The notes under the pieces: generated by a model
Database searches by the model: none
Told to the model about the DNA's origin: nothing
The model's input: only the letters and a program-made list of their open reading frames with translations
Source: Exiguobacterium sp. Helios
Lineage (GTDB): Bacteria > Bacillota > Bacilli > Exiguobacteriales > Exiguobacteriaceae
Direction of reading: 5' to 3'
Length of the DNA: 64,000 nt
Assembly (NCBI RefSeq): GCF_014524545.1
Contig: NZ_CP053557.1
Span: forward strand, 2,319,501-2,383,500
Shown here: positions 1 through 64,000 of the stretch, piece after piece
Layout of the letters: every line of letters starts with the position of its first letter
Position numbering within the stretch: the stretch's first letter is position 1
Translations under genes and position numbers: made by a program

Positions 1-809
<809 letters not shown>

Positions 810-1940
810 TTAATTGTTCTGAAACGATTTTACGACATCTATCAGGCCTTGTGCGAGCAGTTCGACTTGTGCCGCATCGTTTCCACGGCCGAAGCTGATC
901 CGGACCGATTGTTTCGTTCGCGGATTTTCACCGTACATCGCCGACAGGACATGCGACGGCTCAACCGATCCTGCCGTACAGGCACTTCCGCTTGAAACGG
1001 CAATCCCCCGCATGTCGAGCATAATTAAAAACGGTTCAATTTCGACGTTTGGGAAATACAGGTTGAGGACTTGCGGCAATCCTTCCGCCCCGTTGACTTC
1101 AAAATCAATCGTTGAGGCTCGCAGCCGTTCGAGCAACATCGTCCGTAACAGCCGGTACTGTCGAGTCTGCTCTTCCCGCTCCGTTGCCGTCAGCCGGACA
1201 GCTTCCGCAAACCCGACAATTCCGGCGACGTTTTCCGTTCCGGCACGACGCTTGCGTTCCTGTTCCCCACCATACGATTGAGGCGCTAACTTGATAGCAG
1301 ACCGGACATATAATATTCCGACGCCTTTTGGTCCATTGATTTTATGACTCGATGCCGACAGCAAATCAATGTGCATCGCTTCTACATCGATGGGCGACTT
1401 CGCAAATACTTGAACAGCATCCGTATGGAACACAATCTGTTGTTCACGCAAGAAACGACCGCATGCCGCAATCGGCTGGACCGTTCCGACTTCGTTATTC
1501 CCGAACATCATCGATACTAAAATCGTATCCGGTCGAACTGCTGCACGTAAAGCCTCTTCCGTCACGATGCCCGACTCCGGAATATCAAGATACGTCACGT
1601 CAAATCCACGTTTCTCCAGTTCCTCGAAAGCATGAAGTACGGCATGGTGCTCAAACCGCGTTGTGATGACATGACGCCCTTTCGATTGATACTGGATGGC
1701 AGCACCGAGGATGGCATAGTTATCGGATTCCGTGCCACCGCTCGTAAAGATGATTTCCGTCGGTCTGGCGTTTAATTCCGTCGCCATCATTCGTCGTGCC
1801 GTGTCAATCGCAGCCCGCCCTGTTCGTCCGAATGCATGGACGCTTGACGGATTTCCGAATTGTTCAAGCATGTATGGTGTCATCTTCTCGAGCACTTCGG
1901 GCCGCATCGGCGTCGTTGCAGCGTGATCAAAATACATCAT
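810..1940 (-). CDS. iscS: Cysteine desulfurase, IscS/YrvO type
   Basis: This is a PLP enzyme that takes sulfur from cysteine and passes it on as a persulfide. The protein has 376 residues. The N-terminal YFDHAATTP motif, the PLP lysine in SASSHKINGPKG (Lys200) and the catalytic cysteine in SSGSACTAG (Cys321) are all present. It lies between cymR and mnmA with short gaps, so its likely client is MnmA, as for B. subtilis YrvO. Two ATGs stand in tandem at 1940 and 1937 behind an AGGTG site; the first was taken. A second desulfurase of the same superfamily (26281-27384) sits in the NAD block and is probably dedicated to NadA. Confidence 0.93.
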   Translation of the reverse strand: MMYFDHAATTPMRPEVLEKMTPYMLEQFGNPSSVHAFGRTGRAAIDTARRMMATELNARPTEIIFTSGGTESDNYAILGAAIQYQSKGRHVITTRFEHHAVLHAFEELEKRGFDVTYLDIPESGIVTEEALRAAVRPDTILVSMMFGNNEVGTVQPIAACGRFLREQQIVFHTDAVQVFAKSPIDVEAMHIDLLSASSHKINGPKGVGILYVRSAIKLAPQSYGGEQERKRRAGTENVAGIVGFAEAVRLTATEREEQTRQYRLLRTMLLERLRASTIDFEVNGAEGLPQVLNLYFPNVEIEPFLIMLDMRGIAVSSGSACTAGSVEPSHVLSAMYGENPRTKQSVRISFGRGNDAAQVELLAQGLIDVVKSFQNN

Positions 1941-1953
1941 CGTTTTTCACCTC

Positions 1954-2364
1954 TCATATATAAAACATATAACCTGTATCGTCTTCTTCCGCTAAATCCT
2001 TTAATGTCGTCGTATCAAGTACTTGATCCACGGCACTTTGAATTTTATCCCACAATTTCCGTTTCGTCACTTCGTCACAATTGTCGCCTTCGACGACGAC
2101 AAGCGGACCTTCGAGCAGACGGATGATATCCCCTGCGGTAATGTCTTCGGCTGAACGGCCTAATTTATATCCACCGTATGCTCCGCGAACACTTTTGACG
2201 AGACCGCCGTTACGGAGCGGGGCAATCAATTGCTCCAGGTAGTGCTCGGACAGATCATACATCTGCGCAATTTTTTTTAAAGACAATGGCTTTGCCTCGC
2301 CTCCTTTGGCGAGTGCAATCATGATTGTCAGACCATAACGGCCTTTTGTCGAGATTTTCATCAT
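1954..2364 (-). CDS. cymR: Rrf2-family regulator CymR
   Basis: This is an Rrf2-type winged-helix repressor. In Bacillus, CymR controls cysteine and sulfur metabolism together with CysK. The sequence closely follows the CymR pattern: KISTKGRYGL at the start, LSEHYLEQLI and RGAYGGY in the DNA-binding part, and a C-terminus ending MFYI as in B. subtilis. The cysteine triad of IscR-type [2Fe-2S] members is absent, which fits CymR rather than IscR. An upstream ATG at 2376 touches the AAAGGA ribosome site directly and is unlikely to be used; the ATG at 2364 has workable spacing. It heads a cymR-iscS-mnmA run and diverges from rarA. Confidence 0.9.
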   Translation of the reverse strand: MMKISTKGRYGLTIMIALAKGGEAKPLSLKKIAQMYDLSEHYLEQLIAPLRNGGLVKSVRGAYGGYKLGRSAEDITAGDIIRLLEGPLVVVEGDNCDEVTKRKLWDKIQSAVDQVLDTTTLKDLAEEDDTGYMFYI

Positions 2365-2424
2365 GCGAAAAGACATCCTTTCTAGTATAGTAGTAGCTAA
2401 AAGTTGAAAGAAGGAACGCTACCT
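2365..2424. promoter_or_regulatory. Divergent promoter region cymR / rarA
   Basis: This short gap drives cymR leftward and rarA rightward. A TATACT-like -10 is visible on the minus strand and an overlapping TATAGT on the plus strand, both around 2384-2392. No convincing -35 accompanies either one, so assignment of the elements is tentative. Divergent transcription itself is clear from the gene layout. Confidence 0.35.
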
Positions 2425-3738
2425 ATGGCTAATTTATTTGAATCACATTCTCCGGCCGGGCCACTTGCCAATCGGATGCGCCCTCAATCACTGGATGAAA
2501 TCGTTGGCCAACGCCATTTGATTGGAGAATCGACCCTGTTACGCCGGGCTATTTTGGCTGACCGGCTCGGAACCGTTATTTTCTACGGACCCCCTGGAAC
2601 CGGAAAAACGACGCTCGCCCGTGTCATTTCCAGTTATACGAAATCAGCATTTGAACAGTTGAATGCCGTCACGGCAAAACTGGATCAGTTGCGTGAAGTC
2701 TTAAAAGCAGCGGAATCCCGTTTGCAGTTTGACCAACAAAAAACCATTTTATTTTTAGATGAAATCCACCGTTTCAATAAAATGCAGCAGGATGCCTTAC
2801 TGCCGGCACTCGAAGCCGGAACAATCACGTTGATTGGCGCAACGACGGAAAACCCAAGTTTTGAAGTCAATGCTGCCCTGTTATCCAGGGCGACTGTTTT
2901 CCGGTTCGAGACACCGACGACAGACGATTTGCGCGTTGTTCTGCACCGGACTTTAGAAGACCCGGACCGCGGTCTCGGCAAGTATCCGGTCACTGTCACC
3001 GAGGAGGCCGTCGAGCATTATGTGAAGCTTTCGGACGGTGATTACCGGGCACTGCTCAACGCCCTCGAACTCGCCGTTCTGACAACACCGGAAATTGACG
3101 GTGAAATCACGATTGACCTTGCTGTAGCCGAAGAATCGATTCAGCAAAAAGCTTTGAAATACGATAAAGACGGAGACCGGCATTACGATGTCATCTCGGC
3201 CTTCATCAAGTCGATTCGCGGCTCGGATCCCGACGCTGCCCTTTACTGGCTTGCTGTCATGATTGAAGCCGGGGAAAGCCCACGCTTCATCGTCCGCCGC
3301 CTCTATGTCCATGCAGCAGAAGACATCGGATTATCCGATCCACAAGCGCTACTGATCGTTGATGCGTGTGCCCGGGCCTGTGAGTACATTGGTTTTCCGG
3401 AGGCACGAATTCCGCTTGCTGAAACTGTGCTGTATCTCGCGACTGCTCCGAAATCAAACACTGTCATTACAGCGATTGATCAGGCACTTGAACTCGTCCG
3501 TCGATCAGATGGTGGTCCGGTCCCTCCGCATTTACGGGATGCACATCATGCCGGTGCCGCAGCACTCGGCAATGGTGTCGAATATCAGTATCCGCACCAG
3601 TTTCCGCATGCGTATGTCAAACAGAACTATTGGCCGGAAAACCTGGCACGAACCAAACCGGTTTTTTATAAGCCGAGTCCACGCGGATTCGAAAAACAAT
3701 TACAGGCACGGCTCGATTTTTGGAAAAAACAACCGTAA
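2425..3738 (+). CDS. rarA: Replication-associated recombination protein RarA/MgsA (AAA+ ATPase)
   Basis: RarA is a clamp-loader-like AAA+ ATPase that acts at stalled replication forks. The protein has about 437 residues. Walker A GPPGTGKTT is near residues 55-63 and the Walker B/DEIH segment FLDEIHRF near 110-117. The C-terminal region contains the family's HHAGAAALGNGVEYQYPH stretch. An in-frame TTG at 2404 gives a longer reading, but AAGGA nine bases before the ATG at 2425 decides for the ATG. It corresponds to yrvN beside cymR in B. subtilis and shares a terminator with the converging tcdA. Confidence 0.93.
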   Translation: MANLFESHSPAGPLANRMRPQSLDEIVGQRHLIGESTLLRRAILADRLGTVIFYGPPGTGKTTLARVISSYTKSAFEQLNAVTAKLDQLREVLKAAESRLQFDQQKTILFLDEIHRFNKMQQDALLPALEAGTITLIGATTENPSFEVNAALLSRATVFRFETPTTDDLRVVLHRTLEDPDRGLGKYPVTVTEEAVEHYVKLSDGDYRALLNALELAVLTTPEIDGEITIDLAVAEESIQQKALKYDKDGDRHYDVISAFIKSIRGSDPDAALYWLAVMIEAGESPRFIVRRLYVHAAEDIGLSDPQALLIVDACARACEYIGFPEARIPLAETVLYLATAPKSNTVITAIDQALELVRRSDGGPVPPHLRDAHHAGAAALGNGVEYQYPHQFPHAYVKQNYWPENLARTKPVFYKPSPRGFEKQLQARLDFWKKQP

Positions 3739-3746
3739 ACGATTAG

Positions 3747-3776
3747 AAAAAGCGACCTGCTGAGGTCGCTTTTTTA
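3747..3776. terminator. Bidirectional terminator between rarA and tcdA
   Basis: An eight-base stem (AGCGACCT / AGGTCGCT) with a four-base loop is flanked by A and T runs, so it can work in both directions. Its T run overlaps the tcdA stop codon. Confidence 0.9.
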
Positions 3777-4538
3777 ACGGACACGTTCGATGATGACGCC
3801 AGCTTCCCGGACAATCTCATTGATGACATAACTTGCCGCAATCAATCCACCAACCGATGGAACAAACGCGTTTGAACTCGGCGGCATTTTAGCTTTCCGA
3901 ATAAACGCTTCATCGTTACCGACGACTTGACGGACTTCTTCGATGATTTTGACCGGTGGTTCATCCGAAAAGACGACCGGGACTCCTTTATGGATTCCTT
4001 CCTTACGCAGGCGCGTCCGGATCACTTTTGCAAGCGGATCGTAACTCGTATCTTTAATATCAACGATCTTGATTCGTGTCGGATCCATCTTGTTCGCCAT
4101 TCCCATACTCGAGATAATTGGAATCTGACGTTGTTTACACTCTTTAATCAAATGAATCTTAAACGATACTGTATCCGAAGCGTCAATCACATAATCTGGA
4201 TTTTCTGCAAAAAAGGCTTCGAACGTTTCTTCGTTGTAGAACATTTTCAAGCGGACAATTTCTAAATCCGGATTAATTTGCATCAAACGATCCGCCATTG
4301 CATCGACTTTCGGCTGACCGACTGTCGGTAACAAGGCATGGATCTGACGGTTGACGTTTGTGATATCGATATCATCTTTATCAACAAGAATCAAACGACC
4401 GACGCCGCTGCGGGCCAGGGCTTCCGCCGAAAACGAACCGACGCCGCCGATTCCTAAAATCGCAACAGACTTGGATGCCAATGCGTCAAGTCCGGTCTTA
4501 CCGATTGCCAATTCATTACGTGAAAATTGATTTAACAT
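3774..4538 (-). CDS. tcdA: tRNA threonylcarbamoyladenosine dehydratase TcdA
   Basis: TcdA is an E1/ThiF-like ATP-dependent enzyme that cyclises t6A37 of ANN-decoding tRNAs to ct6A. The protein has 254 residues. The nucleotide-binding GIGGVGS motif is at 29-35, followed by LVDKDDIDITNVNRQ (around 51-65), typical of the YgdL/CsdL/YrvM branch. Length and C-terminus match TcdA rather than MoeB or ThiF, which also have no partner sulfur-carrier gene nearby. It lies where B. subtilis has yrvM, beside the 6S RNA gene. A likely promoter with an extended -10 lies about 40 bases upstream. Confidence 0.9.
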   Translation of the reverse strand: MLNQFSRNELAIGKTGLDALASKSVAILGIGGVGSFSAEALARSGVGRLILVDKDDIDITNVNRQIHALLPTVGQPKVDAMADRLMQINPDLEIVRLKMFYNEETFEAFFAENPDYVIDASDTVSFKIHLIKECKQRQIPIISSMGMANKMDPTRIKIVDIKDTSYDPLAKVIRTRLRKEGIHKGVPVVFSDEPPVKIIEEVRQVVGNDEAFIRKAKMPPSSNAFVPSVGGLIAASYVINEIVREAGVIIERVR

Positions 4539-4575
4539 CTCATAACCTCACAATACTCATACTGTTTTACTCGGA

Positions 4576-4584
4576 ATTATATCA
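4576..4584 (-). promoter_or_regulatory. Extended -10 promoter for tcdA
   Basis: On the minus strand TGATATAAT (TGn plus a consensus -10) lies about 38 bases before the tcdA ATG, immediately after the upstream terminator. No good -35 is seen, as is normal for extended -10 promoters. Confidence 0.5.
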
Positions 4585-4586
4585 TA

Positions 4587-4610
4587 AAAAAAAACGTCAT
4601 GCGACGTATG
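4587..4610 (-). terminator. Terminator behind the 6S RNA gene
   Basis: On the minus strand ACGTC-GCAT-GACGT is followed by nine T. It lies downstream of the predicted 6S RNA 3' end and before the tcdA promoter, insulating the two. Confidence 0.8.
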
Positions 4611-4623
4611 GTGTGATTCATCT

Positions 4624-4834
4624 AAAAAAAGAAACGATGGGACCCGAAGTGCCGTGTCGATACCTTATTTTTGAACCTGCTGCGCAGGTGGGTGTCTTAT
4701 CCGATTCCTATTCGTACGTCCTCCTGCTGTGTTACGAGGCATGTACTACTAGTTGGAACGTCAAACTCCCTATCAAAAAAGAGTGGCTCAAAGATAAAAG
4801 GCGGCTCTCGTACATCTCAGGAACCCCATCTGTT
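4624..4834 (-). ncRNA. ssrS: 6S RNA (bsrA/ssrS type)
   Basis: 6S RNA binds the housekeeping RNA polymerase holoenzyme and mimics an open promoter. The predicted transcript is about 210 nt. Its ends can pair as a closing stem: GATGGG at 4825-4830 with CCCATC at 4636-4641, followed by a run of T at 4624-4630. Near the 5' end it has GTTCCTGA-GATGT as in the Bacillus RNA. Near the 3' end there is a strong small hairpin, CACCTGC-GCA-GCAGGT, then TTCAAAAA. The position next to tcdA (yrvM) matches the B. subtilis bsrA (aspS-yrvM) locus. A good promoter precedes it, and no protein reading frame in the segment has codon-like character. Exact ends are estimated. Confidence 0.85.
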
Positions 4835-4840
4835 GCATTT

Positions 4841-4869
4841 AATATAGCATTCCCCTTATCGAAATGCAA
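4841..4869 (-). promoter_or_regulatory. Promoter of 6S RNA
   Basis: The -35 TTGCAT (4864-4869) and -10 TATATT (4841-4846) are separated by exactly 17 bases on the minus strand, placing the start near 4834. Confidence 0.8.
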
Positions 4870-4893
4870 CTGGTTCTGACTCTTAAAATTTGG

Positions 4894-6096
4894 TCATTTT
4901 TCAGTCGTTTCGCTTGACATCCAGCGCCGGATAAATGCTTTGGCCGGATCATATTTTTGTTGTTGAAATTCAGGATTAAACCGTGGTGTCCGGGTCGCAT
5001 TTCCAACGCCTGCAATATAAGCCCAGTTCCCGTAATTGGAGGCTACATCGTAATCAATCAACTGCTGTTCAAAGTATCGCGCACCGATCCGCCAATCCTG
5101 CTTTAAGTCATGAATCAGATAACTGGCCGTAATCTGCCGTCCACGGTTCGACATCCAGCCGGTCTCCTTGATTTCCCGCATGAACGCATCGACAAACGGT
5201 TCACCCGTCTCCCCTGCAATCCAGGAATTAATCGCCGCTGGATCCGTCTTCCAGGTCAAGTGTCCGTCCCGTAACCCATTGGAACGGAACAGCCGGTATC
5301 CTGTCTCACGCATCGTCAAGTGGAAAAAGTCGCGCCATAACAATTCGAAATACAACCAGTATGTTGATTCATTAGCGTCATGCTCGCGTTCGGTCCGTTG
5401 AAGTTCTGCCATGACCCGTCGCGGGGACAGCGAACCGTTTGCCAGCCAGGCGGATAATTTCGAAGAGTCATCAACGTCAAAGCCGTTTCGTGTTTCTTTG
5501 TAGGTAAAAATCGGCCGTTCCAAATATGCGGCTAATCGGTCCAGTCCTGCCGACTCGCCTCCCGTAAACGGGAACGCAGTTCGCGGGTCGTAGCCTGCTC
5601 TCGTTTGCGGTGATTCGATGTACCGAACTTCCCCCGGTGCTTCGATTGGATCCGCAAAGCGGCCGTCATGCTCAACTCTTTTCCGGAACGCCGTGAAGAC
5701 ACGTTTCAGTTCGTCACTGCCGATATCTTCCCGGAGATGAAGCGTCTGGGTCTCATACATTCGCGTGGTAAAATGTTTTTGCACTGCGTTTTCCTGTCGT
5801 GCTTCGTACTCACCCGTCATCCGGTGAAAGTAAACGATGTCCTCCGGTTGAACAAACGATGTCAGTTGTTCGACTGTCTCCCCTTGTAAAATCGTCAGTT
5901 CGACGCCAAGTTGTTCTAAGTGTTCCCGCAAGGACTGAAGCGTTTCCTGTTCAAACCTTACTTGCTGTTTTCCACGGTCTCCGGATTCCTGCTGGATAAA
6001 TACTGCACGGACCGTGTTTTGTTCGTTGCATGCACGCATCAATGCTTCATGATCGTCGACCCGCAAATCTTTTCGATACCATACGACTCCTGCCAC
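4894..6096 (-). CDS. Cryptochrome DASH-type photolyase
   Basis: This is a flavoprotein of the photolyase/cryptochrome family, probably for light-driven repair of pyrimidine dimers. The protein has 400 residues: an N-terminal alpha/beta antenna-type domain (VVWYRKDLRVDDHEAL at 4-19) and a C-terminal FAD domain. The motifs TYKETRNGFDVDDSSKLS, YFELLWRDFFHL, GWMSNRGRQ and DYDVASNYGNWAY are those of the DASH branch rather than class I CPD photolyases. It lacks the long C-terminal tail of some DASH members. It starts with GTG at 6096 behind AAAGGAG. Family assignment is firm; whether it repairs single- or double-stranded DNA cannot be read from sequence. Confidence 0.88.
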   Translation of the reverse strand: MAGVVWYRKDLRVDDHEALMRACNEQNTVRAVFIQQESGDRGKQQVRFEQETLQSLREHLEQLGVELTILQGETVEQLTSFVQPEDIVYFHRMTGEYEARQENAVQKHFTTRMYETQTLHLREDIGSDELKRVFTAFRKRVEHDGRFADPIEAPGEVRYIESPQTRAGYDPRTAFPFTGGESAGLDRLAAYLERPIFTYKETRNGFDVDDSSKLSAWLANGSLSPRRVMAELQRTEREHDANESTYWLYFELLWRDFFHLTMRETGYRLFRSNGLRDGHLTWKTDPAAINSWIAGETGEPFVDAFMREIKETGWMSNRGRQITASYLIHDLKQDWRIGARYFEQQLIDYDVASNYGNWAYIAGVGNATRTPRFNPEFQQQKYDPAKAFIRRWMSSETTEK

Positions 6097-6174
6097 GTCA
6101 TCAGCTCCTTTCTCTTTTCTACCCGTACTATCTCAATCTTATTTCCTTTCGCAAAGAACCGATGTGCCGGAAAG

Positions 6175-6205
6175 GTTTTAACTTTTTGCTTTCGTGGAAT
6201 ATGAT
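6175..6205 (+). promoter_or_regulatory. Possible stress (sigma-B-like) promoter for the 40-residue gene
   Basis: GTTTTA at 6175-6180 and GGAATA at 6196-6201 are 15 bases apart, resembling the GTTT...GGGTAT sigma-B pattern. A weaker sigma-A reading overlaps it (TTTAAC, 17 bases, TATGAT at 6200-6205). Either would serve the gene at 6237. Confidence 0.35.
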
Positions 6206-6236
6206 TAGTACAACTTACTAAGGAGTGAATTATTTC

Positions 6237-6359
6237 ATGGCTGCTAAAAAAGGTAAATTAAGAACATTAATCACGCTTGCTACGACGGTCGGACCAATCG
6301 TCTACAAATTCTATAAAAAACAGCAATCTAAAAAATCAATCAATACACCAAAACGATAA
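6237..6359 (+). CDS. Small basic protein of 40 residues, unknown
   Basis: The ATG at 6237 follows a strong AAGGAGTG ribosome site and opens a 40-codon frame ended by TAA. A perfect terminator follows seven bases later, so this is a complete single-gene transcription unit. The product begins MAAKKGKLRTLITLA, continues with a short hydrophobic stretch containing GPIVYKFYKK, and ends in a lysine-rich tail: a short amphipathic or membrane-touching helix between two basic ends. I recognise no family. It is the only plus-strand gene between rarA and nifS. Confidence 0.75.
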   Translation: MAAKKGKLRTLITLATTVGPIVYKFYKKQQSKKSINTPKR

Positions 6360-6365
6360 AACAGC

Positions 6366-6403
6366 AAAACGTGCTTCTCTTTTTTGAGAAACACGTTTTT
6401 TTG
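6366..6403. terminator. Terminator between the 40-residue gene and mpg
   Basis: The stem ACGTGCTTCTC / GAGAAACACGT (one mismatch) has a T-rich loop and T run after it, and A before it. It can end the plus-strand small gene and the minus-strand glycosylase transcript. Confidence 0.88.
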
Positions 6404-6450
6404 TGTGTGAAGGATGTGTCCGTCAGCGATAAGTTTATCTGCCGATCCAT

Positions 6451-7038
6451 TTATTTTTTACTGACCCCGGTGCTTCCCGCTTCATAAAACCGCCACGGAT
6501 AGGCTGTCGCTTCTCCGGCATTCGGAATCCCGATCCGGGTTGTCTGGATGACGTCAGTAACTGGACCGGCTTCAATCTGAAAACGGTGATCCGTATAGAG
6601 ATCCGTTCCGGAATCCTCCGTCATCAACCCGAACGCTTGGCATAATTTGGCGGGACCATTGACAAGATTTTTTTGTTCGGTTTTCGTCAGTTCCGCATAC
6701 GGTTTTCCGAAACGGCGGGTCGCAACGAGATCATGTCCGTGGACGACTTCCGCCCCGCGCAACAAAATTCCGTATCCTTCCCCTACTTCCCCGCAGACGA
6801 TGTTCAAACAATGATGCATGCCGTAGGTAAAATACACATAAATATGACCGGCCGGTCCAAACATCGGTGCCGTCCGTTTTGTTGGTCGTCCACTGTAAGA
6901 ATGGGCGGCTTGATCGTGCGGTCCGAGATATGCTTCCACTTCGACAATCCGCATCGTGACCTCATCAACCGTCAACAGACTCCCTAACAGTTCCGGCGCC
7001 ACCTCAACCGGTGACCGTTCAAAAAAAGTGCGCTCCAT
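6451..7038 (-). CDS. mpg: 3-methyladenine DNA glycosylase, AAG/MPG family
   Basis: This enzyme excises alkylated and deaminated purines from DNA in base excision repair. The protein has 195 residues. VEVEAYLGPHDQAAHSY carries the catalytic Glu region, followed by RTAPMFGPAGHIYVYFTYGMHHCLNIV, the hallmark core of the AAG family. A longer frame from 7077 exists, but GGAGGAGG seven bases before the ATG at 7038 fixes the start. It follows aspS behind a terminator, so read-through expression or a weak own promoter is likely. Confidence 0.92.
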   Translation of the reverse strand: MERTFFERSPVEVAPELLGSLLTVDEVTMRIVEVEAYLGPHDQAAHSYSGRPTKRTAPMFGPAGHIYVYFTYGMHHCLNIVCGEVGEGYGILLRGAEVVHGHDLVATRRFGKPYAELTKTEQKNLVNGPAKLCQAFGLMTEDSGTDLYTDHRFQIEAGPVTDVIQTTRIGIPNAGEATAYPWRFYEAGSTGVSKK

Positions 7039-7056
7039 CACGAATCCTCCTCCATT

Positions 7057-7095
7057 AAAAAAACAGATTCCCCTCATGACTGAAGGAAATCTGTT
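7057..7095 (-). terminator. Terminator after aspS
   Basis: On the minus strand AACAGATTTCC pairs with GGGAATCTGTT and is followed by seven T, just before the mpg ribosome site. Confidence 0.85.
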
Positions 7096-7099
7096 GGTA

Positions 7100-8866
7100 T
7101 TATGATTGTTTGACAGCTGTCCGAATCGACAGTTCGTTCAGTTGTGCGTCTGAAACCGGGCTTGGTGCCGCTGTCAGCAGATCGCTTGCCGAAGCTGTTT
7201 TCGGGAATGCAATCGTATCACGTAAGTTCGTCCGGCCAGCAAGCAGCATAATGAGACGGTCAAGACCGAGTGCAATACCTGCGTGCGGCGGCGTGCCGTA
7301 CTCGAACGCCTCCATCAGGAAACCAAACTGTTCATTTGCTTCTTCTTCCGTGAAGCCAAGCAGTTTAAACATCCGCTCCTGGATATCACGTTCGTAAATC
7401 CGTTGTGATCCGCCACCGAGCTCATACCCGTTCAAGACGAGGTCATAGGCTACGGCAAGGACGCTGCCCGGGTCTGTCTCGAGTTTCTCGAGATCTTCCC
7501 GGCGCGGCATCGTGAACGGATGGTGGTTCGCATAAAAACGGCCGTCCGCTTCTTCGAACGTTACGAGTGGGAAGTCTGTTACCCACAGGAAGTTGAAGAC
7601 GGTTTCGTCAATCAAACCGAGTTCTTTCCCGAGTTTTTGTCGCAGTGCACCGAGGCTGTCGGCAACGATCGAAGCTTTTGCTGCGACGAAAACAAGTAAG
7701 TCACCGGCTTCAGCTGCCGTCGCTTCCACGAGTCGGGCCGTTGCTGTCTCGTCAAAGAACTTCGCGATTGGACCGTTCAGTCCGTCTGCTGTCACTTTGA
7801 CCCAGGCAAGACCCTTCGCTCCATAAATCGCTGTGAATTCTTGTAATTTATCGATGTCTTTGCGGGAGAACTGATCGGCTGCGCCTTTGACATTCAACGC
7901 TTTGACTTCGCCGCCTGATTCTAGCGCCATGTCGAAGACTTTAAAGCCGGCTCCTGTGACTGCTTCTGCGACATCAATCAATTCAAGACCAAAACGCGTA
8001 TCCGGTTTATCTGAACCGAACCGGCTCATCGCTTCTGCATACGGCATCCGCGGGAACGGTGTCGTGATGTCTTTTCCGAGCGTTTCTTTCATGACACGTG
8101 TCATCATTGATTCCATCATTGCATATAAATCTTCAACATCCATGAAGCTCGTTTCGATATCGACTTGTGTGAATTCCGGTTGACGGTCGGCCCGTAAATC
8201 TTCGTCACGGAAACAACGGGCAATTTGGAAGTACCGCTCAAAGCCCGAAACCATCAACAATTGCTTAAACAATTGCGGTGATTGCGGCAAGGCGTAAAAC
8301 TCACCCGGGTGAACACGACTCGGAACCAAATAATCCCGTGCGCCTTCCGGTGTCGATTTTGTTAAGATCGGTGTCTCGACTTCGAGGAAATCCTGTTCGT
8401 CAAGGAAGTTCCGCATGATGTTCGAAGCTTTCGAACGCAGACGGAATGTCTCTTGTAACGACGGACGACGAAGATCGAGGTAACGGTATTTCAGACGCAA
8501 ATCTTCTGATGTCTGTTCCGCTTCCTCACTGATCGGGAACGGCGTCATTTTTGAAGCGTTTAAGATGATGACTTCGTCTGCGACGACTTCGACTTGTCCG
8601 GTCGGGATGTTCGGGTTCGGATTTTCACGCTGGACGACCGTCCCTTTGATATCGAGCACGTATTCCGAACGAATCGATTCCGCCAGGCGGTGCGCCTGTT
8701 CGTTTTCCGGTTGGAAGACGACTTGGACGATCCCGGTCCGGTCACGAAGATCAAGGAAAATTAATCCTCCGAGGTCACGTCTTTTTTGGACCCATCCTTT
8801 TAATTGAACGGCTTGGCCGATTGTTTCTTCTGTTACGGTTCCGTTCATGTGTGTACGTCCGATCAT
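7100..8866 (-). CDS. aspS: Aspartyl-tRNA synthetase
   Basis: AspRS charges tRNA-Asp; it is a class IIb bacterial-type enzyme with 588 residues. It has an N-terminal OB-fold anticodon domain (to about 105), motif 2 [14 protein letters not shown] (219-232), the bacterial GAD insertion in the middle, and motif 3 [12 protein letters not shown] near the C-terminus. Its ATG overlaps the hisS stop (TAATG), with GGAGG seven bases ahead inside hisS, so the two are translationally coupled and share the T-box upstream of hisS. Confidence 0.97.
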
Positions 8867-10143
8867 TATGCTTCCTCCTTTAATTTCGCGACAATCGTAT
8901 CGGCAACAGCTGATAATGGCACATCAATCTGTTCACCGGTCGACATGTCTTTTAACGCTGCTGCTCCACGTTCGACTTCTTCGTCTCCCAAAATGACAGT
9001 GAAGCGGGCTTTCATCCGATCGGCTGCTTTGAATTGTCCTTTGAACTTCCGTCCGAGATAATCACGGTCAGCGGCAAGTCCTTCGAGACGCATCAATTGC
9101 AACAGGCGTGTTGCCGTTTTTTCAACTTCTTCGTTGCCTTGCGCGACGATGAAGACATCAATCGCATCATCGATTTCCGGCAGGACACCTTCATTTTCAA
9201 GCGCCATCAACAGACGTTCGATCCCGATTCCAAATCCGATTCCCGGTGTAGCCGGTCCACCGATTTGTTCGACGAGTCCGTTATAACGTCCGCCGCCGCA
9301 AAGCGTCGTGATTGCGCCGAATCCTTCTGCTTCCGACATGATTTCAAACGACGTGTGATTGTAGTAATCAAGTCCTCGGACCAGTGTCGGATCAATCACG
9401 TATTCGATGCCGAGCGCATCCAGGTGCAACAGGACTTGATCGAAATAGTCTTTCGAAGCCGGGTTCAGGAAGTCGAGGATCGACGGCGCTGTCGCCATGC
9501 TCGGGTGATTACGGTCGACTTTGCAATCCAGTACCCGGAGCGGATTCGCTTCGAGACGGTTCTGACAATCCTGGCATAGCTCGTGGGCGACCGGTTTGAA
9601 GTGATTGACCAGTGCTTCCCGGTGCGCGGCGCGGCTTTCGCTGTCTCCGAGCGAGTTGATGACGAGCTTCAGTTTTTTCAGACCAAACGAGCGGTAAATA
9701 CTCATCGCAAGACTGATGACTTCTGCATCGATTGCCGGTTCTTCGCTGCCGAGTGCCTCGACGCCATATTGGTGTAACTGGCGGAAACGACCGGCTTGCG
9801 GACGTTCATAGCGGAACATCGGTCCGATATAAAAGAGTTTGACCGGTTGATTGGCGGCGCCGTAGAGTTTATTCGTCACGAATGAACGAACGACGGCTGC
9901 TGTCCCTTCCGGACGAAGCGTAAATTGTTCCTTCCCGCGTTTTTCAAGCATGAACATCTCTTTTTGAACGATGTCCGTCGTCTCACCGACACCCCGTTTG
10001 AACAACTCTGTTTCTTCAAAGATCGGTGTCCGGATTTCTTTATAGTTGTACCGTTTACTGATCTCCCGCAATTGGTTTTCAATATACTGCCAACGTTCTA
10101 CTGTACCCGGAAGTACATCAAACGTTCCGCGTGGTAATTTCAT
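8866..10143 (-). CDS. hisS: Histidyl-tRNA synthetase
   Basis: HisRS is a class II synthetase of 425 residues. [14 protein letters not shown] (75-88) and the motif 2 region around [13 protein letters not shown] are visible. So are the histidine-binding HisA motif [12 protein letters not shown] and motif 3 [11 protein letters not shown]. It is the first gene of the hisS-aspS operon behind a T-box leader. The ribosome site AAGGAGG lies just after the leader terminator. No anomalies. Confidence 0.97.
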
Positions 10144-10164
10144 CCTAATTCCTCCTTTTTGAAT

Positions 10165-10426
10165 ACAAAAAAAGTCCTCGTCCGCAAAGGGACGAGAACC
10201 TGAAGATCCCGTGGTACCACCCTGGTTGCTGAAAATTCTCAGCCACTCGGTGCAGTTAACGCCTGCCTACGATTTTCCCTACTCTGTTCGTTTCAGGAAA
10301 ATACCTCAAAAGGGTCTTTCATCTAGTTCGTCTGATCACCCTTTCAGCCGGGGGGCGACTCTCTATGCAGCCGAGATCTAAATTACTCTTCTTCGTCATC
10401 GGTTCTTAATTCGTTCTGTTATCCTT
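10165..10426 (-). promoter_or_regulatory. T-box riboswitch, hisS-aspS leader
   Basis: The leader binds uncharged tRNA and chooses between antiterminator and terminator. The T-box element AGGGTGGTACCACGGG is at 10208-10223. The terminator (GTCCTCGTCC / GGACGAGGAC plus seven T) is at 10167-10199. Stem I shows GACGAAGAAGAGTA on its 5' side. On its 3' side GATGAAAGACC aligns with the same place in the valS leader (GATGAAGGTCACC), making the specifier GAC (Asp) at 10314-10316. No CAC (His) triplet is seen in that loop. The leader fills the 321-base gap between dtd and hisS. The T-box call is certain; the specifier is a hand fold. Confidence 0.93.
10167..10199 (-). terminator. T-box regulated terminator before hisS
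   Basis: A ten-base GC-rich stem with a six-base loop is followed by seven T on the minus strand. It is the off-state hairpin of the T-box. Confidence 0.92.
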
Positions 10427-10456
10427 TATATTGCCTCGTTCAAAAGATCCTGTCAA
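10427..10456 (-). promoter_or_regulatory. Promoter of the hisS-aspS operon
   Basis: A consensus TTGACA (10451-10456) with an AATATA-like -10 (10427-10432) 18 bases away lies just before the T-box, overlapping the end of the dtd region. Confidence 0.6.
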
Positions 10457-10464
10457 GACTTTGG

Positions 10465-10902
10465 TCACTTTTCTAAAATCAGCGTGACCGGTCCGTCATT
10501 GACGAGTGCGACGTCCATCATCGCTCCGAACTGTCCCGTTTCAACAACAATTCCCTGCTGACGTAAACGCGCGTTAAACGCTTCATACAACTCGTTCGCA
10601 AGATCCGGTTTTGCCGCTTCCGTAAAGGCAGGACGACGGCCTTTTTTGATGTCTCCGTATAAGGTGAACTGGGACACCGATAAGATTTTACCTTCGACAT
10701 CCTGCAACGAACGGTTCATCCGCTCTTCTTCATCCTCGAACACCCGTAAACCGGCAATTTTGTCCGCCAACCAGTTGACTTGCTCTAGCGTATCGTCATG
10801 CGTGATCCCGACGAGTAAAAGAAATCCTTGATCGATTTGACCGGTAACTGCCCCTTCGACCGTCACACTTGCTTCTTTGACCCGTTGTAATACGACTCGC
10901 AT
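10465..10902 (-). CDS. dtd: D-aminoacyl-tRNA deacylase
   Basis: Dtd hydrolyses D-amino acids (and Gly-tRNA-Ala) from mischarged tRNA. The protein has 145 residues, the usual length. The family motifs [10 protein letters not shown] (around 75-84) and NDGPVT (cis Gly-Pro motif near the C-terminus) are both intact. It starts 13 bases after rel, the conserved rel-dtd pairing of Bacillota. Confidence 0.95.
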
Positions 10903-10915
10903 TTCTATCCGCTCC

Positions 10916-13114
10916 TTATGTCATCATGACGCGATGCACCGCATAGACGTCTGATATTTGTTTAATCCGATCAACGACCTTTTGCAAATGGTTGACGTTG
11001 TCGATTGCAATCGTCATTGAAATCTTCGCCTGTTTGCTGTCGTTTCCCTTCCCGCTGACGGCTACGATATTCGTATTCATCGCGGATACCGATTGGAGAA
11101 CGTCATTTAACAGACCTGCCCGGTCAAAACCGGAGATTTCGATTTCGACGTTATAACTCTTGACTGTTTTTCCTTCGTGTTCCCATTCGACTTCAAGCAA
11201 CCGTTCCGGATTCTGTTCATGAATGACGTTCAGACAATCGGACCGGTGAATCGAAACCCCGCGGCCACGGGTGATATAGCCGACGATGTCGTCACCCGGA
11301 ACCGGATTACAGCAACGACTCATGCGGACTAACATATTGTCGATCCCTTTGACGCGAACCCCTTCCGGATTCTGTTTCTGCGGCCGGTCAAATGTCTTCA
11401 TCCCGCTGATGGCTTCGTTTAATTCCATATTCTTCGATTCTTTGTCTTTGCGCAATTTTTCCGTCAATTTATGGGCGACTTGAGCCGCGGTCAGTCCATG
11501 ATAGCCGACTGCCGCATACATATCTTCTTCCTGACCGAAGTTAAACTTCCGTGTCACGTCTTCGAGCGTCTTTTCATTGATGACGTCTTTTGGCTCGAAA
11601 CCGAGTTTCTTCACTTCCGCCTCAATTAATTCGCGGCCCTTTGAGACATTTTCTTCCCGTTGCTGGCGTTTGAACCATTGACGGATTTTATTTTTCGCCT
11701 GACTCGACACACAAATTTTCAGCCAGTCTTTGCTTGGACCATAACTGTGTTTGGATGTGACGATTTCAATGATGTCACCGGTCTTCAATTTATAGTCAAT
11801 CGGCACCATCCGTCCGTTGACTTTGGCACCGATTGTCCGGTGACCGATTTCTGTATGAATCCGGTACGCGTAATCAATCGGGACCGAACCTTTCGGCAGC
11901 TCGATGACGTCTCCTTTTGGCGTAAAGACGTATAACATATCACTGAAGAAATCGACTTTGACTGATTCCATGAATTCTTCCGCGTCCGCCGTATCTTTTT
12001 GGAGTTCCAAGATTTCACGGAAATGAGCAATTTTATCTTCAAAACCTGATTTGGCTTCCTGCTCTTTTCCTTCTTTATACGCCCAGTGAGCGGCAATTCC
12101 GTACTCGGCGATGAAATGCATATCGCGTGTCCGAATTTGCACTTCAAGCGGTTCACCCTTCGGGCCGATGACCGTTGTATGCAACGACTGGTACATATTC
12201 GGTTTTGGCATCGCAATATAATCCTTGAAGCGACCGGGCATCGGTTTATATTGCGTATGAATAATTCCGAGCACCGCATAACAATCCTTGATCGAATCGA
12301 CGATGATTCGGACCGCCATCAAGTCATAAATCTCACTGAACTCTTTTTTCGAGTTTTGCATCTTGTTATAGATGGAATAAATATGTTTTGGACGACCATC
12401 GACCTCAGCTGCAATCTCAACTTCTTCCAGGACCTCATTGACTTCATCGATGACAGACGTGACGAGTGCTTCCCGTTCGGTCCGCTTTTGTTTCATCATC
12501 GAGACGATCCGGTAGTACTGTTGCGGGTTGATATAACGCAGACTGATGTCTTCCAGTTCCCATTTGATCGTCGAAATCCCGAGACGATGAGCAAGCGGGG
12601 CAAAGATTTCAAGTGTCTCTTCCGCTTTTTGTACTTGCTTCTCTTTGACCATGTGTTGCAAAGTCCGCATATTGTGCAAACGGTCGGCCAGCTTGATCAA
12701 GATGACCCGAATGTCCTCGGCCATCGCGATGAACATCTTCCGATGATTCTCGGCCAGTTCTTCCCGTTTCGACTTGTATTTGATTTTACCAAGCTTCGTC
12801 ACACCATCGACGAGCATCGTAACATCTGCTCCAAATCGTTCCGTCAGTTGTTCCAGCGTAATATCGGTGTCCTCGACGACATCATGAAGAAGCGCGGCAA
12901 CAATCGTTGTCGCATCCAAACCGATATCCACTAGTATCCCCGCTACTTGAACGGGGTGAATGATGTAAGGTTCACCCGATCGACGAAATTGTCCGTCATG
13001 CTCGTCTTTTGCGAATTGATAGGCGCGTTCGATATCTTTAACTTCTGCCTCTGTCATGTACTCCGCACATCGAGCGAGAAGGTCTTCTACATTTACGATT
13101 TGTTTATTTGTCAT
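10916..13114 (-). CDS. relA: Bifunctional (p)ppGpp synthetase/hydrolase Rel
   Basis: Rel makes and degrades (p)ppGpp in the stringent response. The 732 residues contain an HD hydrolase domain (HDVVEDTD at 77-84), a synthetase domain with [13 protein letters not shown], a TGS domain (around 400, with [12 protein letters not shown]), and a C-terminal ACT domain. The HD motif is intact, so this is the long bifunctional type. It is followed at 13 bases by dtd and preceded by a good promoter at 13174-13202. Confidence 0.97.
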
Positions 13115-13173
13115 CCCTTATCCTCACCCAGTCCCCGGGATTGATTACGCTGAATCCCTAATATATATCCTCT

Positions 13174-13202
13174 ATTATCGTGAAATTTTGATAATATGTC
13201 AA
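13174..13202 (-). promoter_or_regulatory. Promoter of rel-dtd
   Basis: TTGACA (13197-13202) and GATAAT (13174-13179) are separated by 17 bases on the minus strand, about 60 bases before the rel start. Confidence 0.75.
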
Positions 13203-13204
13203 AA

Positions 13205-13242
13205 TAAAAAGAAATACCCCCCCGACCACTGTCGGGAAGGTA
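13205..13242 (-). terminator. Terminator after apt
   Basis: TACCTTCCCGAC / GTCGGGGGGGTA with a four-base loop is followed by a T-rich tract on the minus strand. The rel promoter begins inside that tract. Confidence 0.75.
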
Positions 13243-13253
13243 CTTGCGATTCA

Positions 13254-13772
13254 TTAATCTGCGTAACGAATTAAGGAAAGAATATCGTATCCTTCTAATT
13301 TTTCACGTCCACCTAAACCGTCGAGCTCGATCAAGAATCCGATTCCGGCAACCGTTCCACCAAGTTGCTCGATCATTTTGATTGTCGCTTCGATTGTTCC
13401 GCCTGTTGCCAGTAGGTCATCCAGGATGACGACGCGTTGTCCTGGTTGAATCGCATCGTGATGCATCGTCAAGACATCTTTTCCGTACTCAAGACCATAC
13501 TCGACACGGACCGTCTCACGTGGTAATTTCCCTTCTTTACGGACAGGTACAAATCCGATTTCCATCGCGTATGCTGCCGGGCAGCCGACAACAAATCCGC
13601 GTGCTTCCGGTCCAGCGATGACGTCCGCTCCTTGTTTACGGGCATAATCGATCAAGGCATCGACCGACTGCTTGTAAGCAGGACCGTTTTGCATCAGGGA
13701 TGTGATATCTTTGAAACTGATTCCTTCTTTCGGCCAGTTTTCGACCTCTTTTATATGCTGTTTGAACTCCAT
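13254..13772 (-). CDS. apt: Adenine phosphoribosyltransferase
   Basis: Apt salvages adenine to AMP with PRPP. The protein has 172 residues. The PRPP loop [13 protein letters not shown] is at 114-126, and the N-terminal FPKEGI-like segment appears as [13 protein letters not shown]. It overlaps the end of recJ by 22 bases with AGGAGG seven bases ahead of the ATG. The recJ-apt-rel order is that of Bacillus. Confidence 0.97.
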
Positions 13773-16060
13773 GTCATTTCCTCCTGCTTCGCCGCTTCTA
13801 CCAAAGTATCAAAACGCTCTTTCAACTGAGCGAGTGACGAATAAATGTATTGTTGCTCAAGACGTTGACGTTCCTCATGACGCTTGTACGTCGCAGCTTC
13901 CGTCAAGTCTCGTTTTTCAGCGTTCGGGTTCACACCCGGCAGCCCGTCCTCCATTGTAACAAGAAAATCAAGTTCCGAAAACACTGAATGCATAAAGTTA
14001 ATCGAACGTTTCGACCATTTTCGCGATTTCGACAAACGAACAAGTCCAATTCGGAGCTCATCACGGGGGCATTTCGCAAAGTAATTAAAGTAATGCTTAA
14101 ATTCTTCCCGGGATGGAATCGTCTCGAAATAGTATCCTTCGTCTTTAAACGCACAGTAAATCCGTTCGGCTTCGTTCAAATAAGGCAAGAAGGCCGATTC
14201 TTCTTCCGGCAGATCCAAAAAGACGACGTTTGCCTTAGCAGATCCATTTAGCGTACGCTCGGCATATTTGGTTTGTGTTTCTTCCGAGAAGGCGACAAAC
14301 GTCGTCGTATCATGCGGAAGTTCAAACACATCCGTCAACGGTTTCTTGCCACCACGGTAATCAAACAGTTGGTAATCGACGACTGCTAAATCCTGAATCA
14401 TCAGTTGCGGTTTACGGAAACCGTTCCATTCATTGATATTCAGACTCCCCATTAACGACACTTCTGCGAGTGATGACACTTCGTCGACGGCGTCACCAAA
14501 ACCGAATCCGATTCCATCCAGTTCGGTCTTTCCGTCGGTCACGAGAACCTTCAGGTGGGTCAAATCACGGCCAATCCGTTTTAAGTCTCGGATGCTGGCA
14601 TCTTCCACGACGACACGCGGTGACGGATTCCCCATACCGAACGGTGCGAGTCGTCCCATCTCTTCAATCAAGCCGATGGAGACATCCGAAACATTCAGGC
14701 GTAAATCAATTTCTGTCGTCGCGATGAACGCTTCTTCCGGCAAACTTGCCGCTTGGGCATTCAATCGTTCCCGTAAAACACTGACGTTTTCTGATGACAA
14801 TGTCATTCCGGCAGCAGCCGGATGTCCTCCGAAGTGCGGTAGTATATCAGCCGACTGATTCAACTCGGCAAAGAGATCAAATGCGGCAATCGAACGGCCA
14901 GAACCTTTTGCCGTCCCTTTTTCTGCATCATGACACAAAAGAATCACAGGTCGATGATACTTTTCAACAAGCCGGGACGCTACGATTCCGACGACACCCG
15001 GATTCCATTGATCCGAATCGACGACTAAGACACGGTCTGCCAGATAATGCTGTTCCACGAGGTCGGTCGCTTCTTCGGCAATCTTTTTGACGATATCCTG
15101 CCGTTGTTTATTTTGTTGGTCGAGTTGTTCTGCAAGCAGGCTGGCTTCTTCTATTGTTTCCGCGAGTAACATCTCAAGCGCCGGCATCGCCGAGTCGAGT
15201 CGACCGGCTGCATTGATCCGGGGACCAAAGGCAAACCCGACCGACTCTTCCGTCAACTCGTCTTCGACGAGACTGCAGACTTTCCGTAACGCTAAAATAC
15301 CCGGTCGTTCACTGGCATTTAACGCTTCAATCCCTTTCGCTGCAAGCAACCGGTTTTCACCGACGAGCGGCACTAAGTCGGCAATCGTTCCGAGTACAGC
15401 CAAATCAAGCAATTCTTCCGGCACACGTCCCAGTAACGCATGGGCGACCTTAAAGGCAACACCGGCACCGGCAAGCTTCGAATACGGGTAATTGGAATCA
15501 ACACCCGGATGAATCATGGCGAAAGCGTCCGGCAAGACGTCTTTTGCTTCATGGTGATCGGTAATGATTAAATCAACGCCGAGTTCTTTTAAGACGGCGG
15601 CTTCCTCGATACCGGAAATTCCGCAGTCGACCGTGATGACGAGACCGAATCCTTCTTCTGCCGCCCAGCGGAACGCTGCCTCGTTTGGTCCGTAACCTTC
15701 TGTAAACCGATTCGGAATGTAGCATTCCGCCATCGCACCGATTTCAATCAACGCATGCCATAAAATCGCAGCGGAACTGACGCCGTCGACATCATAGTCT
15801 CCGTAAATCAAAATCATCTCACCTTCATCAGCCGCTTGCTGGATCCGGGCGACTACTTTGTTCATGTCCTGGAACAAGAACGGATCATGAAACGCCATTT
15901 GATCGGTTTCCAAAAACGCTTTAGCTTGATCCGCTGTCTCAAAGCCACGTTGCACGAGCAAGTGTGCGACTTGATGGGAAACGTTCACCTGGCCAGCCAG
16001 TTCGTCTATTTTAACGGAATCGACTTGCTTATCGATCCATGTTTTCTTTGAATGATACAT
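13751..16060 (-). CDS. recJ: Single-stranded-DNA exonuclease RecJ
   Basis: RecJ is a 5'-3' ssDNA exonuclease acting in recombination and mismatch repair. The 769 residues carry the DHH-family motifs [10 protein letters not shown] (around 87-96) and IITDHHEA (around 146), and the DHHA1 region with [14 protein letters not shown]-terminal extension of about 200 residues follows, as in Bacillus RecJ, ending in a Gln/Glu-rich helix. It starts a recJ-apt unit. Confidence 0.95.
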
Positions 16061-16090
16061 CTAATCCCTCCAATCAACTTCATCATTATA

Positions 16091-16124
16091 GAACAAAACC
16101 CGCGTTAGCGATAGCTAACACGGG
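16091..16124 (-). terminator. Terminator after secF
   Basis: CCCGTGTTAGC / GCTAACGCGGG with a four-base loop is followed by TTTTGTTC on the minus strand. Confidence 0.85.
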
Positions 16125-16129
16125 TCAGG

Positions 16130-17047
16130 TTATGAGGCTTGTTTTGTTGATTTCAGTGTCCGACCTTTCATGACGAGCCACAGTTGGGCTGCGATGAAAA
16201 TCGAAGAATACATGCCCATGATCAGACCAACGAGTAAGGCAAGACTGAATCCACGGATCGCTTCACTACCGAAGATGTAGAGTGCCGCTGCCGTCATGAT
16301 GACTGTGACGACCGTGTTGATTGAACGAATGATTGTCTGTTGAATCGATTCATTGACGATATGCGACAATTCACTGAACGTCACTTGACGGCCACCTTTT
16401 TCAGCAAGACCCAAGTTTTCCCGGACCCGGTCAAAGGTAACAATCGTATCATTGACCGAATAACCGATGATCGTCAAAATCGCTGCGATGAAGTACAGAT
16501 TAACTTCAATCTGGAACAACGAGAAGAAGGCAATGATCATCAACGCATCATGGAGCAAAGCAAGGACAGTCGCAATCCCGTATAGCGGTTGGAAACGGAA
16601 CGAGACGTAAATAACGATTCCAAGTGAAGCCAGCAAGACGGCATAAATCGCGTTACGGGCGATTTCCTGACCGACTTGTGCCGACACTGTCGAGATGCTT
16701 GGTTCTTTTTTATATTTTGCTTCAATCGTTTGTTTCATTTTCGAGATTTGCTCCTGATCGAATTCTCCGACGAACGTCACGTTCGCGAGCTTTCCGCCTT
16801 GCGCGAATTGCACACCATTGATTTCAGCGGCATCAATTCCGGCCTCTTCAATGACGGAACGAACCTCTGCTTCTTTGATCGTGTTCGTTGAAGAAATTTC
16901 AACGCGTGTTCCTTCTGTAAAGTCGATTCCGAGGTTCAAGCCGCGGAAGGCCAACAGTAGAATCGAAATGACTACAAGCGCAATCGTGATTGCAAAGTAA
17001 ACTTTCCGATGCTTCACATAATCAAATTTCGTTGGATTAAAGTTCAC
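16130..17047 (-). CDS. secF: Protein translocase subunit SecF
   Basis: SecF is a membrane partner of SecYEG that uses the ion gradient to aid late steps of export. It has about 305 residues. A first transmembrane helix near 20-40 is followed by the periplasmic-type loop with GIDFTEGTRVEI, then a block of five helices carrying VNDTIVTFDRVREN. An ATG at 17056 abuts the ribosome site TAAAGGAGG; the GTG at 17047 sits nine bases after it and is the better start. It overlaps secD by 11 bases. SecD and SecF are separate proteins here, unlike the single SecDF chain of B. subtilis. Confidence 0.93.
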   Translation of the reverse strand: MNFNPTKFDYVKHRKVYFAITIALVVISILLLAFRGLNLGIDFTEGTRVEISSTNTIKEAEVRSVIEEAGIDAAEINGVQFAQGGKLANVTFVGEFDQEQISKMKQTIEAKYKKEPSISTVSAQVGQEIARNAIYAVLLASLGIVIYVSFRFQPLYGIATVLALLHDALMIIAFFSLFQIEVNLYFIAAILTIIGYSVNDTIVTFDRVRENLGLAEKGGRQVTFSELSHIVNESIQQTIIRSINTVVTVIMTAAALYIFGSEAIRGFSLALLVGLIMGMYSSIFIAAQLWLVMKGRTLKSTKQAS

Positions 17048-18341
17048 GAATTTCATCCTCCTTTACGCCAAACCAGGTTTTTTTCTTATCAAACCAGCGG
17101 CTGCTGACGAGAAGTTGCATCAAGTAACGTGAGATGAAAACATTCGTGATGAACGTAACGGCAATCGAGACCATCAGCATGATGGCAAATCCTTTGACGG
17201 TACTTGTTCCGAAGTAATACAACACGCCTGCTGAAATCAACGTCGTCAAGTTGGCATCAAGAATCGTACCAAATGAGCGGCGGTTACCGGCTTTAAAGGC
17301 GGACAAGACGGATTTCCCGCTTCGGAGTTCATCTTTGATCCGTTCTGCCGTGATGATGTTCGCATCAACTGCCATCCCGACACCCAGTACGAGCGCAGCG
17401 ATACCCGGCAATGTCAAGACTGCATTGATCCCGTTAAAGAAAATCATGACGAGATAGATATAGAACAACAATGTAATGATCGACACTAAACCAGATACCC
17501 GGTAGAACAGCAACATGAAGAGGAAGACGGCTGCAACACCGATCATTGACGCAAACAATGTCTGATCGAGGGCATCTTGACCAAACGCGGCCGAGACAGA
17601 CGTCGAATAGATTTCATCCAGTTTGACGGGTAGTGCTCCGGCATTTAGGATTGACGATAGTTGTTTTCCGTATTCTGCTGTAATGTCACCACCAGAGATG
17701 ATGGCTTTATCCGAGTTGATCGGCTGTTGGACCGAAGCATCGGAGACGATTTTTGAATTTTCTTTTTGAATCTCTTTTTCGTACGTATCCCCTTTTTCAT
17801 AGTCGAGCCAGATGACAAGACGATTTGCAGGAGGTTGCATTTTAGACACTTGTTGTGTCACTTCATAAAATTTTTCTTTCGACTTCATTGTCAGTTCGAC
17901 GAGCGGTGCGTTTGTTTGCGGATCGTATCCGACTTTCGCTCCTTTTGCCTTTAAGTCTGATCCATCAAGTAACACTTTGTCGTTGATGTCCCGGAATGAC
18001 AGTTCGGCAGTCGAGGATAAAATCTGACGGGCTTCACTTTGATTTTTGACACCTGCCAGTTGAACACGAATCCTGTTGTCTCCTTCGATCCGGATGTCCG
18101 GTTCCGAAACACCCAGTACGTTAACCCGGTTTTCGATTGCCGTCAGCGTCGCGCTCATCGCATTGGAATCGATGACATCGCCTTCTTTTAGTGGTTGTAC
18201 TTCATACAAGACTTCAAATCCGCCTTTTAAGTCCAGACCGAGTTTGGTGTCTTTTAAGAGCCAATTCGATGTCGTGCCAATCAAAACGAGCAGCGCGGCG
18301 ACGATAATGAAGAACGTGGCCAGTTTTCCCTTCTTAATCAT
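17037..18341 (-). CDS. secD: Protein translocase subunit SecD
   Basis: SecD acts with SecF in protein export. The 434 residues have an N-terminal helix, LGLDLKGGFEVLYE (around 34-47), a large extracytoplasmic P1 domain, and a C-terminal six-helix RND-type region with GVGMAVDANIITAERIKDEL. AAGGA lies nine bases before the ATG. A terminator separates it from yajC upstream, so secD-secF is its own unit. Confidence 0.94.
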   Translation of the reverse strand: MIKKGKLATFFIIVAALLVLIGTTSNWLLKDTKLGLDLKGGFEVLYEVQPLKEGDVIDSNAMSATLTAIENRVNVLGVSEPDIRIEGDNRIRVQLAGVKNQSEARQILSSTAELSFRDINDKVLLDGSDLKAKGAKVGYDPQTNAPLVELTMKSKEKFYEVTQQVSKMQPPANRLVIWLDYEKGDTYEKEIQKENSKIVSDASVQQPINSDKAIISGGDITAEYGKQLSSILNAGALPVKLDEIYSTSVSAAFGQDALDQTLFASMIGVAAVFLFMLLFYRVSGLVSIITLLFYIYLVMIFFNGINAVLTLPGIAALVLGVGMAVDANIITAERIKDELRSGKSVLSAFKAGNRRSFGTILDANLTTLISAGVLYYFGTSTVKGFAIMLMVSIAVTFITNVFISRYLMQLLVSSRWFDKKKTWFGVKEDEIREL

Positions 18342-18454
18342 GCTACATTGTCCTTTCTCTCAATCCCTGTATATTTTCAGACAACTTTCTTATCCTATCC
18401 TAGCTTACATAAGAATTGGTAATCTTAGCAATCGTTTTTCTCATATATAAACAG

Positions 18455-18489
18455 AAAAGACGCTTCCGAATTCGGAAAGCGTCTTTTTC
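18455..18489. terminator. Terminator after yajC
   Basis: An inverted repeat centred on GAATTC (GACGCTTTCC-GAATTC-GGAAGCGTC) is flanked by A and T runs. It lies between yajC and secD. Confidence 0.85.
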
Positions 18490-18494
18490 GAGCC

Positions 18495-18809
18495 TTATTC
18501 GACGATTTCGTCGTCCATGACAGTCGTAGTTTTTTTCGTAACTTCTGCGACCGCACTACGGTTAAACGTCAATTGCGCGTTACCCGACTTCAATGTGACG
18601 GTTGTCTCATCTACTTTTTGTACGACCCCATGAAGGCCACCGATCGTTACGATCGAGTCACCGCGTGATAATTGGGTTTGCATCTCACGCACTTGCTTCT
18701 GGCGTTTGTTCTGTGGACGAATCAACAAGAAATAAAACACCACGAAGATCAAGATCATCGGGAGGAAAGTCAATAGTTGTTGCATCTGAGTCAGCTCCTT
18801 TTCATTCAA
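18495..18809 (-). CDS. yajC: Preprotein translocase accessory subunit YajC
   Basis: YajC is a single-span membrane protein that associates with SecDF. The 104 residues begin with a hydrophobic helix (about 12-30) followed by the family signature LIRPQNKRQKQ and an SH3-like domain with GDSIVTIGGLHG. It follows tgt, as in the widespread queA-tgt-yajC-secDF cluster. Confidence 0.95.
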   Translation of the reverse strand: MNEKELTQMQQLLTFLPMILIFVVFYFLLIRPQNKRQKQVREMQTQLSRGDSIVTIGGLHGVVQKVDETTVTLKSGNAQLTFNRSAVAEVTKKTTTVMDDEIVE

Positions 18810-18856
18810 ATCACGTTCATTATACCGTAAAAAGAATGGAATTGTCAGACCATTTA

Positions 18857-21042
<2,186 letters not shown>

Positions 21043-21044
21043 CT

Positions 21045-22040
21045 TTAGTTTCCTTCTTTCAATCCTAAATGTTGCCGCGCAAACGGCGTCAAGACACGAC
21101 CGCGTGGTGTCCGTTGTAAAAATCCTTGTTGTAGTAAATAAGGTTCGTAGACGTCTTCAATCGTCTGCGCATCTTCGCCGATCGTCGCTGCAATCGTCTC
21201 AAGACCAACCGGTCCTCCGGCAAACCGTTCGGCAAGCGAACGTAACAGACGGTGATCAACATCATCCAGTCCAAGCGCATCGACATGCAAACGATCGAGT
21301 GCACTCGTCGCAAGTGTCGCGTCGATTGCGGTCTGATGCGCGACTTGCGCAAAATCACGGACACGTCGTAACAACCGGTTGGCAACCCGTGGTGTCCCGC
21401 GGGAACGAAGCGCAATGGCTTCTGCTGCCATCCGGTCTGCTTCAAAGCCAAACAAACGGGATGTCCGTGTGACAATCGCCGACAGTTCCGGCATCGTATA
21501 GTACTCCAGTTTCAGCGTCACACCAAAGCGGTCACGAAGCGGAGCCGACAACATGCCTGCCCGTGTCGTTGCTCCGACTAGCGTAAACGGTGGCAAATCA
21601 ATCCGTACGCTGCGTGCCAACTCCCCTTGACCGATGACGATATCAAGACAATAGTCTTCCATAGCCGGATAAAGAATCTCCTCAATCGACCGGCTCAACC
21701 GGTGAATTTCGTCAATAAACAAGACGTCTCCCGGTTCGAGCGAAGACAAAATTGCCGCGAGATCCCCCGGCCGTTCAATCGCCGGGCCAGCTGTCGTCTT
21801 GATGCCGACGCCCATCTCGTTGGCAATGATTGTCGCAAGTGTCGTCTTCCCAAGACCGGGAGGACCGTATAAAAGCACGTGATCCAGTGTTTCCTGACGG
21901 ATTTTTGCCGCTTGGATAAAGACACTCAAGTTGCCTTTCGCCTTTTCCTGACCAATGTACTGATCCAGTGTCTGAGGACGTAAACTCCACTCTTCCTGAT
22001 CTTCCGCATGTGCGGATTCTGACAAAATCCGTTCTTCCAC
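21045..22040 (-). CDS. ruvB: Holliday junction helicase RuvB
   Basis: RuvB is the AAA+ motor of branch migration. The 331 residues carry Walker [10 protein letters not shown] (59-67), Walker [11 protein letters not shown], sensor [10 protein letters not shown], and a C-terminal winged helix. Four bases separate it from ruvA. Confidence 0.97.
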
Positions 22041-22044
22041 GTTC

Positions 22045-22638
22045 TCACCTCACATTCAATAACAACTGCAACGCCCGCTTCACATATTGGTCCGTCGACA
22101 ACACTTCACCTTGAAGTGCTTTTTTGACTTTCTCGACTTCCCGTTCACTGTATCCGAGTGCCGTCAAGGCTTCACATGCTTCATTCAATTCCGCATTTCC
22201 CTGGGCAAATAATCCTTCACTTGGAATATAGTCAGGTGCGAGCTCAGCCAGTTTCCCTTTTAAATCAAGCGTCATCTGCTTCGCTGTCTTTTTACCGACA
22301 CCCGGGAACTTAATCAAATAACTTTCCTTCTCCTGCTCGATTGCTTCAACAAGCGCATCGACATCTCCTGACGCCACGATGGCAAGTGATCCTTTAGGAC
22401 CAATCCCTGTTACGCCAAGCAATTTCGTAAACAGCGCCCGTTCACGTCTTGAACGGAATCCGAACAAGACTTCCTGGTCTTCTCTGACATAATGATACGT
22501 ATATACGATAACCTGTTCGTCTCCGGTCCGATAAAAAAACGGGTTCGGTGCTACGATTTTGTAGCCAATCCCCCCGACCTCGATCGTCACGAATTCCGCA
22601 CAGACATAAGCGACTTCGCCGCGTACGAATTCTATCAC
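22045..22638 (-). CDS. ruvA: Holliday junction-binding protein RuvA
   Basis: RuvA binds four-way junctions and recruits RuvB. The 197 residues form an OB-fold N-terminus, two helix-hairpin-helix motifs ([14 protein letters not shown] and [12 protein letters not shown]) and a C-terminal RuvB-binding domain. The start is GTG at 22638 with GGGAG about nine bases upstream. Confidence 0.96.
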
Positions 22639-22675
22639 TTTTGCACGCTCCCATCCATTAACAAACTCTCGTGTT

Positions 22676-22705
22676 ATTGTAGCATATAACGAGGAGGCTC
22701 TTCAA
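22676..22705 (-). promoter_or_regulatory. Promoter of ruvAB-queA-tgt
   Basis: TTGAAG (22700-22705) and TACAAT (22676-22681) are 18 bases apart on the minus strand, upstream of the ruvA GTG. Confidence 0.65.
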
Positions 22706-22763
22706 AACGTAATTCTCCATAACTGAGACTGTCACGATGGAAATTTGCGTATTCTACTTCTCT

Positions 22764-22811
22764 CAAAAAAATGAAACAGAGCAACGGATGTCGCATTCCG
22801 TTGCCCTGTTT
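22764..22811 (-). terminator. Terminator after nadA
   Basis: A long stem (GAAACAGGGCAACGGA / TCCGTTGCTCTGTTTC, one mismatch) is followed by ATTTTTTT on the minus strand. Confidence 0.92.
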
Positions 22812-22854
22812 CGTAGTGCGTGAATTGTTCGAGTCCGCTTTACTTTTCGTACTG

Positions 22855-23952
22855 TTACGAGCGTTCCAGCATCCGTTCGAGTGCGAGGACTGCATAGCGT
22901 GTCGTTTCCGGATCGACGGTGATGACATTGACCGGCTGACCGGATTCAATTTGTTCGAGTGACCAGGCGAGGTGCGGTAAATCAATCCGGTTCATCGTCA
23001 GACACGGACACATGAATGGATTCAAGGACACGATGTCGAGTTCCGGATAATCTTTTGCCAGCCGTTGGACTAAGTTCATTTCTGTCCCGATGGCCCACTT
23101 CGTTCCAGGTTCCGCCTGTCTGATTTGATCAATGATATACGCTGTCGAACCATTCAAATCTGACGCTGCGACGACTTCAAAGGAACATTCCGGGTGAACA
23201 AGAATTTTCCGTTCGGGATCTGCTTTACGGAACTGCTCAATCTGTTCGACCGTGAACTTCTCATGAACAGAACAATGTCCCTTCCACAGTACGACCCGGA
23301 TGTCCTCATCCGCTCCGTCAAACACCAACTGATCGGTAATCGGATCCCAGACAGCCATCTGTTCGAGCGGAATTCCCAAGGCATGCGCCGTATTCCGTCC
23401 GAGATGTTGATCGGGCAGGAAGAAGAGGATGTCGCGTTCAGCAAGTGCCCACTCGACCATTCGAACTGCATTCGAGGAAGTAACGGTTGCTCCGCCGTGA
23501 CGACCGACAAACGCTTTGATTTCAGCTGTTGAATTGACATACGTCAACGGGAGAATCGATCGCCCCAACCGGTTCGTCAACACGCCATATGCCCGTTCCG
23601 TCTGAAAGCCGTTCGCCATATCAGCCATTGAACAGCCGGCCCGCATATCCGGCAAGACGACCGTATGCTGTTGATCCGTCAGCATATCCGCCGTCTCTGC
23701 CATGAAATGAACACCGCAAAAAACTGTATAGTCGGCATCCGTCATCTGTTTCGCCACTTGCGCGAGTTGGAGTGAATCTCCTGTTGCATCCGCAAACTGA
23801 ACGACCTCATCTTTTTGATAATGATGCGCCGGTAAAAATAGCCTTGATCCCATCCGCTGTTTGACCCCTTCGATGATTGCCACTAATTCTGCATCTGTTT
23901 TTTCTAAGTATGTTCTCGGAATCCCTTGCTCTGTAAATAAATTAAGACTCAT
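22855..23952 (-). CDS. nadA: Quinolinate synthase NadA
   Basis: NadA condenses iminoaspartate with dihydroxyacetone phosphate to quinolinate and needs a [4Fe-4S] cluster. It has 365 residues from the ATG at 23952, chosen because GGAGG is eight bases ahead; a longer frame starts at 23970. Cysteine contexts [26 protein letters not shown] and MCPCLTMN are present, as in the longer Bacillus-type NadA. It overlaps nadC by 11 bases. The NifS-like protein at 26281 probably serves its cluster. Confidence 0.95.
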
Positions 23953-24784
23953 CTTTTTTTCCTCCCGCAATTTTCATACTGATGTCTAACGCCGGTGCCG
24001 AATGGGTCAATGCACCAAGTGAGATATAATCTGCTCCGCACTCACCATATGCCGGTAACGTATCCAGTGTGATTCCGCCTGATACTTCGACCGTAATCGT
24101 TCGCGGAATCCATGACCGGAACAACTTGATCTCTTCCGGTGTTCGGTTGTCGAGCATGATGATATCGACACCGGCTGCGACTGCTTCCTTGACCTCTTCA
24201 CTTGTCTCGACCTCCACCTCAATCGGTGTCGTGTGACCGACTTGTGCCTTCGCCCGACTGACGGCAGCTGTAATTGAACCGGCGACGGTGATGTGATTAT
24301 CTTTGATCATGACGGCATCATCGAGTCGACCGCGGTGATTAAATCCGCCCCCGATCCGAACTGCATGTTTTTCAAGCATCCGGAGACCCGGTGTTGTTTT
24401 CCGTGTATCGGCAATCCGGACTTTCCCACCGACAAGATTTACTGCCTGGTGCGTCAAGGTCGAGATTCCCGACGTTCGTTGTATGAGATTTAAAGCGACC
24501 CGCTCTCCCGTCAGAATCGCCTGCAGGCGACCGGACCATTTCGCGACCACTTGTCCTCGGGAAATCGGTTGTCCGTCCCGGACGATCGTTTCGTGTTCGA
24601 CTTCGAGCAGTCGGGCTAATTCGCCCAATACAGCTTCACCGCAAAAAATACCGGACTCTTTCGCCATGAATTGACCGGTTCCTTGTTCATCGCCAATCAG
24701 ACATACTTCACTCGTCACGTCCTGATGACCGATATCCTCCACTAAAAAATCTTCAAGTTGTCGTCGTAGGTACCATCTGTTCAT
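23942..24784 (-). CDS. nadC: Nicotinate-nucleotide pyrophosphorylase (carboxylating)
   Basis: NadC converts quinolinate and PRPP to nicotinate mononucleotide. It is the usual length at 280 residues. [23 protein letters not shown] and [15 protein letters not shown] are the quinolinate/PRPP-binding motifs, and [10 protein letters not shown] follows. It overlaps both nadB (32 bases) and nadA, indicating a tightly coupled operon. Confidence 0.96.
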
Positions 24785-26183
24785 GTGGTTGTTCTCCTTT
24801 TAATCGTTGAATTGCTCCTTCAAGTAACAGCTTTGCCGTCATCCGATGCAGACGCCTCAGTTCAGCGTCCCGTCCGGATCCTTGTTCATCCGGTTGATGT
24901 TGGAAGGTTTCCAGCGTTTGTTTAAGCAGGCGTTCATCGAGCTGAACGCTTAACGCTTCTGCCCAGGAGGAATCGAGTGGTTCCGGCTCTCTCTCCTGTA
25001 CGATCTCTATGTCCGGTAACGGCTGGCGTGTCGGCAACTGAAGCCGTAATGCCAATTCCTTGCCCATTACGAAACATTCGAGCAGCGAGTTTGAGGCCAA
25101 TCGATTTTTTCCATGCAATCCTGTTGATGCCGTCTCACCAACTGCATACAGTCCCGGAACGGTCGTCCGCCCGAGACGGTCTGTTTTAATCCCGCCCATT
25201 AAAAAGTGAACACCGGTCGTCACTTCAACGATACCAGGTGATATGTTCAACGTTTCACATTTCTTAACAAACGTCGGAAAGCGTCGGTGCAATTGTTCGA
25301 CAGACGTCGTATTGAGATAAACCGGTTCTTGTTCGCGTACTGTCGTGATGCGCCTTGCGACTTCATCCCGGGCGGCCAAGTCTCCTTGCGGATGATCCGC
25401 CATCACACGGCGACCGTCTGTTGTCATCAAATACGCACCCGCTCCGCGTAATGCCTCCGTAATCAAGCCTTGACTGACACCGTCATGAAGAAGCACGGTC
25501 GGATGATGCTGGATGTACCCTAAATCGGATAGACGTGCTCCGACCTGCGCCGCGAGTGCCAGACCGTCACCCGTCAGGTCCGGTTCGTTCGTCGAAGCCG
25601 TGAACAAGCCGCCGATTCCGCCTGTCGCCAGGATGACAGCCCGAGCAGAAAAGACGACCGGCGTTTGACCGCGATACCCGCGTGCGCCGACGACCTGTTG
25701 TCTGTTCATCAACAATTCCGTAATGACGGTATCCTCGATGACAGGATGATCCAATTGCTGAAGCAGTTGTGTCATCATTCGTTCACCTGTCCGGTCTCCT
25801 CCAATGTGAAAAATACGGGGTCTTGAGTGCGCCCCTTCTTGACCTAAGGCATATTCGCCCGTCACTTCACGGTCAAACACGACACCAAATGTTTCAAGTT
25901 CTTGAATGACCTGCCTGCCGGTCGCGGTGATAAATGAAATCATCGTTTCATCTGTCCGTCCCTTCGCGGCCTGCTCCGTGTCAACTTGATGACTGAAATG
26001 GTTCTCCTCCAGATATGCCGACGCAATCCCGCCTTGTGCCCGCATCGAATTCGTTTCCGTCTTCGTCCCTTTTGAGACAAGGATGACCTTCAAGTGAGAC
26101 GGGAGATGCAGGGCAGCTGAAACGGCTGCTAATCCTGTGCCGATGATTAAGACATCAACTTCCTCTACATTATGTAAAGACAT
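24753..26183 (-). CDS. nadB: L-aspartate oxidase
   Basis: NadB oxidises aspartate to iminoaspartate for NadA. The 476 residues contain the N-terminal FAD dinucleotide fold VLIIGTGLAAVSAAL (12-26), SMRAQGGIA and HIGGDRTGERMM. The C-terminal helical domain is shorter than in E. coli NadB. AGAGGTG lies about eight bases before the ATG. It diverges from nifS and is the first gene of nadBCA. Confidence 0.95.
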   Translation of the reverse strand: MSLHNVEEVDVLIIGTGLAAVSAALHLPSHLKVILVSKGTKTETNSMRAQGGIASAYLEENHFSHQVDTEQAAKGRTDETMISFITATGRQVIQELETFGVVFDREVTGEYALGQEGAHSRPRIFHIGGDRTGERMMTQLLQQLDHPVIEDTVITELLMNRQQVVGARGYRGQTPVVFSARAVILATGGIGGLFTASTNEPDLTGDGLALAAQVGARLSDLGYIQHHPTVLLHDGVSQGLITEALRGAGAYLMTTDGRRVMADHPQGDLAARDEVARRITTVREQEPVYLNTTSVEQLHRRFPTFVKKCETLNISPGIVEVTTGVHFLMGGIKTDRLGRTTVPGLYAVGETASTGLHGKNRLASNSLLECFVMGKELALRLQLPTRQPLPDIEIVQEREPEPLDSSWAEALSVQLDERLLKQTLETFQHQPDEQGSGRDAELRRLHRMTAKLLLEGAIQRLKGEQPHEQMVPTTTT

Positions 26184-26280
26184 ATGATAAACACCTCTAT
26201 ACTTAAATATTTACTATTGACTTGACAATAAGTTTGGCATATTTTTAGCTGAGTGACAAGACGAAAGGATACGATAATGA
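26184..26280. promoter_or_regulatory. Divergent nadB / nifS promoter and probable NiaR operator
   Basis: For nifS, TTGACT (26217-26222) and TATTTT (26240-26245) are 17 bases apart. On the other strand a TTGTCA-type -35 and a TATAGA-like -10 would serve nadB. An imperfect palindrome TATTGACTTGACAATA (26215-26230) covers both -35 regions. In Bacillus, NiaR represses this divergent pair when niacin is present, and niaR is encoded here. Operator assignment is inference from position and symmetry, not from a matched consensus. Confidence 0.5.
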
Positions 26281-27384
26281 ATGATTTATTTAGATCACGC
26301 GGCAACGACCCCCATGCACCCGGACGCCCTTGAACAGTATCGATACACGGCAGAACATGCATATGGCAACAGTTCGTCGCTTCATGACACGGGAGATACC
26401 GCCCTCCGATTGTTAGAGCAGGCACGGAATAAATTAATGGAATGGCTTGGTGTGACCGAAGGAACAATTGTCTTTACGGGGAGCGGATCTGAAGCCAACT
26501 ACATCGCTTTAAGTCATCTCCTCCGTCAAACCAATAAGACAACTGTCTTGACACTTAAATCGGAACACGATTCTGTCTTGTTACCCTTGAAACGGTGGCA
26601 GCATGACTGGCAGGCAATCGATTTACAAACGACTGGCGAATTCGATTGGGCGTTGTTCGAAAAAGCGTGTACGGAAGAAATCGGCGTCGTTTCAATCCAA
26701 CACGTCAATTCAGAAACAGGTTTTATCTTTCCGGTTTCTGACATCGCTGCCTTTTGCCGAAAAAAAGGCATTTTGTTTCACTGCGACGGGATTCAAGGTT
26801 TTTTGAAAGATCCGGTTGATTTAACGGACGTCGAGGCCTATACCATCAGTAGCCACAAGGTCTATGGACCGAAAGGACTCGGAGCCGTCTATTTGCGACG
26901 TCCCCTGTTCAGCCCCTATTATGAGGCGCACCATGAGTTCGGAATTCGTCCCGGAACTGTCGACGTCCCCGGCATCGCTGCTTTCCTGATGGCGTGTCAT
27001 CGTTATCTTGAGGAAAATCAGCAGATCCAGGCATCGAGCAAAAGATTTCGTGGTATGCTAAAAAAAAGACTTCCAGCTGCTTATTACCAAATCATTGAAT
27101 CACCTCAGCAACTCAATTCGATTTGTGCCATTCATACGAAACAACGGGATGGTCAATTCGTCCTCCTCGCCCTAAATCGTGCCGGAATTGCCGTCTCGGC
27201 GGGAAGTGCTTGTCGTGCAGGTGAGAATGGACCCAACTCGACTTTACGTGCGATTGGTTTTGATGAAGCAGCGGCTCACGGATTGATTCGACTCAGTTTC
27301 GGTCGGATGACGACAGCCGAGGAAGTAGAGCGATGTATCGATGTCCTTTGTTCTTTGGAGGAATCAGATGAACTAGAAAGGTAG
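26281..27384 (+). CDS. nifS: Cysteine desulfurase NifS-like (NadA partner)
   Basis: This is a PLP-dependent desulfurase of 367 residues. YLDHAATTP is at 3-11, the PLP lysine is in SSHKVYGPKG (Lys193), and the catalytic cysteine is in SAGSACRAG (Cys311). It diverges from nadBCA and is followed two bases later by niaR. In B. subtilis the desulfurase in this position repairs the NadA Fe-S cluster, so the same role is inferred here. Confidence 0.9.
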   Translation: MIYLDHAATTPMHPDALEQYRYTAEHAYGNSSSLHDTGDTALRLLEQARNKLMEWLGVTEGTIVFTGSGSEANYIALSHLLRQTNKTTVLTLKSEHDSVLLPLKRWQHDWQAIDLQTTGEFDWALFEKACTEEIGVVSIQHVNSETGFIFPVSDIAAFCRKKGILFHCDGIQGFLKDPVDLTDVEAYTISSHKVYGPKGLGAVYLRRPLFSPYYEAHHEFGIRPGTVDVPGIAAFLMACHRYLEENQQIQASSKRFRGMLKKRLPAAYYQIIESPQQLNSICAIHTKQRDGQFVLLALNRAGIAVSAGSACRAGENGPNSTLRAIGFDEAAAHGLIRLSFGRMTTAEEVERCIDVLCSLEESDELER

Positions 27385-27386
27385 GA

Positions 27387-27935
27387 ATGGTCATGGGAAG
27401 AAGACAGTCCGGAGAAGAACGCCGGCAAGAGTTACTAGAGATGATTCAGCAAAGCGATCGGCCCGTTACAGGTACGAAGTTAGCGAAACAGGCAGGTGTC
27501 AGCCGCCAAGTCATCGTACAGGACTTATCATTACTAAAAGCAAAGGGACATCCTGTCGTCGCGACGGCCCGGGGATATTTATTAAATCACCCCGAGCTTG
27601 ACGGATCCCGCCATATCAAAAAAGTCGTCTGTCGGCATGGTCGTGATCAATTGAAGGCGGAGTGTGATGCCGTCGTTGACGAAGGTGTCATCATCCGCGA
27701 TGTCATCGTTGAGCATCCCGTCTATGGATTTTTGACCGGGGAATTGATGCTGAAAAGCCGCCGGGATGTCCGAGCATTGATTGAACAACTTGAAGAAACG
27801 CAGGCAACGCCTTTATCTACTTTGACGGACGGCGTTCATATTCATACGCTCGAAGCCGATAACGAAGAAGCTTTACAAGCCGCAATCGACGCCCTTGACC
27901 GGTTAGGGATTCTTGTTTCAGAGCTCGATGTCTAA
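27387..27935 (+). CDS. niaR: Transcription repressor NiaR
   Basis: NiaR is a niacin-responsive repressor of NAD synthesis genes. The 182 residues have an N-terminal helix-turn-helix (TGTKLAKQAGVSRQVIVQDL, 28-47) and a C-terminal 3H domain with the three histidine contexts CRHGRDQL, VEHPVYG and GVHIHTL. Two starts are possible, ATG at 27387 or at 27393; the SD sequence does not decide. It shares an operon with nifS. Confidence 0.9.
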   Translation: MVMGRRQSGEERRQELLEMIQQSDRPVTGTKLAKQAGVSRQVIVQDLSLLKAKGHPVVATARGYLLNHPELDGSRHIKKVVCRHGRDQLKAECDAVVDEGVIIRDVIVEHPVYGFLTGELMLKSRRDVRALIEQLEETQATPLSTLTDGVHIHTLEADNEEALQAAIDALDRLGILVSELDV

Positions 27936-27972
27936 TTTTGTATACTTCTTGATCTGTAGATCTTGTCATTAC

Positions 27973-28011
27973 AAAAAAGGTCCATCACGTTAAACGGGAT
28001 GGACCTTTTTT
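27973..28011. terminator. Bidirectional terminator between niaR and the CNNM-type gene
   Basis: AAAAAAGGTCCATC / GATGGACCTTTTTT with an 11-base loop is flanked by A and T runs. The two converging genes share it. Confidence 0.92.
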
Positions 28012-28021
28012 GTGATTGGGA

Positions 28022-29323
28022 TCAGACGGTTGGATCATCCGTCCCTTCTGATGATTCATTTTGCGAGAAAACAGCTGAGACGGTTTGAACACGCCGGTTT
28101 TCGACATGCAGGACGGTTAAGGTCACCGGTCCATACACCATCTGAGTCCCCACTTCCGGAATATGACCGACATTTTCCATGATCCATCCTCCAAGTGACT
28201 GGGCTTCCGTTTCCGGCATCGCCAAGTCAAATTGATGACAGAAATCTTCAATGTCGTACTCCGCCAGACATTCATAGCGGTTAGGACTGACTTGTTTCGT
28301 ATATTCGAGTGACTCATCATGTTCATCCCAAATCTCTCCGACCAGTTCCTCGAGAATGTCCTCGAGTGTAATCAAACCGGCTGTACCGCCAAACTCATCC
28401 AGTACAACAGCCATATGTGACTGTTTGACTTTTAGTTCCGGCAACAGATCGATGATATGGGTTTGCGGAACAACAAATGAGACCGGACGAATCAATTCAC
28501 GAATCTCGACACGTCCGTGCTTGACGAATTCCCGTAAAAAGTCACGTTCTGATAAAACGCCGATGATATGATCAATCGAATCTTTATAGACCGGCAATCG
28601 CGAGAATCCGCCTTTTTGCACTTCACGTAAAATTTCATCAAAACCGGCATCAATGTCAATCGCTTGAATATTCGTTCGCGGTGTCAGTGCCTCTTCGACC
28701 GTGACATTCTTGAAGTCAACCGCCCGGTGCACGATTTCCGCCCCTGCTTCGTCCATGACACCCTCTTCTTCACTGATATCGACCAGAGCCCGTAATTCCT
28801 GTTCGGTGACGAGCGGTCCTTTCGGATCAGCCCCGATCAGCAGTAACGCAACCTGTCGCAATTTCAGAAACAAGAAGATGGCCGGCTTAAACAGAAGTAG
28901 ACAGACATGCAGCGGACCACTAATCCAAAACACATAGGTTTCCGCATGTTCCCGCGCATAGGATTTAGGAATAAGCTCCCCAAATAACAAAATGAGCAGA
29001 AACGTCAGGAAGACAATACTGATTCGAACCAATAGATCCGTTGATACCGTCATCGTCAACCATCCACCAATCATCGCTACACCCAAATTGGACAGGGTGT
29101 TCCCGATTAAGATGGCTGTCAGCGTTTCCTCATACCGTTGCAACAGACGGAGTGCCTGGGTCGCATGGCGGCTTCCTTCTTCCGACTGATGCAAAATCCG
29201 TAACCGATTCGCGCTCGACAACGCGGTTTCGGACGATGAGAAAAATGCCGAGACGACAAGCAAGACGAAAAACCAGATGATCTGAATCGCGGGAAGTGGG
29301 TCCACGATGCTCTCACACTCCAT
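28022..29323 (-). CDS. CNNM/CorC-type membrane protein (DUF21, CBS pair, CorC_HlyC)
   Basis: The 433 residues form four hydrophobic helices in the DUF21 domain (about 10-190, starting with VVSAFFSSSETALSSANRLRI), two CBS domains (about 200-330) and a CorC_HlyC domain at the C-terminus (about 345-420). This architecture is annotated as hemolysin-like or as a magnesium/cobalt efflux protein; MpfA and YugS-type Bacillota proteins have it. Mg2+ export is the most likely role, but the substrate is inferred. The ATG at 29323 has a weak ribosome site; an in-frame GTG six codons later is possible. Confidence 0.82.
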   Translation of the reverse strand: MECESIVDPLPAIQIIWFFVLLVVSAFFSSSETALSSANRLRILHQSEEGSRHATQALRLLQRYEETLTAILIGNTLSNLGVAMIGGWLTMTVSTDLLVRISIVFLTFLLILLFGELIPKSYAREHAETYVFWISGPLHVCLLLFKPAIFLFLKLRQVALLLIGADPKGPLVTEQELRALVDISEEEGVMDEAGAEIVHRAVDFKNVTVEEALTPRTNIQAIDIDAGFDEILREVQKGGFSRLPVYKDSIDHIIGVLSERDFLREFVKHGRVEIRELIRPVSFVVPQTHIIDLLPELKVKQSHMAVVLDEFGGTAGLITLEDILEELVGEIWDEHDESLEYTKQVSPNRYECLAEYDIEDFCHQFDLAMPETEAQSLGGWIMENVGHIPEVGTQMVYGPVTLTVLHVENRRVQTVSAVFSQNESSEGTDDPTV

Positions 29324-29346
29324 TTCTCAAATGAACTTGTTTTTTC

Positions 29347-30642
29347 TTAGAACGAAGACTCGATGAATTCGAATTCGAAGTCGCGGATTCGAACGACGTC
29401 GCCGTCAATCGCACCCATCTTACGAAGTTCTTCGTCGACACCCATTTGACGCAACGTCCGGGCAAAGCGTTTGATTGACTCTTCACGCATGAAGTTTGTC
29501 ATCGTGAACAGCTTCTCGATCCGTGGCCCTTTGATGACGAAGCAATCATCTTCATCTTTCGAAACCGTAAATCCGGCTTCCGGTGCTTCATATCCGTAAA
29601 CGACACGTGGTGTCGCTGTTTTTTCTTCCAGTTCTTCGAGACCGAATTCAGGCGTCGCGTCAACAAGATCAGCAATACGGAATAAGAGGTCACGTAATCC
29701 TTGACGTGTTGCTGCCGAGATGGCAAACACTTCAAGACCCGGGAACGCTTCTTTGAACGCTTCGAGATTCGCTTCCGCATCCGGCATATCCATTTTGTTT
29801 GCGACAACGACTTGTGGTCGTTCTGTCAGACGAAGGTTGTAGTCCGCAAGCTCTTTATTGATGATATTGTAATCTTCAATCGGATCGCGTCCTTCCATAC
29901 CACTCATATCGATGACATGAACAATGACTTTTGTCCGCTCGACGTGACGGAGGAACTGGTGACCAAGACCCACACCTTCGCTTGCGCCTTCAATCAGACC
30001 CGGTAAATCGGCCATAACGAAGCTGCGGCTGTCTTCCGTTTCGACGACACCGATGTTCGGTGTAATCGTCGTGAAGTGATACGCCCCAATTTTCGGACGC
30101 GCTGCTGAGACGATTGACAGCATCGTTGATTTCCCGACACTCGGGAAGCCGACGAGTCCGACATCTGCGAGCATTTTCAGTTCGAGTTTCAAGTACTTCT
30201 CTTCACCCGGTTCACCATTCTCCGCGTGTTCCGGAGCTGGGTTTGCCGGTGTTGCGAAACGTGAGTTCCCGCGTCCGCCGCGTCCACCTTTAGCAACGAT
30301 TGCCTGTTGTCCGTGATGGACAAGGTCAGCGATGACTGCATCCGTGTCATCATCATAGACGACAGTGCCGGGTGGAACTTTGACGACGAGGTGCTCGGCT
30401 TTACGTCCGTGCATCCCTTTCGACATTCCGTTTTCACCTTGAACGGCTTTAAAGTGACGTTTGTAACGGAAGTCCATCAACGTCCGGAGTCCTTCATCCA
30501 CTTCGAGAACGACGTGAGCACCATGTCCACCATCTCCTCCGGCTGGACCGCCGTCTGGAACATATTTCTCGCGACGGAACGCCACTTGCCCGCGTCCTCC
30601 ATCTCCTGCTTTTACATAAATATTTACCTGATCGACAAACAT
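29347..30642 (-). CDS. obg: GTPase Obg/CgtA
   Basis: Obg is an essential ribosome-associated GTPase involved in 50S maturation and stress signalling. The 431 residues comprise a glycine-rich Obg fold (1-158), a G domain with GFPSVGKST (165-173), DLPGLIEGA and NKMDMP, and a C-terminal OCT domain of about 70 residues as in B. subtilis. Fifteen bases separate it from the Spo0B-like gene. Confidence 0.97.
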
Positions 30643-30657
30643 GTCAGATCCCTCCTA

Positions 30658-31143
30658 TTACTTTTCTTCCTCTGCGGGAAGACTTTCGATTTCAATCACA
30701 CACTCATACTCCGTCTGTGACTCGATCTCCATCGGCGTCACTAGATCTTTAAGGCGCGACATATCTAGTAGATCCCGATAGATCTCGATGGTCACGCCCT
30801 CATGGAAGGTCACGGATACTTCTCCATTCCCCACTTCTATCATGTCAAGCGCAGCTTCAAGAATAGACGCTACACGTGCATCCTCGATCTGCTTTGGTGT
30901 TTCGATTACATCATATTCGACAGTTAGGCCTGTCCAATCTGCTTGTTGCAGTGCGAGTGCCGTTTTCGGTAGTCCGATCAGGGAAAGTCGTCCTTCTCGT
31001 GACGCTTGTTCCCGATACATGGAACAAATCGATTCAACAGCCGCCTCGTCACCCATCGCGCTATATGAACGAACAAGTTGTAATCGATTCAACCATTCGT
31101 GACGAAGTGACTTCAAAAGATCCAGTACCTGCTCATCCTTCAT
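30658..31143 (-). CDS. spo0B: Spo0B-like phosphotransferase domain protein
   Basis: The 161 residues start with SLRHEWLNRLQLV (12-24), the motif around the phosphorylatable histidine of Spo0B (here His15, with Asn19). The rest fits a degenerate histidine-kinase-like C-terminal half. It sits between rpmA and obg exactly as spo0B does in B. subtilis. In sporulating Bacillus, Spo0B relays phosphate from Spo0F to Spo0A. The sporulation genes normally near this locus are absent here, so the role in this organism is unknown; regulation of Obg or a reduced phosphorelay are possibilities. The product is shorter than the 192 residues of B. subtilis Spo0B. Confidence 0.8.
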   Translation of the reverse strand: MKDEQVLDLLKSLRHEWLNRLQLVRSYSAMGDEAAVESICSMYREQASREGRLSLIGLPKTALALQQADWTGLTVEYDVIETPKQIEDARVASILEAALDMIEVGNGEVSVTFHEGVTIEIYRDLLDMSRLKDLVTPMEIESQTEYECVIEIESLPAEEEK

Positions 31144-31159
31144 CAGTCCGTTCCCTCCT

Positions 31160-31200
31160 AAAAAAAACAGACCCTAACCCCTGAAAGTGGCTAGAGTCTG
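31160..31200 (-). terminator. Terminator after rpmA
   Basis: CAGACTCTAGCC / GGTTAGGGTCTG is followed by eight T on the minus strand, 20 bases before the Spo0B-like start. It probably lowers read-through into spo0B-obg. Confidence 0.85.
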
Positions 31201-31213
31201 CTTCATCGATCAC

Positions 31214-31492
31214 TTATGCTGGGTAAACGCTGACTTGTTTTTTGTCGCGTCCGAGACGTTCGAAACGAACGACACCAGTTGCAGTTGCGAAAAGTGTATC
31301 ATCGCCACCACGTCCGACGTTCATACCTGGGTGAATCTTCGTACCGCGTTGGCGGTAGAGGATTGAACCAGCAGAAACAGTTTGACCGTCTGCACGTTTC
31401 GCCCCAAGGCGTTTCGATTGCGAGTCACGACCGTTCTTTGTCGAACCTACCCCTTTTTTCGATGCGAAGAACTGAAGATTAAGTTTCAACAT
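31214..31492 (-). CDS. rpmA: 50S ribosomal protein L27
   Basis: L27 contacts the peptidyl transferase centre. The protein has 92 residues. It begins [14 protein letters not shown], the N-terminal extension found in Bacillota that must be removed by the protease Prp between the two Phe and Ala. The prp gene is directly upstream. The body ([15 protein letters not shown]) is typical. Confidence 0.98.
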
Positions 31493-31506
31493 GTGGAATC
31501 CACCTC

Positions 31507-31845
31507 CTATATTTGTTCAAGTTGGATAAACTCACCGTAACTTTCAGCGATGGTTCCAAGCTGGACCAACATCGCTTCCAGTAACAATTGGGTGCGTTCA
31601 CTGACATCCGGTGCTAAGTCAGCATACGGTTCTACATAAAAGTAGCCACCTTCTTGTTGTTCTGCCATTTCAAGGAGCAGGACCTGCCCGAGCAGTGATT
31701 CGATGGCATTGTATGCCCCGAAGATCACACTTGATGTGCCGGCACAGACTAAATCCAAACCAGGCTCAGCGAACTCGGCATGTCCTGTCACTTCGATGGA
31801 ACGGATTAACTCCGCTTCATCTCGTCGAATCTTGACACGTATCAT
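31507..31845 (-). CDS. prp: Ribosomal-processing cysteine protease Prp
   Basis: Prp (YsxB) trims the N-terminus of L27. The 112 residues have the catalytic pair in [11 protein letters not shown] (His22) and [10 protein letters not shown] (Cys34), the same positions as in the S. aureus enzyme. It lies between rplU and rpmA, the conserved order, and its substrate site is visible in the neighbouring L27. Confidence 0.95.
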
Positions 31846-31848
31846 GGC

Positions 31849-32157
31849 TTACGCTTCGATTTTCTCGATGCGGACCTTCGTGTAAGGTTGACGGTGACCT
31901 TGCTTACGACGGTAGTTCTTTTTAGCTTTCATTTTGAAGACTGTGATCTTTTTCGCGCGAGCGTGTTTGATGACCGTTGCTACGACCTTCGCACCTTCTA
32001 CGAGTGGAGCGCCGACTTTAACATCGTCACCACCAAGGATCAAGACTTCGCCGAATTCTACTGTGCTGTCGACGTCTGCGTTTAATTTCTCAACGTAGAT
32101 CTCTTGGCCAGCTTCGACTTTAACTTGTTTACCACCAGTTTTAATAATTGCGTACAT
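31849..32157 (-). CDS. rplU: 50S ribosomal protein L21
   Basis: The 102 residues start [14 protein letters not shown], and [17 protein letters not shown] is the L21 signature. An in-frame GTG at 32166 gives three extra residues, but GGAGGT seven bases before the ATG at 32157 fixes the start. It is the first gene of rplU-prp-rpmA, preceded by a structured leader. Confidence 0.98.
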
Positions 32158-32164
32158 TACGTGC

Positions 32165-32266
32165 ACCTCCTCTTAGGAACTCAGACTCGCCATCACGGGC
32201 AGCGGATGCTTTAAAGACCCGGTCTGTGCGGTTGTAGTCATTTGGGTGCTTCCAAACGAACTAACG
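32165..32266 (-). promoter_or_regulatory. L21 leader (rplU autoregulatory 5' UTR)
   Basis: The leader of about 100 nt contains ACCGCACAGACC and GCTGCCCGTGATGGCGAGT, the conserved blocks of the Bacillota L21 leader, with AAGAGGAGGTG at its end. L21 is thought to bind its own leader and limit synthesis of the operon. Identification is from recalled motif blocks, not a covariance search. Confidence 0.65.
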
Positions 32267-32272
32267 TTATTC

Positions 32273-32302
32273 AGAATACCAAATGAAGTTGACTATTGTC
32301 AA
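32273..32302 (-). promoter_or_regulatory. Promoter of rplU-prp-rpmA
   Basis: TTGACA (32297-32302) and TATTCT (32273-32278) are 18 bases apart on the minus strand, just behind the rng stop. Confidence 0.75.
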
Positions 32303-32320
32303 TAACGTTCTGCCGGATTC

Positions 32321-33658
32321 TCAATGTCTTTTGACAAAATCGTCACAGTCGGCTTTCGTACCGGTAAACAGAATGCCCGGTTCACCTTCTATCAGAAGTA
32401 ATTCAAGAGGACTTTCGGCGAGAAGCAACGGACTGAGCAGAGCGAGCGGAGCGCGAACGACCGCTGCTTCCGCGTGTGTCGCGAGTTCCATCAACCGTGG
32501 CTCGAGTTGACGGTGGATGGCGACCCGGGACAACTGACCATGATCCCGTGACCGTTCGAACAAGGACTTCCCGTGTCGCTGACGTGTCAGTTCACATAAA
32601 CCCATTTTCGTAAAACCGTATACTTCGATCTGTTTCGATTCGTGCGCTGCCCGTTCCTTCAACAGTTGTGTCACCCGTGTCTGTCCTTTACTGGATCCCC
32701 TCAAAAAATCGACGGCAATCATCCCGCTGATATTTCGCAGACGGAGCTGACGCATGATTTCAATCGCTGCTGCTTCATTGATTTGATCAAACGTCCGTTT
32801 TTGTTCCTTGACGGAAACCGTCTTGCCGCTGTTGACATCAACCACGGTCATCGTTTCGACTTCTTCAATCAGCAGGTAAGCCCCGCCGTCGAGCCACACG
32901 ACCCGGTCCAGTGCCTTCTCAATCGTCCGGTCCACCTGTTCCATAATCGGCAGGCGGCCTTTGATGACGGGACGTTCGACCTGAAACCCCATCTGCTCCA
33001 GGCGCTCTTTCTCCATTCTGTTCGTGACGAGTGCCTCTGTGACATGACTCAACCGCTTCGCCTCTTGAATGATCAACGGCTCATCCTGTTCAAGTGTCGT
33101 CTGCTGTAACATATGTTGATGACGTGCACGCAGTTGCTTCAATTCCGCCATCAATACCTCGACTTCGGCTTGCGCCGCTTCTGTCCGGTATAAAATCCCT
33201 TCCTCTTCCGCCACCGGAATCACTTTAGCCAGTTGCTGTTGGACGACCAAATCCAGCTTCCGGCTGAAACGCACACGGCGTCCGTACGGGAAATAGACGA
33301 GGAATCGTCCGCCATACGTGATGTTTTGTGTCACTTTATGCTGTTTCGGGGCTGCCCCTTCTTTTACGACCTGTACGAGTACGGTCTGACCGACTTGAAC
33401 AGCTTGCCCGATCGTCGGAACTTCCGGATAACGGCGTAACGTCTCCAGCGTTTCATTGATCGGTAAATAAAGCGGCGTCCCGTCCGTCGCAATCAAAAAT
33501 GCCGCTTCAAGCGTCGGGTGCAGGCGGTCAACTTTCGCATGCAACAAGGTACCGACCCGAAGTTCATCCCGCATCCGTTCGTGGTATTCAACGACCCGCC
33601 CCCCTTCGACCAACGCTACCCGTTCCAGGGACGGAGTCTGTTCACTAATCCATTTCAT
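32321..33658 (-). CDS. rng: Ribonuclease E/G family protein
   Basis: This is an endoribonuclease for RNA processing and decay. From the ATG at 33658 (GGAGG seven bases ahead) it has 445 residues. An S1-like N-terminal region is followed by the catalytic domain with VVDVNSGK (Asp274) and MIAVDFLRG (Asp317), equivalent to the metal-binding aspartates of E. coli RNase E. After KMGLCELTRQRHGKSL the CPxCxG zinc-link motif of classical RNase E/G is missing. It occupies the place of spoIVFA-spoIVFB in B. subtilis, between minD and rplU. Confidence 0.9.
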   Translation of the reverse strand: MKWISEQTPSLERVALVEGGRVVEYHERMRDELRVGTLLHAKVDRLHPTLEAAFLIATDGTPLYLPINETLETLRRYPEVPTIGQAVQVGQTVLVQVVKEGAAPKQHKVTQNITYGGRFLVYFPYGRRVRFSRKLDLVVQQQLAKVIPVAEEEGILYRTEAAQAEVEVLMAELKQLRARHQHMLQQTTLEQDEPLIIQEAKRLSHVTEALVTNRMEKERLEQMGFQVERPVIKGRLPIMEQVDRTIEKALDRVVWLDGGAYLLIEEVETMTVVDVNSGKTVSVKEQKRTFDQINEAAAIEIMRQLRLRNISGMIAVDFLRGSSKGQTRVTQLLKERAAHESKQIEVYGFTKMGLCELTRQRHGKSLFERSRDHGQLSRVAIHRQLEPRLMELATHAEAAVVRAPLALLSPLLLAESPLELLLIEGEPGILFTGTKADCDDFVKRH

Positions 33659-33673
33659 CTTCATTCCTCCATG

Positions 33674-33714
33674 AAAAATAGACTAGAAGCATAAAACCCT
33701 TCTAGTCTATTTTT
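33674..33714. terminator. Terminator between minD and rng
   Basis: A perfect 16-base stem AAAAATAGACTAGAAG / CTTCTAGTCTATTTTT with a nine-base loop. It ends the mre-min transcript. Confidence 0.95.
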
Positions 33715-33721
33715 CCCCATC

Positions 33722-34570
33722 TTATTTCATGCCAAGCATTTTTTTCAGTTTCACGAAAAATCCTTTTTGCGGCTGTTCCATGATGTCGAGTAACGGAACC
33801 GATTCGCCGAGAATCCGTCGTGTGATGTTCCGGTAGCCGAGACCAGCCCGGTTATCCGGATTCATCGTTACCGGTACGCCCCGGTGAGACGCCGCGATGA
33901 CTTCTTCGTCATCGACGATCAAACCAAGCAGATCGATCGACAAGATACGCATGATTTCGTCGATGTCGAGCATATCTCCAGCCGCCATCATATGCGAGCG
34001 GACACGGTTAACGACGAGCTTCGGCACGATTTGACGCTCCGAACGCTCCAGCATCCCGATGATCCGGTCTGCATCCTGAACCGCAGCTTTTTCCGGTGTC
34101 GTGACAATAATGGCTTCGTCTGCACCGGCAATCGCATTCATGAATCCTTGCTCGATTCCTGCCGGGCAGTCAATCAAAACAAAGTCATACTCTAATTTTA
34201 ATGAGTCAATGATGCCTTTTACCTGTTCCGGTGTGACGGATGATTTATCCTTAGACTGAGCAGCAGGTAACAGATACATCTCTTCAAAACGTTTATCACG
34301 GACGAGGGCTTGATGCAGTTTACATTGTCCGGTCACGACGTCAACGATATTATAGATACTCCGGTTGTCGAGGCCAAGTACGATATCCAGATTCCGAAGA
34401 CCGATATCTGTATCGACGAGACAAACCGAATTCCCCATCAGCGCAAGTGCTGTCCCGATGTTTGCAGTTGTCGTCGTCTTACCGACTCCACCTTTACCAG
34501 ATGTGACGACGATGGCACGTCCCACATGCGTTTTCGCATCTTTATGTACCTGTTCTTTCACTTGTTCCAT
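33722..34570 (-). CDS. minD: Septum site-determining ATPase MinD
   Basis: MinD is the membrane-cycling ATPase that places the division septum with MinC. It has 282 residues from the ATG at 34570. The deviant Walker A is SGKGGVGKTT (24-33), and the C-terminus ends in an amphipathic membrane-targeting helix (FVKLKKMLGMK). About 15 residues precede the usual MinD start; a GTG at 34525 would give the classical N-terminus but lacks a ribosome site, whereas AGAGGG precedes 34570 at good spacing. It starts five bases after the minC stop. Confidence 0.95.
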   Translation of the reverse strand: MEQVKEQVHKDAKTHVGRAIVVTSGKGGVGKTTTTANIGTALALMGNSVCLVDTDIGLRNLDIVLGLDNRSIYNIVDVVTGQCKLHQALVRDKRFEEMYLLPAAQSKDKSSVTPEQVKGIIDSLKLEYDFVLIDCPAGIEQGFMNAIAGADEAIIVTTPEKAAVQDADRIIGMLERSERQIVPKLVVNRVRSHMMAAGDMLDIDEIMRILSIDLLGLIVDDEEVIAASHRGVPVTMNPDNRAGLGYRNITRRILGESVPLLDIMEQPQKGFFVKLKKMLGMK

Positions 34571-34575
34571 ATCTG

Positions 34576-35250
34576 TCACCCTCTTTCACTATCAATCGCA
34601 AATTGATCCATCCGCGCAAGCGGAACGGTTTGAAGACGAGAAAATTCGACTCCTGTTTCCCCTACAAAAGCACAACCCATTTCTAACGCCTTGATCGGCG
34701 CATCATCCGGATCTTCATGTACGAAGTCGGAAATCGAAATCCATTTTGGCTGCAGGATACTTGCCGCAATGACAGCCTGCTCGTTCCCGCCTTTTCCTGC
34801 ATGAACCGTTCCCCGTAACGCCCCCAGGCAATAAATACTGCCGGTTGCGTGAACGACGGCTCCCGGATTGATGTCGCCAATGACGACGATCGATCCTTCA
34901 ACATCTACGACATGCCCACTGCGGGCCGTGCCGCCAAAGTAATGAAACGTTCGGTCCCCGTAAAGAGCTTTTGCTTCATCCTTCGTCAGACACTCGCTGT
35001 CGTACCCATTAAACGAAAATGAATCATGACGCGCAACGATGGATTCGACAGCCGTCACAACGCCTTCGTCGACGTAACGGCGACCGAAGAAGAAAGTAAT
35101 CGGAACGGCGCGTCCGTTCTCGACGGATTTGTCGGCAAGCGTCAATTCTAAATCGTCAAGAAATTCATCCACACTGCACCTTTCATTTACATAGACGGCG
35201 AGGCCACCACGATGGCCCTTCATCGTTACATAACGCTTACGCTCAATCAT
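34576..35250 (-). CDS. minC: Septum site-determining protein MinC
   Basis: MinC inhibits FtsZ polymerisation. The 224 residues form an N-terminal FtsZ-binding domain (1-100) and a C-terminal beta-helix from around 105 (GHVVDVEGSIVVIGDINPGA and LGALRGTVHAGK). It follows mreD by three bases and precedes minD. Confidence 0.95.
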   Translation of the reverse strand: MIERKRYVTMKGHRGGLAVYVNERCSVDEFLDDLELTLADKSVENGRAVPITFFFGRRYVDEGVVTAVESIVARHDSFSFNGYDSECLTKDEAKALYGDRTFHYFGGTARSGHVVDVEGSIVVIGDINPGAVVHATGSIYCLGALRGTVHAGKGGNEQAVIAASILQPKWISISDFVHEDPDDAPIKALEMGCAFVGETGVEFSRLQTVPLARMDQFAIDSERG

Positions 35251-35253
35251 GAC

Positions 35254-35757
35254 TCATCCTCTTTTCTCATCAAATGTGGATTGCACCAGTCGCGTCATCG
35301 GATAATACAGCACGATGATCCCAATCAACTGAGCAATGAGACTCCTTGGAATGATTTGTGTCGCGAGTTCCTTGAAGGGAACACCGACTCCTACGACCGA
35401 AGCCGTGAAGAAATAAATATCCAGTTCAAACAAAATAGCGCTGAACGTAAAGGTGACGATAATCGTTAATACGTTCTCCTTTACATATTTTAGCACGAAG
35501 CTACTAAAAAGCGGAATGGCAGATAGCGCAAATAAATAAATTCCGATGATATCCGAATAGACGAAATCATATAACAGACCGAACAGCAGTCCAAAACCAA
35601 GCGCTTGCTCAATTTTTCCATAACGCCCTAAAAACATCAACGCGATCAACGTAACATGAATGACGTAAGGAGAGCCGTCTCCAAGCGGACCTGCGAACAA
35701 CGTTCCTTCCAAGATAAAAAGAAGGAACACGGCGAAAAACAACTTGATGTTATTCAC
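35254..35757 (-). CDS. mreD: Rod shape-determining protein MreD
   Basis: MreD is a polytopic membrane component of the elongasome. Its 167 residues are mostly hydrophobic with about five spans. The start is GTG with GGAGG eight bases upstream, overlapping mreC by eight bases. Confidence 0.92.
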   Translation of the reverse strand: MNNIKLFFAVFLLFILEGTLFAGPLGDGSPYVIHVTLIALMFLGRYGKIEQALGFGLLFGLLYDFVYSDIIGIYLFALSAIPLFSSFVLKYVKENVLTIIVTFTFSAILFELDIYFFTASVVGVGVPFKELATQIIPRSLIAQLIGIIVLYYPMTRLVQSTFDEKRG

Positions 35758-36634
35758 TAGTGTCCCCTCCCTTGTCGGTCTCAGCGAAAGGTTCCTTCGC
35801 TTCGCGTTGAATCACGAAAACGTGACCAAACTGTTCGAAGTCTGCTGCCGGTTTGACGTATGCGATTTTCGAAGCACCGTATTGATCCGATTTCACTTGT
35901 TCGATCTTTCCGACCACGATACCACTCGGATACTTACCACCGAGTCCGGATGTCGTAACAGTCTGACCTTTTTTCAGTTTGGCGTCGTTCGGAATCTTCG
36001 TGAATTTCAAGAGATTCGTCTCTTCATCAAATCCTTCGATCGTACCGAAGACACTTTTTCCTTTCGTATCGTCCGCAACTGCTGAGACATTGTTCGTCCG
36101 GCTCGTATCTGATAACAATTGAACGAGTGATGTGTAGGCACTTGTCTGAATGACACGGCCAATTAAACCATCTGCTGTCACGACGGCCATATTGGCTTTG
36201 ACACCTTGTTCTTTTCCGATATTGACCGTGACGAAGCGTTGCCATTCGGATGACGTTCGACCGATCATTTCTGCCGGCAATAACGTATAATCCCGAATCG
36301 ATCCTTTTAGCTTCAACATGTCTTTTAATTCATTGTTCTCACGTTCCAAATCGCGGACTTTGACGGAATTTCCGGCATAGTCGCCCAGTCGTGATTTTAA
36401 ATACTCATTTTCCTTATACACATCGCGCACTTCTTTAACCGAAGTGACCGTATCATCAATCCAGCCAATCGGTGTCGCAAAAAGACGTTGGCCAACCCCG
36501 ACGGTATCGCGGACAAAACTTTGATACCAGTGGGTCTGGTTACGTCCTTGGAGCGAAATTCCGATTAAAATCACCAAAAGGAGAAAACTAAGGAGTGTGA
36601 TGAGCAGTTTTCGATTATTTAAAAATCGCTTCAT
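35750..36634 (-). CDS. mreC: Rod shape-determining protein MreC
   Basis: MreC is the extracellular scaffold of the cell-elongation complex. The 294 residues have an N-terminal transmembrane helix (about 9-28), a coiled coil (about 68-110, NEYLKSRLGDY to LKDMLKL), then the beta-barrel domain with GLIGRVIQTSAYTSLVQLLSD. It follows mreB closely. Confidence 0.95.
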   Translation of the reverse strand: MKRFLNNRKLLITLLSFLLLVILIGISLQGRNQTHWYQSFVRDTVGVGQRLFATPIGWIDDTVTSVKEVRDVYKENEYLKSRLGDYAGNSVKVRDLERENNELKDMLKLKGSIRDYTLLPAEMIGRTSSEWQRFVTVNIGKEQGVKANMAVVTADGLIGRVIQTSAYTSLVQLLSDTSRTNNVSAVADDTKGKSVFGTIEGFDEETNLLKFTKIPNDAKLKKGQTVTTSGLGGKYPSGIVVGKIEQVKSDQYGASKIAYVKPAADFEQFGHVFVIQREAKEPFAETDKGGDTSE

Positions 36635-36648
36635 CGCTCATCCCGTCC

Positions 36649-37683
36649 TTATCTTTTTTGTGAGATGCCTGATTTCGAACGTAACACATTCATCATCTCC
36701 AATGATTTACCTGTACCGATTGCGACACAATCAAGCGCGTTTTCCGCAACGAGTGTCAAGATGCGTGTTTCATCTTCAATCACGGCATCCAAGTTTTTCA
36801 GAAGGGCGCCGCCGCCTGTCAAGACAATTCCGCGGTCCATGACGTCTGCTGATAATTCCGGCGGTGTTTGTTCAAGCGTGTGTTTGACACCGGCTAAAAT
36901 TGCATCGACCGTATCTGATAACGCATCACAAATTTCTGCGCTTGTGACTTCGATTTGTTTCGGAAGTCCCGTCACGAGATCACGTCCACGAATTTCCATC
37001 GTCTCGTTTTCCGACTCTTCATCAATCCGGGCATAACCGATTGTCATTTTCAACGTTTCAGCCGTCCGTTCACCGATCATCAGGTTGTATTTCGATTTGA
37101 TGTAACGAATGATTGACTCGTCCATCTCGTCTCCACCGACACGAATCGATTGGCTTGTCACGATACCGCCAAGTGAAATGACCGCGACTTCCGTCGTTCC
37201 GCCACCGATATCGACGACCATTGATCCTGTTGGTTCAGAAACCGGGAGACCTGCTCCGATTGCTGCTGCAAACGGTTCTTCAATCGTATAGGCTTCACGT
37301 GCACCAGCAAGTTTCGCCGCGTCTTCGACCGCACGTTTTTCAACGGACGTAATCCCGCTCGGTACACAAATCATGACGTTTGTTTTAGAAGAAAATAATC
37401 CTTTTTTCTTTGTTGCTTGATCCATGAAGTATTTGATCATCGTAGCCGTTGTTTCATAATCGGCGATAACCCCATCTTTCATCGGGCGTCGTGCCGTCAC
37501 GTTTCCCGGTGTCCGTCCAATCATGTTTTTTGCTGCGTTACCTACTGCTTCAATCTTGCCTGTATCGGTACGGAATGCGACGACAGAAGGTTCGCGCACG
37601 ACGATTCCTTGCCCCTTCACATAAACGAGCGTATTTGCCGTACCTAAGTCAATGCCGATTTCACGGCTAAATGATCCAAACAT
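36649..37683 (-). CDS. mreB: Rod shape-determining actin MreB
   Basis: MreB is a bacterial actin that guides sidewall synthesis. The 344 residues begin with the phosphate 1 motif [20 protein letters not shown], and [16 protein letters not shown] is phosphate 2. The adenosine motif lies in [12 protein letters not shown]. It is the first gene of mreBCD-minCD with its own promoter. Confidence 0.97.
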
Positions 37684-37720
37684 TATTCAAAAAACCCCTC
37701 TCTGAGAATACACTTCACTA

Positions 37721-37726
37721 ATTATA
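37721..37726 (-). promoter_or_regulatory. -10 element of the mreB operon
   Basis: A consensus TATAAT on the minus strand lies about 40 bases before the mreB ATG. No close match to a -35 is found at 17 bases. Confidence 0.5.
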
Positions 37727-37796
37727 ACGGAAAAGCCTTCCTTGGAAAGCGTTAAAACGTTACAGCTTGTTTACAGTTCAATGGTTGTTACAAAAC

Positions 37797-37841
37797 TAAA
37801 AACGCCTGAGGTCAGGAAGCACAGTTCCCCCTCAGACGTTA
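37797..37841 (-). terminator. Terminator after radC
   Basis: AACGTCTGAGG / CCTCAGGCGTT with a loop of about 18 bases is followed by TTTTAG on the minus strand. Confidence 0.8.
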
Positions 37842-37844
37842 TTC

Positions 37845-38498
37845 TTACATAAATCCCCGCTGTTTCATACTAATAAATTGTCCATGCCCGATGACGAGGT
37901 GATCGATGCAACTGATTCCGATCAATCTGCCCGCTTCGACCATTCGTTCCGAGACTTCGATATCTTCCCGGCTCGGCGTCGGATCGCCGGACGGATGATT
38001 ATGGACAGCAATGAAGCTTGCCGCCGAACAACGGATGGCCTCCCGAAATATGTCGCGCGGGTGAACAATCGATGTATTGAGCCCTCCGATAAACAGCGTC
38101 TTCTTCGAGATGACCTCATTTTTTGTATTCAAGTACAGGCAGATGAAGTGTTCCTGCTGATAGAGCCGCATCTCTTCCATCAATAATTCGGCGGCATCAT
38201 CGGGTGAGCGGACGACCGGACGGACCCATTTCGGTTCCGTGACAAGCCGCCGCCCGAGTTCAAGTCCCGCCATGATTTGAAGCGCCTTTGCTTTGCCGAC
38301 GCCCGGTGCCTTTTCCAGTCCCCCGACACCTGCCGCTTCCAGTTCAATTAGCGACGGATAAATGTCGAGTAAATCTTCAGCAATTTCAAGCGGGCTTCGG
38401 TTCCGTGTCCCGCTGCGGACGAGACATGCCAATAACTCCACCGTCGTCGCCTGTGCCAAACCCTTTAACTGAATCATATCCTTTGGCCATTCAATCAC
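37845..38498 (-). CDS. radC: RadC family JAB-domain protein
   Basis: The 217 residues have a helix-hairpin-helix-like N-terminus (about 40-90, with GLEKAPGVGKAKAL) and a C-terminal MPN/JAB metalloprotease-type domain with VHNHPSGDPTPSREDIEV. Despite the name, a direct role in DNA repair is not established for this family. It lies between maf and mreB as in Bacillus. Confidence 0.93.
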   Translation of the reverse strand: MIEWPKDMIQLKGLAQATTVELLACLVRSGTRNRSPLEIAEDLLDIYPSLIELEAAGVGGLEKAPGVGKAKALQIMAGLELGRRLVTEPKWVRPVVRSPDDAAELLMEEMRLYQQEHFICLYLNTKNEVISKKTLFIGGLNTSIVHPRDIFREAIRCSAASFIAVHNHPSGDPTPSREDIEVSERMVEAGRLIGISCIDHLVIGHGQFISMKQRGFM

Positions 38499-38524
38499 TT
38501 CATCCGACCTTTCTGTTCATGAAA

Positions 38525-39112
38525 TTACGCGAACATCGGCTTGATTCCAAATGTTTCGAGACGACGGCTGATTGGATTGATCGGTAAACCGACGACATTA
38601 TAATAGTCGCCGTCAATCGCTTCGACGAATAGACCACCTTTTCCCTGAATCCCGTATCCGCCTGCCTTGTCATACGGTTCCTCTGTCGCAACATAAGCCA
38701 GCATCCAGCTTTCCGGGATATCGCAGAATCGGACCTTCGTCGTGATCGTAAAAGTCTCCTCCCGCTCGTCCGTTAATATCGTCACGCCGGTCACGACTTC
38801 ATGTGTCCGTCCGGATAACCGTCGTAACATCTCGAGAGCAGCCGTTTGATCGACCGGTTTTTCAAGAATGTGCCGATCCAGGGCGACAACCGTATCTGCT
38901 GCCAGGACGATTTCACCGGACTTCGCCACGGTCCGGGCTTTTTTCCGTGATAAATACATCACGTACTCGTCAGCTGACATCGGATACGGGGCTTCCTCCA
39001 ACACATCGGCCGGTCGTATCACATGGGGCACACCGATCTGCCGTAACAGTTCGGTCCGTCTCGGAGAGGCCGAAGCCAGAATCAATGAGTGTTGCGTTAT
39101 CATCAGTATCAC
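38525..39112 (-). CDS. maf: Maf-like nucleotide pyrophosphatase
   Basis: Maf hydrolyses non-canonical or modified nucleoside triphosphates, chiefly dTTP/UTP in this branch. The protein has 195 residues. LASASPRRTELL (around 12-23) and LAADTVVALD are the active-site motifs. The start is GTG at 39112 with AAGGA seven bases ahead; an ATG three codons later is too far from it. A terminator separates it from the pilus genes upstream. Confidence 0.92.
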   Translation of the reverse strand: MILMITQHSLILASASPRRTELLRQIGVPHVIRPADVLEEAPYPMSADEYVMYLSRKKARTVAKSGEIVLAADTVVALDRHILEKPVDQTAALEMLRRLSGRTHEVVTGVTILTDEREETFTITTKVRFCDIPESWMLAYVATEEPYDKAGGYGIQGKGGLFVEAIDGDYYNVVGLPINPISRRLETFGIKPMFA

Positions 39113-39165
39113 GCTCTTTTCCTTCTTTTTCGACCAGTCTTACTGGAATCAACTTTCAGTATAAC

Positions 39166-39202
39166 GAAAAACAAGTGCCGCTCCGAGTCAGAGCAACACC
39201 TG
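39166..39202 (-). terminator. Terminator after pilO
   Basis: A 12-base stem CAGGTGTTGCTC / GAGCGGCACTTG (three wobble pairs) is followed by TTTTTCG on the minus strand. It ends the pilus transcript before maf. Confidence 0.82.
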
Positions 39203-39210
39203 CTTTGGGG

Positions 39211-39942
39211 TTAATTACCTGTAACATCGACAAACGGATCCGATTTCGGAGTCGTCTCCTGAAGCGGCGTCTGTTTATCCGGTATCAACTTGGTTAAATC
39301 CGGACGGTAGTAACTCTCGATTTCCACTGTAAAGGACATCATTTCGTCTTCAAGGACAATCGTCTGGCTCCCTGGACCCGGTTCATCCGGACCGGTCAAC
39401 TGGATTTGGCGTAAAATCGTAATCCGGTCCGTCCGTTCGATTTGTTTAAGAAAAGCCATCAGTTCAAGATAGGACGGGGCTTCGACCGTCAAAGAAGCAG
39501 GCAGTGCCGTCGCCGTTGTGGTCGCAACCGGTGTCTCTGCCGTTGCCGCAGCTTCCGTCTCGGATTCCGTCGCCATTGCACCGTCCACGGCAGGCGTTGA
39601 CTGGACCGGCGATGCAGGAGCTGCTTCCGTTCCGGTTGCGCCAAACGTGATGGCTTGGACTTTCACACCGGCAATTTGACTGGCCGCATTGATCGCATCA
39701 ATCACATCATCATTCGCCGGTACGACCGGCACCTGTTTTTGGAGGAAGCTAGATTCAGCAACATCGACTTTCTGTTCATTCGCTTTTGCCGCTTCAAGCG
39801 CCATCTGTTCCCGTTCAAGCGTTGCTTCGGTTTGCTGTAATTCCTGATACGTCGTGTACGTCGTATAACCGAAGTAGCCGAGCCCCCCGACAATCAAGAC
39901 AATCGTCAAGGCAAGAAGAATGAGACCGCTGTATCGTTTCAA
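39211..39942 (-). CDS. pilO: Type IV pilus assembly protein PilO
   Basis: PilO is an inner-membrane alignment-complex protein that pairs with PilN. The 243 residues have a short cytoplasmic start, one transmembrane helix (about 7-27), a coiled coil (about 30-60) and a C-terminal ferredoxin-like domain (YLELMAFLKQIERTDRITIL). An Ala/Thr/Glu-rich, probably disordered insert lies at about 105-150. The start is TTG overlapping the PilMN stop, with GGAGGTGG seven bases before it. Identified by topology and position more than by residues. Confidence 0.8.
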   Translation of the reverse strand: MKRYSGLILLALTIVLIVGGLGYFGYTTYTTYQELQQTEATLEREQMALEAAKANEQKVDVAESSFLQKQVPVVPANDDVIDAINAASQIAGVKVQAITFGATGTEAAPASPVQSTPAVDGAMATESETEAAATAETPVATTTATALPASLTVEAPSYLELMAFLKQIERTDRITILRQIQLTGPDEPGPGSQTIVLEDEMMSFTVEIESYYRPDLTKLIPDKQTPLQETTPKSDPFVDVTGN

Positions 39943-41684
39943 TTTTCTTCCACCTCCTCTACTTCAGTCGAAACCGGTTCGTCCGCTTCTGTGCCGGTCG
40001 TCGGTGGTTCCACCGTTTCCGTCGCTTCCGCTCCCGGATCGACCACGGCATCCGTCGTTGCATCTTCCTTCGGCGCATCGGGATCCGCCTGGTTCGTTTC
40101 CCCTTTGATGACTTCCGCCGGGACAACCGTCAGACCAAATTGCCCGATATAGCGGGGTTCTTCCGTCTCCGTCTCGTCCGTCGGCGTAATGGTCGTCGTC
40201 GGAATCTCTTCGCCGGTCGTCGGATCGATCGTCGTTGATGTGACGACTTCCGCTTCTTCATTCATCGTTTTCGTCGTGACATTCGTTAACGTCACTCCGG
40301 TAAAGGCCGTATCCGTCAACAATTGACGGTAAAAACCGTTTAACTCATCGAGCGTCTCAAACTGGGCATTCATCGTCACAAGATGATCGGCTCCATAGGC
40401 AAACTGCAGAATATAGCCGCGTTCCGGCAGATACCGCGTAATCCGTTCCAAAGCCGGCACAGCCGGACGTGGTGTCGCTTCCAGTCCGTCGACGGTTTGC
40501 TTGAGCTGCGCAACTTCTTGTTTGGCCGACTGAGCGGATTCCGATTGCAACGTCCGGACGATTTGGATCTGATTATTTGCCGTCTCGAGCCGGTCAGCAA
40601 ATTGATCGGTCTGCCAGTACAGATATCCGCCTGCCACCCCGCCGAGTAGCAGCAGAATCAGCGAGGCAATCAACGGAAACTTTGGTGCGACATCACTGTC
40701 CGGCAATAAATTAATCCGGTCTTTATGGACTGTCGCTAAACCGACGAGGGGTAAGTAAGCTTTTGGAATCGGCTGCCCCGCTACATCGAGTACATCCGGA
40801 ACTTGTTCCAACCGGACGTCAAAGTTCGTTTCGAACCGGCGTACCAGTTCCTCTTGAAACGAAAAATCTCCCGTCAGCATGACACGGCTGATTTCCCGCC
40901 CGTCACGCGCTAACGAAAAACGATAGAAATCAAGCACACGTGAAAATTCCAGTAACATCTCTTCCAGGATGAATTCGACGTTGGCATCATCTGATTGATA
41001 GCGGTAATGCAACCGGTCCTCGATGACATCGACTTCCCAGGCATTCGCGACAAATGTATCGACCGAACGTATCAGACGCGGGACTTTGTCTTCGATGATG
41101 ATCAACTGATGATTCGTCGCATTGACGTTCCAAATCAACAGATTGCTGTCGGCTTCGACTTCATACAGCGAATCGAGACCAAAAAATGTCGCCAGTGGTT
41201 GCGGTTCCGCTGCCACGAGGCGGATATGTTTTTTCCGGAATAGTTCCATGTATTGTTTTAACGCTTCGTTTGGTGCTGCATACAACATGATTTCCCGTTT
41301 ACCGTCTTCTTCGAGCAACGTGTAATCAAAATAAGGTTCTTCAAACGGTAAGACGATACTGTGTCCCAGTTCCATGAACAAATAACCGCGAATCTGATTG
41401 GTTTCGACGGTCTCCGGAATTTCAAGTTTCCGTGCCAGGACGAGTGATCCGTCAATCGCGAGGACCGCCTGTGAACCGCGGGGCACCTTCAACTTCGCTA
41501 GTAAGCTGTCAAAAATCAGATCGAGTGATGCTTCCGGTTGGAGCCATCCACCCTGAAGGGTTCCCGGAGGTAAGGAAACGACACCCCGCCGCTTAATGAC
41601 CCCCTTTTTGACGACCGCTCCAAAAATCCCGACATCTGTGAAATTAAAGTAGATATATGTACCTCTGCGCCGAGCTTGCGCCAT
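39939..41684 (-). CDS. PilM-PilN fusion protein
   Basis: The 581 residues join two pilus proteins. Residues 1-320 are an actin-like PilM domain (VLAIDGS, LGHSIVLPFEEPYFDY, TGDFSFQEELVRRFE). Then KDRINLLPD (INLLP at 324-328) is the motif that opens PilN and docks into PilM in other bacteria. A transmembrane helix (337-357), a coiled coil (360-405) and a PilN-like domain follow. The last 50 or so residues are an acidic Thr/Pro/Glu tail. It bridges the cytoplasmic and outer parts of the pilus machine. No frameshift or stop lies at the junction, so the fusion is genuine. It follows pilD and overlaps pilO. Confidence 0.87.
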   Translation of the reverse strand: MAQARRRGTYIYFNFTDVGIFGAVVKKGVIKRRGVVSLPPGTLQGGWLQPEASLDLIFDSLLAKLKVPRGSQAVLAIDGSLVLARKLEIPETVETNQIRGYLFMELGHSIVLPFEEPYFDYTLLEEDGKREIMLYAAPNEALKQYMELFRKKHIRLVAAEPQPLATFFGLDSLYEVEADSNLLIWNVNATNHQLIIIEDKVPRLIRSVDTFVANAWEVDVIEDRLHYRYQSDDANVEFILEEMLLEFSRVLDFYRFSLARDGREISRVMLTGDFSFQEELVRRFETNFDVRLEQVPDVLDVAGQPIPKAYLPLVGLATVHKDRINLLPDSDVAPKFPLIASLILLLLGGVAGGYLYWQTDQFADRLETANNQIQIVRTLQSESAQSAKQEVAQLKQTVDGLEATPRPAVPALERITRYLPERGYILQFAYGADHLVTMNAQFETLDELNGFYRQLLTDTAFTGVTLTNVTTKTMNEEAEVVTSTTIDPTTGEEIPTTTITPTDETETEEPRYIGQFGLTVVPAEVIKGETNQADPDAPKEDATTDAVVDPGAEATETVEPPTTGTEADEPVSTEVEEVEEN

Positions 41685-41702
41685 ATGTATATTCTTCCTT
41701 TC

Positions 41703-42461
41703 CTAGAGGAACAGATCGAGATAAAGCTTCACCCAATCGTCCGCGAAATAATATGTCAGTAACGTTCCGACAGCAATCGAGGGAACAAACGGAATCGGCT
41801 GTTTTCGTTCAACGCGTTTTAAGCCGAGTAAACCCAGTCCGACAATCGATCCGACGAAGGCGGAAACGAACAAGGCGATGACGACGTGTAACGGACCTAA
41901 AAAAATCCCGAGCACACCAAACAACTTGACGTCCCCTGCTCCCATCCCTTGTCGTGACGCAAGAAAGATCACGAACAATAGAAAGAATCCGACGAATCCG
42001 CCAATAATTGGATTATACCAGTTCTCGAGGGGAGAAAGGTAGCGAACAATCAGACTAATCGGTAAAAAGAATAATAAGATTTTGTTCGGAATCAACATGT
42101 AGGCAAGGTCCGACATGACGAGAATACTGAGCAGGCTCGTCAACAAAATCGACATGACGAATTGCATCGACCAACCGAATTGATAAAAGGCATAGGCGTA
42201 CATAATACCACCAAGCAGTTCAAGTACCGGATACTTGATCGAAATCGGCAACTGACACGTCCGGCATTTCCCACGCAATACCAAATACCCGATGACCGGT
42301 GTCAGCTCAAGCGGACCAAGGACATGCCCACAGTTCGGACAATGCGAGCGCGGACGGACAATTGATTCCCCGACCGGGACACGTAAGCCGACGACGTTCG
42401 TAAAGGATGTCACGAGCATTCCGATCAGAAAAAAGTAAACGGTAAAGACGACTGTCATCAT
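41703..42461 (-). CDS. pilD: Prepilin peptidase PilD/ComC
   Basis: This is an aspartic membrane protease and N-methyltransferase that cleaves prepilins before the Phe/Leu residue and methylates it. The 252 residues have an N-terminal domain with two CxxC pairs (CPNCGHVLG and CRTCQLP), then a six-helix membrane core with the catalytic aspartates in SDLAYMLIPNK and GAGDVKLFG. In B. subtilis the homologue comC lies alone between folC and maf; here it is embedded in a whole pilus locus. It probably also serves competence pseudopilins. Confidence 0.95.
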   Translation of the reverse strand: MMTVVFTVYFFLIGMLVTSFTNVVGLRVPVGESIVRPRSHCPNCGHVLGPLELTPVIGYLVLRGKCRTCQLPISIKYPVLELLGGIMYAYAFYQFGWSMQFVMSILLTSLLSILVMSDLAYMLIPNKILLFFLPISLIVRYLSPLENWYNPIIGGFVGFFLLFVIFLASRQGMGAGDVKLFGVLGIFLGPLHVVIALFVSAFVGSIVGLGLLGLKRVERKQPIPFVPSIAVGTLLTYYFADDWVKLYLDLFL

Positions 42462-42486
42462 ACAGTTCCCTCCTTAAAAAAGTTCA

Positions 42487-42513
42487 GAAAAAAACCCCCG
42501 AGATGGGGGCTCT
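42487..42513 (-). terminator. Terminator after the major pilin
   Basis: CCCCC-ATCT-CGGGGG is followed by seven T on the minus strand. It allows the pilin to be expressed well above pilD and the genes after it. Confidence 0.85.
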
Positions 42514-42517
42514 CAAC

Positions 42518-43042
42518 TTATTTTTCAACTACTCCAGCACGTTTTAAGTCTTTTGGTGGCGCTGCTGTAAAGTATGTATAATCTGTTGATGCACTTGTTA
42601 AAGTAACTGCATACTCATATGAACCATTTTTCTCAGTAACCGTCACAAATGAATCTGCATAATCTGCATCTGAATTTAAAGCATCCTTCATATCATCGAT
42701 GTATTTTTTCAATGAGTCTGTTCTTGGTGCCTCTTTTGTACCTTTAGCAACTGCATTAGCTGAAATCGGCTTTTTATTTTCGTTCACTCCAACTTTAACC
42801 GTTTCCCCAGGCTGAACTGGGTTCGAAGACGTATAAAGTTTCGCTGCTGCTACCAATTGTTTCGCATCGGATACAACGGCATCCTTACGTGAGTTTTCAA
42901 TCAATCCGCCGATGGCGACGACAGCGATTGCTGCAATGATTCCTAAAATAACGACAACAACGAGTAACTCGATCAATGTCAAGCCGCGCTCGTCACGCAT
43001 TTGTTTGGCATCGAGCCAAATCTCTTTCAGACGTTCTAACAT
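42518..43042 (-). CDS. pilA: Major type IV pilin
   Basis: The 174 residues have a long 20-residue charged leader ending in ERG, cleavage before LTLIELLVVVVILGIIAAIA, and Glu at mature position 5. The C-terminal part is a small Lys/Asp/Thr-rich globular domain. It has its own promoter and terminator inside the cluster, which suits the most abundant subunit. The gene is AT-richer than the pil genes beside it. Gly-Leu rather than Gly-Phe is used at the cleavage site. Confidence 0.9.
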   Translation of the reverse strand: MLERLKEIWLDAKQMRDERGLTLIELLVVVVILGIIAAIAVVAIGGLIENSRKDAVVSDAKQLVAAAKLYTSSNPVQPGETVKVGVNENKKPISANAVAKGTKEAPRTDSLKKYIDDMKDALNSDADYADSFVTVTEKNGSYEYAVTLTSASTDYTYFTAAPPKDLKRAGVVEK

Positions 43043-43111
43043 GTTTATTATTCCTCCCTAGTACTTTTTTACTGTTCCTGACGTATAGGTCATACTATCC
43101 AAATTGATACT

Positions 43112-43117
43112 ATTATA
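43112..43117 (-). promoter_or_regulatory. -10 element of the pilin gene
   Basis: TATAAT on the minus strand lies about 70 bases before the pilin ATG. The matching -35 position (43135-43140) reads TTCTAC, a poor match, and lies inside an inverted repeat. Confidence 0.55.
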
Positions 43118-43133
43118 GTAGCACCATATTTTT

Positions 43134-43157
43134 TGTAGAAAATGGATTTTTTCTACA
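43134..43157. repeat. Inverted repeat upstream of the pilin gene
   Basis: TGTAGAAAA (43134-43142) and TTTTCTACA (43149-43157) form a perfect nine-base inverted repeat with a six-base spacer. It covers the presumed -35 of the pilin promoter and has no T run on the minus strand, so an operator or activator site is more likely than a terminator. Confidence 0.6.
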
Positions 43158-43180
43158 TCAGGTAAATGTTTTCGCAGTTG

Positions 43181-44398
43181 TCAACTTGACTGAATATCGG
43201 AATAGATTTTGAACATCGGAACAACGACAGCGATGACAATCACACCGACGATAACCGCGAGTACGACAATCAATAACGGCTCGATGATTGACTTCAAGCG
43301 GTCGGTCGTCGTTTCAACTTCCGTTTCGTAAAAATCGGCGACTTCCGTCAACATCGAGTCGAGTCGTCCCGATTCTTCCCCAATCGCAATCATCTGTGTG
43401 ACAAGAGGTGGAAAATATTTGTTTTTCGCTAACGGCTCGTTCATCGGAATCCCCCGCGACATCGCTTCGTTGGCAGCGGCAATTCCTTTACGGATGACCC
43501 GGTTCGTGACGATGCGTTCCGTAATGTCAAGCGATGTAAGAATCGGAACCGATGCATTCAATAAGACAGCCAGTCCACGGGTCATTAACGCAATTTGTGA
43601 CTTTTGAATCAACGGACCGAACACAGGAATCATCAACAGTAAACGGTCGAAGACAACCCGTTGCCGCTCATTTTTTAAGTTAAAGTACAGTAATCCGAGT
43701 AAACCAAACACAATTAAGAGTAAGACCCACCAGTAGGCAACAAAAAAGTCAGAGACGGCGACAACGATCTTCGTGATCAACGGCAACTCACTGCCGAGCT
43801 GATCAAAAATCGAGGCGAACGTCGGAACGACGTTCAGCATCAAAAAGACAACAACACCAATGGCAACAATTGAGACGACCGCCGGATAAATCAACGCCGA
43901 GATGACTTTCCGTTTGATTTCATACTGTTTTTGGAGCTGGGTCACGATGTTATCGAGCGCTTCTTCTAGGTTTCCGCTTGCCTCACCCGCCATTGCCATA
44001 CTGACGAAAAAGGTATCAAAGACACGCGGATGTTTTTCAATCGCTTGCGAAAATTGAATCCCGCTTCGCAAGTCATCCTCAACTTCGACCAGCGCCCGTT
44101 CCAGCGGCTTTGATTCCGTCTGTTTCCGTAAGATTTCCGTCGCTTTGACAATTGAGACACCGGACCGGACGAGTGTCGCGAACTGCCGGGCATACATGAC
44201 AAGATGCTCGATTTTCGGTTTGGCAGTCAAAAATGTGATTTCCGTATTTAAGCCTTTGGACTCTTGCTTCTCAAGTAACGTCACGGCAATTTGATCCGTC
44301 CGTAAGCGTTCCGCTGCTTCCCGTTTCGTAAGTGCCGTAATTTTTCCTTTTTTACGTTTACCGGTCATCGTACGACCTTCATATTTGAAGACTGTCAT
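43181..44398 (-). CDS. pilC: Type IV pilus platform protein PilC
   Basis: PilC is the inner-membrane platform on which PilB and PilT act (GspF family). The 405 residues contain two T2SSF repeats of about 120 residues (FATLVRSGVSIVKATEIL and RGLAVLLNASVPILTSLDI) and three hydrophobic segments, the last at the C-terminus. It follows pilT by four bases. Confidence 0.95.
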   Translation of the reverse strand: MTVFKYEGRTMTGKRKKGKITALTKREAAERLRTDQIAVTLLEKQESKGLNTEITFLTAKPKIEHLVMYARQFATLVRSGVSIVKATEILRKQTESKPLERALVEVEDDLRSGIQFSQAIEKHPRVFDTFFVSMAMAGEASGNLEEALDNIVTQLQKQYEIKRKVISALIYPAVVSIVAIGVVVFLMLNVVPTFASIFDQLGSELPLITKIVVAVSDFFVAYWWVLLLIVFGLLGLLYFNLKNERQRVVFDRLLLMIPVFGPLIQKSQIALMTRGLAVLLNASVPILTSLDITERIVTNRVIRKGIAAANEAMSRGIPMNEPLAKNKYFPPLVTQMIAIGEESGRLDSMLTEVADFYETEVETTTDRLKSIIEPLLIVVLAVIVGVIVIAVVVPMFKIYSDIQSS

Positions 44399-44402
44399 TG
44401 GT

Positions 44403-45446
44403 TCACCCCGATATGTAAGGTGTCGCGGCTGATGCTGGAATCAAACCTCGACTCACTAAGTCTTGTAATGCCATCTGCATCGTCTGCATGCCGTATTGCT
44501 TCCCTGTCTGTAGGACCGATTGGATCTGATATTCTTTCCCGGTCCGGATTAAGTTTGAGACGGCGGGTGTATCAACCATGATTTCAAGTGCTGCGACACG
44601 ACCGGTTCCATCCGTTCGTGGCATCAGCCGTTGTGAGACGACACCGGCTAGAACGTTCGCGAGTTGAGCCCGAATCTGGTCTTGTTGCTCGGATGGAAAG
44701 ACGTCGATGATCCGACTGACCGTCGATGCCGCCGTCGACGTATGGACCGTCGCAAAAACTAAATGACCAGTCTCTGCTGCCGTCACCGCTGTTGAAATTG
44801 TTTCAAGATCCCGCATCTCACCTAGCAGGATGACATCTGGATCCTGGCGAAGGGCGGACCGTAAGCCGGTCGCAAAACGCGGGGCATCGATGCCGATTTC
44901 CCGCTGGTCGATCAGACTTTTCTGATGACTGTGTAAATATTCGATCGGATCTTCGAGCGTGATGATCCGCTTATACATCGTCTGGTTGATTTCATTGATC
45001 ATCGCTGCCAGTGTCGTCGATTTCCCGGAACCCGTCGGACCGGTCACGAGAATCAAGCCGTGCGGCTTCGTCAGGAAACGTTTTAAGACCGGCGGCAATG
45101 ACAATTGATCGAGTGTCGGTACTTCAGTCGGAATCGTCCGAAAGGCCATCGACAACGCCCCGCGTTGATAAAAACAATTGACGCGGTAGCGTGCCACTCC
45201 TGTCACACCAAATGAAAAATCAATATCCCGGTCCTGTTTTAACTGTAAAAACATTTCCTCGGTAATAAGGGAGCGGACGAACCCTTCGATTATGACCGGT
45301 TTCATCTTTTCTGTACCGAATGGTGTCAAGGTGCCGTTGATGCGAAAGACCGGCGGTGAACCGGCCGTCAGGTGGACATCGGATGCTTCTTTTTCTTTCG
45401 ACGATCGTAAGATATCTTCAATTTGGGCGCGCTCCATCGTACTCAT
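44403..45446 (-). CDS. pilT: Pilus retraction ATPase PilT
   Basis: PilT is the hexameric ATPase that retracts pili, giving twitching motility and DNA uptake force. The 347 residues carry Walker A VTGPTGSGKSTTLAA, the Asp box ITLEDPIEY, Walker B DPDVILLGEMRD and the His box HLVFATVHT. The short N-terminal domain fits PilT, not PilB. The ATG overlaps the pilB stop by four bases. Confidence 0.95.
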   Translation of the reverse strand: MSTMERAQIEDILRSSKEKEASDVHLTAGSPPVFRINGTLTPFGTEKMKPVIIEGFVRSLITEEMFLQLKQDRDIDFSFGVTGVARYRVNCFYQRGALSMAFRTIPTEVPTLDQLSLPPVLKRFLTKPHGLILVTGPTGSGKSTTLAAMINEINQTMYKRIITLEDPIEYLHSHQKSLIDQREIGIDAPRFATGLRSALRQDPDVILLGEMRDLETISTAVTAAETGHLVFATVHTSTAASTVSRIIDVFPSEQQDQIRAQLANVLAGVVSQRLMPRTDGTGRVAALEIMVDTPAVSNLIRTGKEYQIQSVLQTGKQYGMQTMQMALQDLVSRGLIPASAATPYISG

Positions 45447-47107
45447 TCGGAAATCACCGTCCGTAGAATTTCTTCCGTCGTCGTGATACCTTGCGCGACT
45501 TTGGCTAAACCGTCCGCCAACAATAACCGTTGTCCTTGTGATTTGACATACATCGTGATTTCACTCTCCGTTGATTGATTCATAATCATCCGTCGTAAGC
45601 TCTCATCCACCACGACGACTTCCTGTATCGCCAGACGTCCACGATAACCTGTCATATTACAAGAGGAACAGCCTCGTCCACGCATGACGGTCGTCGCTGT
45701 GATACCTTCTTGCGCAAACAACTCTTCTTCGCGCTTCGATAACGGCTGAACTTCCCCGCAGTCACGGCAAACCCGCCGGACAAGCCGCTGGGCGATCAGT
45801 CCGGTGACCGAAGCGGCCACAAGGAACGGCTCAACTCCCATATCAATCAATCGGGTAATCGAGCTGACGGCTGAATTCGTGTGTAACGTCGACAGGACGA
45901 GGTGACCGGTTAATGAAGCCCGGATCGAAATCTCGGCTGTCTCGATGTCACGAATTTCCCCGACCATGACGACGTTTGGATCCTGCCTGAGAATCGAGCG
46001 GAGTCCGCTGGCAAACGTCAGACCGATTTTCGAGTTGACCTGGACCTGATTGATGCCGTCCACTTGGTATTCGACCGGGTCTTCAACCGTAATGATATTA
46101 CGTGTTTCATCATTTAATTCATTTAAAGCCGCATACAAGGTCGATGACTTTCCTGATCCGGTTGGTCCCGTGATTAAGATAATTCCGTTTGGCCGTTTGA
46201 GCATCTCACGAAATTGTTGTTCGTTCCGTTCACTGAATCCGATTTTTGCGATCGAGATGTTCGAGTTCGAACTGTCGAGAATCCGAATGACGACTTTTTC
46301 GCCGTAGACGGTTGGTAATGTCGAGACCCGGAAATCATAGGCAACCCCATTATGTAGAAATTTAATGCGTCCATCCTGTGGTAAGCGAGTTTCCGTAATA
46401 TCCAGTTCACTCATGACTTTGATCCGGGTCGTTAAAATATTTTGAATCTGTTTCGGATAATTGTTTTCTGTACGTAATTCACCATCAATCCGGATCCGGA
46501 TCGAAAGTGACGTTTCTTGTGGATCCATATGAATATCGGATGCCCGCTGGGAAATTCCGTTCTCGAGTATTTGATTGACCAGACGGATGATTGGAGCATC
46601 TTCACGTGTAACCGTATCACGTGATGTATCCGAAATCGTCATCTCGTCTGACTCGAGTAGTTCTCGCAGTGACGAATCGATATCGTAATACTTTAAAATT
46701 GTCCGTCGGATTTCATCGCGTGTCGCAAGGCCTACCTCAATCATTAATCCTGTTTGAAGTCGCAAGTCATCAATCGCAATTAGGTCCATCGGGTCTGCCA
46801 TCGCGATGAACAGCCGATTCCCCTCGCGGTAAACCGGTACAAGCGTATGTCGTTGTGCCAGTTCCTTTGAAATCAATTTCGTTACCGCCACATCGACCGG
46901 ATAATTATACAGTTGAATGACAGGAATTTTTAATTGATGATGTAATGCTTCAATCAACTGTTGTTCCGTCAAGTGACCAAGTCGTAATAACGTATCCCCC
47001 AGTTTTTCAGATGTCCGTTTGACGGATAGCGCCTCTTCAATTTGCGCTTCCGTCACCACACTCTCTTCTAACAGCATTTCACCTAGTCGTTTTCGTTTCA
47101 TTGCCAT
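45443..47107 (-). CDS. pilB: Pilus extension ATPase PilB
   Basis: PilB powers pilus assembly. The 554 residues have an N-terminal MshEN/GspE_N domain (about 1-140), then an ATPase domain with ITGPTGSGKSSTLYA, ITVEDPVEYQVDGINQ, DPNVVMVGEIRD and HLVLSTLHTN. A zinc-binding tetracysteine element (CRDCGE and CSSCNMTGYRGR) follows. All catalytic motifs are intact. Nine bases separate it from the small membrane protein upstream. Confidence 0.95.
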   Translation of the reverse strand: MAMKRKRLGEMLLEESVVTEAQIEEALSVKRTSEKLGDTLLRLGHLTEQQLIEALHHQLKIPVIQLYNYPVDVAVTKLISKELAQRHTLVPVYREGNRLFIAMADPMDLIAIDDLRLQTGLMIEVGLATRDEIRRTILKYYDIDSSLRELLESDEMTISDTSRDTVTREDAPIIRLVNQILENGISQRASDIHMDPQETSLSIRIRIDGELRTENNYPKQIQNILTTRIKVMSELDITETRLPQDGRIKFLHNGVAYDFRVSTLPTVYGEKVVIRILDSSNSNISIAKIGFSERNEQQFREMLKRPNGIILITGPTGSGKSSTLYAALNELNDETRNIITVEDPVEYQVDGINQVQVNSKIGLTFASGLRSILRQDPNVVMVGEIRDIETAEISIRASLTGHLVLSTLHTNSAVSSITRLIDMGVEPFLVAASVTGLIAQRLVRRVCRDCGEVQPLSKREEELFAQEGITATTVMRGRGCSSCNMTGYRGRLAIQEVVVVDESLRRMIMNQSTESEITMYVKSQGQRLLLADGLAKVAQGITTTEEILRTVISE

Positions 47108-47115
47108 TTACGTTG

Positions 47116-47430
47116 TCATCCTTCCGCGTGCCATGTTTCTTCCTCGTCCAGTGGTGTCAGTTTCTGCTTTCTTTCATCCACGACACTCGTGATTGCCGTC
47201 ACAACGAGAATCGATACAACGTAACCGGCAATTACGAAAGGATTCGAAATCCAGTCAAACTTGACGATTAAATAGAGGGAAGTGACCAGGACGAGCGCCG
47301 TCAAGGACAGAATCACTTTTGCTGCCGTAGTCGTGACAAAAGGGATTTGAATCGCAAACATCAAACCACAAATGATGGTCGCTAGACCGATGATGATACC
47401 AAGTTCAATTGCTAAGTCCGTCCAGTTCAT
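47116..47430 (-). CDS. Small membrane protein of the pilus operon, unknown
   Basis: About 104 residues form three predicted hydrophobic helices (roughly 8-28, 36-56 and 64-84) and end in a charged tail (DERKQKL, then acidic residues). The ATG at 47430 has AGAGG six bases ahead; an ATG at 47436 touches that site. I recognise no family. It lies between the VanW/G5-like gene and pilB in the same transcription unit, so a pilus-related envelope role is a guess from context. Confidence 0.6.
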   Translation of the reverse strand: MNWTDLAIELGIIIGLATIICGLMFAIQIPFVTTTAAKVILSLTALVLVTSLYLIVKFDWISNPFVIAGYVVSILVVTAITSVVDERKQKLTPLDEEETWHAEG

Positions 47431-47457
47431 ATTCATCCTCTTTTCTTTTTGGCAAGA

Positions 47458-48822
47458 TCAGCCAACAGCGCCTTCCGTCGAATCATCTTCGACCGGAGAT
47501 GCCGGGTCTCCTGTCGTTGGCGTATCCGGAGTGTCCGGTACCGTCGGTTGATCCGGTGTTACAGGTTCTTCTGGTGTCGTCGTTCCGTCTGTTGTTCCAT
47601 CCGTTGAGTCAGTTGTTGAGTTATCTGTCGAGTCATTGGTTGTTTCATCATTCGTCGTCTCGTCCGTCGAGTCGGTTGACGGTTCTTCTGCCGGTGGTGT
47701 GACGACAGGCGGTAACTCTTCTTGACTGCTCTTCGTCACAATGGCTGGTGTCGCCGCATAAAAATCAAGGGCCAGTAGTCGTTTGACTTCTCCTTGATTG
47801 GATTTCGTGACACGATACAATTCAATCGACTTTCCTTCAATCCCCGACTGCGTATCACTGCTTGTTCCTGCAGACAGCGTCGCAGAATACCGTGTAATCG
47901 TCCGGTACGGAATTGTTTTTTCCGCTTCGAGTACGGCCGTGACCGTTTCTTTGAACGGTGTCCCGCGTAATTCCAGCGTGACATCACTCCCGTTCTTCGT
48001 CGCGACGACTTGGTAATTAACCGCTTGAGTGTTTCGAACGGCAAAATCAGTTTTCTCATCAATCTTGACATCATAACCAAGTGTGATGTCGTCCGGTAAT
48101 TCCTTATGCGGCATCCGTTCGACAATCTCAAATGGTGTTTTCGCAAATAGTTCATACAATTTACTGCCAATAAAGGAGGCAGCCACTGGATCCATGCCGT
48201 ACGTCTTAACATTCATCAATTGGCCGGCTTTGATGTCGACTTGAGCCATTCCGTCAATCATCTGTTCTTCTGCTGCAGAACGTGTCGTAAACGTGACACT
48301 CGAGACGACTTCTCCTGCCGGATCAATCGCTGCTGCTGTTTCAGCCGGGTCAAAGTTTCCTTCTTCCAGCTTTTTACTTGTTTTAATCAACCAGGTGTTA
48401 AACGTCTTCACCTGTTCTTCTGTATATGTAATCGGTTGTGAGGCAAGATAGGCTTCCATTGCAGTTTGATTGACAGTTACCTTTAAAGATCCGCCTTTTT
48501 TCAAAGAAGCTTGTTTGATGGATTCTTCGACCTTAAATGTCACCAGTTCGGTCGGAATCGGTAATGTCTCTTCTCCTGTTCCAACGGTCAATGGTGTTTT
48601 TTTAGACCAGGACGTGACGGCTTCCTGCACTTTCGGTTTTGCTTCTTTTCGTGTCAGTCCGCTGACTGGAACGGAACCGATTCGGGCGGTATCAGAAAAG
48701 TTTTCGATGACTGTTGCTTTGCCTGTAAAAGAAATCAAGGCAAATGAAGGAACATAGATTAGAGCAATTAACGCGACTAACAGCAACGTATGGACAGCAA
48801 AACGTTTGAAATTTATCATCAT
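47458..48822 (-). CDS. VanW/G5-like envelope protein at the head of the pilus operon
   Basis: About 454 residues from the paired ATGs at 48822/48819 (AAAGGA ahead); the frame extends to 48897 without a ribosome site. It has an N-terminal membrane anchor (about 6-29), then an extracytoplasmic domain with VPVSGLTRKEAKPKV as in VanW/YoaR-type proteins, and repeats of alpha/beta character. A G5-like module (SGIEGKSIELYRV) follows, with a final tail of some 80 residues almost wholly Thr, Asp, Pro, Glu and Ser. It probably contacts peptidoglycan and may make a passage or anchor for the pilus. Function is inferred; the family assignment is moderate. Confidence 0.6.
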   Translation of the reverse strand: MMINFKRFAVHTLLLVALIALIYVPSFALISFTGKATVIENFSDTARIGSVPVSGLTRKEAKPKVQEAVTSWSKKTPLTVGTGEETLPIPTELVTFKVEESIKQASLKKGGSLKVTVNQTAMEAYLASQPITYTEEQVKTFNTWLIKTSKKLEEGNFDPAETAAAIDPAGEVVSSVTFTTRSAAEEQMIDGMAQVDIKAGQLMNVKTYGMDPVAASFIGSKLYELFAKTPFEIVERMPHKELPDDITLGYDVKIDEKTDFAVRNTQAVNYQVVATKNGSDVTLELRGTPFKETVTAVLEAEKTIPYRTITRYSATLSAGTSSDTQSGIEGKSIELYRVTKSNQGEVKRLLALDFYAATPAIVTKSSQEELPPVVTPPAEEPSTDSTDETTNDETTNDSTDNSTTDSTDGTTDGTTTPEEPVTPDQPTVPDTPDTPTTGDPASPVEDDSTEGAVG

Positions 48823-48870
48823 CTGTTTCCTTTCCGTATGAAATAACCATTTCAGGTGTCTAGTATTTCC

Positions 48871-48878
48871 ATTATAAT
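48871..48878. promoter_or_regulatory. Overlapping divergent -10 elements of the two pilus operons
   Basis: ATTATAAT reads TATAAT on both strands (plus 48873-48878, minus 48871-48876). On the plus strand TTTCAG lies 17 bases upstream; on the minus strand the -35 match is poor. The plus start would leave a leader of about 110 bases before the first prepilin. Nothing else is seen in the 172 bases between the two starts. Confidence 0.45.
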
Positions 48879-48994
48879 GAATATTATGATGAAACATAAG
48901 TCCTACCTGACAAATACTTTCTCTACGTGTGAATACATACCTTTTTTTAATTTTCAGTCCAGAAATCCTATTGATTTAGACATGAGGTGAATCC

Positions 48995-49519
48995 GTGCCA
49001 AACAAGCAAGCTGGTTTTTCATTAATTGAAGTATTAGTCAGTATTACGATTTTATCGATTATTTCTGTATCGTTAATCAGTATCTTTTCCCAGTCCCTCG
49101 CAGCGTCAAGGGACAGTACCGAATTGACGTTTGCCAATTATTTAGCAAAGAATGCCGCCTCCTATATCGAGCGGGAAGCTATCGAGACAGAATCCGGTCC
49201 CTTTGTTTTTGAAGATTTGAAGGAACAAGCACAACAAACGATTTATCAGAATGGTTCTTTTGAAATACCGACGCCGAACACGCCGTCATGTGGTGTATCG
49301 GCTATTTGTGACTCAATCTTCAACGATGCTGAAATAAATAATCTACCGTTTGATGTAAAGTTCAGTGTCACGCCCCGTAAGATTAACGGTGAAAACGATC
49401 CAAATCTGCTTGATTTGTATATTTATGTCTATCCGGATGGACAACCGGAGCCGATTACGTCTTTGAAAGGATCGATCACCAATGCGACGCTTAATCAAAG
49501 TTTTCCCTCAACGAAATGA
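48995..49519 (+). CDS. Minor prepilin 1
   Basis: The 174 residues have a class III signal MPNKQAG with cleavage before FSLIEVLVSITILSIISVSLI, and Glu is at mature position 5. The globular part has two cysteines close together (SCGVSAICDS) that may form a disulfide. Start GTG behind GAGGTGA. It is the first gene of a plus-strand operon and overlaps the next gene by 38 bases. It likely forms part of the pilus tip initiation complex (PilV/GspI-like). Confidence 0.85.
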   Translation: MPNKQAGFSLIEVLVSITILSIISVSLISIFSQSLAASRDSTELTFANYLAKNAASYIEREAIETESGPFVFEDLKEQAQQTIYQNGSFEIPTPNTPSCGVSAICDSIFNDAEINNLPFDVKFSVTPRKINGENDPNLLDLYIYVYPDGQPEPITSLKGSITNATLNQSFPSTK

Positions 49520-50087
49520 TGGCTTTTCGCTTGTCGAGTTGCTTGTCGCCATCGTCATCGCTGCTATTTTCAGTGCCGTCATTTTGACAGTATTCATCTC
49601 CGGTACAAAAAGTTTTCAAGCGACCGGTATCATCAGTGAATTGCGGAGCGAAGCAGACAGTTCGGTTGGTTTGATATTAAATGAAATCACAGGGTTTGAT
49701 GCCATTCGAATCGACCAAGCAAACGAACTCGCATTCTACAAAAAAACGTTACCCAGTCTCAGTCAAGCAACCGGCTTACTTGAACGGTCGGCTGGTTTCG
49801 TCCCGTATAACGCGAATCAAGAAGATGTGGTCGAGCCCGTTACGTATAGATTCGACGATAAACAGACAGAACAAACGACCTTGATTTATAAGAGTCCGCT
49901 CGAAAACATCAATGAGCAGACGAGCATGCAAAAAACGTTTACCCTGTCCCGTCCGGAAACGGTCACGATTACGACAGGTGATTACCCCGGTGTCTATGTG
50001 GTCCACGGTATCTTAACGATCACCTTAACGATTCAGTCCGTCGATCAAGAAGAAACACAAACCCTCACAAGCACGATTGGCTTTTAA
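49482..50087 (+). CDS. Minor prepilin 2
   Basis: The 201 residues have a basic leader (RRLIKVFPQRNDG) cleaved before FSLVELLVAIVIAAIFSAVI, with Glu at mature position 5. The C-terminal domain is beta-rich (RFDDKQTEQTTLIY, TVTITTGDYPGVYVV), like PilW/GspJ-type minor pilins. AAAGGA lies about ten bases before the ATG, inside the previous gene. Confidence 0.85.
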   Translation: MRRLIKVFPQRNDGFSLVELLVAIVIAAIFSAVILTVFISGTKSFQATGIISELRSEADSSVGLILNEITGFDAIRIDQANELAFYKKTLPSLSQATGLLERSAGFVPYNANQEDVVEPVTYRFDDKQTEQTTLIYKSPLENINEQTSMQKTFTLSRPETVTITTGDYPGVYVVHGILTITLTIQSVDQEETQTLTSTIGF

Positions 50088-50104
50088 GAGAGAAAGGATG
50101 ACCC

Positions 50105-51673
50105 ATGCGAAAATCCGAAGAAGGTTATACTTTATTATTTGTATTAGTAACATTAACGGTGCTATCCGTTTTGGCTGTCGCGACGATTGGCATCAGTCTC
50201 CAATCCACACGACTGACAGAAATTCGTGGGACGAATATCGAAGTAGAATCAGCGACACAAAATGAATTGAAACAAGCGATTGCTGCTTTACAACAAATCG
50301 TCGCGACGACAGCCGGAACCAGTCCGACGAGTTCGTCGAAGGAGTTATTTAATGACCCGACCAATCAAATCATTTTAAAGCTTGCGACTGCAGCACCGAA
50401 CGTCAAAGTGACATTAAATGAAGCCGCATCAAATGTCCGCGTCAAAGCCTTCGATTTGACGGCACAGGTTGAAGAAACAAAAGGCGATCAGCCGACGGTC
50501 CGGAAAAAGTATGCGCAACGTGTCTATTTGTCCGCTATTCCAAGTTTCTTATATTACATTCTAGGCTCTGATAATCAAGTCATTTTAAACGGTGCCCCGC
50601 GGATTCAAGGAAATGTCTTCTCCCGGCAACCGTTACAAGTATCCGCGTCACCAAACTTCATCTACAATGGCGCAACCGGCTCCTACACGGATAAAACAGC
50701 CCGTGCCTATATTGATGGTCAAGTCAAAGTCTTCCAGCCAAAGGATCAGCCTTTATTGAGCTGTCGTGACTTCTTATCTTGTGATACGAGTGTATTCGAT
50801 CCGACCGTCAAGACAGACCTGATCGCAACGAAAGAAGCACTGGTGCCTTTCGATTTTGAATTTGCCTTGAATGATTTTTTAAATATTCCAAGTACAACAC
50901 CACTTGCGACATTGCCCGGATATTTGCGGGCTCAACCTATCAAACAAGCTGTCTTAACGGGACCTTTTTTGAATGAACTCAGTACAGACAAACAGTTGAT
51001 TCGTCCGGCACCAACAGAAAACAATACAGTGACAATCACTGATGATATCGTTAAAGCCTCCATGGAACCCCTCATCATTGATGGAAACTTAACCATTTCC
51101 TCTTTAAATCCGGTGAATCAACCACTTGAAATCAAACGCCCGATGATTGTTCTCGGTAATCTATTGATTCGAGGAAATGTCAGCTTTGCGACGACGATAT
51201 TTTCGACGGGCTCGAGTCGACTCGATGATGCAAATATCCAAGGAATCGCCAGTTCGTCGAATCAAAATACGTTGATTCTTCTCAGTAAAGGAAGCCTGAC
51301 GATTAATCGTGTGAATAAGTTTTCAACACCACAAACAACCAAACCTGATATGAGTGCTTTTTTATACAGTGATGATCCTGCCTTGAATCGAATTTATTCG
51401 GTCGGTTCTACGATGAACCTGCAAGGCGGAATCTTTACGAAAGGTATTCTCGAAGTCAATGCCTACCGTGGAACGCTGGATTTACCGGAAAACAGCTTCC
51501 CGCAAGATGTAACAGTACTCGAGACCTTGATGAAAGCCAAGCAATCCGCGGACGCTGAAAAATCCCGCCTTCGTCTGACCTATGACGCCAGTGTTCTTCA
51601 AAACCCGACGGCAATGCTTCCGCTCAGCCGAGCCGTTCAATTATATGTTGAAACACCTAAACGCCTTCCATGA
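50105..51673 (+). CDS. PilX-like large prepilin-type protein
   Basis: The 522 residues start MRKSEEG, a type III leader, then YTLLFVLVTLTVLSVLAVATIGISL. Mature position 5 is Phe, not Glu, as in PilX/GspK-type tip subunits that do not need Glu5. A long extracellular part includes repetitive beta segments with regular hydrophobic spacing (GNLLIRGNVSFATTIFSTGS; TLILLSKGSLTINRV), like a right-handed beta-helix. AGAAAGGATG precedes the ATG. It is the last gene of the prepilin operon and the most likely tip element. Confidence 0.75.
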   Translation: MRKSEEGYTLLFVLVTLTVLSVLAVATIGISLQSTRLTEIRGTNIEVESATQNELKQAIAALQQIVATTAGTSPTSSSKELFNDPTNQIILKLATAAPNVKVTLNEAASNVRVKAFDLTAQVEETKGDQPTVRKKYAQRVYLSAIPSFLYYILGSDNQVILNGAPRIQGNVFSRQPLQVSASPNFIYNGATGSYTDKTARAYIDGQVKVFQPKDQPLLSCRDFLSCDTSVFDPTVKTDLIATKEALVPFDFEFALNDFLNIPSTTPLATLPGYLRAQPIKQAVLTGPFLNELSTDKQLIRPAPTENNTVTITDDIVKASMEPLIIDGNLTISSLNPVNQPLEIKRPMIVLGNLLIRGNVSFATTIFSTGSSRLDDANIQGIASSSNQNTLILLSKGSLTINRVNKFSTPQTTKPDMSAFLYSDDPALNRIYSVGSTMNLQGGIFTKGILEVNAYRGTLDLPENSFPQDVTVLETLMKAKQSADAEKSRLRLTYDASVLQNPTAMLPLSRAVQLYVETPKRLP

Positions 51674-51677
51674 CATA

Positions 51678-51717
51678 CAAAAACACGGCATCCTTTTTAT
51701 GAGGATGTCGTGTTTTT
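51678..51717. terminator. Bidirectional terminator between the prepilin operon and the ankyrin gene
   Basis: AAAAACACGGCATCC / GGATGTCGTGTTTTTT with a nine-base loop and flanking A and T runs. Confidence 0.92.
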
Positions 51718-51719
51718 TG

Positions 51720-52409
51720 TTACTTAAATGATTCTGCCCCGTAGTTGTTTGCTATTTTTTTAACTTGTTTCGTGTTTGCTGAGGCCCCACTCGTTTTTAA
51801 CAATTGGTATAAGTCGGTCCGATTTTGTTTAACGGTCTCATAAATCGGTGGATCTGTTCCTTTGTCTGGAACAGCGCCTGCTGCGAGTAGCAACTCCATC
51901 GCTTCTTGATTTTGATCGACTGTCGCATAATAAAGCGGTGTATGACCAAATCGATCCAATTGATTCAGCTGACTTTTTGAAGCTTGTTTGACGAGTAAAT
52001 CATAAGCATCAACAGAACGATTGATACTTGTTGCGACATGCAAAACATTTTGTTTGTTCTTATTTACTTGTTTCATCGAAGCGCCCGCCGCTAACCATTG
52101 TTTGACGATATCGGTCGGGGCAAACTGAGCGACATAAAACCAATTTTGTTGATTTTTGGCACTTGTCCGGTCTAACAAAACAAGTGCTTTTTCATACTCA
52201 AGCGTTTCTTGAAATTTCCGAATGTATCGGTTTCGTTCTTTTGTTGATAAATCAACCGTCGCTACAGCCTGTTGCAACTTAGTGGCATCACTCACCTTTA
52301 GGCTCTCTTCAAACGTTTGTTGATTTCGATAATCAATTAACAGATAGGTCGTTCCTCCAATTCCAACTAAGAACAGGAGAACGACGAGCATGATTTTTTT
52401 TCGTGTCAC
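51720..52409 (-). CDS. Membrane-anchored ankyrin-repeat protein
   Basis: The 229 residues have an N-terminal transmembrane helix (about 5-25), a helical linker, and at least three ankyrin-like repeats (NKQNVLHVATSIN, DRFGHTPLYYATVDQNQEAMELLLAAGA, then a degenerate one). Ankyrin repeats bind other proteins. The gene starts 15 bases after the large secreted protein and is probably co-transcribed. In two-gene units of this kind the ankyrin protein often protects against or chaperones its partner; that is only a suggestion here. Confidence 0.8.
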   Translation of the reverse strand: MTRKKIMLVVLLFLVGIGGTTYLLIDYRNQQTFEESLKVSDATKLQQAVATVDLSTKERNRYIRKFQETLEYEKALVLLDRTSAKNQQNWFYVAQFAPTDIVKQWLAAGASMKQVNKNKQNVLHVATSINRSVDAYDLLVKQASKSQLNQLDRFGHTPLYYATVDQNQEAMELLLAAGAVPDKGTDPPIYETVKQNRTDLYQLLKTSGASANTKQVKKIANNYGAESFK

Positions 52410-52424
52410 GTCGCTTGCTCCTCT

Positions 52425-55400
52425 TTAATACACATCCGTATCACTTTCTCCTGTTGATCCGTCAGATGAAATCGTGACTTTAAAGGTTGTCGTCAACGGT
52501 TGCTTCTCTTTTTCCCCGTCTTTCAATACTTCAAAAACACTCTTGTCTTCTTTTAAGGCAGTCACTTTGATTCGGGCAACACCCGGACGAAGAGCCTTTA
52601 GCGTCTGAGCAGTCGCATCCGTCTTGACGTATTCTTTTCCTTGCATGACTTCGAGACGATAGAAACGTTCTGTCGTCGTAACGGGCAACCAATTGAGAAG
52701 CGGGCGTTTTTGATCATCTTGTAACGTCATCGTCAAATCATTTGCCGTCAACGTCAATGGATTTTCACGCACATTGATTTTTGTTACAGCACGGGTATCC
52801 GGGAAGTCACTTAGTTGTAATACCGCATCGACTGGACCGTTTGGAGTCCCGGTCAATCCTTTGACGGTATATCCGGTACCGGTTGCAGTCAATTCAATGG
52901 CATCACTGATTTTAGAAAGAACAAACGGTAAGCGGATATCCGGCGAAAACGTTGCGGTCACATTTTGAGTCGTTCCCGCCCATAGTTCCAAGTTGCTTGG
53001 ATTCACAGTTAGTTCCGGAACCTTGACTTCAATCGTATAAACTTGTGATTGCGCCAAGTAGGTCGTTGCGCCTGCTGTAGCTGGTACGACCGCCTGCACA
53101 GTCAGCATACCGGGTTTGACACCCGTTAAAGTCAACGTATCCGTTTCTTTTCCTTTCGATTCAACCGATCCAGGATTCGTCACTATCCATTTGATCGGTG
53201 CATCCGTTCCAGATAACATGATGGCATCCCCGGTCATTGCCTTCGTTTGTCCCACGTACAACACATTCGGAACGTCACGGACAATCAGTCCGCCAAATAC
53301 ATCATTGATGGTCAATTTAGAGGTTGCGACCAATTCTTTGCCATTTGCAACAGGGACAATCAATTTAATATCCGTCGTGCCGATTTTTTTCGGCACAATG
53401 ATTCCCTCTTGGTTGATGGTTGCAATGTCCGTGTCTGCAATCGACCACTTCAACGTCCCGTATTCACTACCTGCTGGACTAATCTCCGGCAAAACTTTAT
53501 AAGACGGTGTATTGAGATCGATACGAACCGAGGGAATTTTAGCTTCTGTTGCATACGATTTTGATAACGCATATCCTAGGACCTGGAAAGACTGTGTGTC
53601 ATTCGCAACACTTGTGAATCGATCTCCGGTTGAATTGGAGCGATAGACGTTTTTATTTGATGTTAAAGTATTATCTTTTTTATCAAGTACATACGTTCCA
53701 GCATCTTCCTTTGCCCGAACAGTTACTTTAAACGTAATCTCCGATTGGCTCGAAATCCACTTACCTGAACCTATGTCTTCCCGGTATTCTATTCCTTTAA
53801 ATGCTCCCGATACTGTTTGATTAGTCACAACTGCATCTTCTATACCGGTTGTCGATAAAATTTCAAGATTATTAGGAAGCAATTCTTTGAACTTAATGTC
53901 CTCCATTTTAACGACGTACGCTTCGTTATTTGAAACATTATCCCCGATTGCATATGTTCGTGAAATCGGTTCCGGTTTAATAGTATATGTGATGGTTGCC
54001 ATTTCGCCTTGAGGAATTGTTGTAGGATTAATTGACCGCTGTAACGTAAAGGGCGAAGAAGATGACGGCTTAACCACTTGAACCGTTCGGGTTTCAATAG
54101 TTTTTGCGCCACGTTCATCTTCTGCCTCAATTCGAATAATCGCAGAAGTTTTCCCAACTAATTTAGCATCAAATGTTTGACTGACAAATGAGTTATTCTG
54201 AAGTTTATTGTTTTCGTATACTTTTTCGTTATCAATATAGATTCGTGTTTTTAGTACCCGATCGCGTAAGTCATAATCATTTACTTTATACGAAATCGTG
54301 AGTGGTTCATTGTTCAAATAACTTGCTTGATTGTTAGGCAAGATGTTTTTAATCAATGGTTTATGGTTTGCGCCAATGAATGCCCGGTACATCGTGTTCG
54401 AAAACAATTCTTTTTCCTGCTGTTGACTGAATGTCGAGGTATGTCCCGCACCTGAATAGGTAATGTTCCCTTTCGTATACATATAATAATGATTTCGGGC
54501 ATCACCAATCGTTCGACCGGCATCCTGGTTCGAGGCGGCAACACTATTTTCGCGAATGTTATACCATGGAATTAAATCTGATTGCTCCAAGTCCAGTCCA
54601 AAGTACTGGTTATGTGTCGTTGCAATTAAGACACTGCTTCCTAACGTGAAGGGATAGGATGTCATGACACCATCATTTTGCTTGACCGCTTGTCCTGAAG
54701 TACGCGGCGCCGCATATCCCATGTTCGTAAAATTCTTTTGCCCTGCTAAATCAGCAAATTTCTTTTCCCAGAACAGCTCGGGAATCGTCGATTGATTTGG
54801 GCGAAAAATCGTGTCATGAGACAACATCAGTCCTTGCCCCGTATTTGTAAATCCAAGGATCGCATTTGATGCAGCATCACTCAAAGAAGCCGCTCCGTAA
54901 GAATCTTGGAAACCAAAAATCAACATATCGTAAGCTGTGTTTAAATTCTTAGTCGAATAGGTTTGATTAAATGTGTCTGCAGTGATCACTTCGACATTAA
55001 AGTCATAAAATCCATCCTGTTTCAATAACGTTCCAGTATTCATGAAGCCGTTAATCGATCCAGTCGTTCCACTCCGAGTCACTTGAAGAATTTTTGCTTC
55101 CGCAATCTGATCTTTCATCAAAAAACTACCGGTTTTATAATCTGTCAACCCGTCACTACTGGAAACGCGTATCATCCAGTTTCGTGGACCGGTATAGCTC
55201 GGAGCATTAAAATTATAGCTCAGCGTACCTGTTTTTCCAGCAGGCTTTTCATCCACTTTTTCCGACTCCTCAAATTGATCATTGCTGTCAAAATCAATGA
55301 AGAGTTGCGCTAGTTGGTTCGTATTTTCAACACTGGTCGTATAGGTAAAATCAATCGGTACGTTTGGAACAGCCGTCGTACTTTTATCAACGTCTGTCAA

Positions 55401-55994
55401 AACTGTTCCCTGTTGTTGCGCAGAAGCCCGCTCAAGACGAGGACGAACGATTTTCTGTGCTTTTAATTTTGTAATGATCGTCGCCATGTCGGTATAGACA
55501 GGTACATCTTTAAAAATCAAATTAAAATTGCTAGATGTTTGTGCTAAAACATCTTGATGCAAAAAGACTGGTAATCCTTTTTTGATGTATGCATTTTTAA
55601 TTTCGTTCGCTTTTAACTTCGTAATATCATTTTCAATTTTATTTGTATTATGATTTTTTTTCGTATCCGAAATCGTCATCGAATAACGATCTGTACCCGA
55701 AAATGCAGACGAATCAAAGACAATCGCATCAAATGCTCCGTCAAGTGGAAAACGGGAGGCATTCAGTTCCTTAACGGTCATCATCTTAATTTCATATTTA
55801 GTTGTATCCAATCCCGTCAACATCGATGTGATGACAGTATTCGGATCGATGCGATTTGTTGCTGACCAGGCATCCCGGATTTCTAATATCTTAAACTTCT
55901 CTCCGGTTGCTGCCTTTGTATATGGTGGTTGTATATACGTAATACTAGTAAATATCAATAAGCTGACTAAAAACAGACGTACCCAACGTTTCAT
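52425..55994 (-). CDS. Large secreted DUF5057-like protein with Ig-like repeats
   Basis: About 1,189 residues. A Sec signal peptide (1-30, ending YTKAA) is followed by a N-terminal half of DUF5057 type with two related segments (KFKILEIRDA at about 32; AKILQVTRSGTTGSINGFM at about 300) that resemble DUF4350-like Rossmann folds. Then come Ig-like and BIG2-like beta domains (about 540-1170). No LPXTG or membrane anchor is seen at the C-terminus. The ATG at 55994 is nine bases after GAGGAG; that at 56000 is too close. The gene is visibly AT-richer than the housekeeping genes and lies between folC and the pilus block. A surface adhesin or pilus accessory role is inferred. Confidence 0.75.
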   Translation of the reverse strand: MKRWVRLFLVSLLIFTSITYIQPPYTKAATGEKFKILEIRDAWSATNRIDPNTVITSMLTGLDTTKYEIKMMTVKELNASRFPLDGAFDAIVFDSSAFSGTDRYSMTISDTKKNHNTNKIENDITKLKANEIKNAYIKKGLPVFLHQDVLAQTSSNFNLIFKDVPVYTDMATIITKLKAQKIVRPRLERASAQQQGTVLTDVDKSTTAVPNVPIDFTYTTSVENTNQLAQLFIDFDSNDQFEESEKVDEKPAGKTGTLSYNFNAPSYTGPRNWMIRVSSSDGLTDYKTGSFLMKDQIAEAKILQVTRSGTTGSINGFMNTGTLLKQDGFYDFNVEVITADTFNQTYSTKNLNTAYDMLIFGFQDSYGAASLSDAASNAILGFTNTGQGLMLSHDTIFRPNQSTIPELFWEKKFADLAGQKNFTNMGYAAPRTSGQAVKQNDGVMTSYPFTLGSSVLIATTHNQYFGLDLEQSDLIPWYNIRENSVAASNQDAGRTIGDARNHYYMYTKGNITYSGAGHTSTFSQQQEKELFSNTMYRAFIGANHKPLIKNILPNNQASYLNNEPLTISYKVNDYDLRDRVLKTRIYIDNEKVYENNKLQNNSFVSQTFDAKLVGKTSAIIRIEAEDERGAKTIETRTVQVVKPSSSSPFTLQRSINPTTIPQGEMATITYTIKPEPISRTYAIGDNVSNNEAYVVKMEDIKFKELLPNNLEILSTTGIEDAVVTNQTVSGAFKGIEYREDIGSGKWISSQSEITFKVTVRAKEDAGTYVLDKKDNTLTSNKNVYRSNSTGDRFTSVANDTQSFQVLGYALSKSYATEAKIPSVRIDLNTPSYKVLPEISPAGSEYGTLKWSIADTDIATINQEGIIVPKKIGTTDIKLIVPVANGKELVATSKLTINDVFGGLIVRDVPNVLYVGQTKAMTGDAIMLSGTDAPIKWIVTNPGSVESKGKETDTLTLTGVKPGMLTVQAVVPATAGATTYLAQSQVYTIEVKVPELTVNPSNLELWAGTTQNVTATFSPDIRLPFVLSKISDAIELTATGTGYTVKGLTGTPNGPVDAVLQLSDFPDTRAVTKINVRENPLTLTANDLTMTLQDDQKRPLLNWLPVTTTERFYRLEVMQGKEYVKTDATAQTLKALRPGVARIKVTALKEDKSVFEVLKDGEKEKQPLTTTFKVTISSDGSTGESDTDVY

Positions 55995-56032
55995 CTCCAT
56001 CGTCTCCTCGTCTTAAGATCATGCAATCTAGG

Positions 56033-56060
56033 ACTATATTACCCCACCATTAGTATACAA
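56033..56060 (-). promoter_or_regulatory. Promoter of the DUF5057-like/ankyrin unit
   Basis: TTGTAT (56055-56060) and TATAGT (56033-56038) are 16 bases apart on the minus strand, just after folC, so this pair has its own transcription start. Confidence 0.55.
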
Positions 56061-56066
56061 GGACTT

Positions 56067-57317
56067 TCAGCGTTTCCCCTTTTTTGTAAAAGACTGTGCC
56101 TTTAGTAATGTGCGAACCGTGCTGATGAAATAGAGCGATCCCGTGACGATGAGCGTCTTTTCCGTCGTATCCACTTCCTTGAAAAAACGGTTGAGTTCCA
56201 TCGCATTCGCTCCGTCCATCTTCAATTCTTCAAGCGACCGCGCCCGTGGAAAATCAAACGTCGTTTCGTAGATATTCGGCGTCACTTCCTGCAACTGTCT
56301 GAGCATCGCTTCGCGGTCCTTGTCACGTAAAATCGAACACAGTACGAGAACCGGTTTTGACTCTTCCTTCAGTCGTTCAACCAGTGCCGTCACCCCTTCC
56401 GGATTATGGGCACCGTCCAAAATAATCCGCGGCTTGCGGGAGATGATCTCAAACCGTCCCGGATGCGTCGCATTCCGCAGTCCACGCCGGATTGCCGTTT
56501 TTGACCAGCCGAGTTGTTTTGCACAGACGACAGCGTTCGCCGCATTGTGGACTTGATGGATCCCTTCCAGCCCTAGACGTGTCTCGGGAATCCCTTCATA
56601 GGTCGCCCATGTGCCGGTCTCACTCAGCCGGTAATGCCGGATGACTTCCTGACTCCAGGACAGGCTCGCCTGCCGATCGCCACAATAGGCCATCAAAGGC
56701 ACCGTTAATTCTTCCTGCAGTTTTCCCGCAATGACTCGTGTACCTTGTTTAATGATCCCGAACTTCTGTAAAGCAATCTCTTGGAGCGTATCTCCGAGAA
56801 TCGCCTGATGATCGTGACCGATCGAAGTAATAATGGCGGCTTTCGGTTGCTTCAGGACATTCGTCGAATCATACAGACCGCCCAGTCCGACTTCATAAAT
56901 GACGAAATCAGGACGAATCTGTTGAAAATGATAAAAGGCGAGTGCCGTCAGGGCTTCAAATTCCGTCACTGCCCCGATTACCGGTTCTAATTTCAGGATT
57001 GCAGCTTGAACCACATTAGCCGCCTCAACCAGATCCGCTTCACTGATCGGTACACCGTTCAACATGATTCGTTCCTCGAACTGAATGATATACGGTGACG
57101 TAAAGGTTCCGATTTGCAATCCTTCCGCTACACCCATCTCCCGCAAAAAAGCGACCGTTGATCCTTTGCCGTTTGTTCCCGCAACATGAATCGTCGGAAT
57201 CGCATCCGGATCAATTGCAAGTTCCGCCAGTACCGCGTTCATCCGGCTCAACCCCGGTTTGATGCCAAATGCCAGTAACGCCGATAACCATTCGAGCACA
57301 TCTTCTCGTGTTCTCAC
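56067..57317 (-). CDS. folC: Folylpolyglutamate synthase / dihydrofolate synthase
   Basis: FolC adds glutamate to folates. The 416 residues carry the ATP P-loop VAGTNGKGSTVAFL (44-57), SIGHDHQAILGDTL and DGAHNPEG, the Mur-ligase family motifs. The start is GTG with AAAGGAG about ten bases ahead. It follows valS after a terminator, the valS-folC order of Bacillus. Confidence 0.95.
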   Translation of the reverse strand: MRTREDVLEWLSALLAFGIKPGLSRMNAVLAELAIDPDAIPTIHVAGTNGKGSTVAFLREMGVAEGLQIGTFTSPYIIQFEERIMLNGVPISEADLVEAANVVQAAILKLEPVIGAVTEFEALTALAFYHFQQIRPDFVIYEVGLGGLYDSTNVLKQPKAAIITSIGHDHQAILGDTLQEIALQKFGIIKQGTRVIAGKLQEELTVPLMAYCGDRQASLSWSQEVIRHYRLSETGTWATYEGIPETRLGLEGIHQVHNAANAVVCAKQLGWSKTAIRRGLRNATHPGRFEIISRKPRIILDGAHNPEGVTALVERLKEESKPVLVLCSILRDKDREAMLRQLQEVTPNIYETTFDFPRARSLEELKMDGANAMELNRFFKEVDTTEKTLIVTGSLYFISTVRTLLKAQSFTKKGKR

Positions 57318-57334
57318 GCTTGGTTCACTCCTTT

Positions 57335-57367
57335 AAAAAAAGTGACTCAAGAAAACTTGAGCCACTG
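57335..57367 (-). terminator. Terminator after valS
   Basis: GTGGCTCAAG / CTTGAGTCAC with a TTTT loop is followed by seven T on the minus strand, between valS and folC. Confidence 0.92.
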
Positions 57368-57373
57368 TTAAGA

Positions 57374-60010
57374 TTATTTTGCGAGTTCGCTGATCCGGAC
57401 TTCGACTGCCGCCCGTTTCTCTTTATAGTCTTGTGCTTTTGCCTGTTCTTCTTCAATGACGTGTGCCGGAGCTTTCCCGACGAAGCCCGGGTTGTTGAGT
57501 TTCTTCTCGACCCGTTCGACTTCTTTTGTATATTTCACCAGTTCTTTATTCAGACGTGCGATTTCTTCTTCGATGTTGATCAAATCAGCTAGTGGAATGA
57601 ATAATTCGGCTCCCGTCACGATGGCACTCATCGCTTTTTCCGGTGCTGGCATATTCCGTTCGACGAGCAATTCCGAGGCATTCGTGAACTTTTTCAAGTA
57701 CGAGACGTTTGTCTCTAAATCGTGCTGGACTTGATCGTCACTTGTTGCAATCATCAACTGGATTTGTTTCGACATCGGTGCGTTGACTTCAGCACGGATG
57801 TTTCGGACTGAACGGATGACGTTCTGAACCGCCTCGAACGCCGGAACAGCTTTTGGGAAGTCCAGTGAATCGTTGCGTGTCGGCCAGGCAGCACGTGTGA
57901 CCGTTTCGCCTTCGTGCGGCAAGTGTTGCCAAATCTCTTCCGTGATGAACGGCATGAACGGATGCATCAGACGCATGATTTGATCCAGCGTATACGCAAG
58001 AATCGAACGTGTCGTCAATTTAGCGGCTTCATCTTCACCGTTTAACGGCAATTTCGCCATCTCGATGTACCAGTTACAGAAATCTTCCCAGATGAAGTGA
58101 TAGAGAACACGACCGGCTTCACCGAACTCATACTTGTCCGAAAGACGTGTTACATCATCAATCGTCGTGTTCAGACGCGTCAGGATCCATTGGTCGGCCA
58201 GTGATTTCTCACCTGACAGGTCAATCTGTTCATGTGTCAGTCCGTCCATGTTCATCAACGCAAAACGGCTTGCGTTCCATAATTTATTCGAGAAGTTCCA
58301 CGTCGCTTCGATTTTCTCCCAGTAGAAACGTAAATCGTTTCCTGGTGTTGAACCGGTCGTTAAGAACCAACGCAGCGAATCAGCACCGTATTTCTCGATG
58401 ACATCCATCGGATCAATTCCGTTACCGAGTGACTTCGACATTTTCCGTCCTTCCGAGTCGCGGATCAAACCGTGAATCAGTACATCGTTGAACGGACGTT
58501 CGCCTGTGAATTCATACGACTGGAAGATCATCCGTGAGACCCAGAAGGCGATGATATCGTAACCCGTCACGAGTGTTGACGTCGGGAAGTACTTCTGATA
58601 ATCAGCTGCCCCTTCATTTGGCCAACCCATCGTCGAGAACGGCCAGAGCGCTGAAGAGAACCAGGTGTCAAGCACATCATTGTCCTGTTCCCAGTTTTCG
58701 ATGTCAGACGGTGCTTCTTTGCCGACGTAGACTTCACCCGTTTCTTTATGGTACCAGGCCGGAATCCGGTGACCCCACCAGAGCTGACGGCTGACACACC
58801 AGTCGCGGATGTTTTCCATCCAGCGGACGTATGTGTTTTCGAAACGTTGCGGAATGAAGTTGATTTTGTCTTCGCCTTGCTGCTCTTTCAATGCTTTTTC
58901 AGCGAGCGGCTCCATTTTAACGAACCATTGGAGCGACAAGTACGGCTCGACGATCGCGTCCGACCGTTCCGAGTGACCGACGGAATGCAGATGCGGTTCA
59001 ACCTTGATCAGGACACCTGATTCTTTTAGATCTTCAACGATTTGCTTGCGGCATTCAAAACGATCCATGCCTTCGTATTTCCCGGCATTTTCATTCATCG
59101 TGCCGTCTTCGTTCATGACAAGGACACGTGGTAAATCATGTCGGTTTCCGACTTCAAAGTCGTTCGGATCGTGGGCCGGCGTGATTTTAACGACACCTGT
59201 TCCAAATTCCATGTCGACGTACTCATCGGCAACAATCGGGATTTCCTGGCCGACGATTGGCAACGTGATCGTTTTTCCGACGAGGTGCGCATAACGCTCA
59301 TCTTTCGGATTGACGGCAATCGCCGTATCGCCGAGCATCGTTTCCGGACGTGTCGTCGCCAGTTCGACGTGACCGCTTCCGTCCGTCAACGGATAACTGA
59401 AGTGATAGAAAGCTCCTTCGATGTCCTTATAGATGACTTCGATATCCGAGATGGCTGTTTTCGTCGCCGGATCCCAGTTAACGATGTATTCACCACGGTA
59501 GATCAAGCCTTTTTCATACAATTTAACGAACACTTCCTGAACTGCTTCCGACAAGCCTTCATCGAGTGTAAACCGTTCCCGTGAATAATCGAGTCCGAGT
59601 CCGAGTTTCGACCATTGTTCGCGGATCGTTGAAGCATACTCTTCTTTCCATGCCCATGATTGTTCGAGGAACTTCTCACGTCCCATTTCAAGACGTGACT
59701 TGCCTTCCGCCCGGAGTTTCTGTTCGACTTTTGCCTGCGTCGCGATTCCGGCGTGGTCCATTCCCGGCAGGTACAAGACGTCGAAGCCCTGCATCCGTTT
59801 CATCCGTGTCAGCATGTCCTGAAGTGTTGTATCCCAGGCATGACCGAGGTGTAATTTCCCGGTGACGTTCGGGGGTGGGATGACGATCGTATACGGCGCT
59901 TTTTCCGGATCCTGATCGGCTTTGAAGTATTCCCCTTTCATCCAAAAGTCGTACCATTTTTCTTCTGTTGCCTGCGGATCATATTTGGTTGGCATTGATA
60001 ATTCCTGCAT
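57374..60010 (-). CDS. valS: Valyl-tRNA synthetase
   Basis: ValRS is a class Ia synthetase of 878 residues. HIGH is present as HLGH (54-57), an editing domain lies around 190-340, and KMSKS appears as [11 protein letters not shown]. The anticodon domain and a C-terminal coiled coil (about 810-875) complete the protein. GGAGC lies seven bases before the ATG at 60010. It is controlled by the T-box directly upstream. Confidence 0.97.
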
Positions 60011-60033
60011 CTGAATCGCTCCTTTAATCCATA

Positions 60034-60302
60034 ATAAAAACGGCTTCTCTCGTCCTCATCTAAGGACGAAAGAAGCCGTTGCTCTTCCGCGGTACCACCT
60101 TAGTTCACTCTTTACAGAGTGCCCTCTAGCCCGCGTAACGTGCGGCAATCCGGATCTCGCTTGCTGTTGCTTACGAGACCAGCTCGTGGGGTGACCTTCA
60201 TCAGGACGTCCTGTCACATCTCTCAGCCATGGATGTGTTCTCTCATAACAGTCCGTTGATTGACTACTCTTCCCGTCATCGCTGTTTTCCAAATTAATCT
60301 TT
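60034..60302 (-). promoter_or_regulatory. T-box riboswitch, valS leader
   Basis: The T-box AAGGTGGTACCGCGG is at 60087-60101 and the terminator (ACGGCTTCT stem plus T) at 60036-60080. Stem I has GATGACGGGAAGAGTAG on its 5' side and GATGAAGGTCACC on its 3' side, giving specifier GUC (Val) at 60193-60195. It fills the 333-base gap between hemL and valS. Confidence 0.95.
60036..60080 (-). terminator. T-box regulated terminator before valS
   Basis: AACGGCTTCTTTCGTCCT / AGGACGAGAGAAGCCGTT (near-perfect) is followed by TTTATT on the minus strand. Confidence 0.9.
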
Positions 60303-60308
60303 CTTCAT

Positions 60309-60336
60309 TTTATCCGAGACGTCCGTAGCGCGTCAA
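60309..60336 (-). promoter_or_regulatory. Promoter of valS
   Basis: TTGACG (60331-60336) and GATAAA (60309-60314) are 16 bases apart on the minus strand, immediately before the T-box. Confidence 0.65.
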
Positions 60337-60343
60337 GAACTGC

Positions 60344-61654
60344 TTAACGATTAAATTCGAGTTGCAATTCCTTGAATGTCAGTTCGACTGCTGCAATCGT
60401 CTGCTCGATGTCTTCGTCCGTATGAACGGTCGATAGGAAGAGTCCTTCAAATTGTGACGGTGGTAAGAAGATGCCGCGTGCTGCCATCTTTTGATAATAC
60501 GAACGGAACATGTCGAGATTCGACGATTTTGCCTGCTCGAAATTGGTCACCGGCTGATCCGTGAAGAAGACACCGAACATGGCGCCCGCCCGGTTCGTTG
60601 TTAACGGAATATTGTATTTCGCTGCTGCTGCGAGATACCCTTCCGCCAGTCGACCGGCTTTCCGGTCAAACTCTTCGTAATGTTCCGGTTTCAGCTGCGT
60701 CAATGTCGCAAGACCGGCTGTCATCGCAAGCGGATTACCTGATAACGTCCCCGCTTGGTAAATCGGACCTTGCGGCGCAATTTGTTCCATGATATCGCGA
60801 CGTCCACCGTAAGCACCGACCGGCATACCGCCGCCGATGACCTTACCGAGACACGTGATATCCGGCGTGACACCGAAGTATCCCTGCGCACAGTTGAAGC
60901 CGACACGGAAACCGGTCATGACTTCATCAAAAATCAAGAGTGTGCCATACTGTTCCGTGATTTCGCGAAGTCCTTTGAGGAATCCCGGTTGCGGTGGAAC
61001 GAAGCCCATGTTTCCGGCTGCCGGTTCAACGATGACTCCTGCGATATCATCTCCGTGTTTTTCAAATGCAATCCGGACCGCATCCATATCATTGTATGGA
61101 ACCGTCAATGTCATGCTGGCAATTTGTGCCGGTACGCCCGGTGAATCCGGGAGTCCGAGAGTCGCCACGCCTGATCCGGCTTTAATCAACAGCGAATCGC
61201 CGTGACCATGGTAACAGCCTTCGAATTTCAGGATTTTTGTTTTTCCGGTATAGCCGCGTGCGAGGCGAAGCGCAGCCATCGTTGCTTCCGTTCCCGAGTT
61301 GACCATCCGGACGACTTCAACCGACGGGACACGGCTGATGACGACTTCTGCCATCGCCGATTCGATTTCGGTCGGTGTTCCGTAGCTCCAACCGCGTGTC
61401 GCTTGTTCCTGAATCGCTGCTGTCACGATCGGATCCGCATGACCAAGAATCATCGGTCCCCAAGACAAGACATAGTCGATGTATTCTTTGCCATCGATGT
61501 CATATAACCGTGACCCTTGTGCCCGTTCTGCAAAAATCGGTGTCATTCCGACTGATTTATAGGCACGAACCGGGCTGTTGACGCCACCCGGCATGAGCGG
61601 CAAGGCGCGTTCAAACGCCGCTTTTGATTTTGAGTTCTGATTCGTTAAGCTCAT
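60344..61654 (-). CDS. hemL: Glutamate-1-semialdehyde 2,1-aminomutase
   Basis: HemL converts glutamate-1-semialdehyde to 5-aminolevulinate using PLP. From the ATG at 61654 (GGAGG seven bases ahead) it has 436 residues. [12 protein letters not shown] is at 21-32, and the PLP lysine is in [17 protein letters not shown] (Lys271). The ATG overlaps the hemB stop by four bases. It is the last gene of hemCDBL. Confidence 0.96.
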
Positions 61655-62640
61655 TTTGACCCCTCCAAGTAACGACAAATGTCTTTCGCGAAATAGGTGA
61701 TGATTAGATCGGCACCGGCCCGTTTAAATCCAAGCATTGTCTCCATGACGATTCGTTCTTCATCAATCCAGCCGTTTAATGCAGCGGCTTTGACCATCGC
61801 ATATTCACCCGATACGTTGTATGCAACGATTGGCAGATCCACGCGTTCGCGGACGTCACGAATGATATCCATAAAGGCAAGGGCCGGTTTGACGATCATG
61901 AAGTCTGCACCTTGATCAACATCCGCTGTTGCTTCACGGAACGCTTCCCGACGGTTTGCAGGATCCATTTGATACCCTTTGCGGTCGCCTTCACCAGGAG
62001 CCGAGTTTGCCGCATCACGGAACGGTCCGTAATACGCGGAAGCATACTTGACGCCGTAACTCATGACCGGGATATGGCTGAAGCCGTTCTCATCCAGTCC
62101 TTGGCGGATCGCTGCCACGAACCCGTCCATCATCGAAGACGGTGCAATGATATCGGCACCGGCACGCGCTTGTGAGACCGCTGTTTGGACATGTAACGGA
62201 AGTGATGCATCATTATCGACGGTTCCGTCAGCAACGATGCCGCAGTGTCCTGTAGACGTGTATTCACATAAACACGTATCTGCGATGACCGTCAGTTGCG
62301 GTGCAACTTTTTTAACGAGTCGTGTCGCTTCTTGAACGATCCCGTGATCATGAAATGCCCCTGTTCCCTGCTCATCTTTTAAATGATCGTGCGGTACGCC
62401 GAACAGGATGACTGATTCAATACCAAGTGAAACGACTTCTTGGATTTCTGCTTCAAGATGATCGAGTGATAAGTTGAACACACCCGGCATCGAGCTGACT
62501 TCCCGTTTGATGTCGTCCCCTTCCGCGATAAATAGCGGATAAATCAAATCGGATTTGTGCAAATGATTTTCCCGGACGAGTGAGCGTAATGACGCTGTAT
62601 TGCGTAAGCGGCGGTGGCGTGCGAATTCTAATGTATTCAT
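61651..62640 (-). CDS. hemB: Delta-aminolevulinic acid dehydratase (porphobilinogen synthase)
   Basis: HemB condenses two 5-aminolevulinates. The 329 residues include the zinc-type cysteine segment [14 protein letters not shown], and the two Schiff-base lysine regions [17 protein letters not shown] and MIVKPALA. The ATG overlaps the hemD stop by four bases. Confidence 0.97.
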
Positions 62641-63323
62641 AACAGTTCCTCCTCTAAAATACAGTCAATCAGCCCGTCAAGCGTATAGACAGCAGCGACC
62701 AGAAGCGGTGCCAAACCAGATCGTCGGGCGGCTTGCTCGGTGATTGGTCCGATCGTCACATAAGTCGCGGTCGTCCCCTTGCAAAATGGAGCAATCGCTT
62801 CGACAGCTGAAGGACTTTGTAATCCAATATACGTAGCACGTTGCAGCACATCAGGCGGAAGCCCCCGTAACTTCGTTTCGTACGTGATGACTTCCAACAC
62901 TTCAGCCGCAACGGCGTTTCTTAATCGTTCGAGCGGTTCTTGACGTGACCGGTTCCCGCGGGCAAAACAAATCCGTTGACCGGTCTCGAGAAGCGGTCGT
63001 AATTCTTCGACGAGCACATCCCCAGTAAAAGCGGATGGCATGAAATCAGGTGTCCGTCCCTGCCGGATTAACGCCGCCGCCGTTTTCGACCCGACGACGG
63101 CAATCTTTGTGTCCTGCAAAGACGGAAGCTGTGACTGGATACGTTCGACGCCGGTCGGACTCGTGACAATCAGCCAATCTAATGCTGTCGGCAATTGAAA
63201 GGCGACAGGAATCGTTTCGATGACCGGGTGATGGACGACTTCAATCTGTTGTGCCGCTAAACGCGCCACTTGCTCTGCAGTCGGCCGCCGACTCCCCGTC
63301 AAGACCAGTTGTTTATAAATCAT
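62637..63323 (-). CDS. hemD: Uroporphyrinogen-III synthase
   Basis: HemD closes and inverts hydroxymethylbilane. About 228 residues begin [27 protein letters not shown] and [13 protein letters not shown] are the family's loosely conserved blocks, and two Rossmann-like halves are implied. A longer frame starts at 63515 but runs through hemC in another phase. The ATG at 63323 lies inside the end of hemC with a weak ribosome site, so translation is probably coupled. Confidence 0.9.
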
Positions 63324-64000
63324 CCGGTAAAGATGCGAGAATTTCACGGCCACCCGCATCGAGAAGACGCGTCGCAACCGTTTGACCGAGTTGCATCGGA
63401 TCAAGTGATGTTTCCCGTTCAAGCAAGATTTGTTGTCCGTCCACTGAACCGAGGAATCCGACGAGTGTCGTCGACAAATCTTCGTTGATGGTCGCAAATC
63501 CACCGACAGGTACATGACAGCTTCCTTCGATTGCCGCTAAGAAAGAACGTTCGGCGAAGGCTACTTTTTCTGTCATCTGATCGTGGATCAAATTCAACAA
63601 GTCGCGCACTTCTTGATCGTTCGCTCGGCATTCGATTGCCAAAATTCCTTGTCCGACTGCGGGAATCATATCATCCGTTGAAATGTATTCCGAAACGATT
63701 TCATCCGACCAGCCCATCCGCTGAAGACCGGCAGCAGCAAGCAGAATGCCGTCAAACGGACCTGTTTTCAGCTTTTCAAGACGTGTATCGATGTTCCCAC
63801 GAATCGATTCGATTTTTAAATCCGGACGTAATTTGAGTAATTGGGAACCACGGCGTAAGCTGCTTGTTCCAACGATTGCGCCTTCCGGAAGCGAGTCCAG
63901 TCCGCCGCCTGTCATCGTAATCAAGGCATCACGCGCATCGACTCGTGCAGGTGTCGCGCCGATGATGAGCCCTGTCGGCAACTCAGACGGGAGATCTTTC
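63313..64000 (-). CDS. hemC: Hydroxymethylbilane synthase (N-terminus beyond window)
   Basis: HemC polymerises porphobilinogen. The frame runs open to the right edge, so the N-terminal 80 or so residues are missing; codons before the internal TTG at 63981 still read KDLPSE, as expected. GTSSLRRGSQLLKLRPD is the substrate-binding segment, and EGSCHVPVGGFA carries the cysteine that holds the dipyrromethane cofactor. It overlaps hemD by 11 bases. Confidence 0.96.
   Translation of the reverse strand, partial: KDLPSELPTGLIIGATPARVDARDALITMTGGGLDSLPEGAIVGTSSLRRGSQLLKLRPDLKIESIRGNIDTRLEKLKTGPFDGILLAAAGLQRMGWSDEIVSEYISTDDMIPAVGQGILAIECRANDQEVRDLLNLIHDQMTEKVAFAERSFLAAIEGSCHVPVGGFATINEDLSTTLVGFLGSVDGQQILLERETSLDPMQLGQTVATRLLDAGGREILASLPDDL

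Follow-up and report, generated by a model that had tools for sequence, protein, structure and literature searches.

A type IVa pilus locus between folC and maf in Exiguobacterium and its pilB-linked VanW protein without the transpeptidase cysteine motif

How type IV pili pass through the thick Gram-positive cell wall has been described as unknown (PMC13192262). The type IVa pilus of S. sanguinis is built from a major pilin, three minor pilins, PilD, a platform protein, PilB- and PilT-type motors and PilMNO (PMC6916266). Imam et al. surveyed Gram-positive pil operons in 2011, assigning a single pil and a single com operon to E. sibiricum 255-15 and including further pil operons from Geobacillus and Bacillus sp. 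NRRL B-14911 (PMC3244431). Work on C. difficile in 2024 recognised VanW domains as L,D-transpeptidases, which have a Cys-His-small-residue triad (PMC12729407, PMC11986978). According to a 2025 review, the L,D-transpeptidases of the VanW family carry PG4 domains, and some members of the family are inactive, their role being listed as unknown (PMC12729407).

We searched a window of 64,000 nucleotides from the chromosome of Exiguobacterium sp. Helios for ORFs and protein families, and found a complete type IVa pilus gene set at positions 39211-51673, between folC and maf. The minus strand carries pilO, a pilM-pilN fusion, pilD, the major pilin gene, pilC, pilT, pilB, a gene for a 106-aa protein and a VanW/G5 gene, and three prepilin-type genes lie divergently on the plus strand. 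A sequence-only reading of this DNA had proposed such a set, including the retraction ATPase PilT, and Pfam and NCBIfam searches confirmed the named genes in their places. The locus thus encodes an extension ATPase, a platform protein and a prepilin peptidase, together with PilM, PilN, PilO and PilT, and is of type IVa. The folC-maf interval extends beyond the span first noted and also contains genes for an ankyrin protein and a secreted DUF5057/Big_2 protein (51720-56000). On the minus strand the VanW gene and the 106-aa gene are separated by 21 bp, the latter and pilB by 8 bp, pilB and pilT by -4 bp, and pilT and pilC by 4 bp; 138 bp then precede the pilin gene, beyond which the spacings are 56, 18 and -4 bp. 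The short gaps fit a single operon from vanW through pilC, set apart from the pilin gene by the 138-bp gap, and the VanW and small membrane genes, earlier proposed as members of the pilB operon, are indeed at its head. A bidirectional terminator-like 17-bp stem (51679..51717) lies at the end of the minor-pilin operon, and promoter-like matches were at chance level only. Rfam searches detected no c-di-GMP riboswitch in the locus; elsewhere in the window they matched only a T-box, 6S and an L21 leader.

PilB to PilO and the major pilin are all encoded on the minus strand. PilB (45443..47107; PF00437, PF05157) contains an MshEN domain with an MshE-type c-di-GMP motif (NF053729, 55.2 against a cut-off of 38), and 27 GGDEF matches are present in the genome. 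PilT (44403..45446) scored 472.7 bits with TIGR01420, exceeding the cut-off of 319.1, and contains the NLIR motif core and a Walker A motif. PilC (43181..44398; PF00482, 1.1e-61), PilD (41703..42461) and PilO (39211..39942; PF04350) were all over their Pfam cut-offs. PilD is the sole PF06750 match in the genome, which also encodes a ComGA-type ATPase separately, so that this peptidase probably serves both the pilus and the Com systems. The PilM-PilN fusion (39939..41684) was below cut-off with both TIGR01175 (4.5e-8) and PF11104 (6.9e-5); its PilM assignment is backed by synteny and profile iteration, PilN forms the C-terminal half, and separate pilM and pilN genes of other Bacilli align to it. 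The major pilin candidate (42518..43042; PF07963, TIGR02532) is 174 aa long with the class III signal G^LTLIE. It is one of four prepilins with such signals in the locus, three of which are over the PF07963 cut-off and the fourth recognised by motif alone.

The other three prepilins are encoded on the plus strand. The first two, both PF07963 matches, are a GspI/PilV-like protein (48995..49519; TIGR02523, 3.7e-8, below cut-off) and a GspJ-like protein (49482..50087; TIGR01711, 0.0025, below cut-off). The large third protein (50105..51673) has the signal G^YTLLF without Glu5; it is placed, by position and the missing Glu5, as a putative GspK-type member, and the same slot is occupied in most Bacilli pil loci. 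Between the minor pilins and folC, both on the minus strand, are a membrane-anchored ankyrin-repeat protein (51720..52409; PF12796, 4.5e-17) and a secreted DUF5057/Big_2/GEVED protein (52425..56000), homologues of which adjoin pil genes in other families. In other Bacilli this slot holds DUF5057 relatives, VWA-Ig proteins or GAF-GGDEF cyclases, which suggests that it is a variable adhesin/regulator slot. From its position, we guess that the DUF5057/Ig surface protein may be a pilus (tip) adhesin. A predicted model of its residues 30-560 had a pLDDT of 54 and gave only low TM-scores with PDB folds (0.1-0.2 of query), so that no fold was assigned, and a PDB sequence search yielded no significant match.

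The sequence-only reading regarded the locus as inserted at the comC position, in keeping with B. subtilis, which has comC alone between folC and maf. The genome sets that we sampled are of Bacilli. Among 113 genomes of a class-level set, 15 had the prepilin peptidase alone (comC) at folC/maf, whereas 47 had pilT no more than 25 kb from folC or maf and 20 had it elsewhere; neither was found in the remaining 31. Neighbourhood maps gave a common order of folC, variable gene(s), divergent minor pilins, vanW, pilB, pilT, pilC, pilin, pilD, pilM, pilN, pilO, often a gene for a one-helix protein, and maf. The one-helix protein, tested in one genome, gave a weak SPOR match, in agreement with the position of SpoIIB in B. 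subtilis. The PilD tree scatters the comC-only genomes over at least four positions between pil-bearing ones, and their placement in one clade was rejected (AU 2e-83, with long branches present). Partial remnants occur as well, such as L079 with pilT and pilD only, and no plasmid record matched the protein searched, so that a mobile-element origin is unsupported. That the locus was recently inserted into the comC site is therefore extremely improbable, the history having been read backwards, and a widespread folC-maf pil locus that has been repeatedly reduced is the better reading. As the PilD tree is unrooted, this reading rests on the distribution and the remnants.

The VanW/G5 gene (47458..48822, minus strand) encodes a protein with Pfam matches to G5 (5.5e-6) and VanW (6.7e-6). 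The ORF is annotated to start at 48897; position 48822 is more likely the start, since an AAAGGA ribosome site precedes the inner ATG, a TATAAT lies within the longer reading and relatives do not have the extra 25 aa. The deduced protein consists of an N-terminal membrane helix, a PG_binding_4-like domain, a VanW domain, a G5 domain and a Thr/Asp/Pro-rich tail free of Lys and Arg, and its closest named match is from E. sibiricum 255-15 (96%). No other PF04294 match is present in the genome. The protein by itself scores 26.1 bits against a cut-off of 27, and in the genome search 28.2 bits, over the cut-off; the alignment covers only the second half of the profile (62-129 of 130). Among 25 aligned relatives, including two that are not pilB-adjacent (L049 and L070), Pfam detected VanW in 25, G5 in 21 and PG_binding_4 in 9, the last being below the cut-off in the window protein. 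A PDB sequence search with this protein gave no significant match, and its AlphaFold model, made with 8 close relatives, was poor (pLDDT 42) and left unused, so that peptidoglycan binding is proposed here from the relatives.

We found that the window VanW domain does not have the GGGxCQ motif. The Cys of this motif is taken as the catalytic residue, because it and one His further downstream are the two residues that do not vary among canonical members. In the window protein the Cys column is occupied by Ser241, with His264 retained; since this column lies within a region in which about 25 aa are deleted, Ser241 is perhaps not the exact equivalent of the Cys. The motif Cys is gone from 26 of the 27 pilB-adjacent VanW proteins, including the window copy, and both Cys and His are missing in 18 of the 27; the exception, L086, is pilB-adjacent and has both residues intact. 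By comparison, 44 of the 47 non-pilus relatives kept the Cys (Fisher 1.4e-15), a set taken in part from the top-scoring PF04294 matches and hence biased to intact motifs; lower-scoring proteins were added as a check, and the Cys was present in 33/33 of those first compared and in 11/14 of the lower-scoring ones, from which one fragment had been excluded. On the tree, pil-linked and other VanW proteins are separated by two changes. Judged from these alignments, the loss of the presumed catalytic Cys favours a structural role over an enzymatic one.

The VanW protein was found in all 19 genomes of the genus Exiguobacterium and in all 19 sampled from the sister genus, and its gene directly precedes pilB in many Bacilli families. 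A single-sequence search detected it in 21 genomes of the class-level Bacilli set, in 19 of which it is within 6 kb of pilT (chance about 3e-45). Of 46 loci with pilB, pilT and pilC, 31 have VanW less than 1.5 kb from pilB and 15 have no adjacent VanW, a ratio that is not a frequency as the set was deliberately mixed with respect to VanW. In the PilB-PilT-PilC tree, 29 of the 31 fall in one clade of 33 rows and the other two (L058 and L086) in a distant lineage. At the 47 folC/maf loci VanW is beside pilB in 20 (16 plus G074, G130, G136 and G146), and 12 examined pil loci at this position are without VanW and otherwise complete. The 106-aa protein (47116..47436, minus strand) has 3-4 hydrophobic segments and a sub-threshold Pfam match only, and is conserved across both Exiguobacterium genera. 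In many Bacilli loci vanW adjoins a gene for a 3-helix protein that mostly has a long acidic tail. The 106-aa protein matches it in slot and topology, but homology between them was unsupported (hhalign 1-7%).

Judging from the established families to which these proteins belong, PilB would extend a filament of the 174-aa pilin, probably tuned by c-di-GMP via MshEN, and PilT would retract it. PilD would mature all the prepilins, presumably ComGC too, PilMN and PilO may form an assembly sub-complex, and the three divergent prepilins may form a tip complex. None of the papers found reports an experimental demonstration of pili in Exiguobacterium. The VanW protein would derive from an L,D-transpeptidase whose catalytic cysteine has been lost; most likely it holds the base of the pilus at the wall or steers the filament across it. 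On the whole, we consider it rather probable that the folC-maf locus encodes a genus-wide type IVa pilus in which VanW, no longer catalytic, is a membrane-anchored, peptidoglycan-binding collar or tether at the pilus base. We suggest more tentatively that one clade of Bacilli recruited a VanW-type L,D-transpeptidase which, having lost catalysis, became a pilus collar with a 3-helix partner, i.e. a lineage-specific wall-crossing module.

Other functions of the VanW protein have to be weighed against such a collar. The sequence-only reading suggested that it and the small membrane protein may be the wall part that replaces the secretin; as a conduit required for the emergence of Gram-positive pili, they would have a suitable outward-facing, membrane-anchored architecture, the pilB linkage is strict in one large clade, and the route through the wall is, as mentioned, stated as unknown. 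However, 15 of the 46 loci with PilB, PilT and PilC are without an adjacent VanW, S. sanguinis is piliated without it, and the 106-aa protein has no discernible sequence similarity to the 3-helix proteins found by vanW elsewhere. The existence of complete loci without VanW, and of S. sanguinis pili that need only ten proteins, means that VanW is not a general substitute for the secretin, and we regard the required conduit as distinctly unlikely; the part of the idea that stands is a possible wall-anchoring role specific to a lineage. It is also conceivable that VanW still has enzymatic activity on peptidoglycan and reworks the wall where the pilus leaves it, as proposed for LytF in S. sanguinis, given that the family includes true L,D-transpeptidases and that in a streptococcus a wall hydrolase helps pilus extrusion, but the near-general absence of the motif Cys from pilB-adjacent copies, two thirds of which have also lost the His, and the partial deletion of the domain in the window protein make this very unlikely. 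Persistence of vanW at folC-maf without pilB in L049 and L122, both of which have pil genes elsewhere, would fit an envelope gene that is merely co-transcribed with pilB and has no pilus function. Such a gene is unlikely in view of the tight pilB linkage across many families, the two tree changes between pil-linked and other VanW proteins, and a motif loss that is specific to the pil-linked copies.

The pilB-linked VanW protein without the transpeptidase motif is a concrete, knockable wall-crossing candidate in a non-model bacterium that is easy to grow, and the preferred collar or tether, if true, would supply a function for VanW proteins without enzyme activity, a group noted in the 2025 review (PMC12729407). 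The pilus itself is not new; what is new is the catalytic-motif loss in pilB-linked VanW proteins. Neither this loss nor the VanW-pilB linkage was found in the open-access literature searched, outside which most subscription journals fall, and the VanW and small membrane genes, thought from the outset to be foreign to the standard pilus parts list, are named in no pilus paper found.

The locus is of the same kind as the pil operons of Imam et al., the available portion of which is silent on VanW, the 3-helix protein and DUF5057 as well as on the folC-maf position (PMC3244431). It shares its core with the S. sanguinis pilus, for which 10 proteins suffice, VanW not among them (PMC6916266); there PilO is large and has itself been proposed as a wall part. 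As described in the review, LdtCd4 and LdtCd5 of C. difficile resemble the window VanW protein in having a membrane helix, a PG4-type domain and a VanW domain, whereas the latter has no catalytic Cys motif, contains G5 and is linked to pilus genes (PMC12729407). An analogy only is offered by OutB, a scaffold of a related machine, the type II secretion system of Dickeya, which is anchored in the membrane and bound to the wall; its sequence is unrelated, an Lpp box links it covalently to peptidoglycan, and it serves a secretin (PMC12274547).

Secreted DUF5057/Big_2 proteins were found repeatedly to adjoin pil genes in several families of Bacilli: one is encoded at 52425–56000 in the window, as a neighbour of the pil locus, and others lie beside pil genes in the sampled loci L046 (142–4416), L048 (382–4377), L070 and L071 (coordinates local to each locus). 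These proteins are candidate pilus adhesins; a search of the open-access literature gave no paper on the DUF5057 domain. In the window, the DUF5057 gene is separated from the minor-pilin operon by the gene for a membrane-anchored ankyrin protein (51720–52409), which is conserved genus-wide. The window also contains a 6S RNA (4637–4826), a T-box leader (10185–10408) and an L21 leader (32173–32243).

A PRC-barrel-type protein adjoins the VanW gene (vanW) and a multi-helix protein in L034 (10201), L049 (8121) and L065 (11489), the assignment being based on a Pfam test of the L034 protein, to which those of L049 and L065 were related by phmmer. In the folC-maf interval of L049, this trio is kept without pilB. 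At the same position pilT is kept and pilB absent in L060, L067, L079–L082 and L085, where a prepilin peptidase often accompanies pilT.

The variable slot between folC and the divergent minor pilins, adjoining the pil locus, encodes a membrane GAF-GGDEF diguanylate cyclase in L035 (4239–5951) and L036 (12829–14544), which fits the MshEN domain in PilB.
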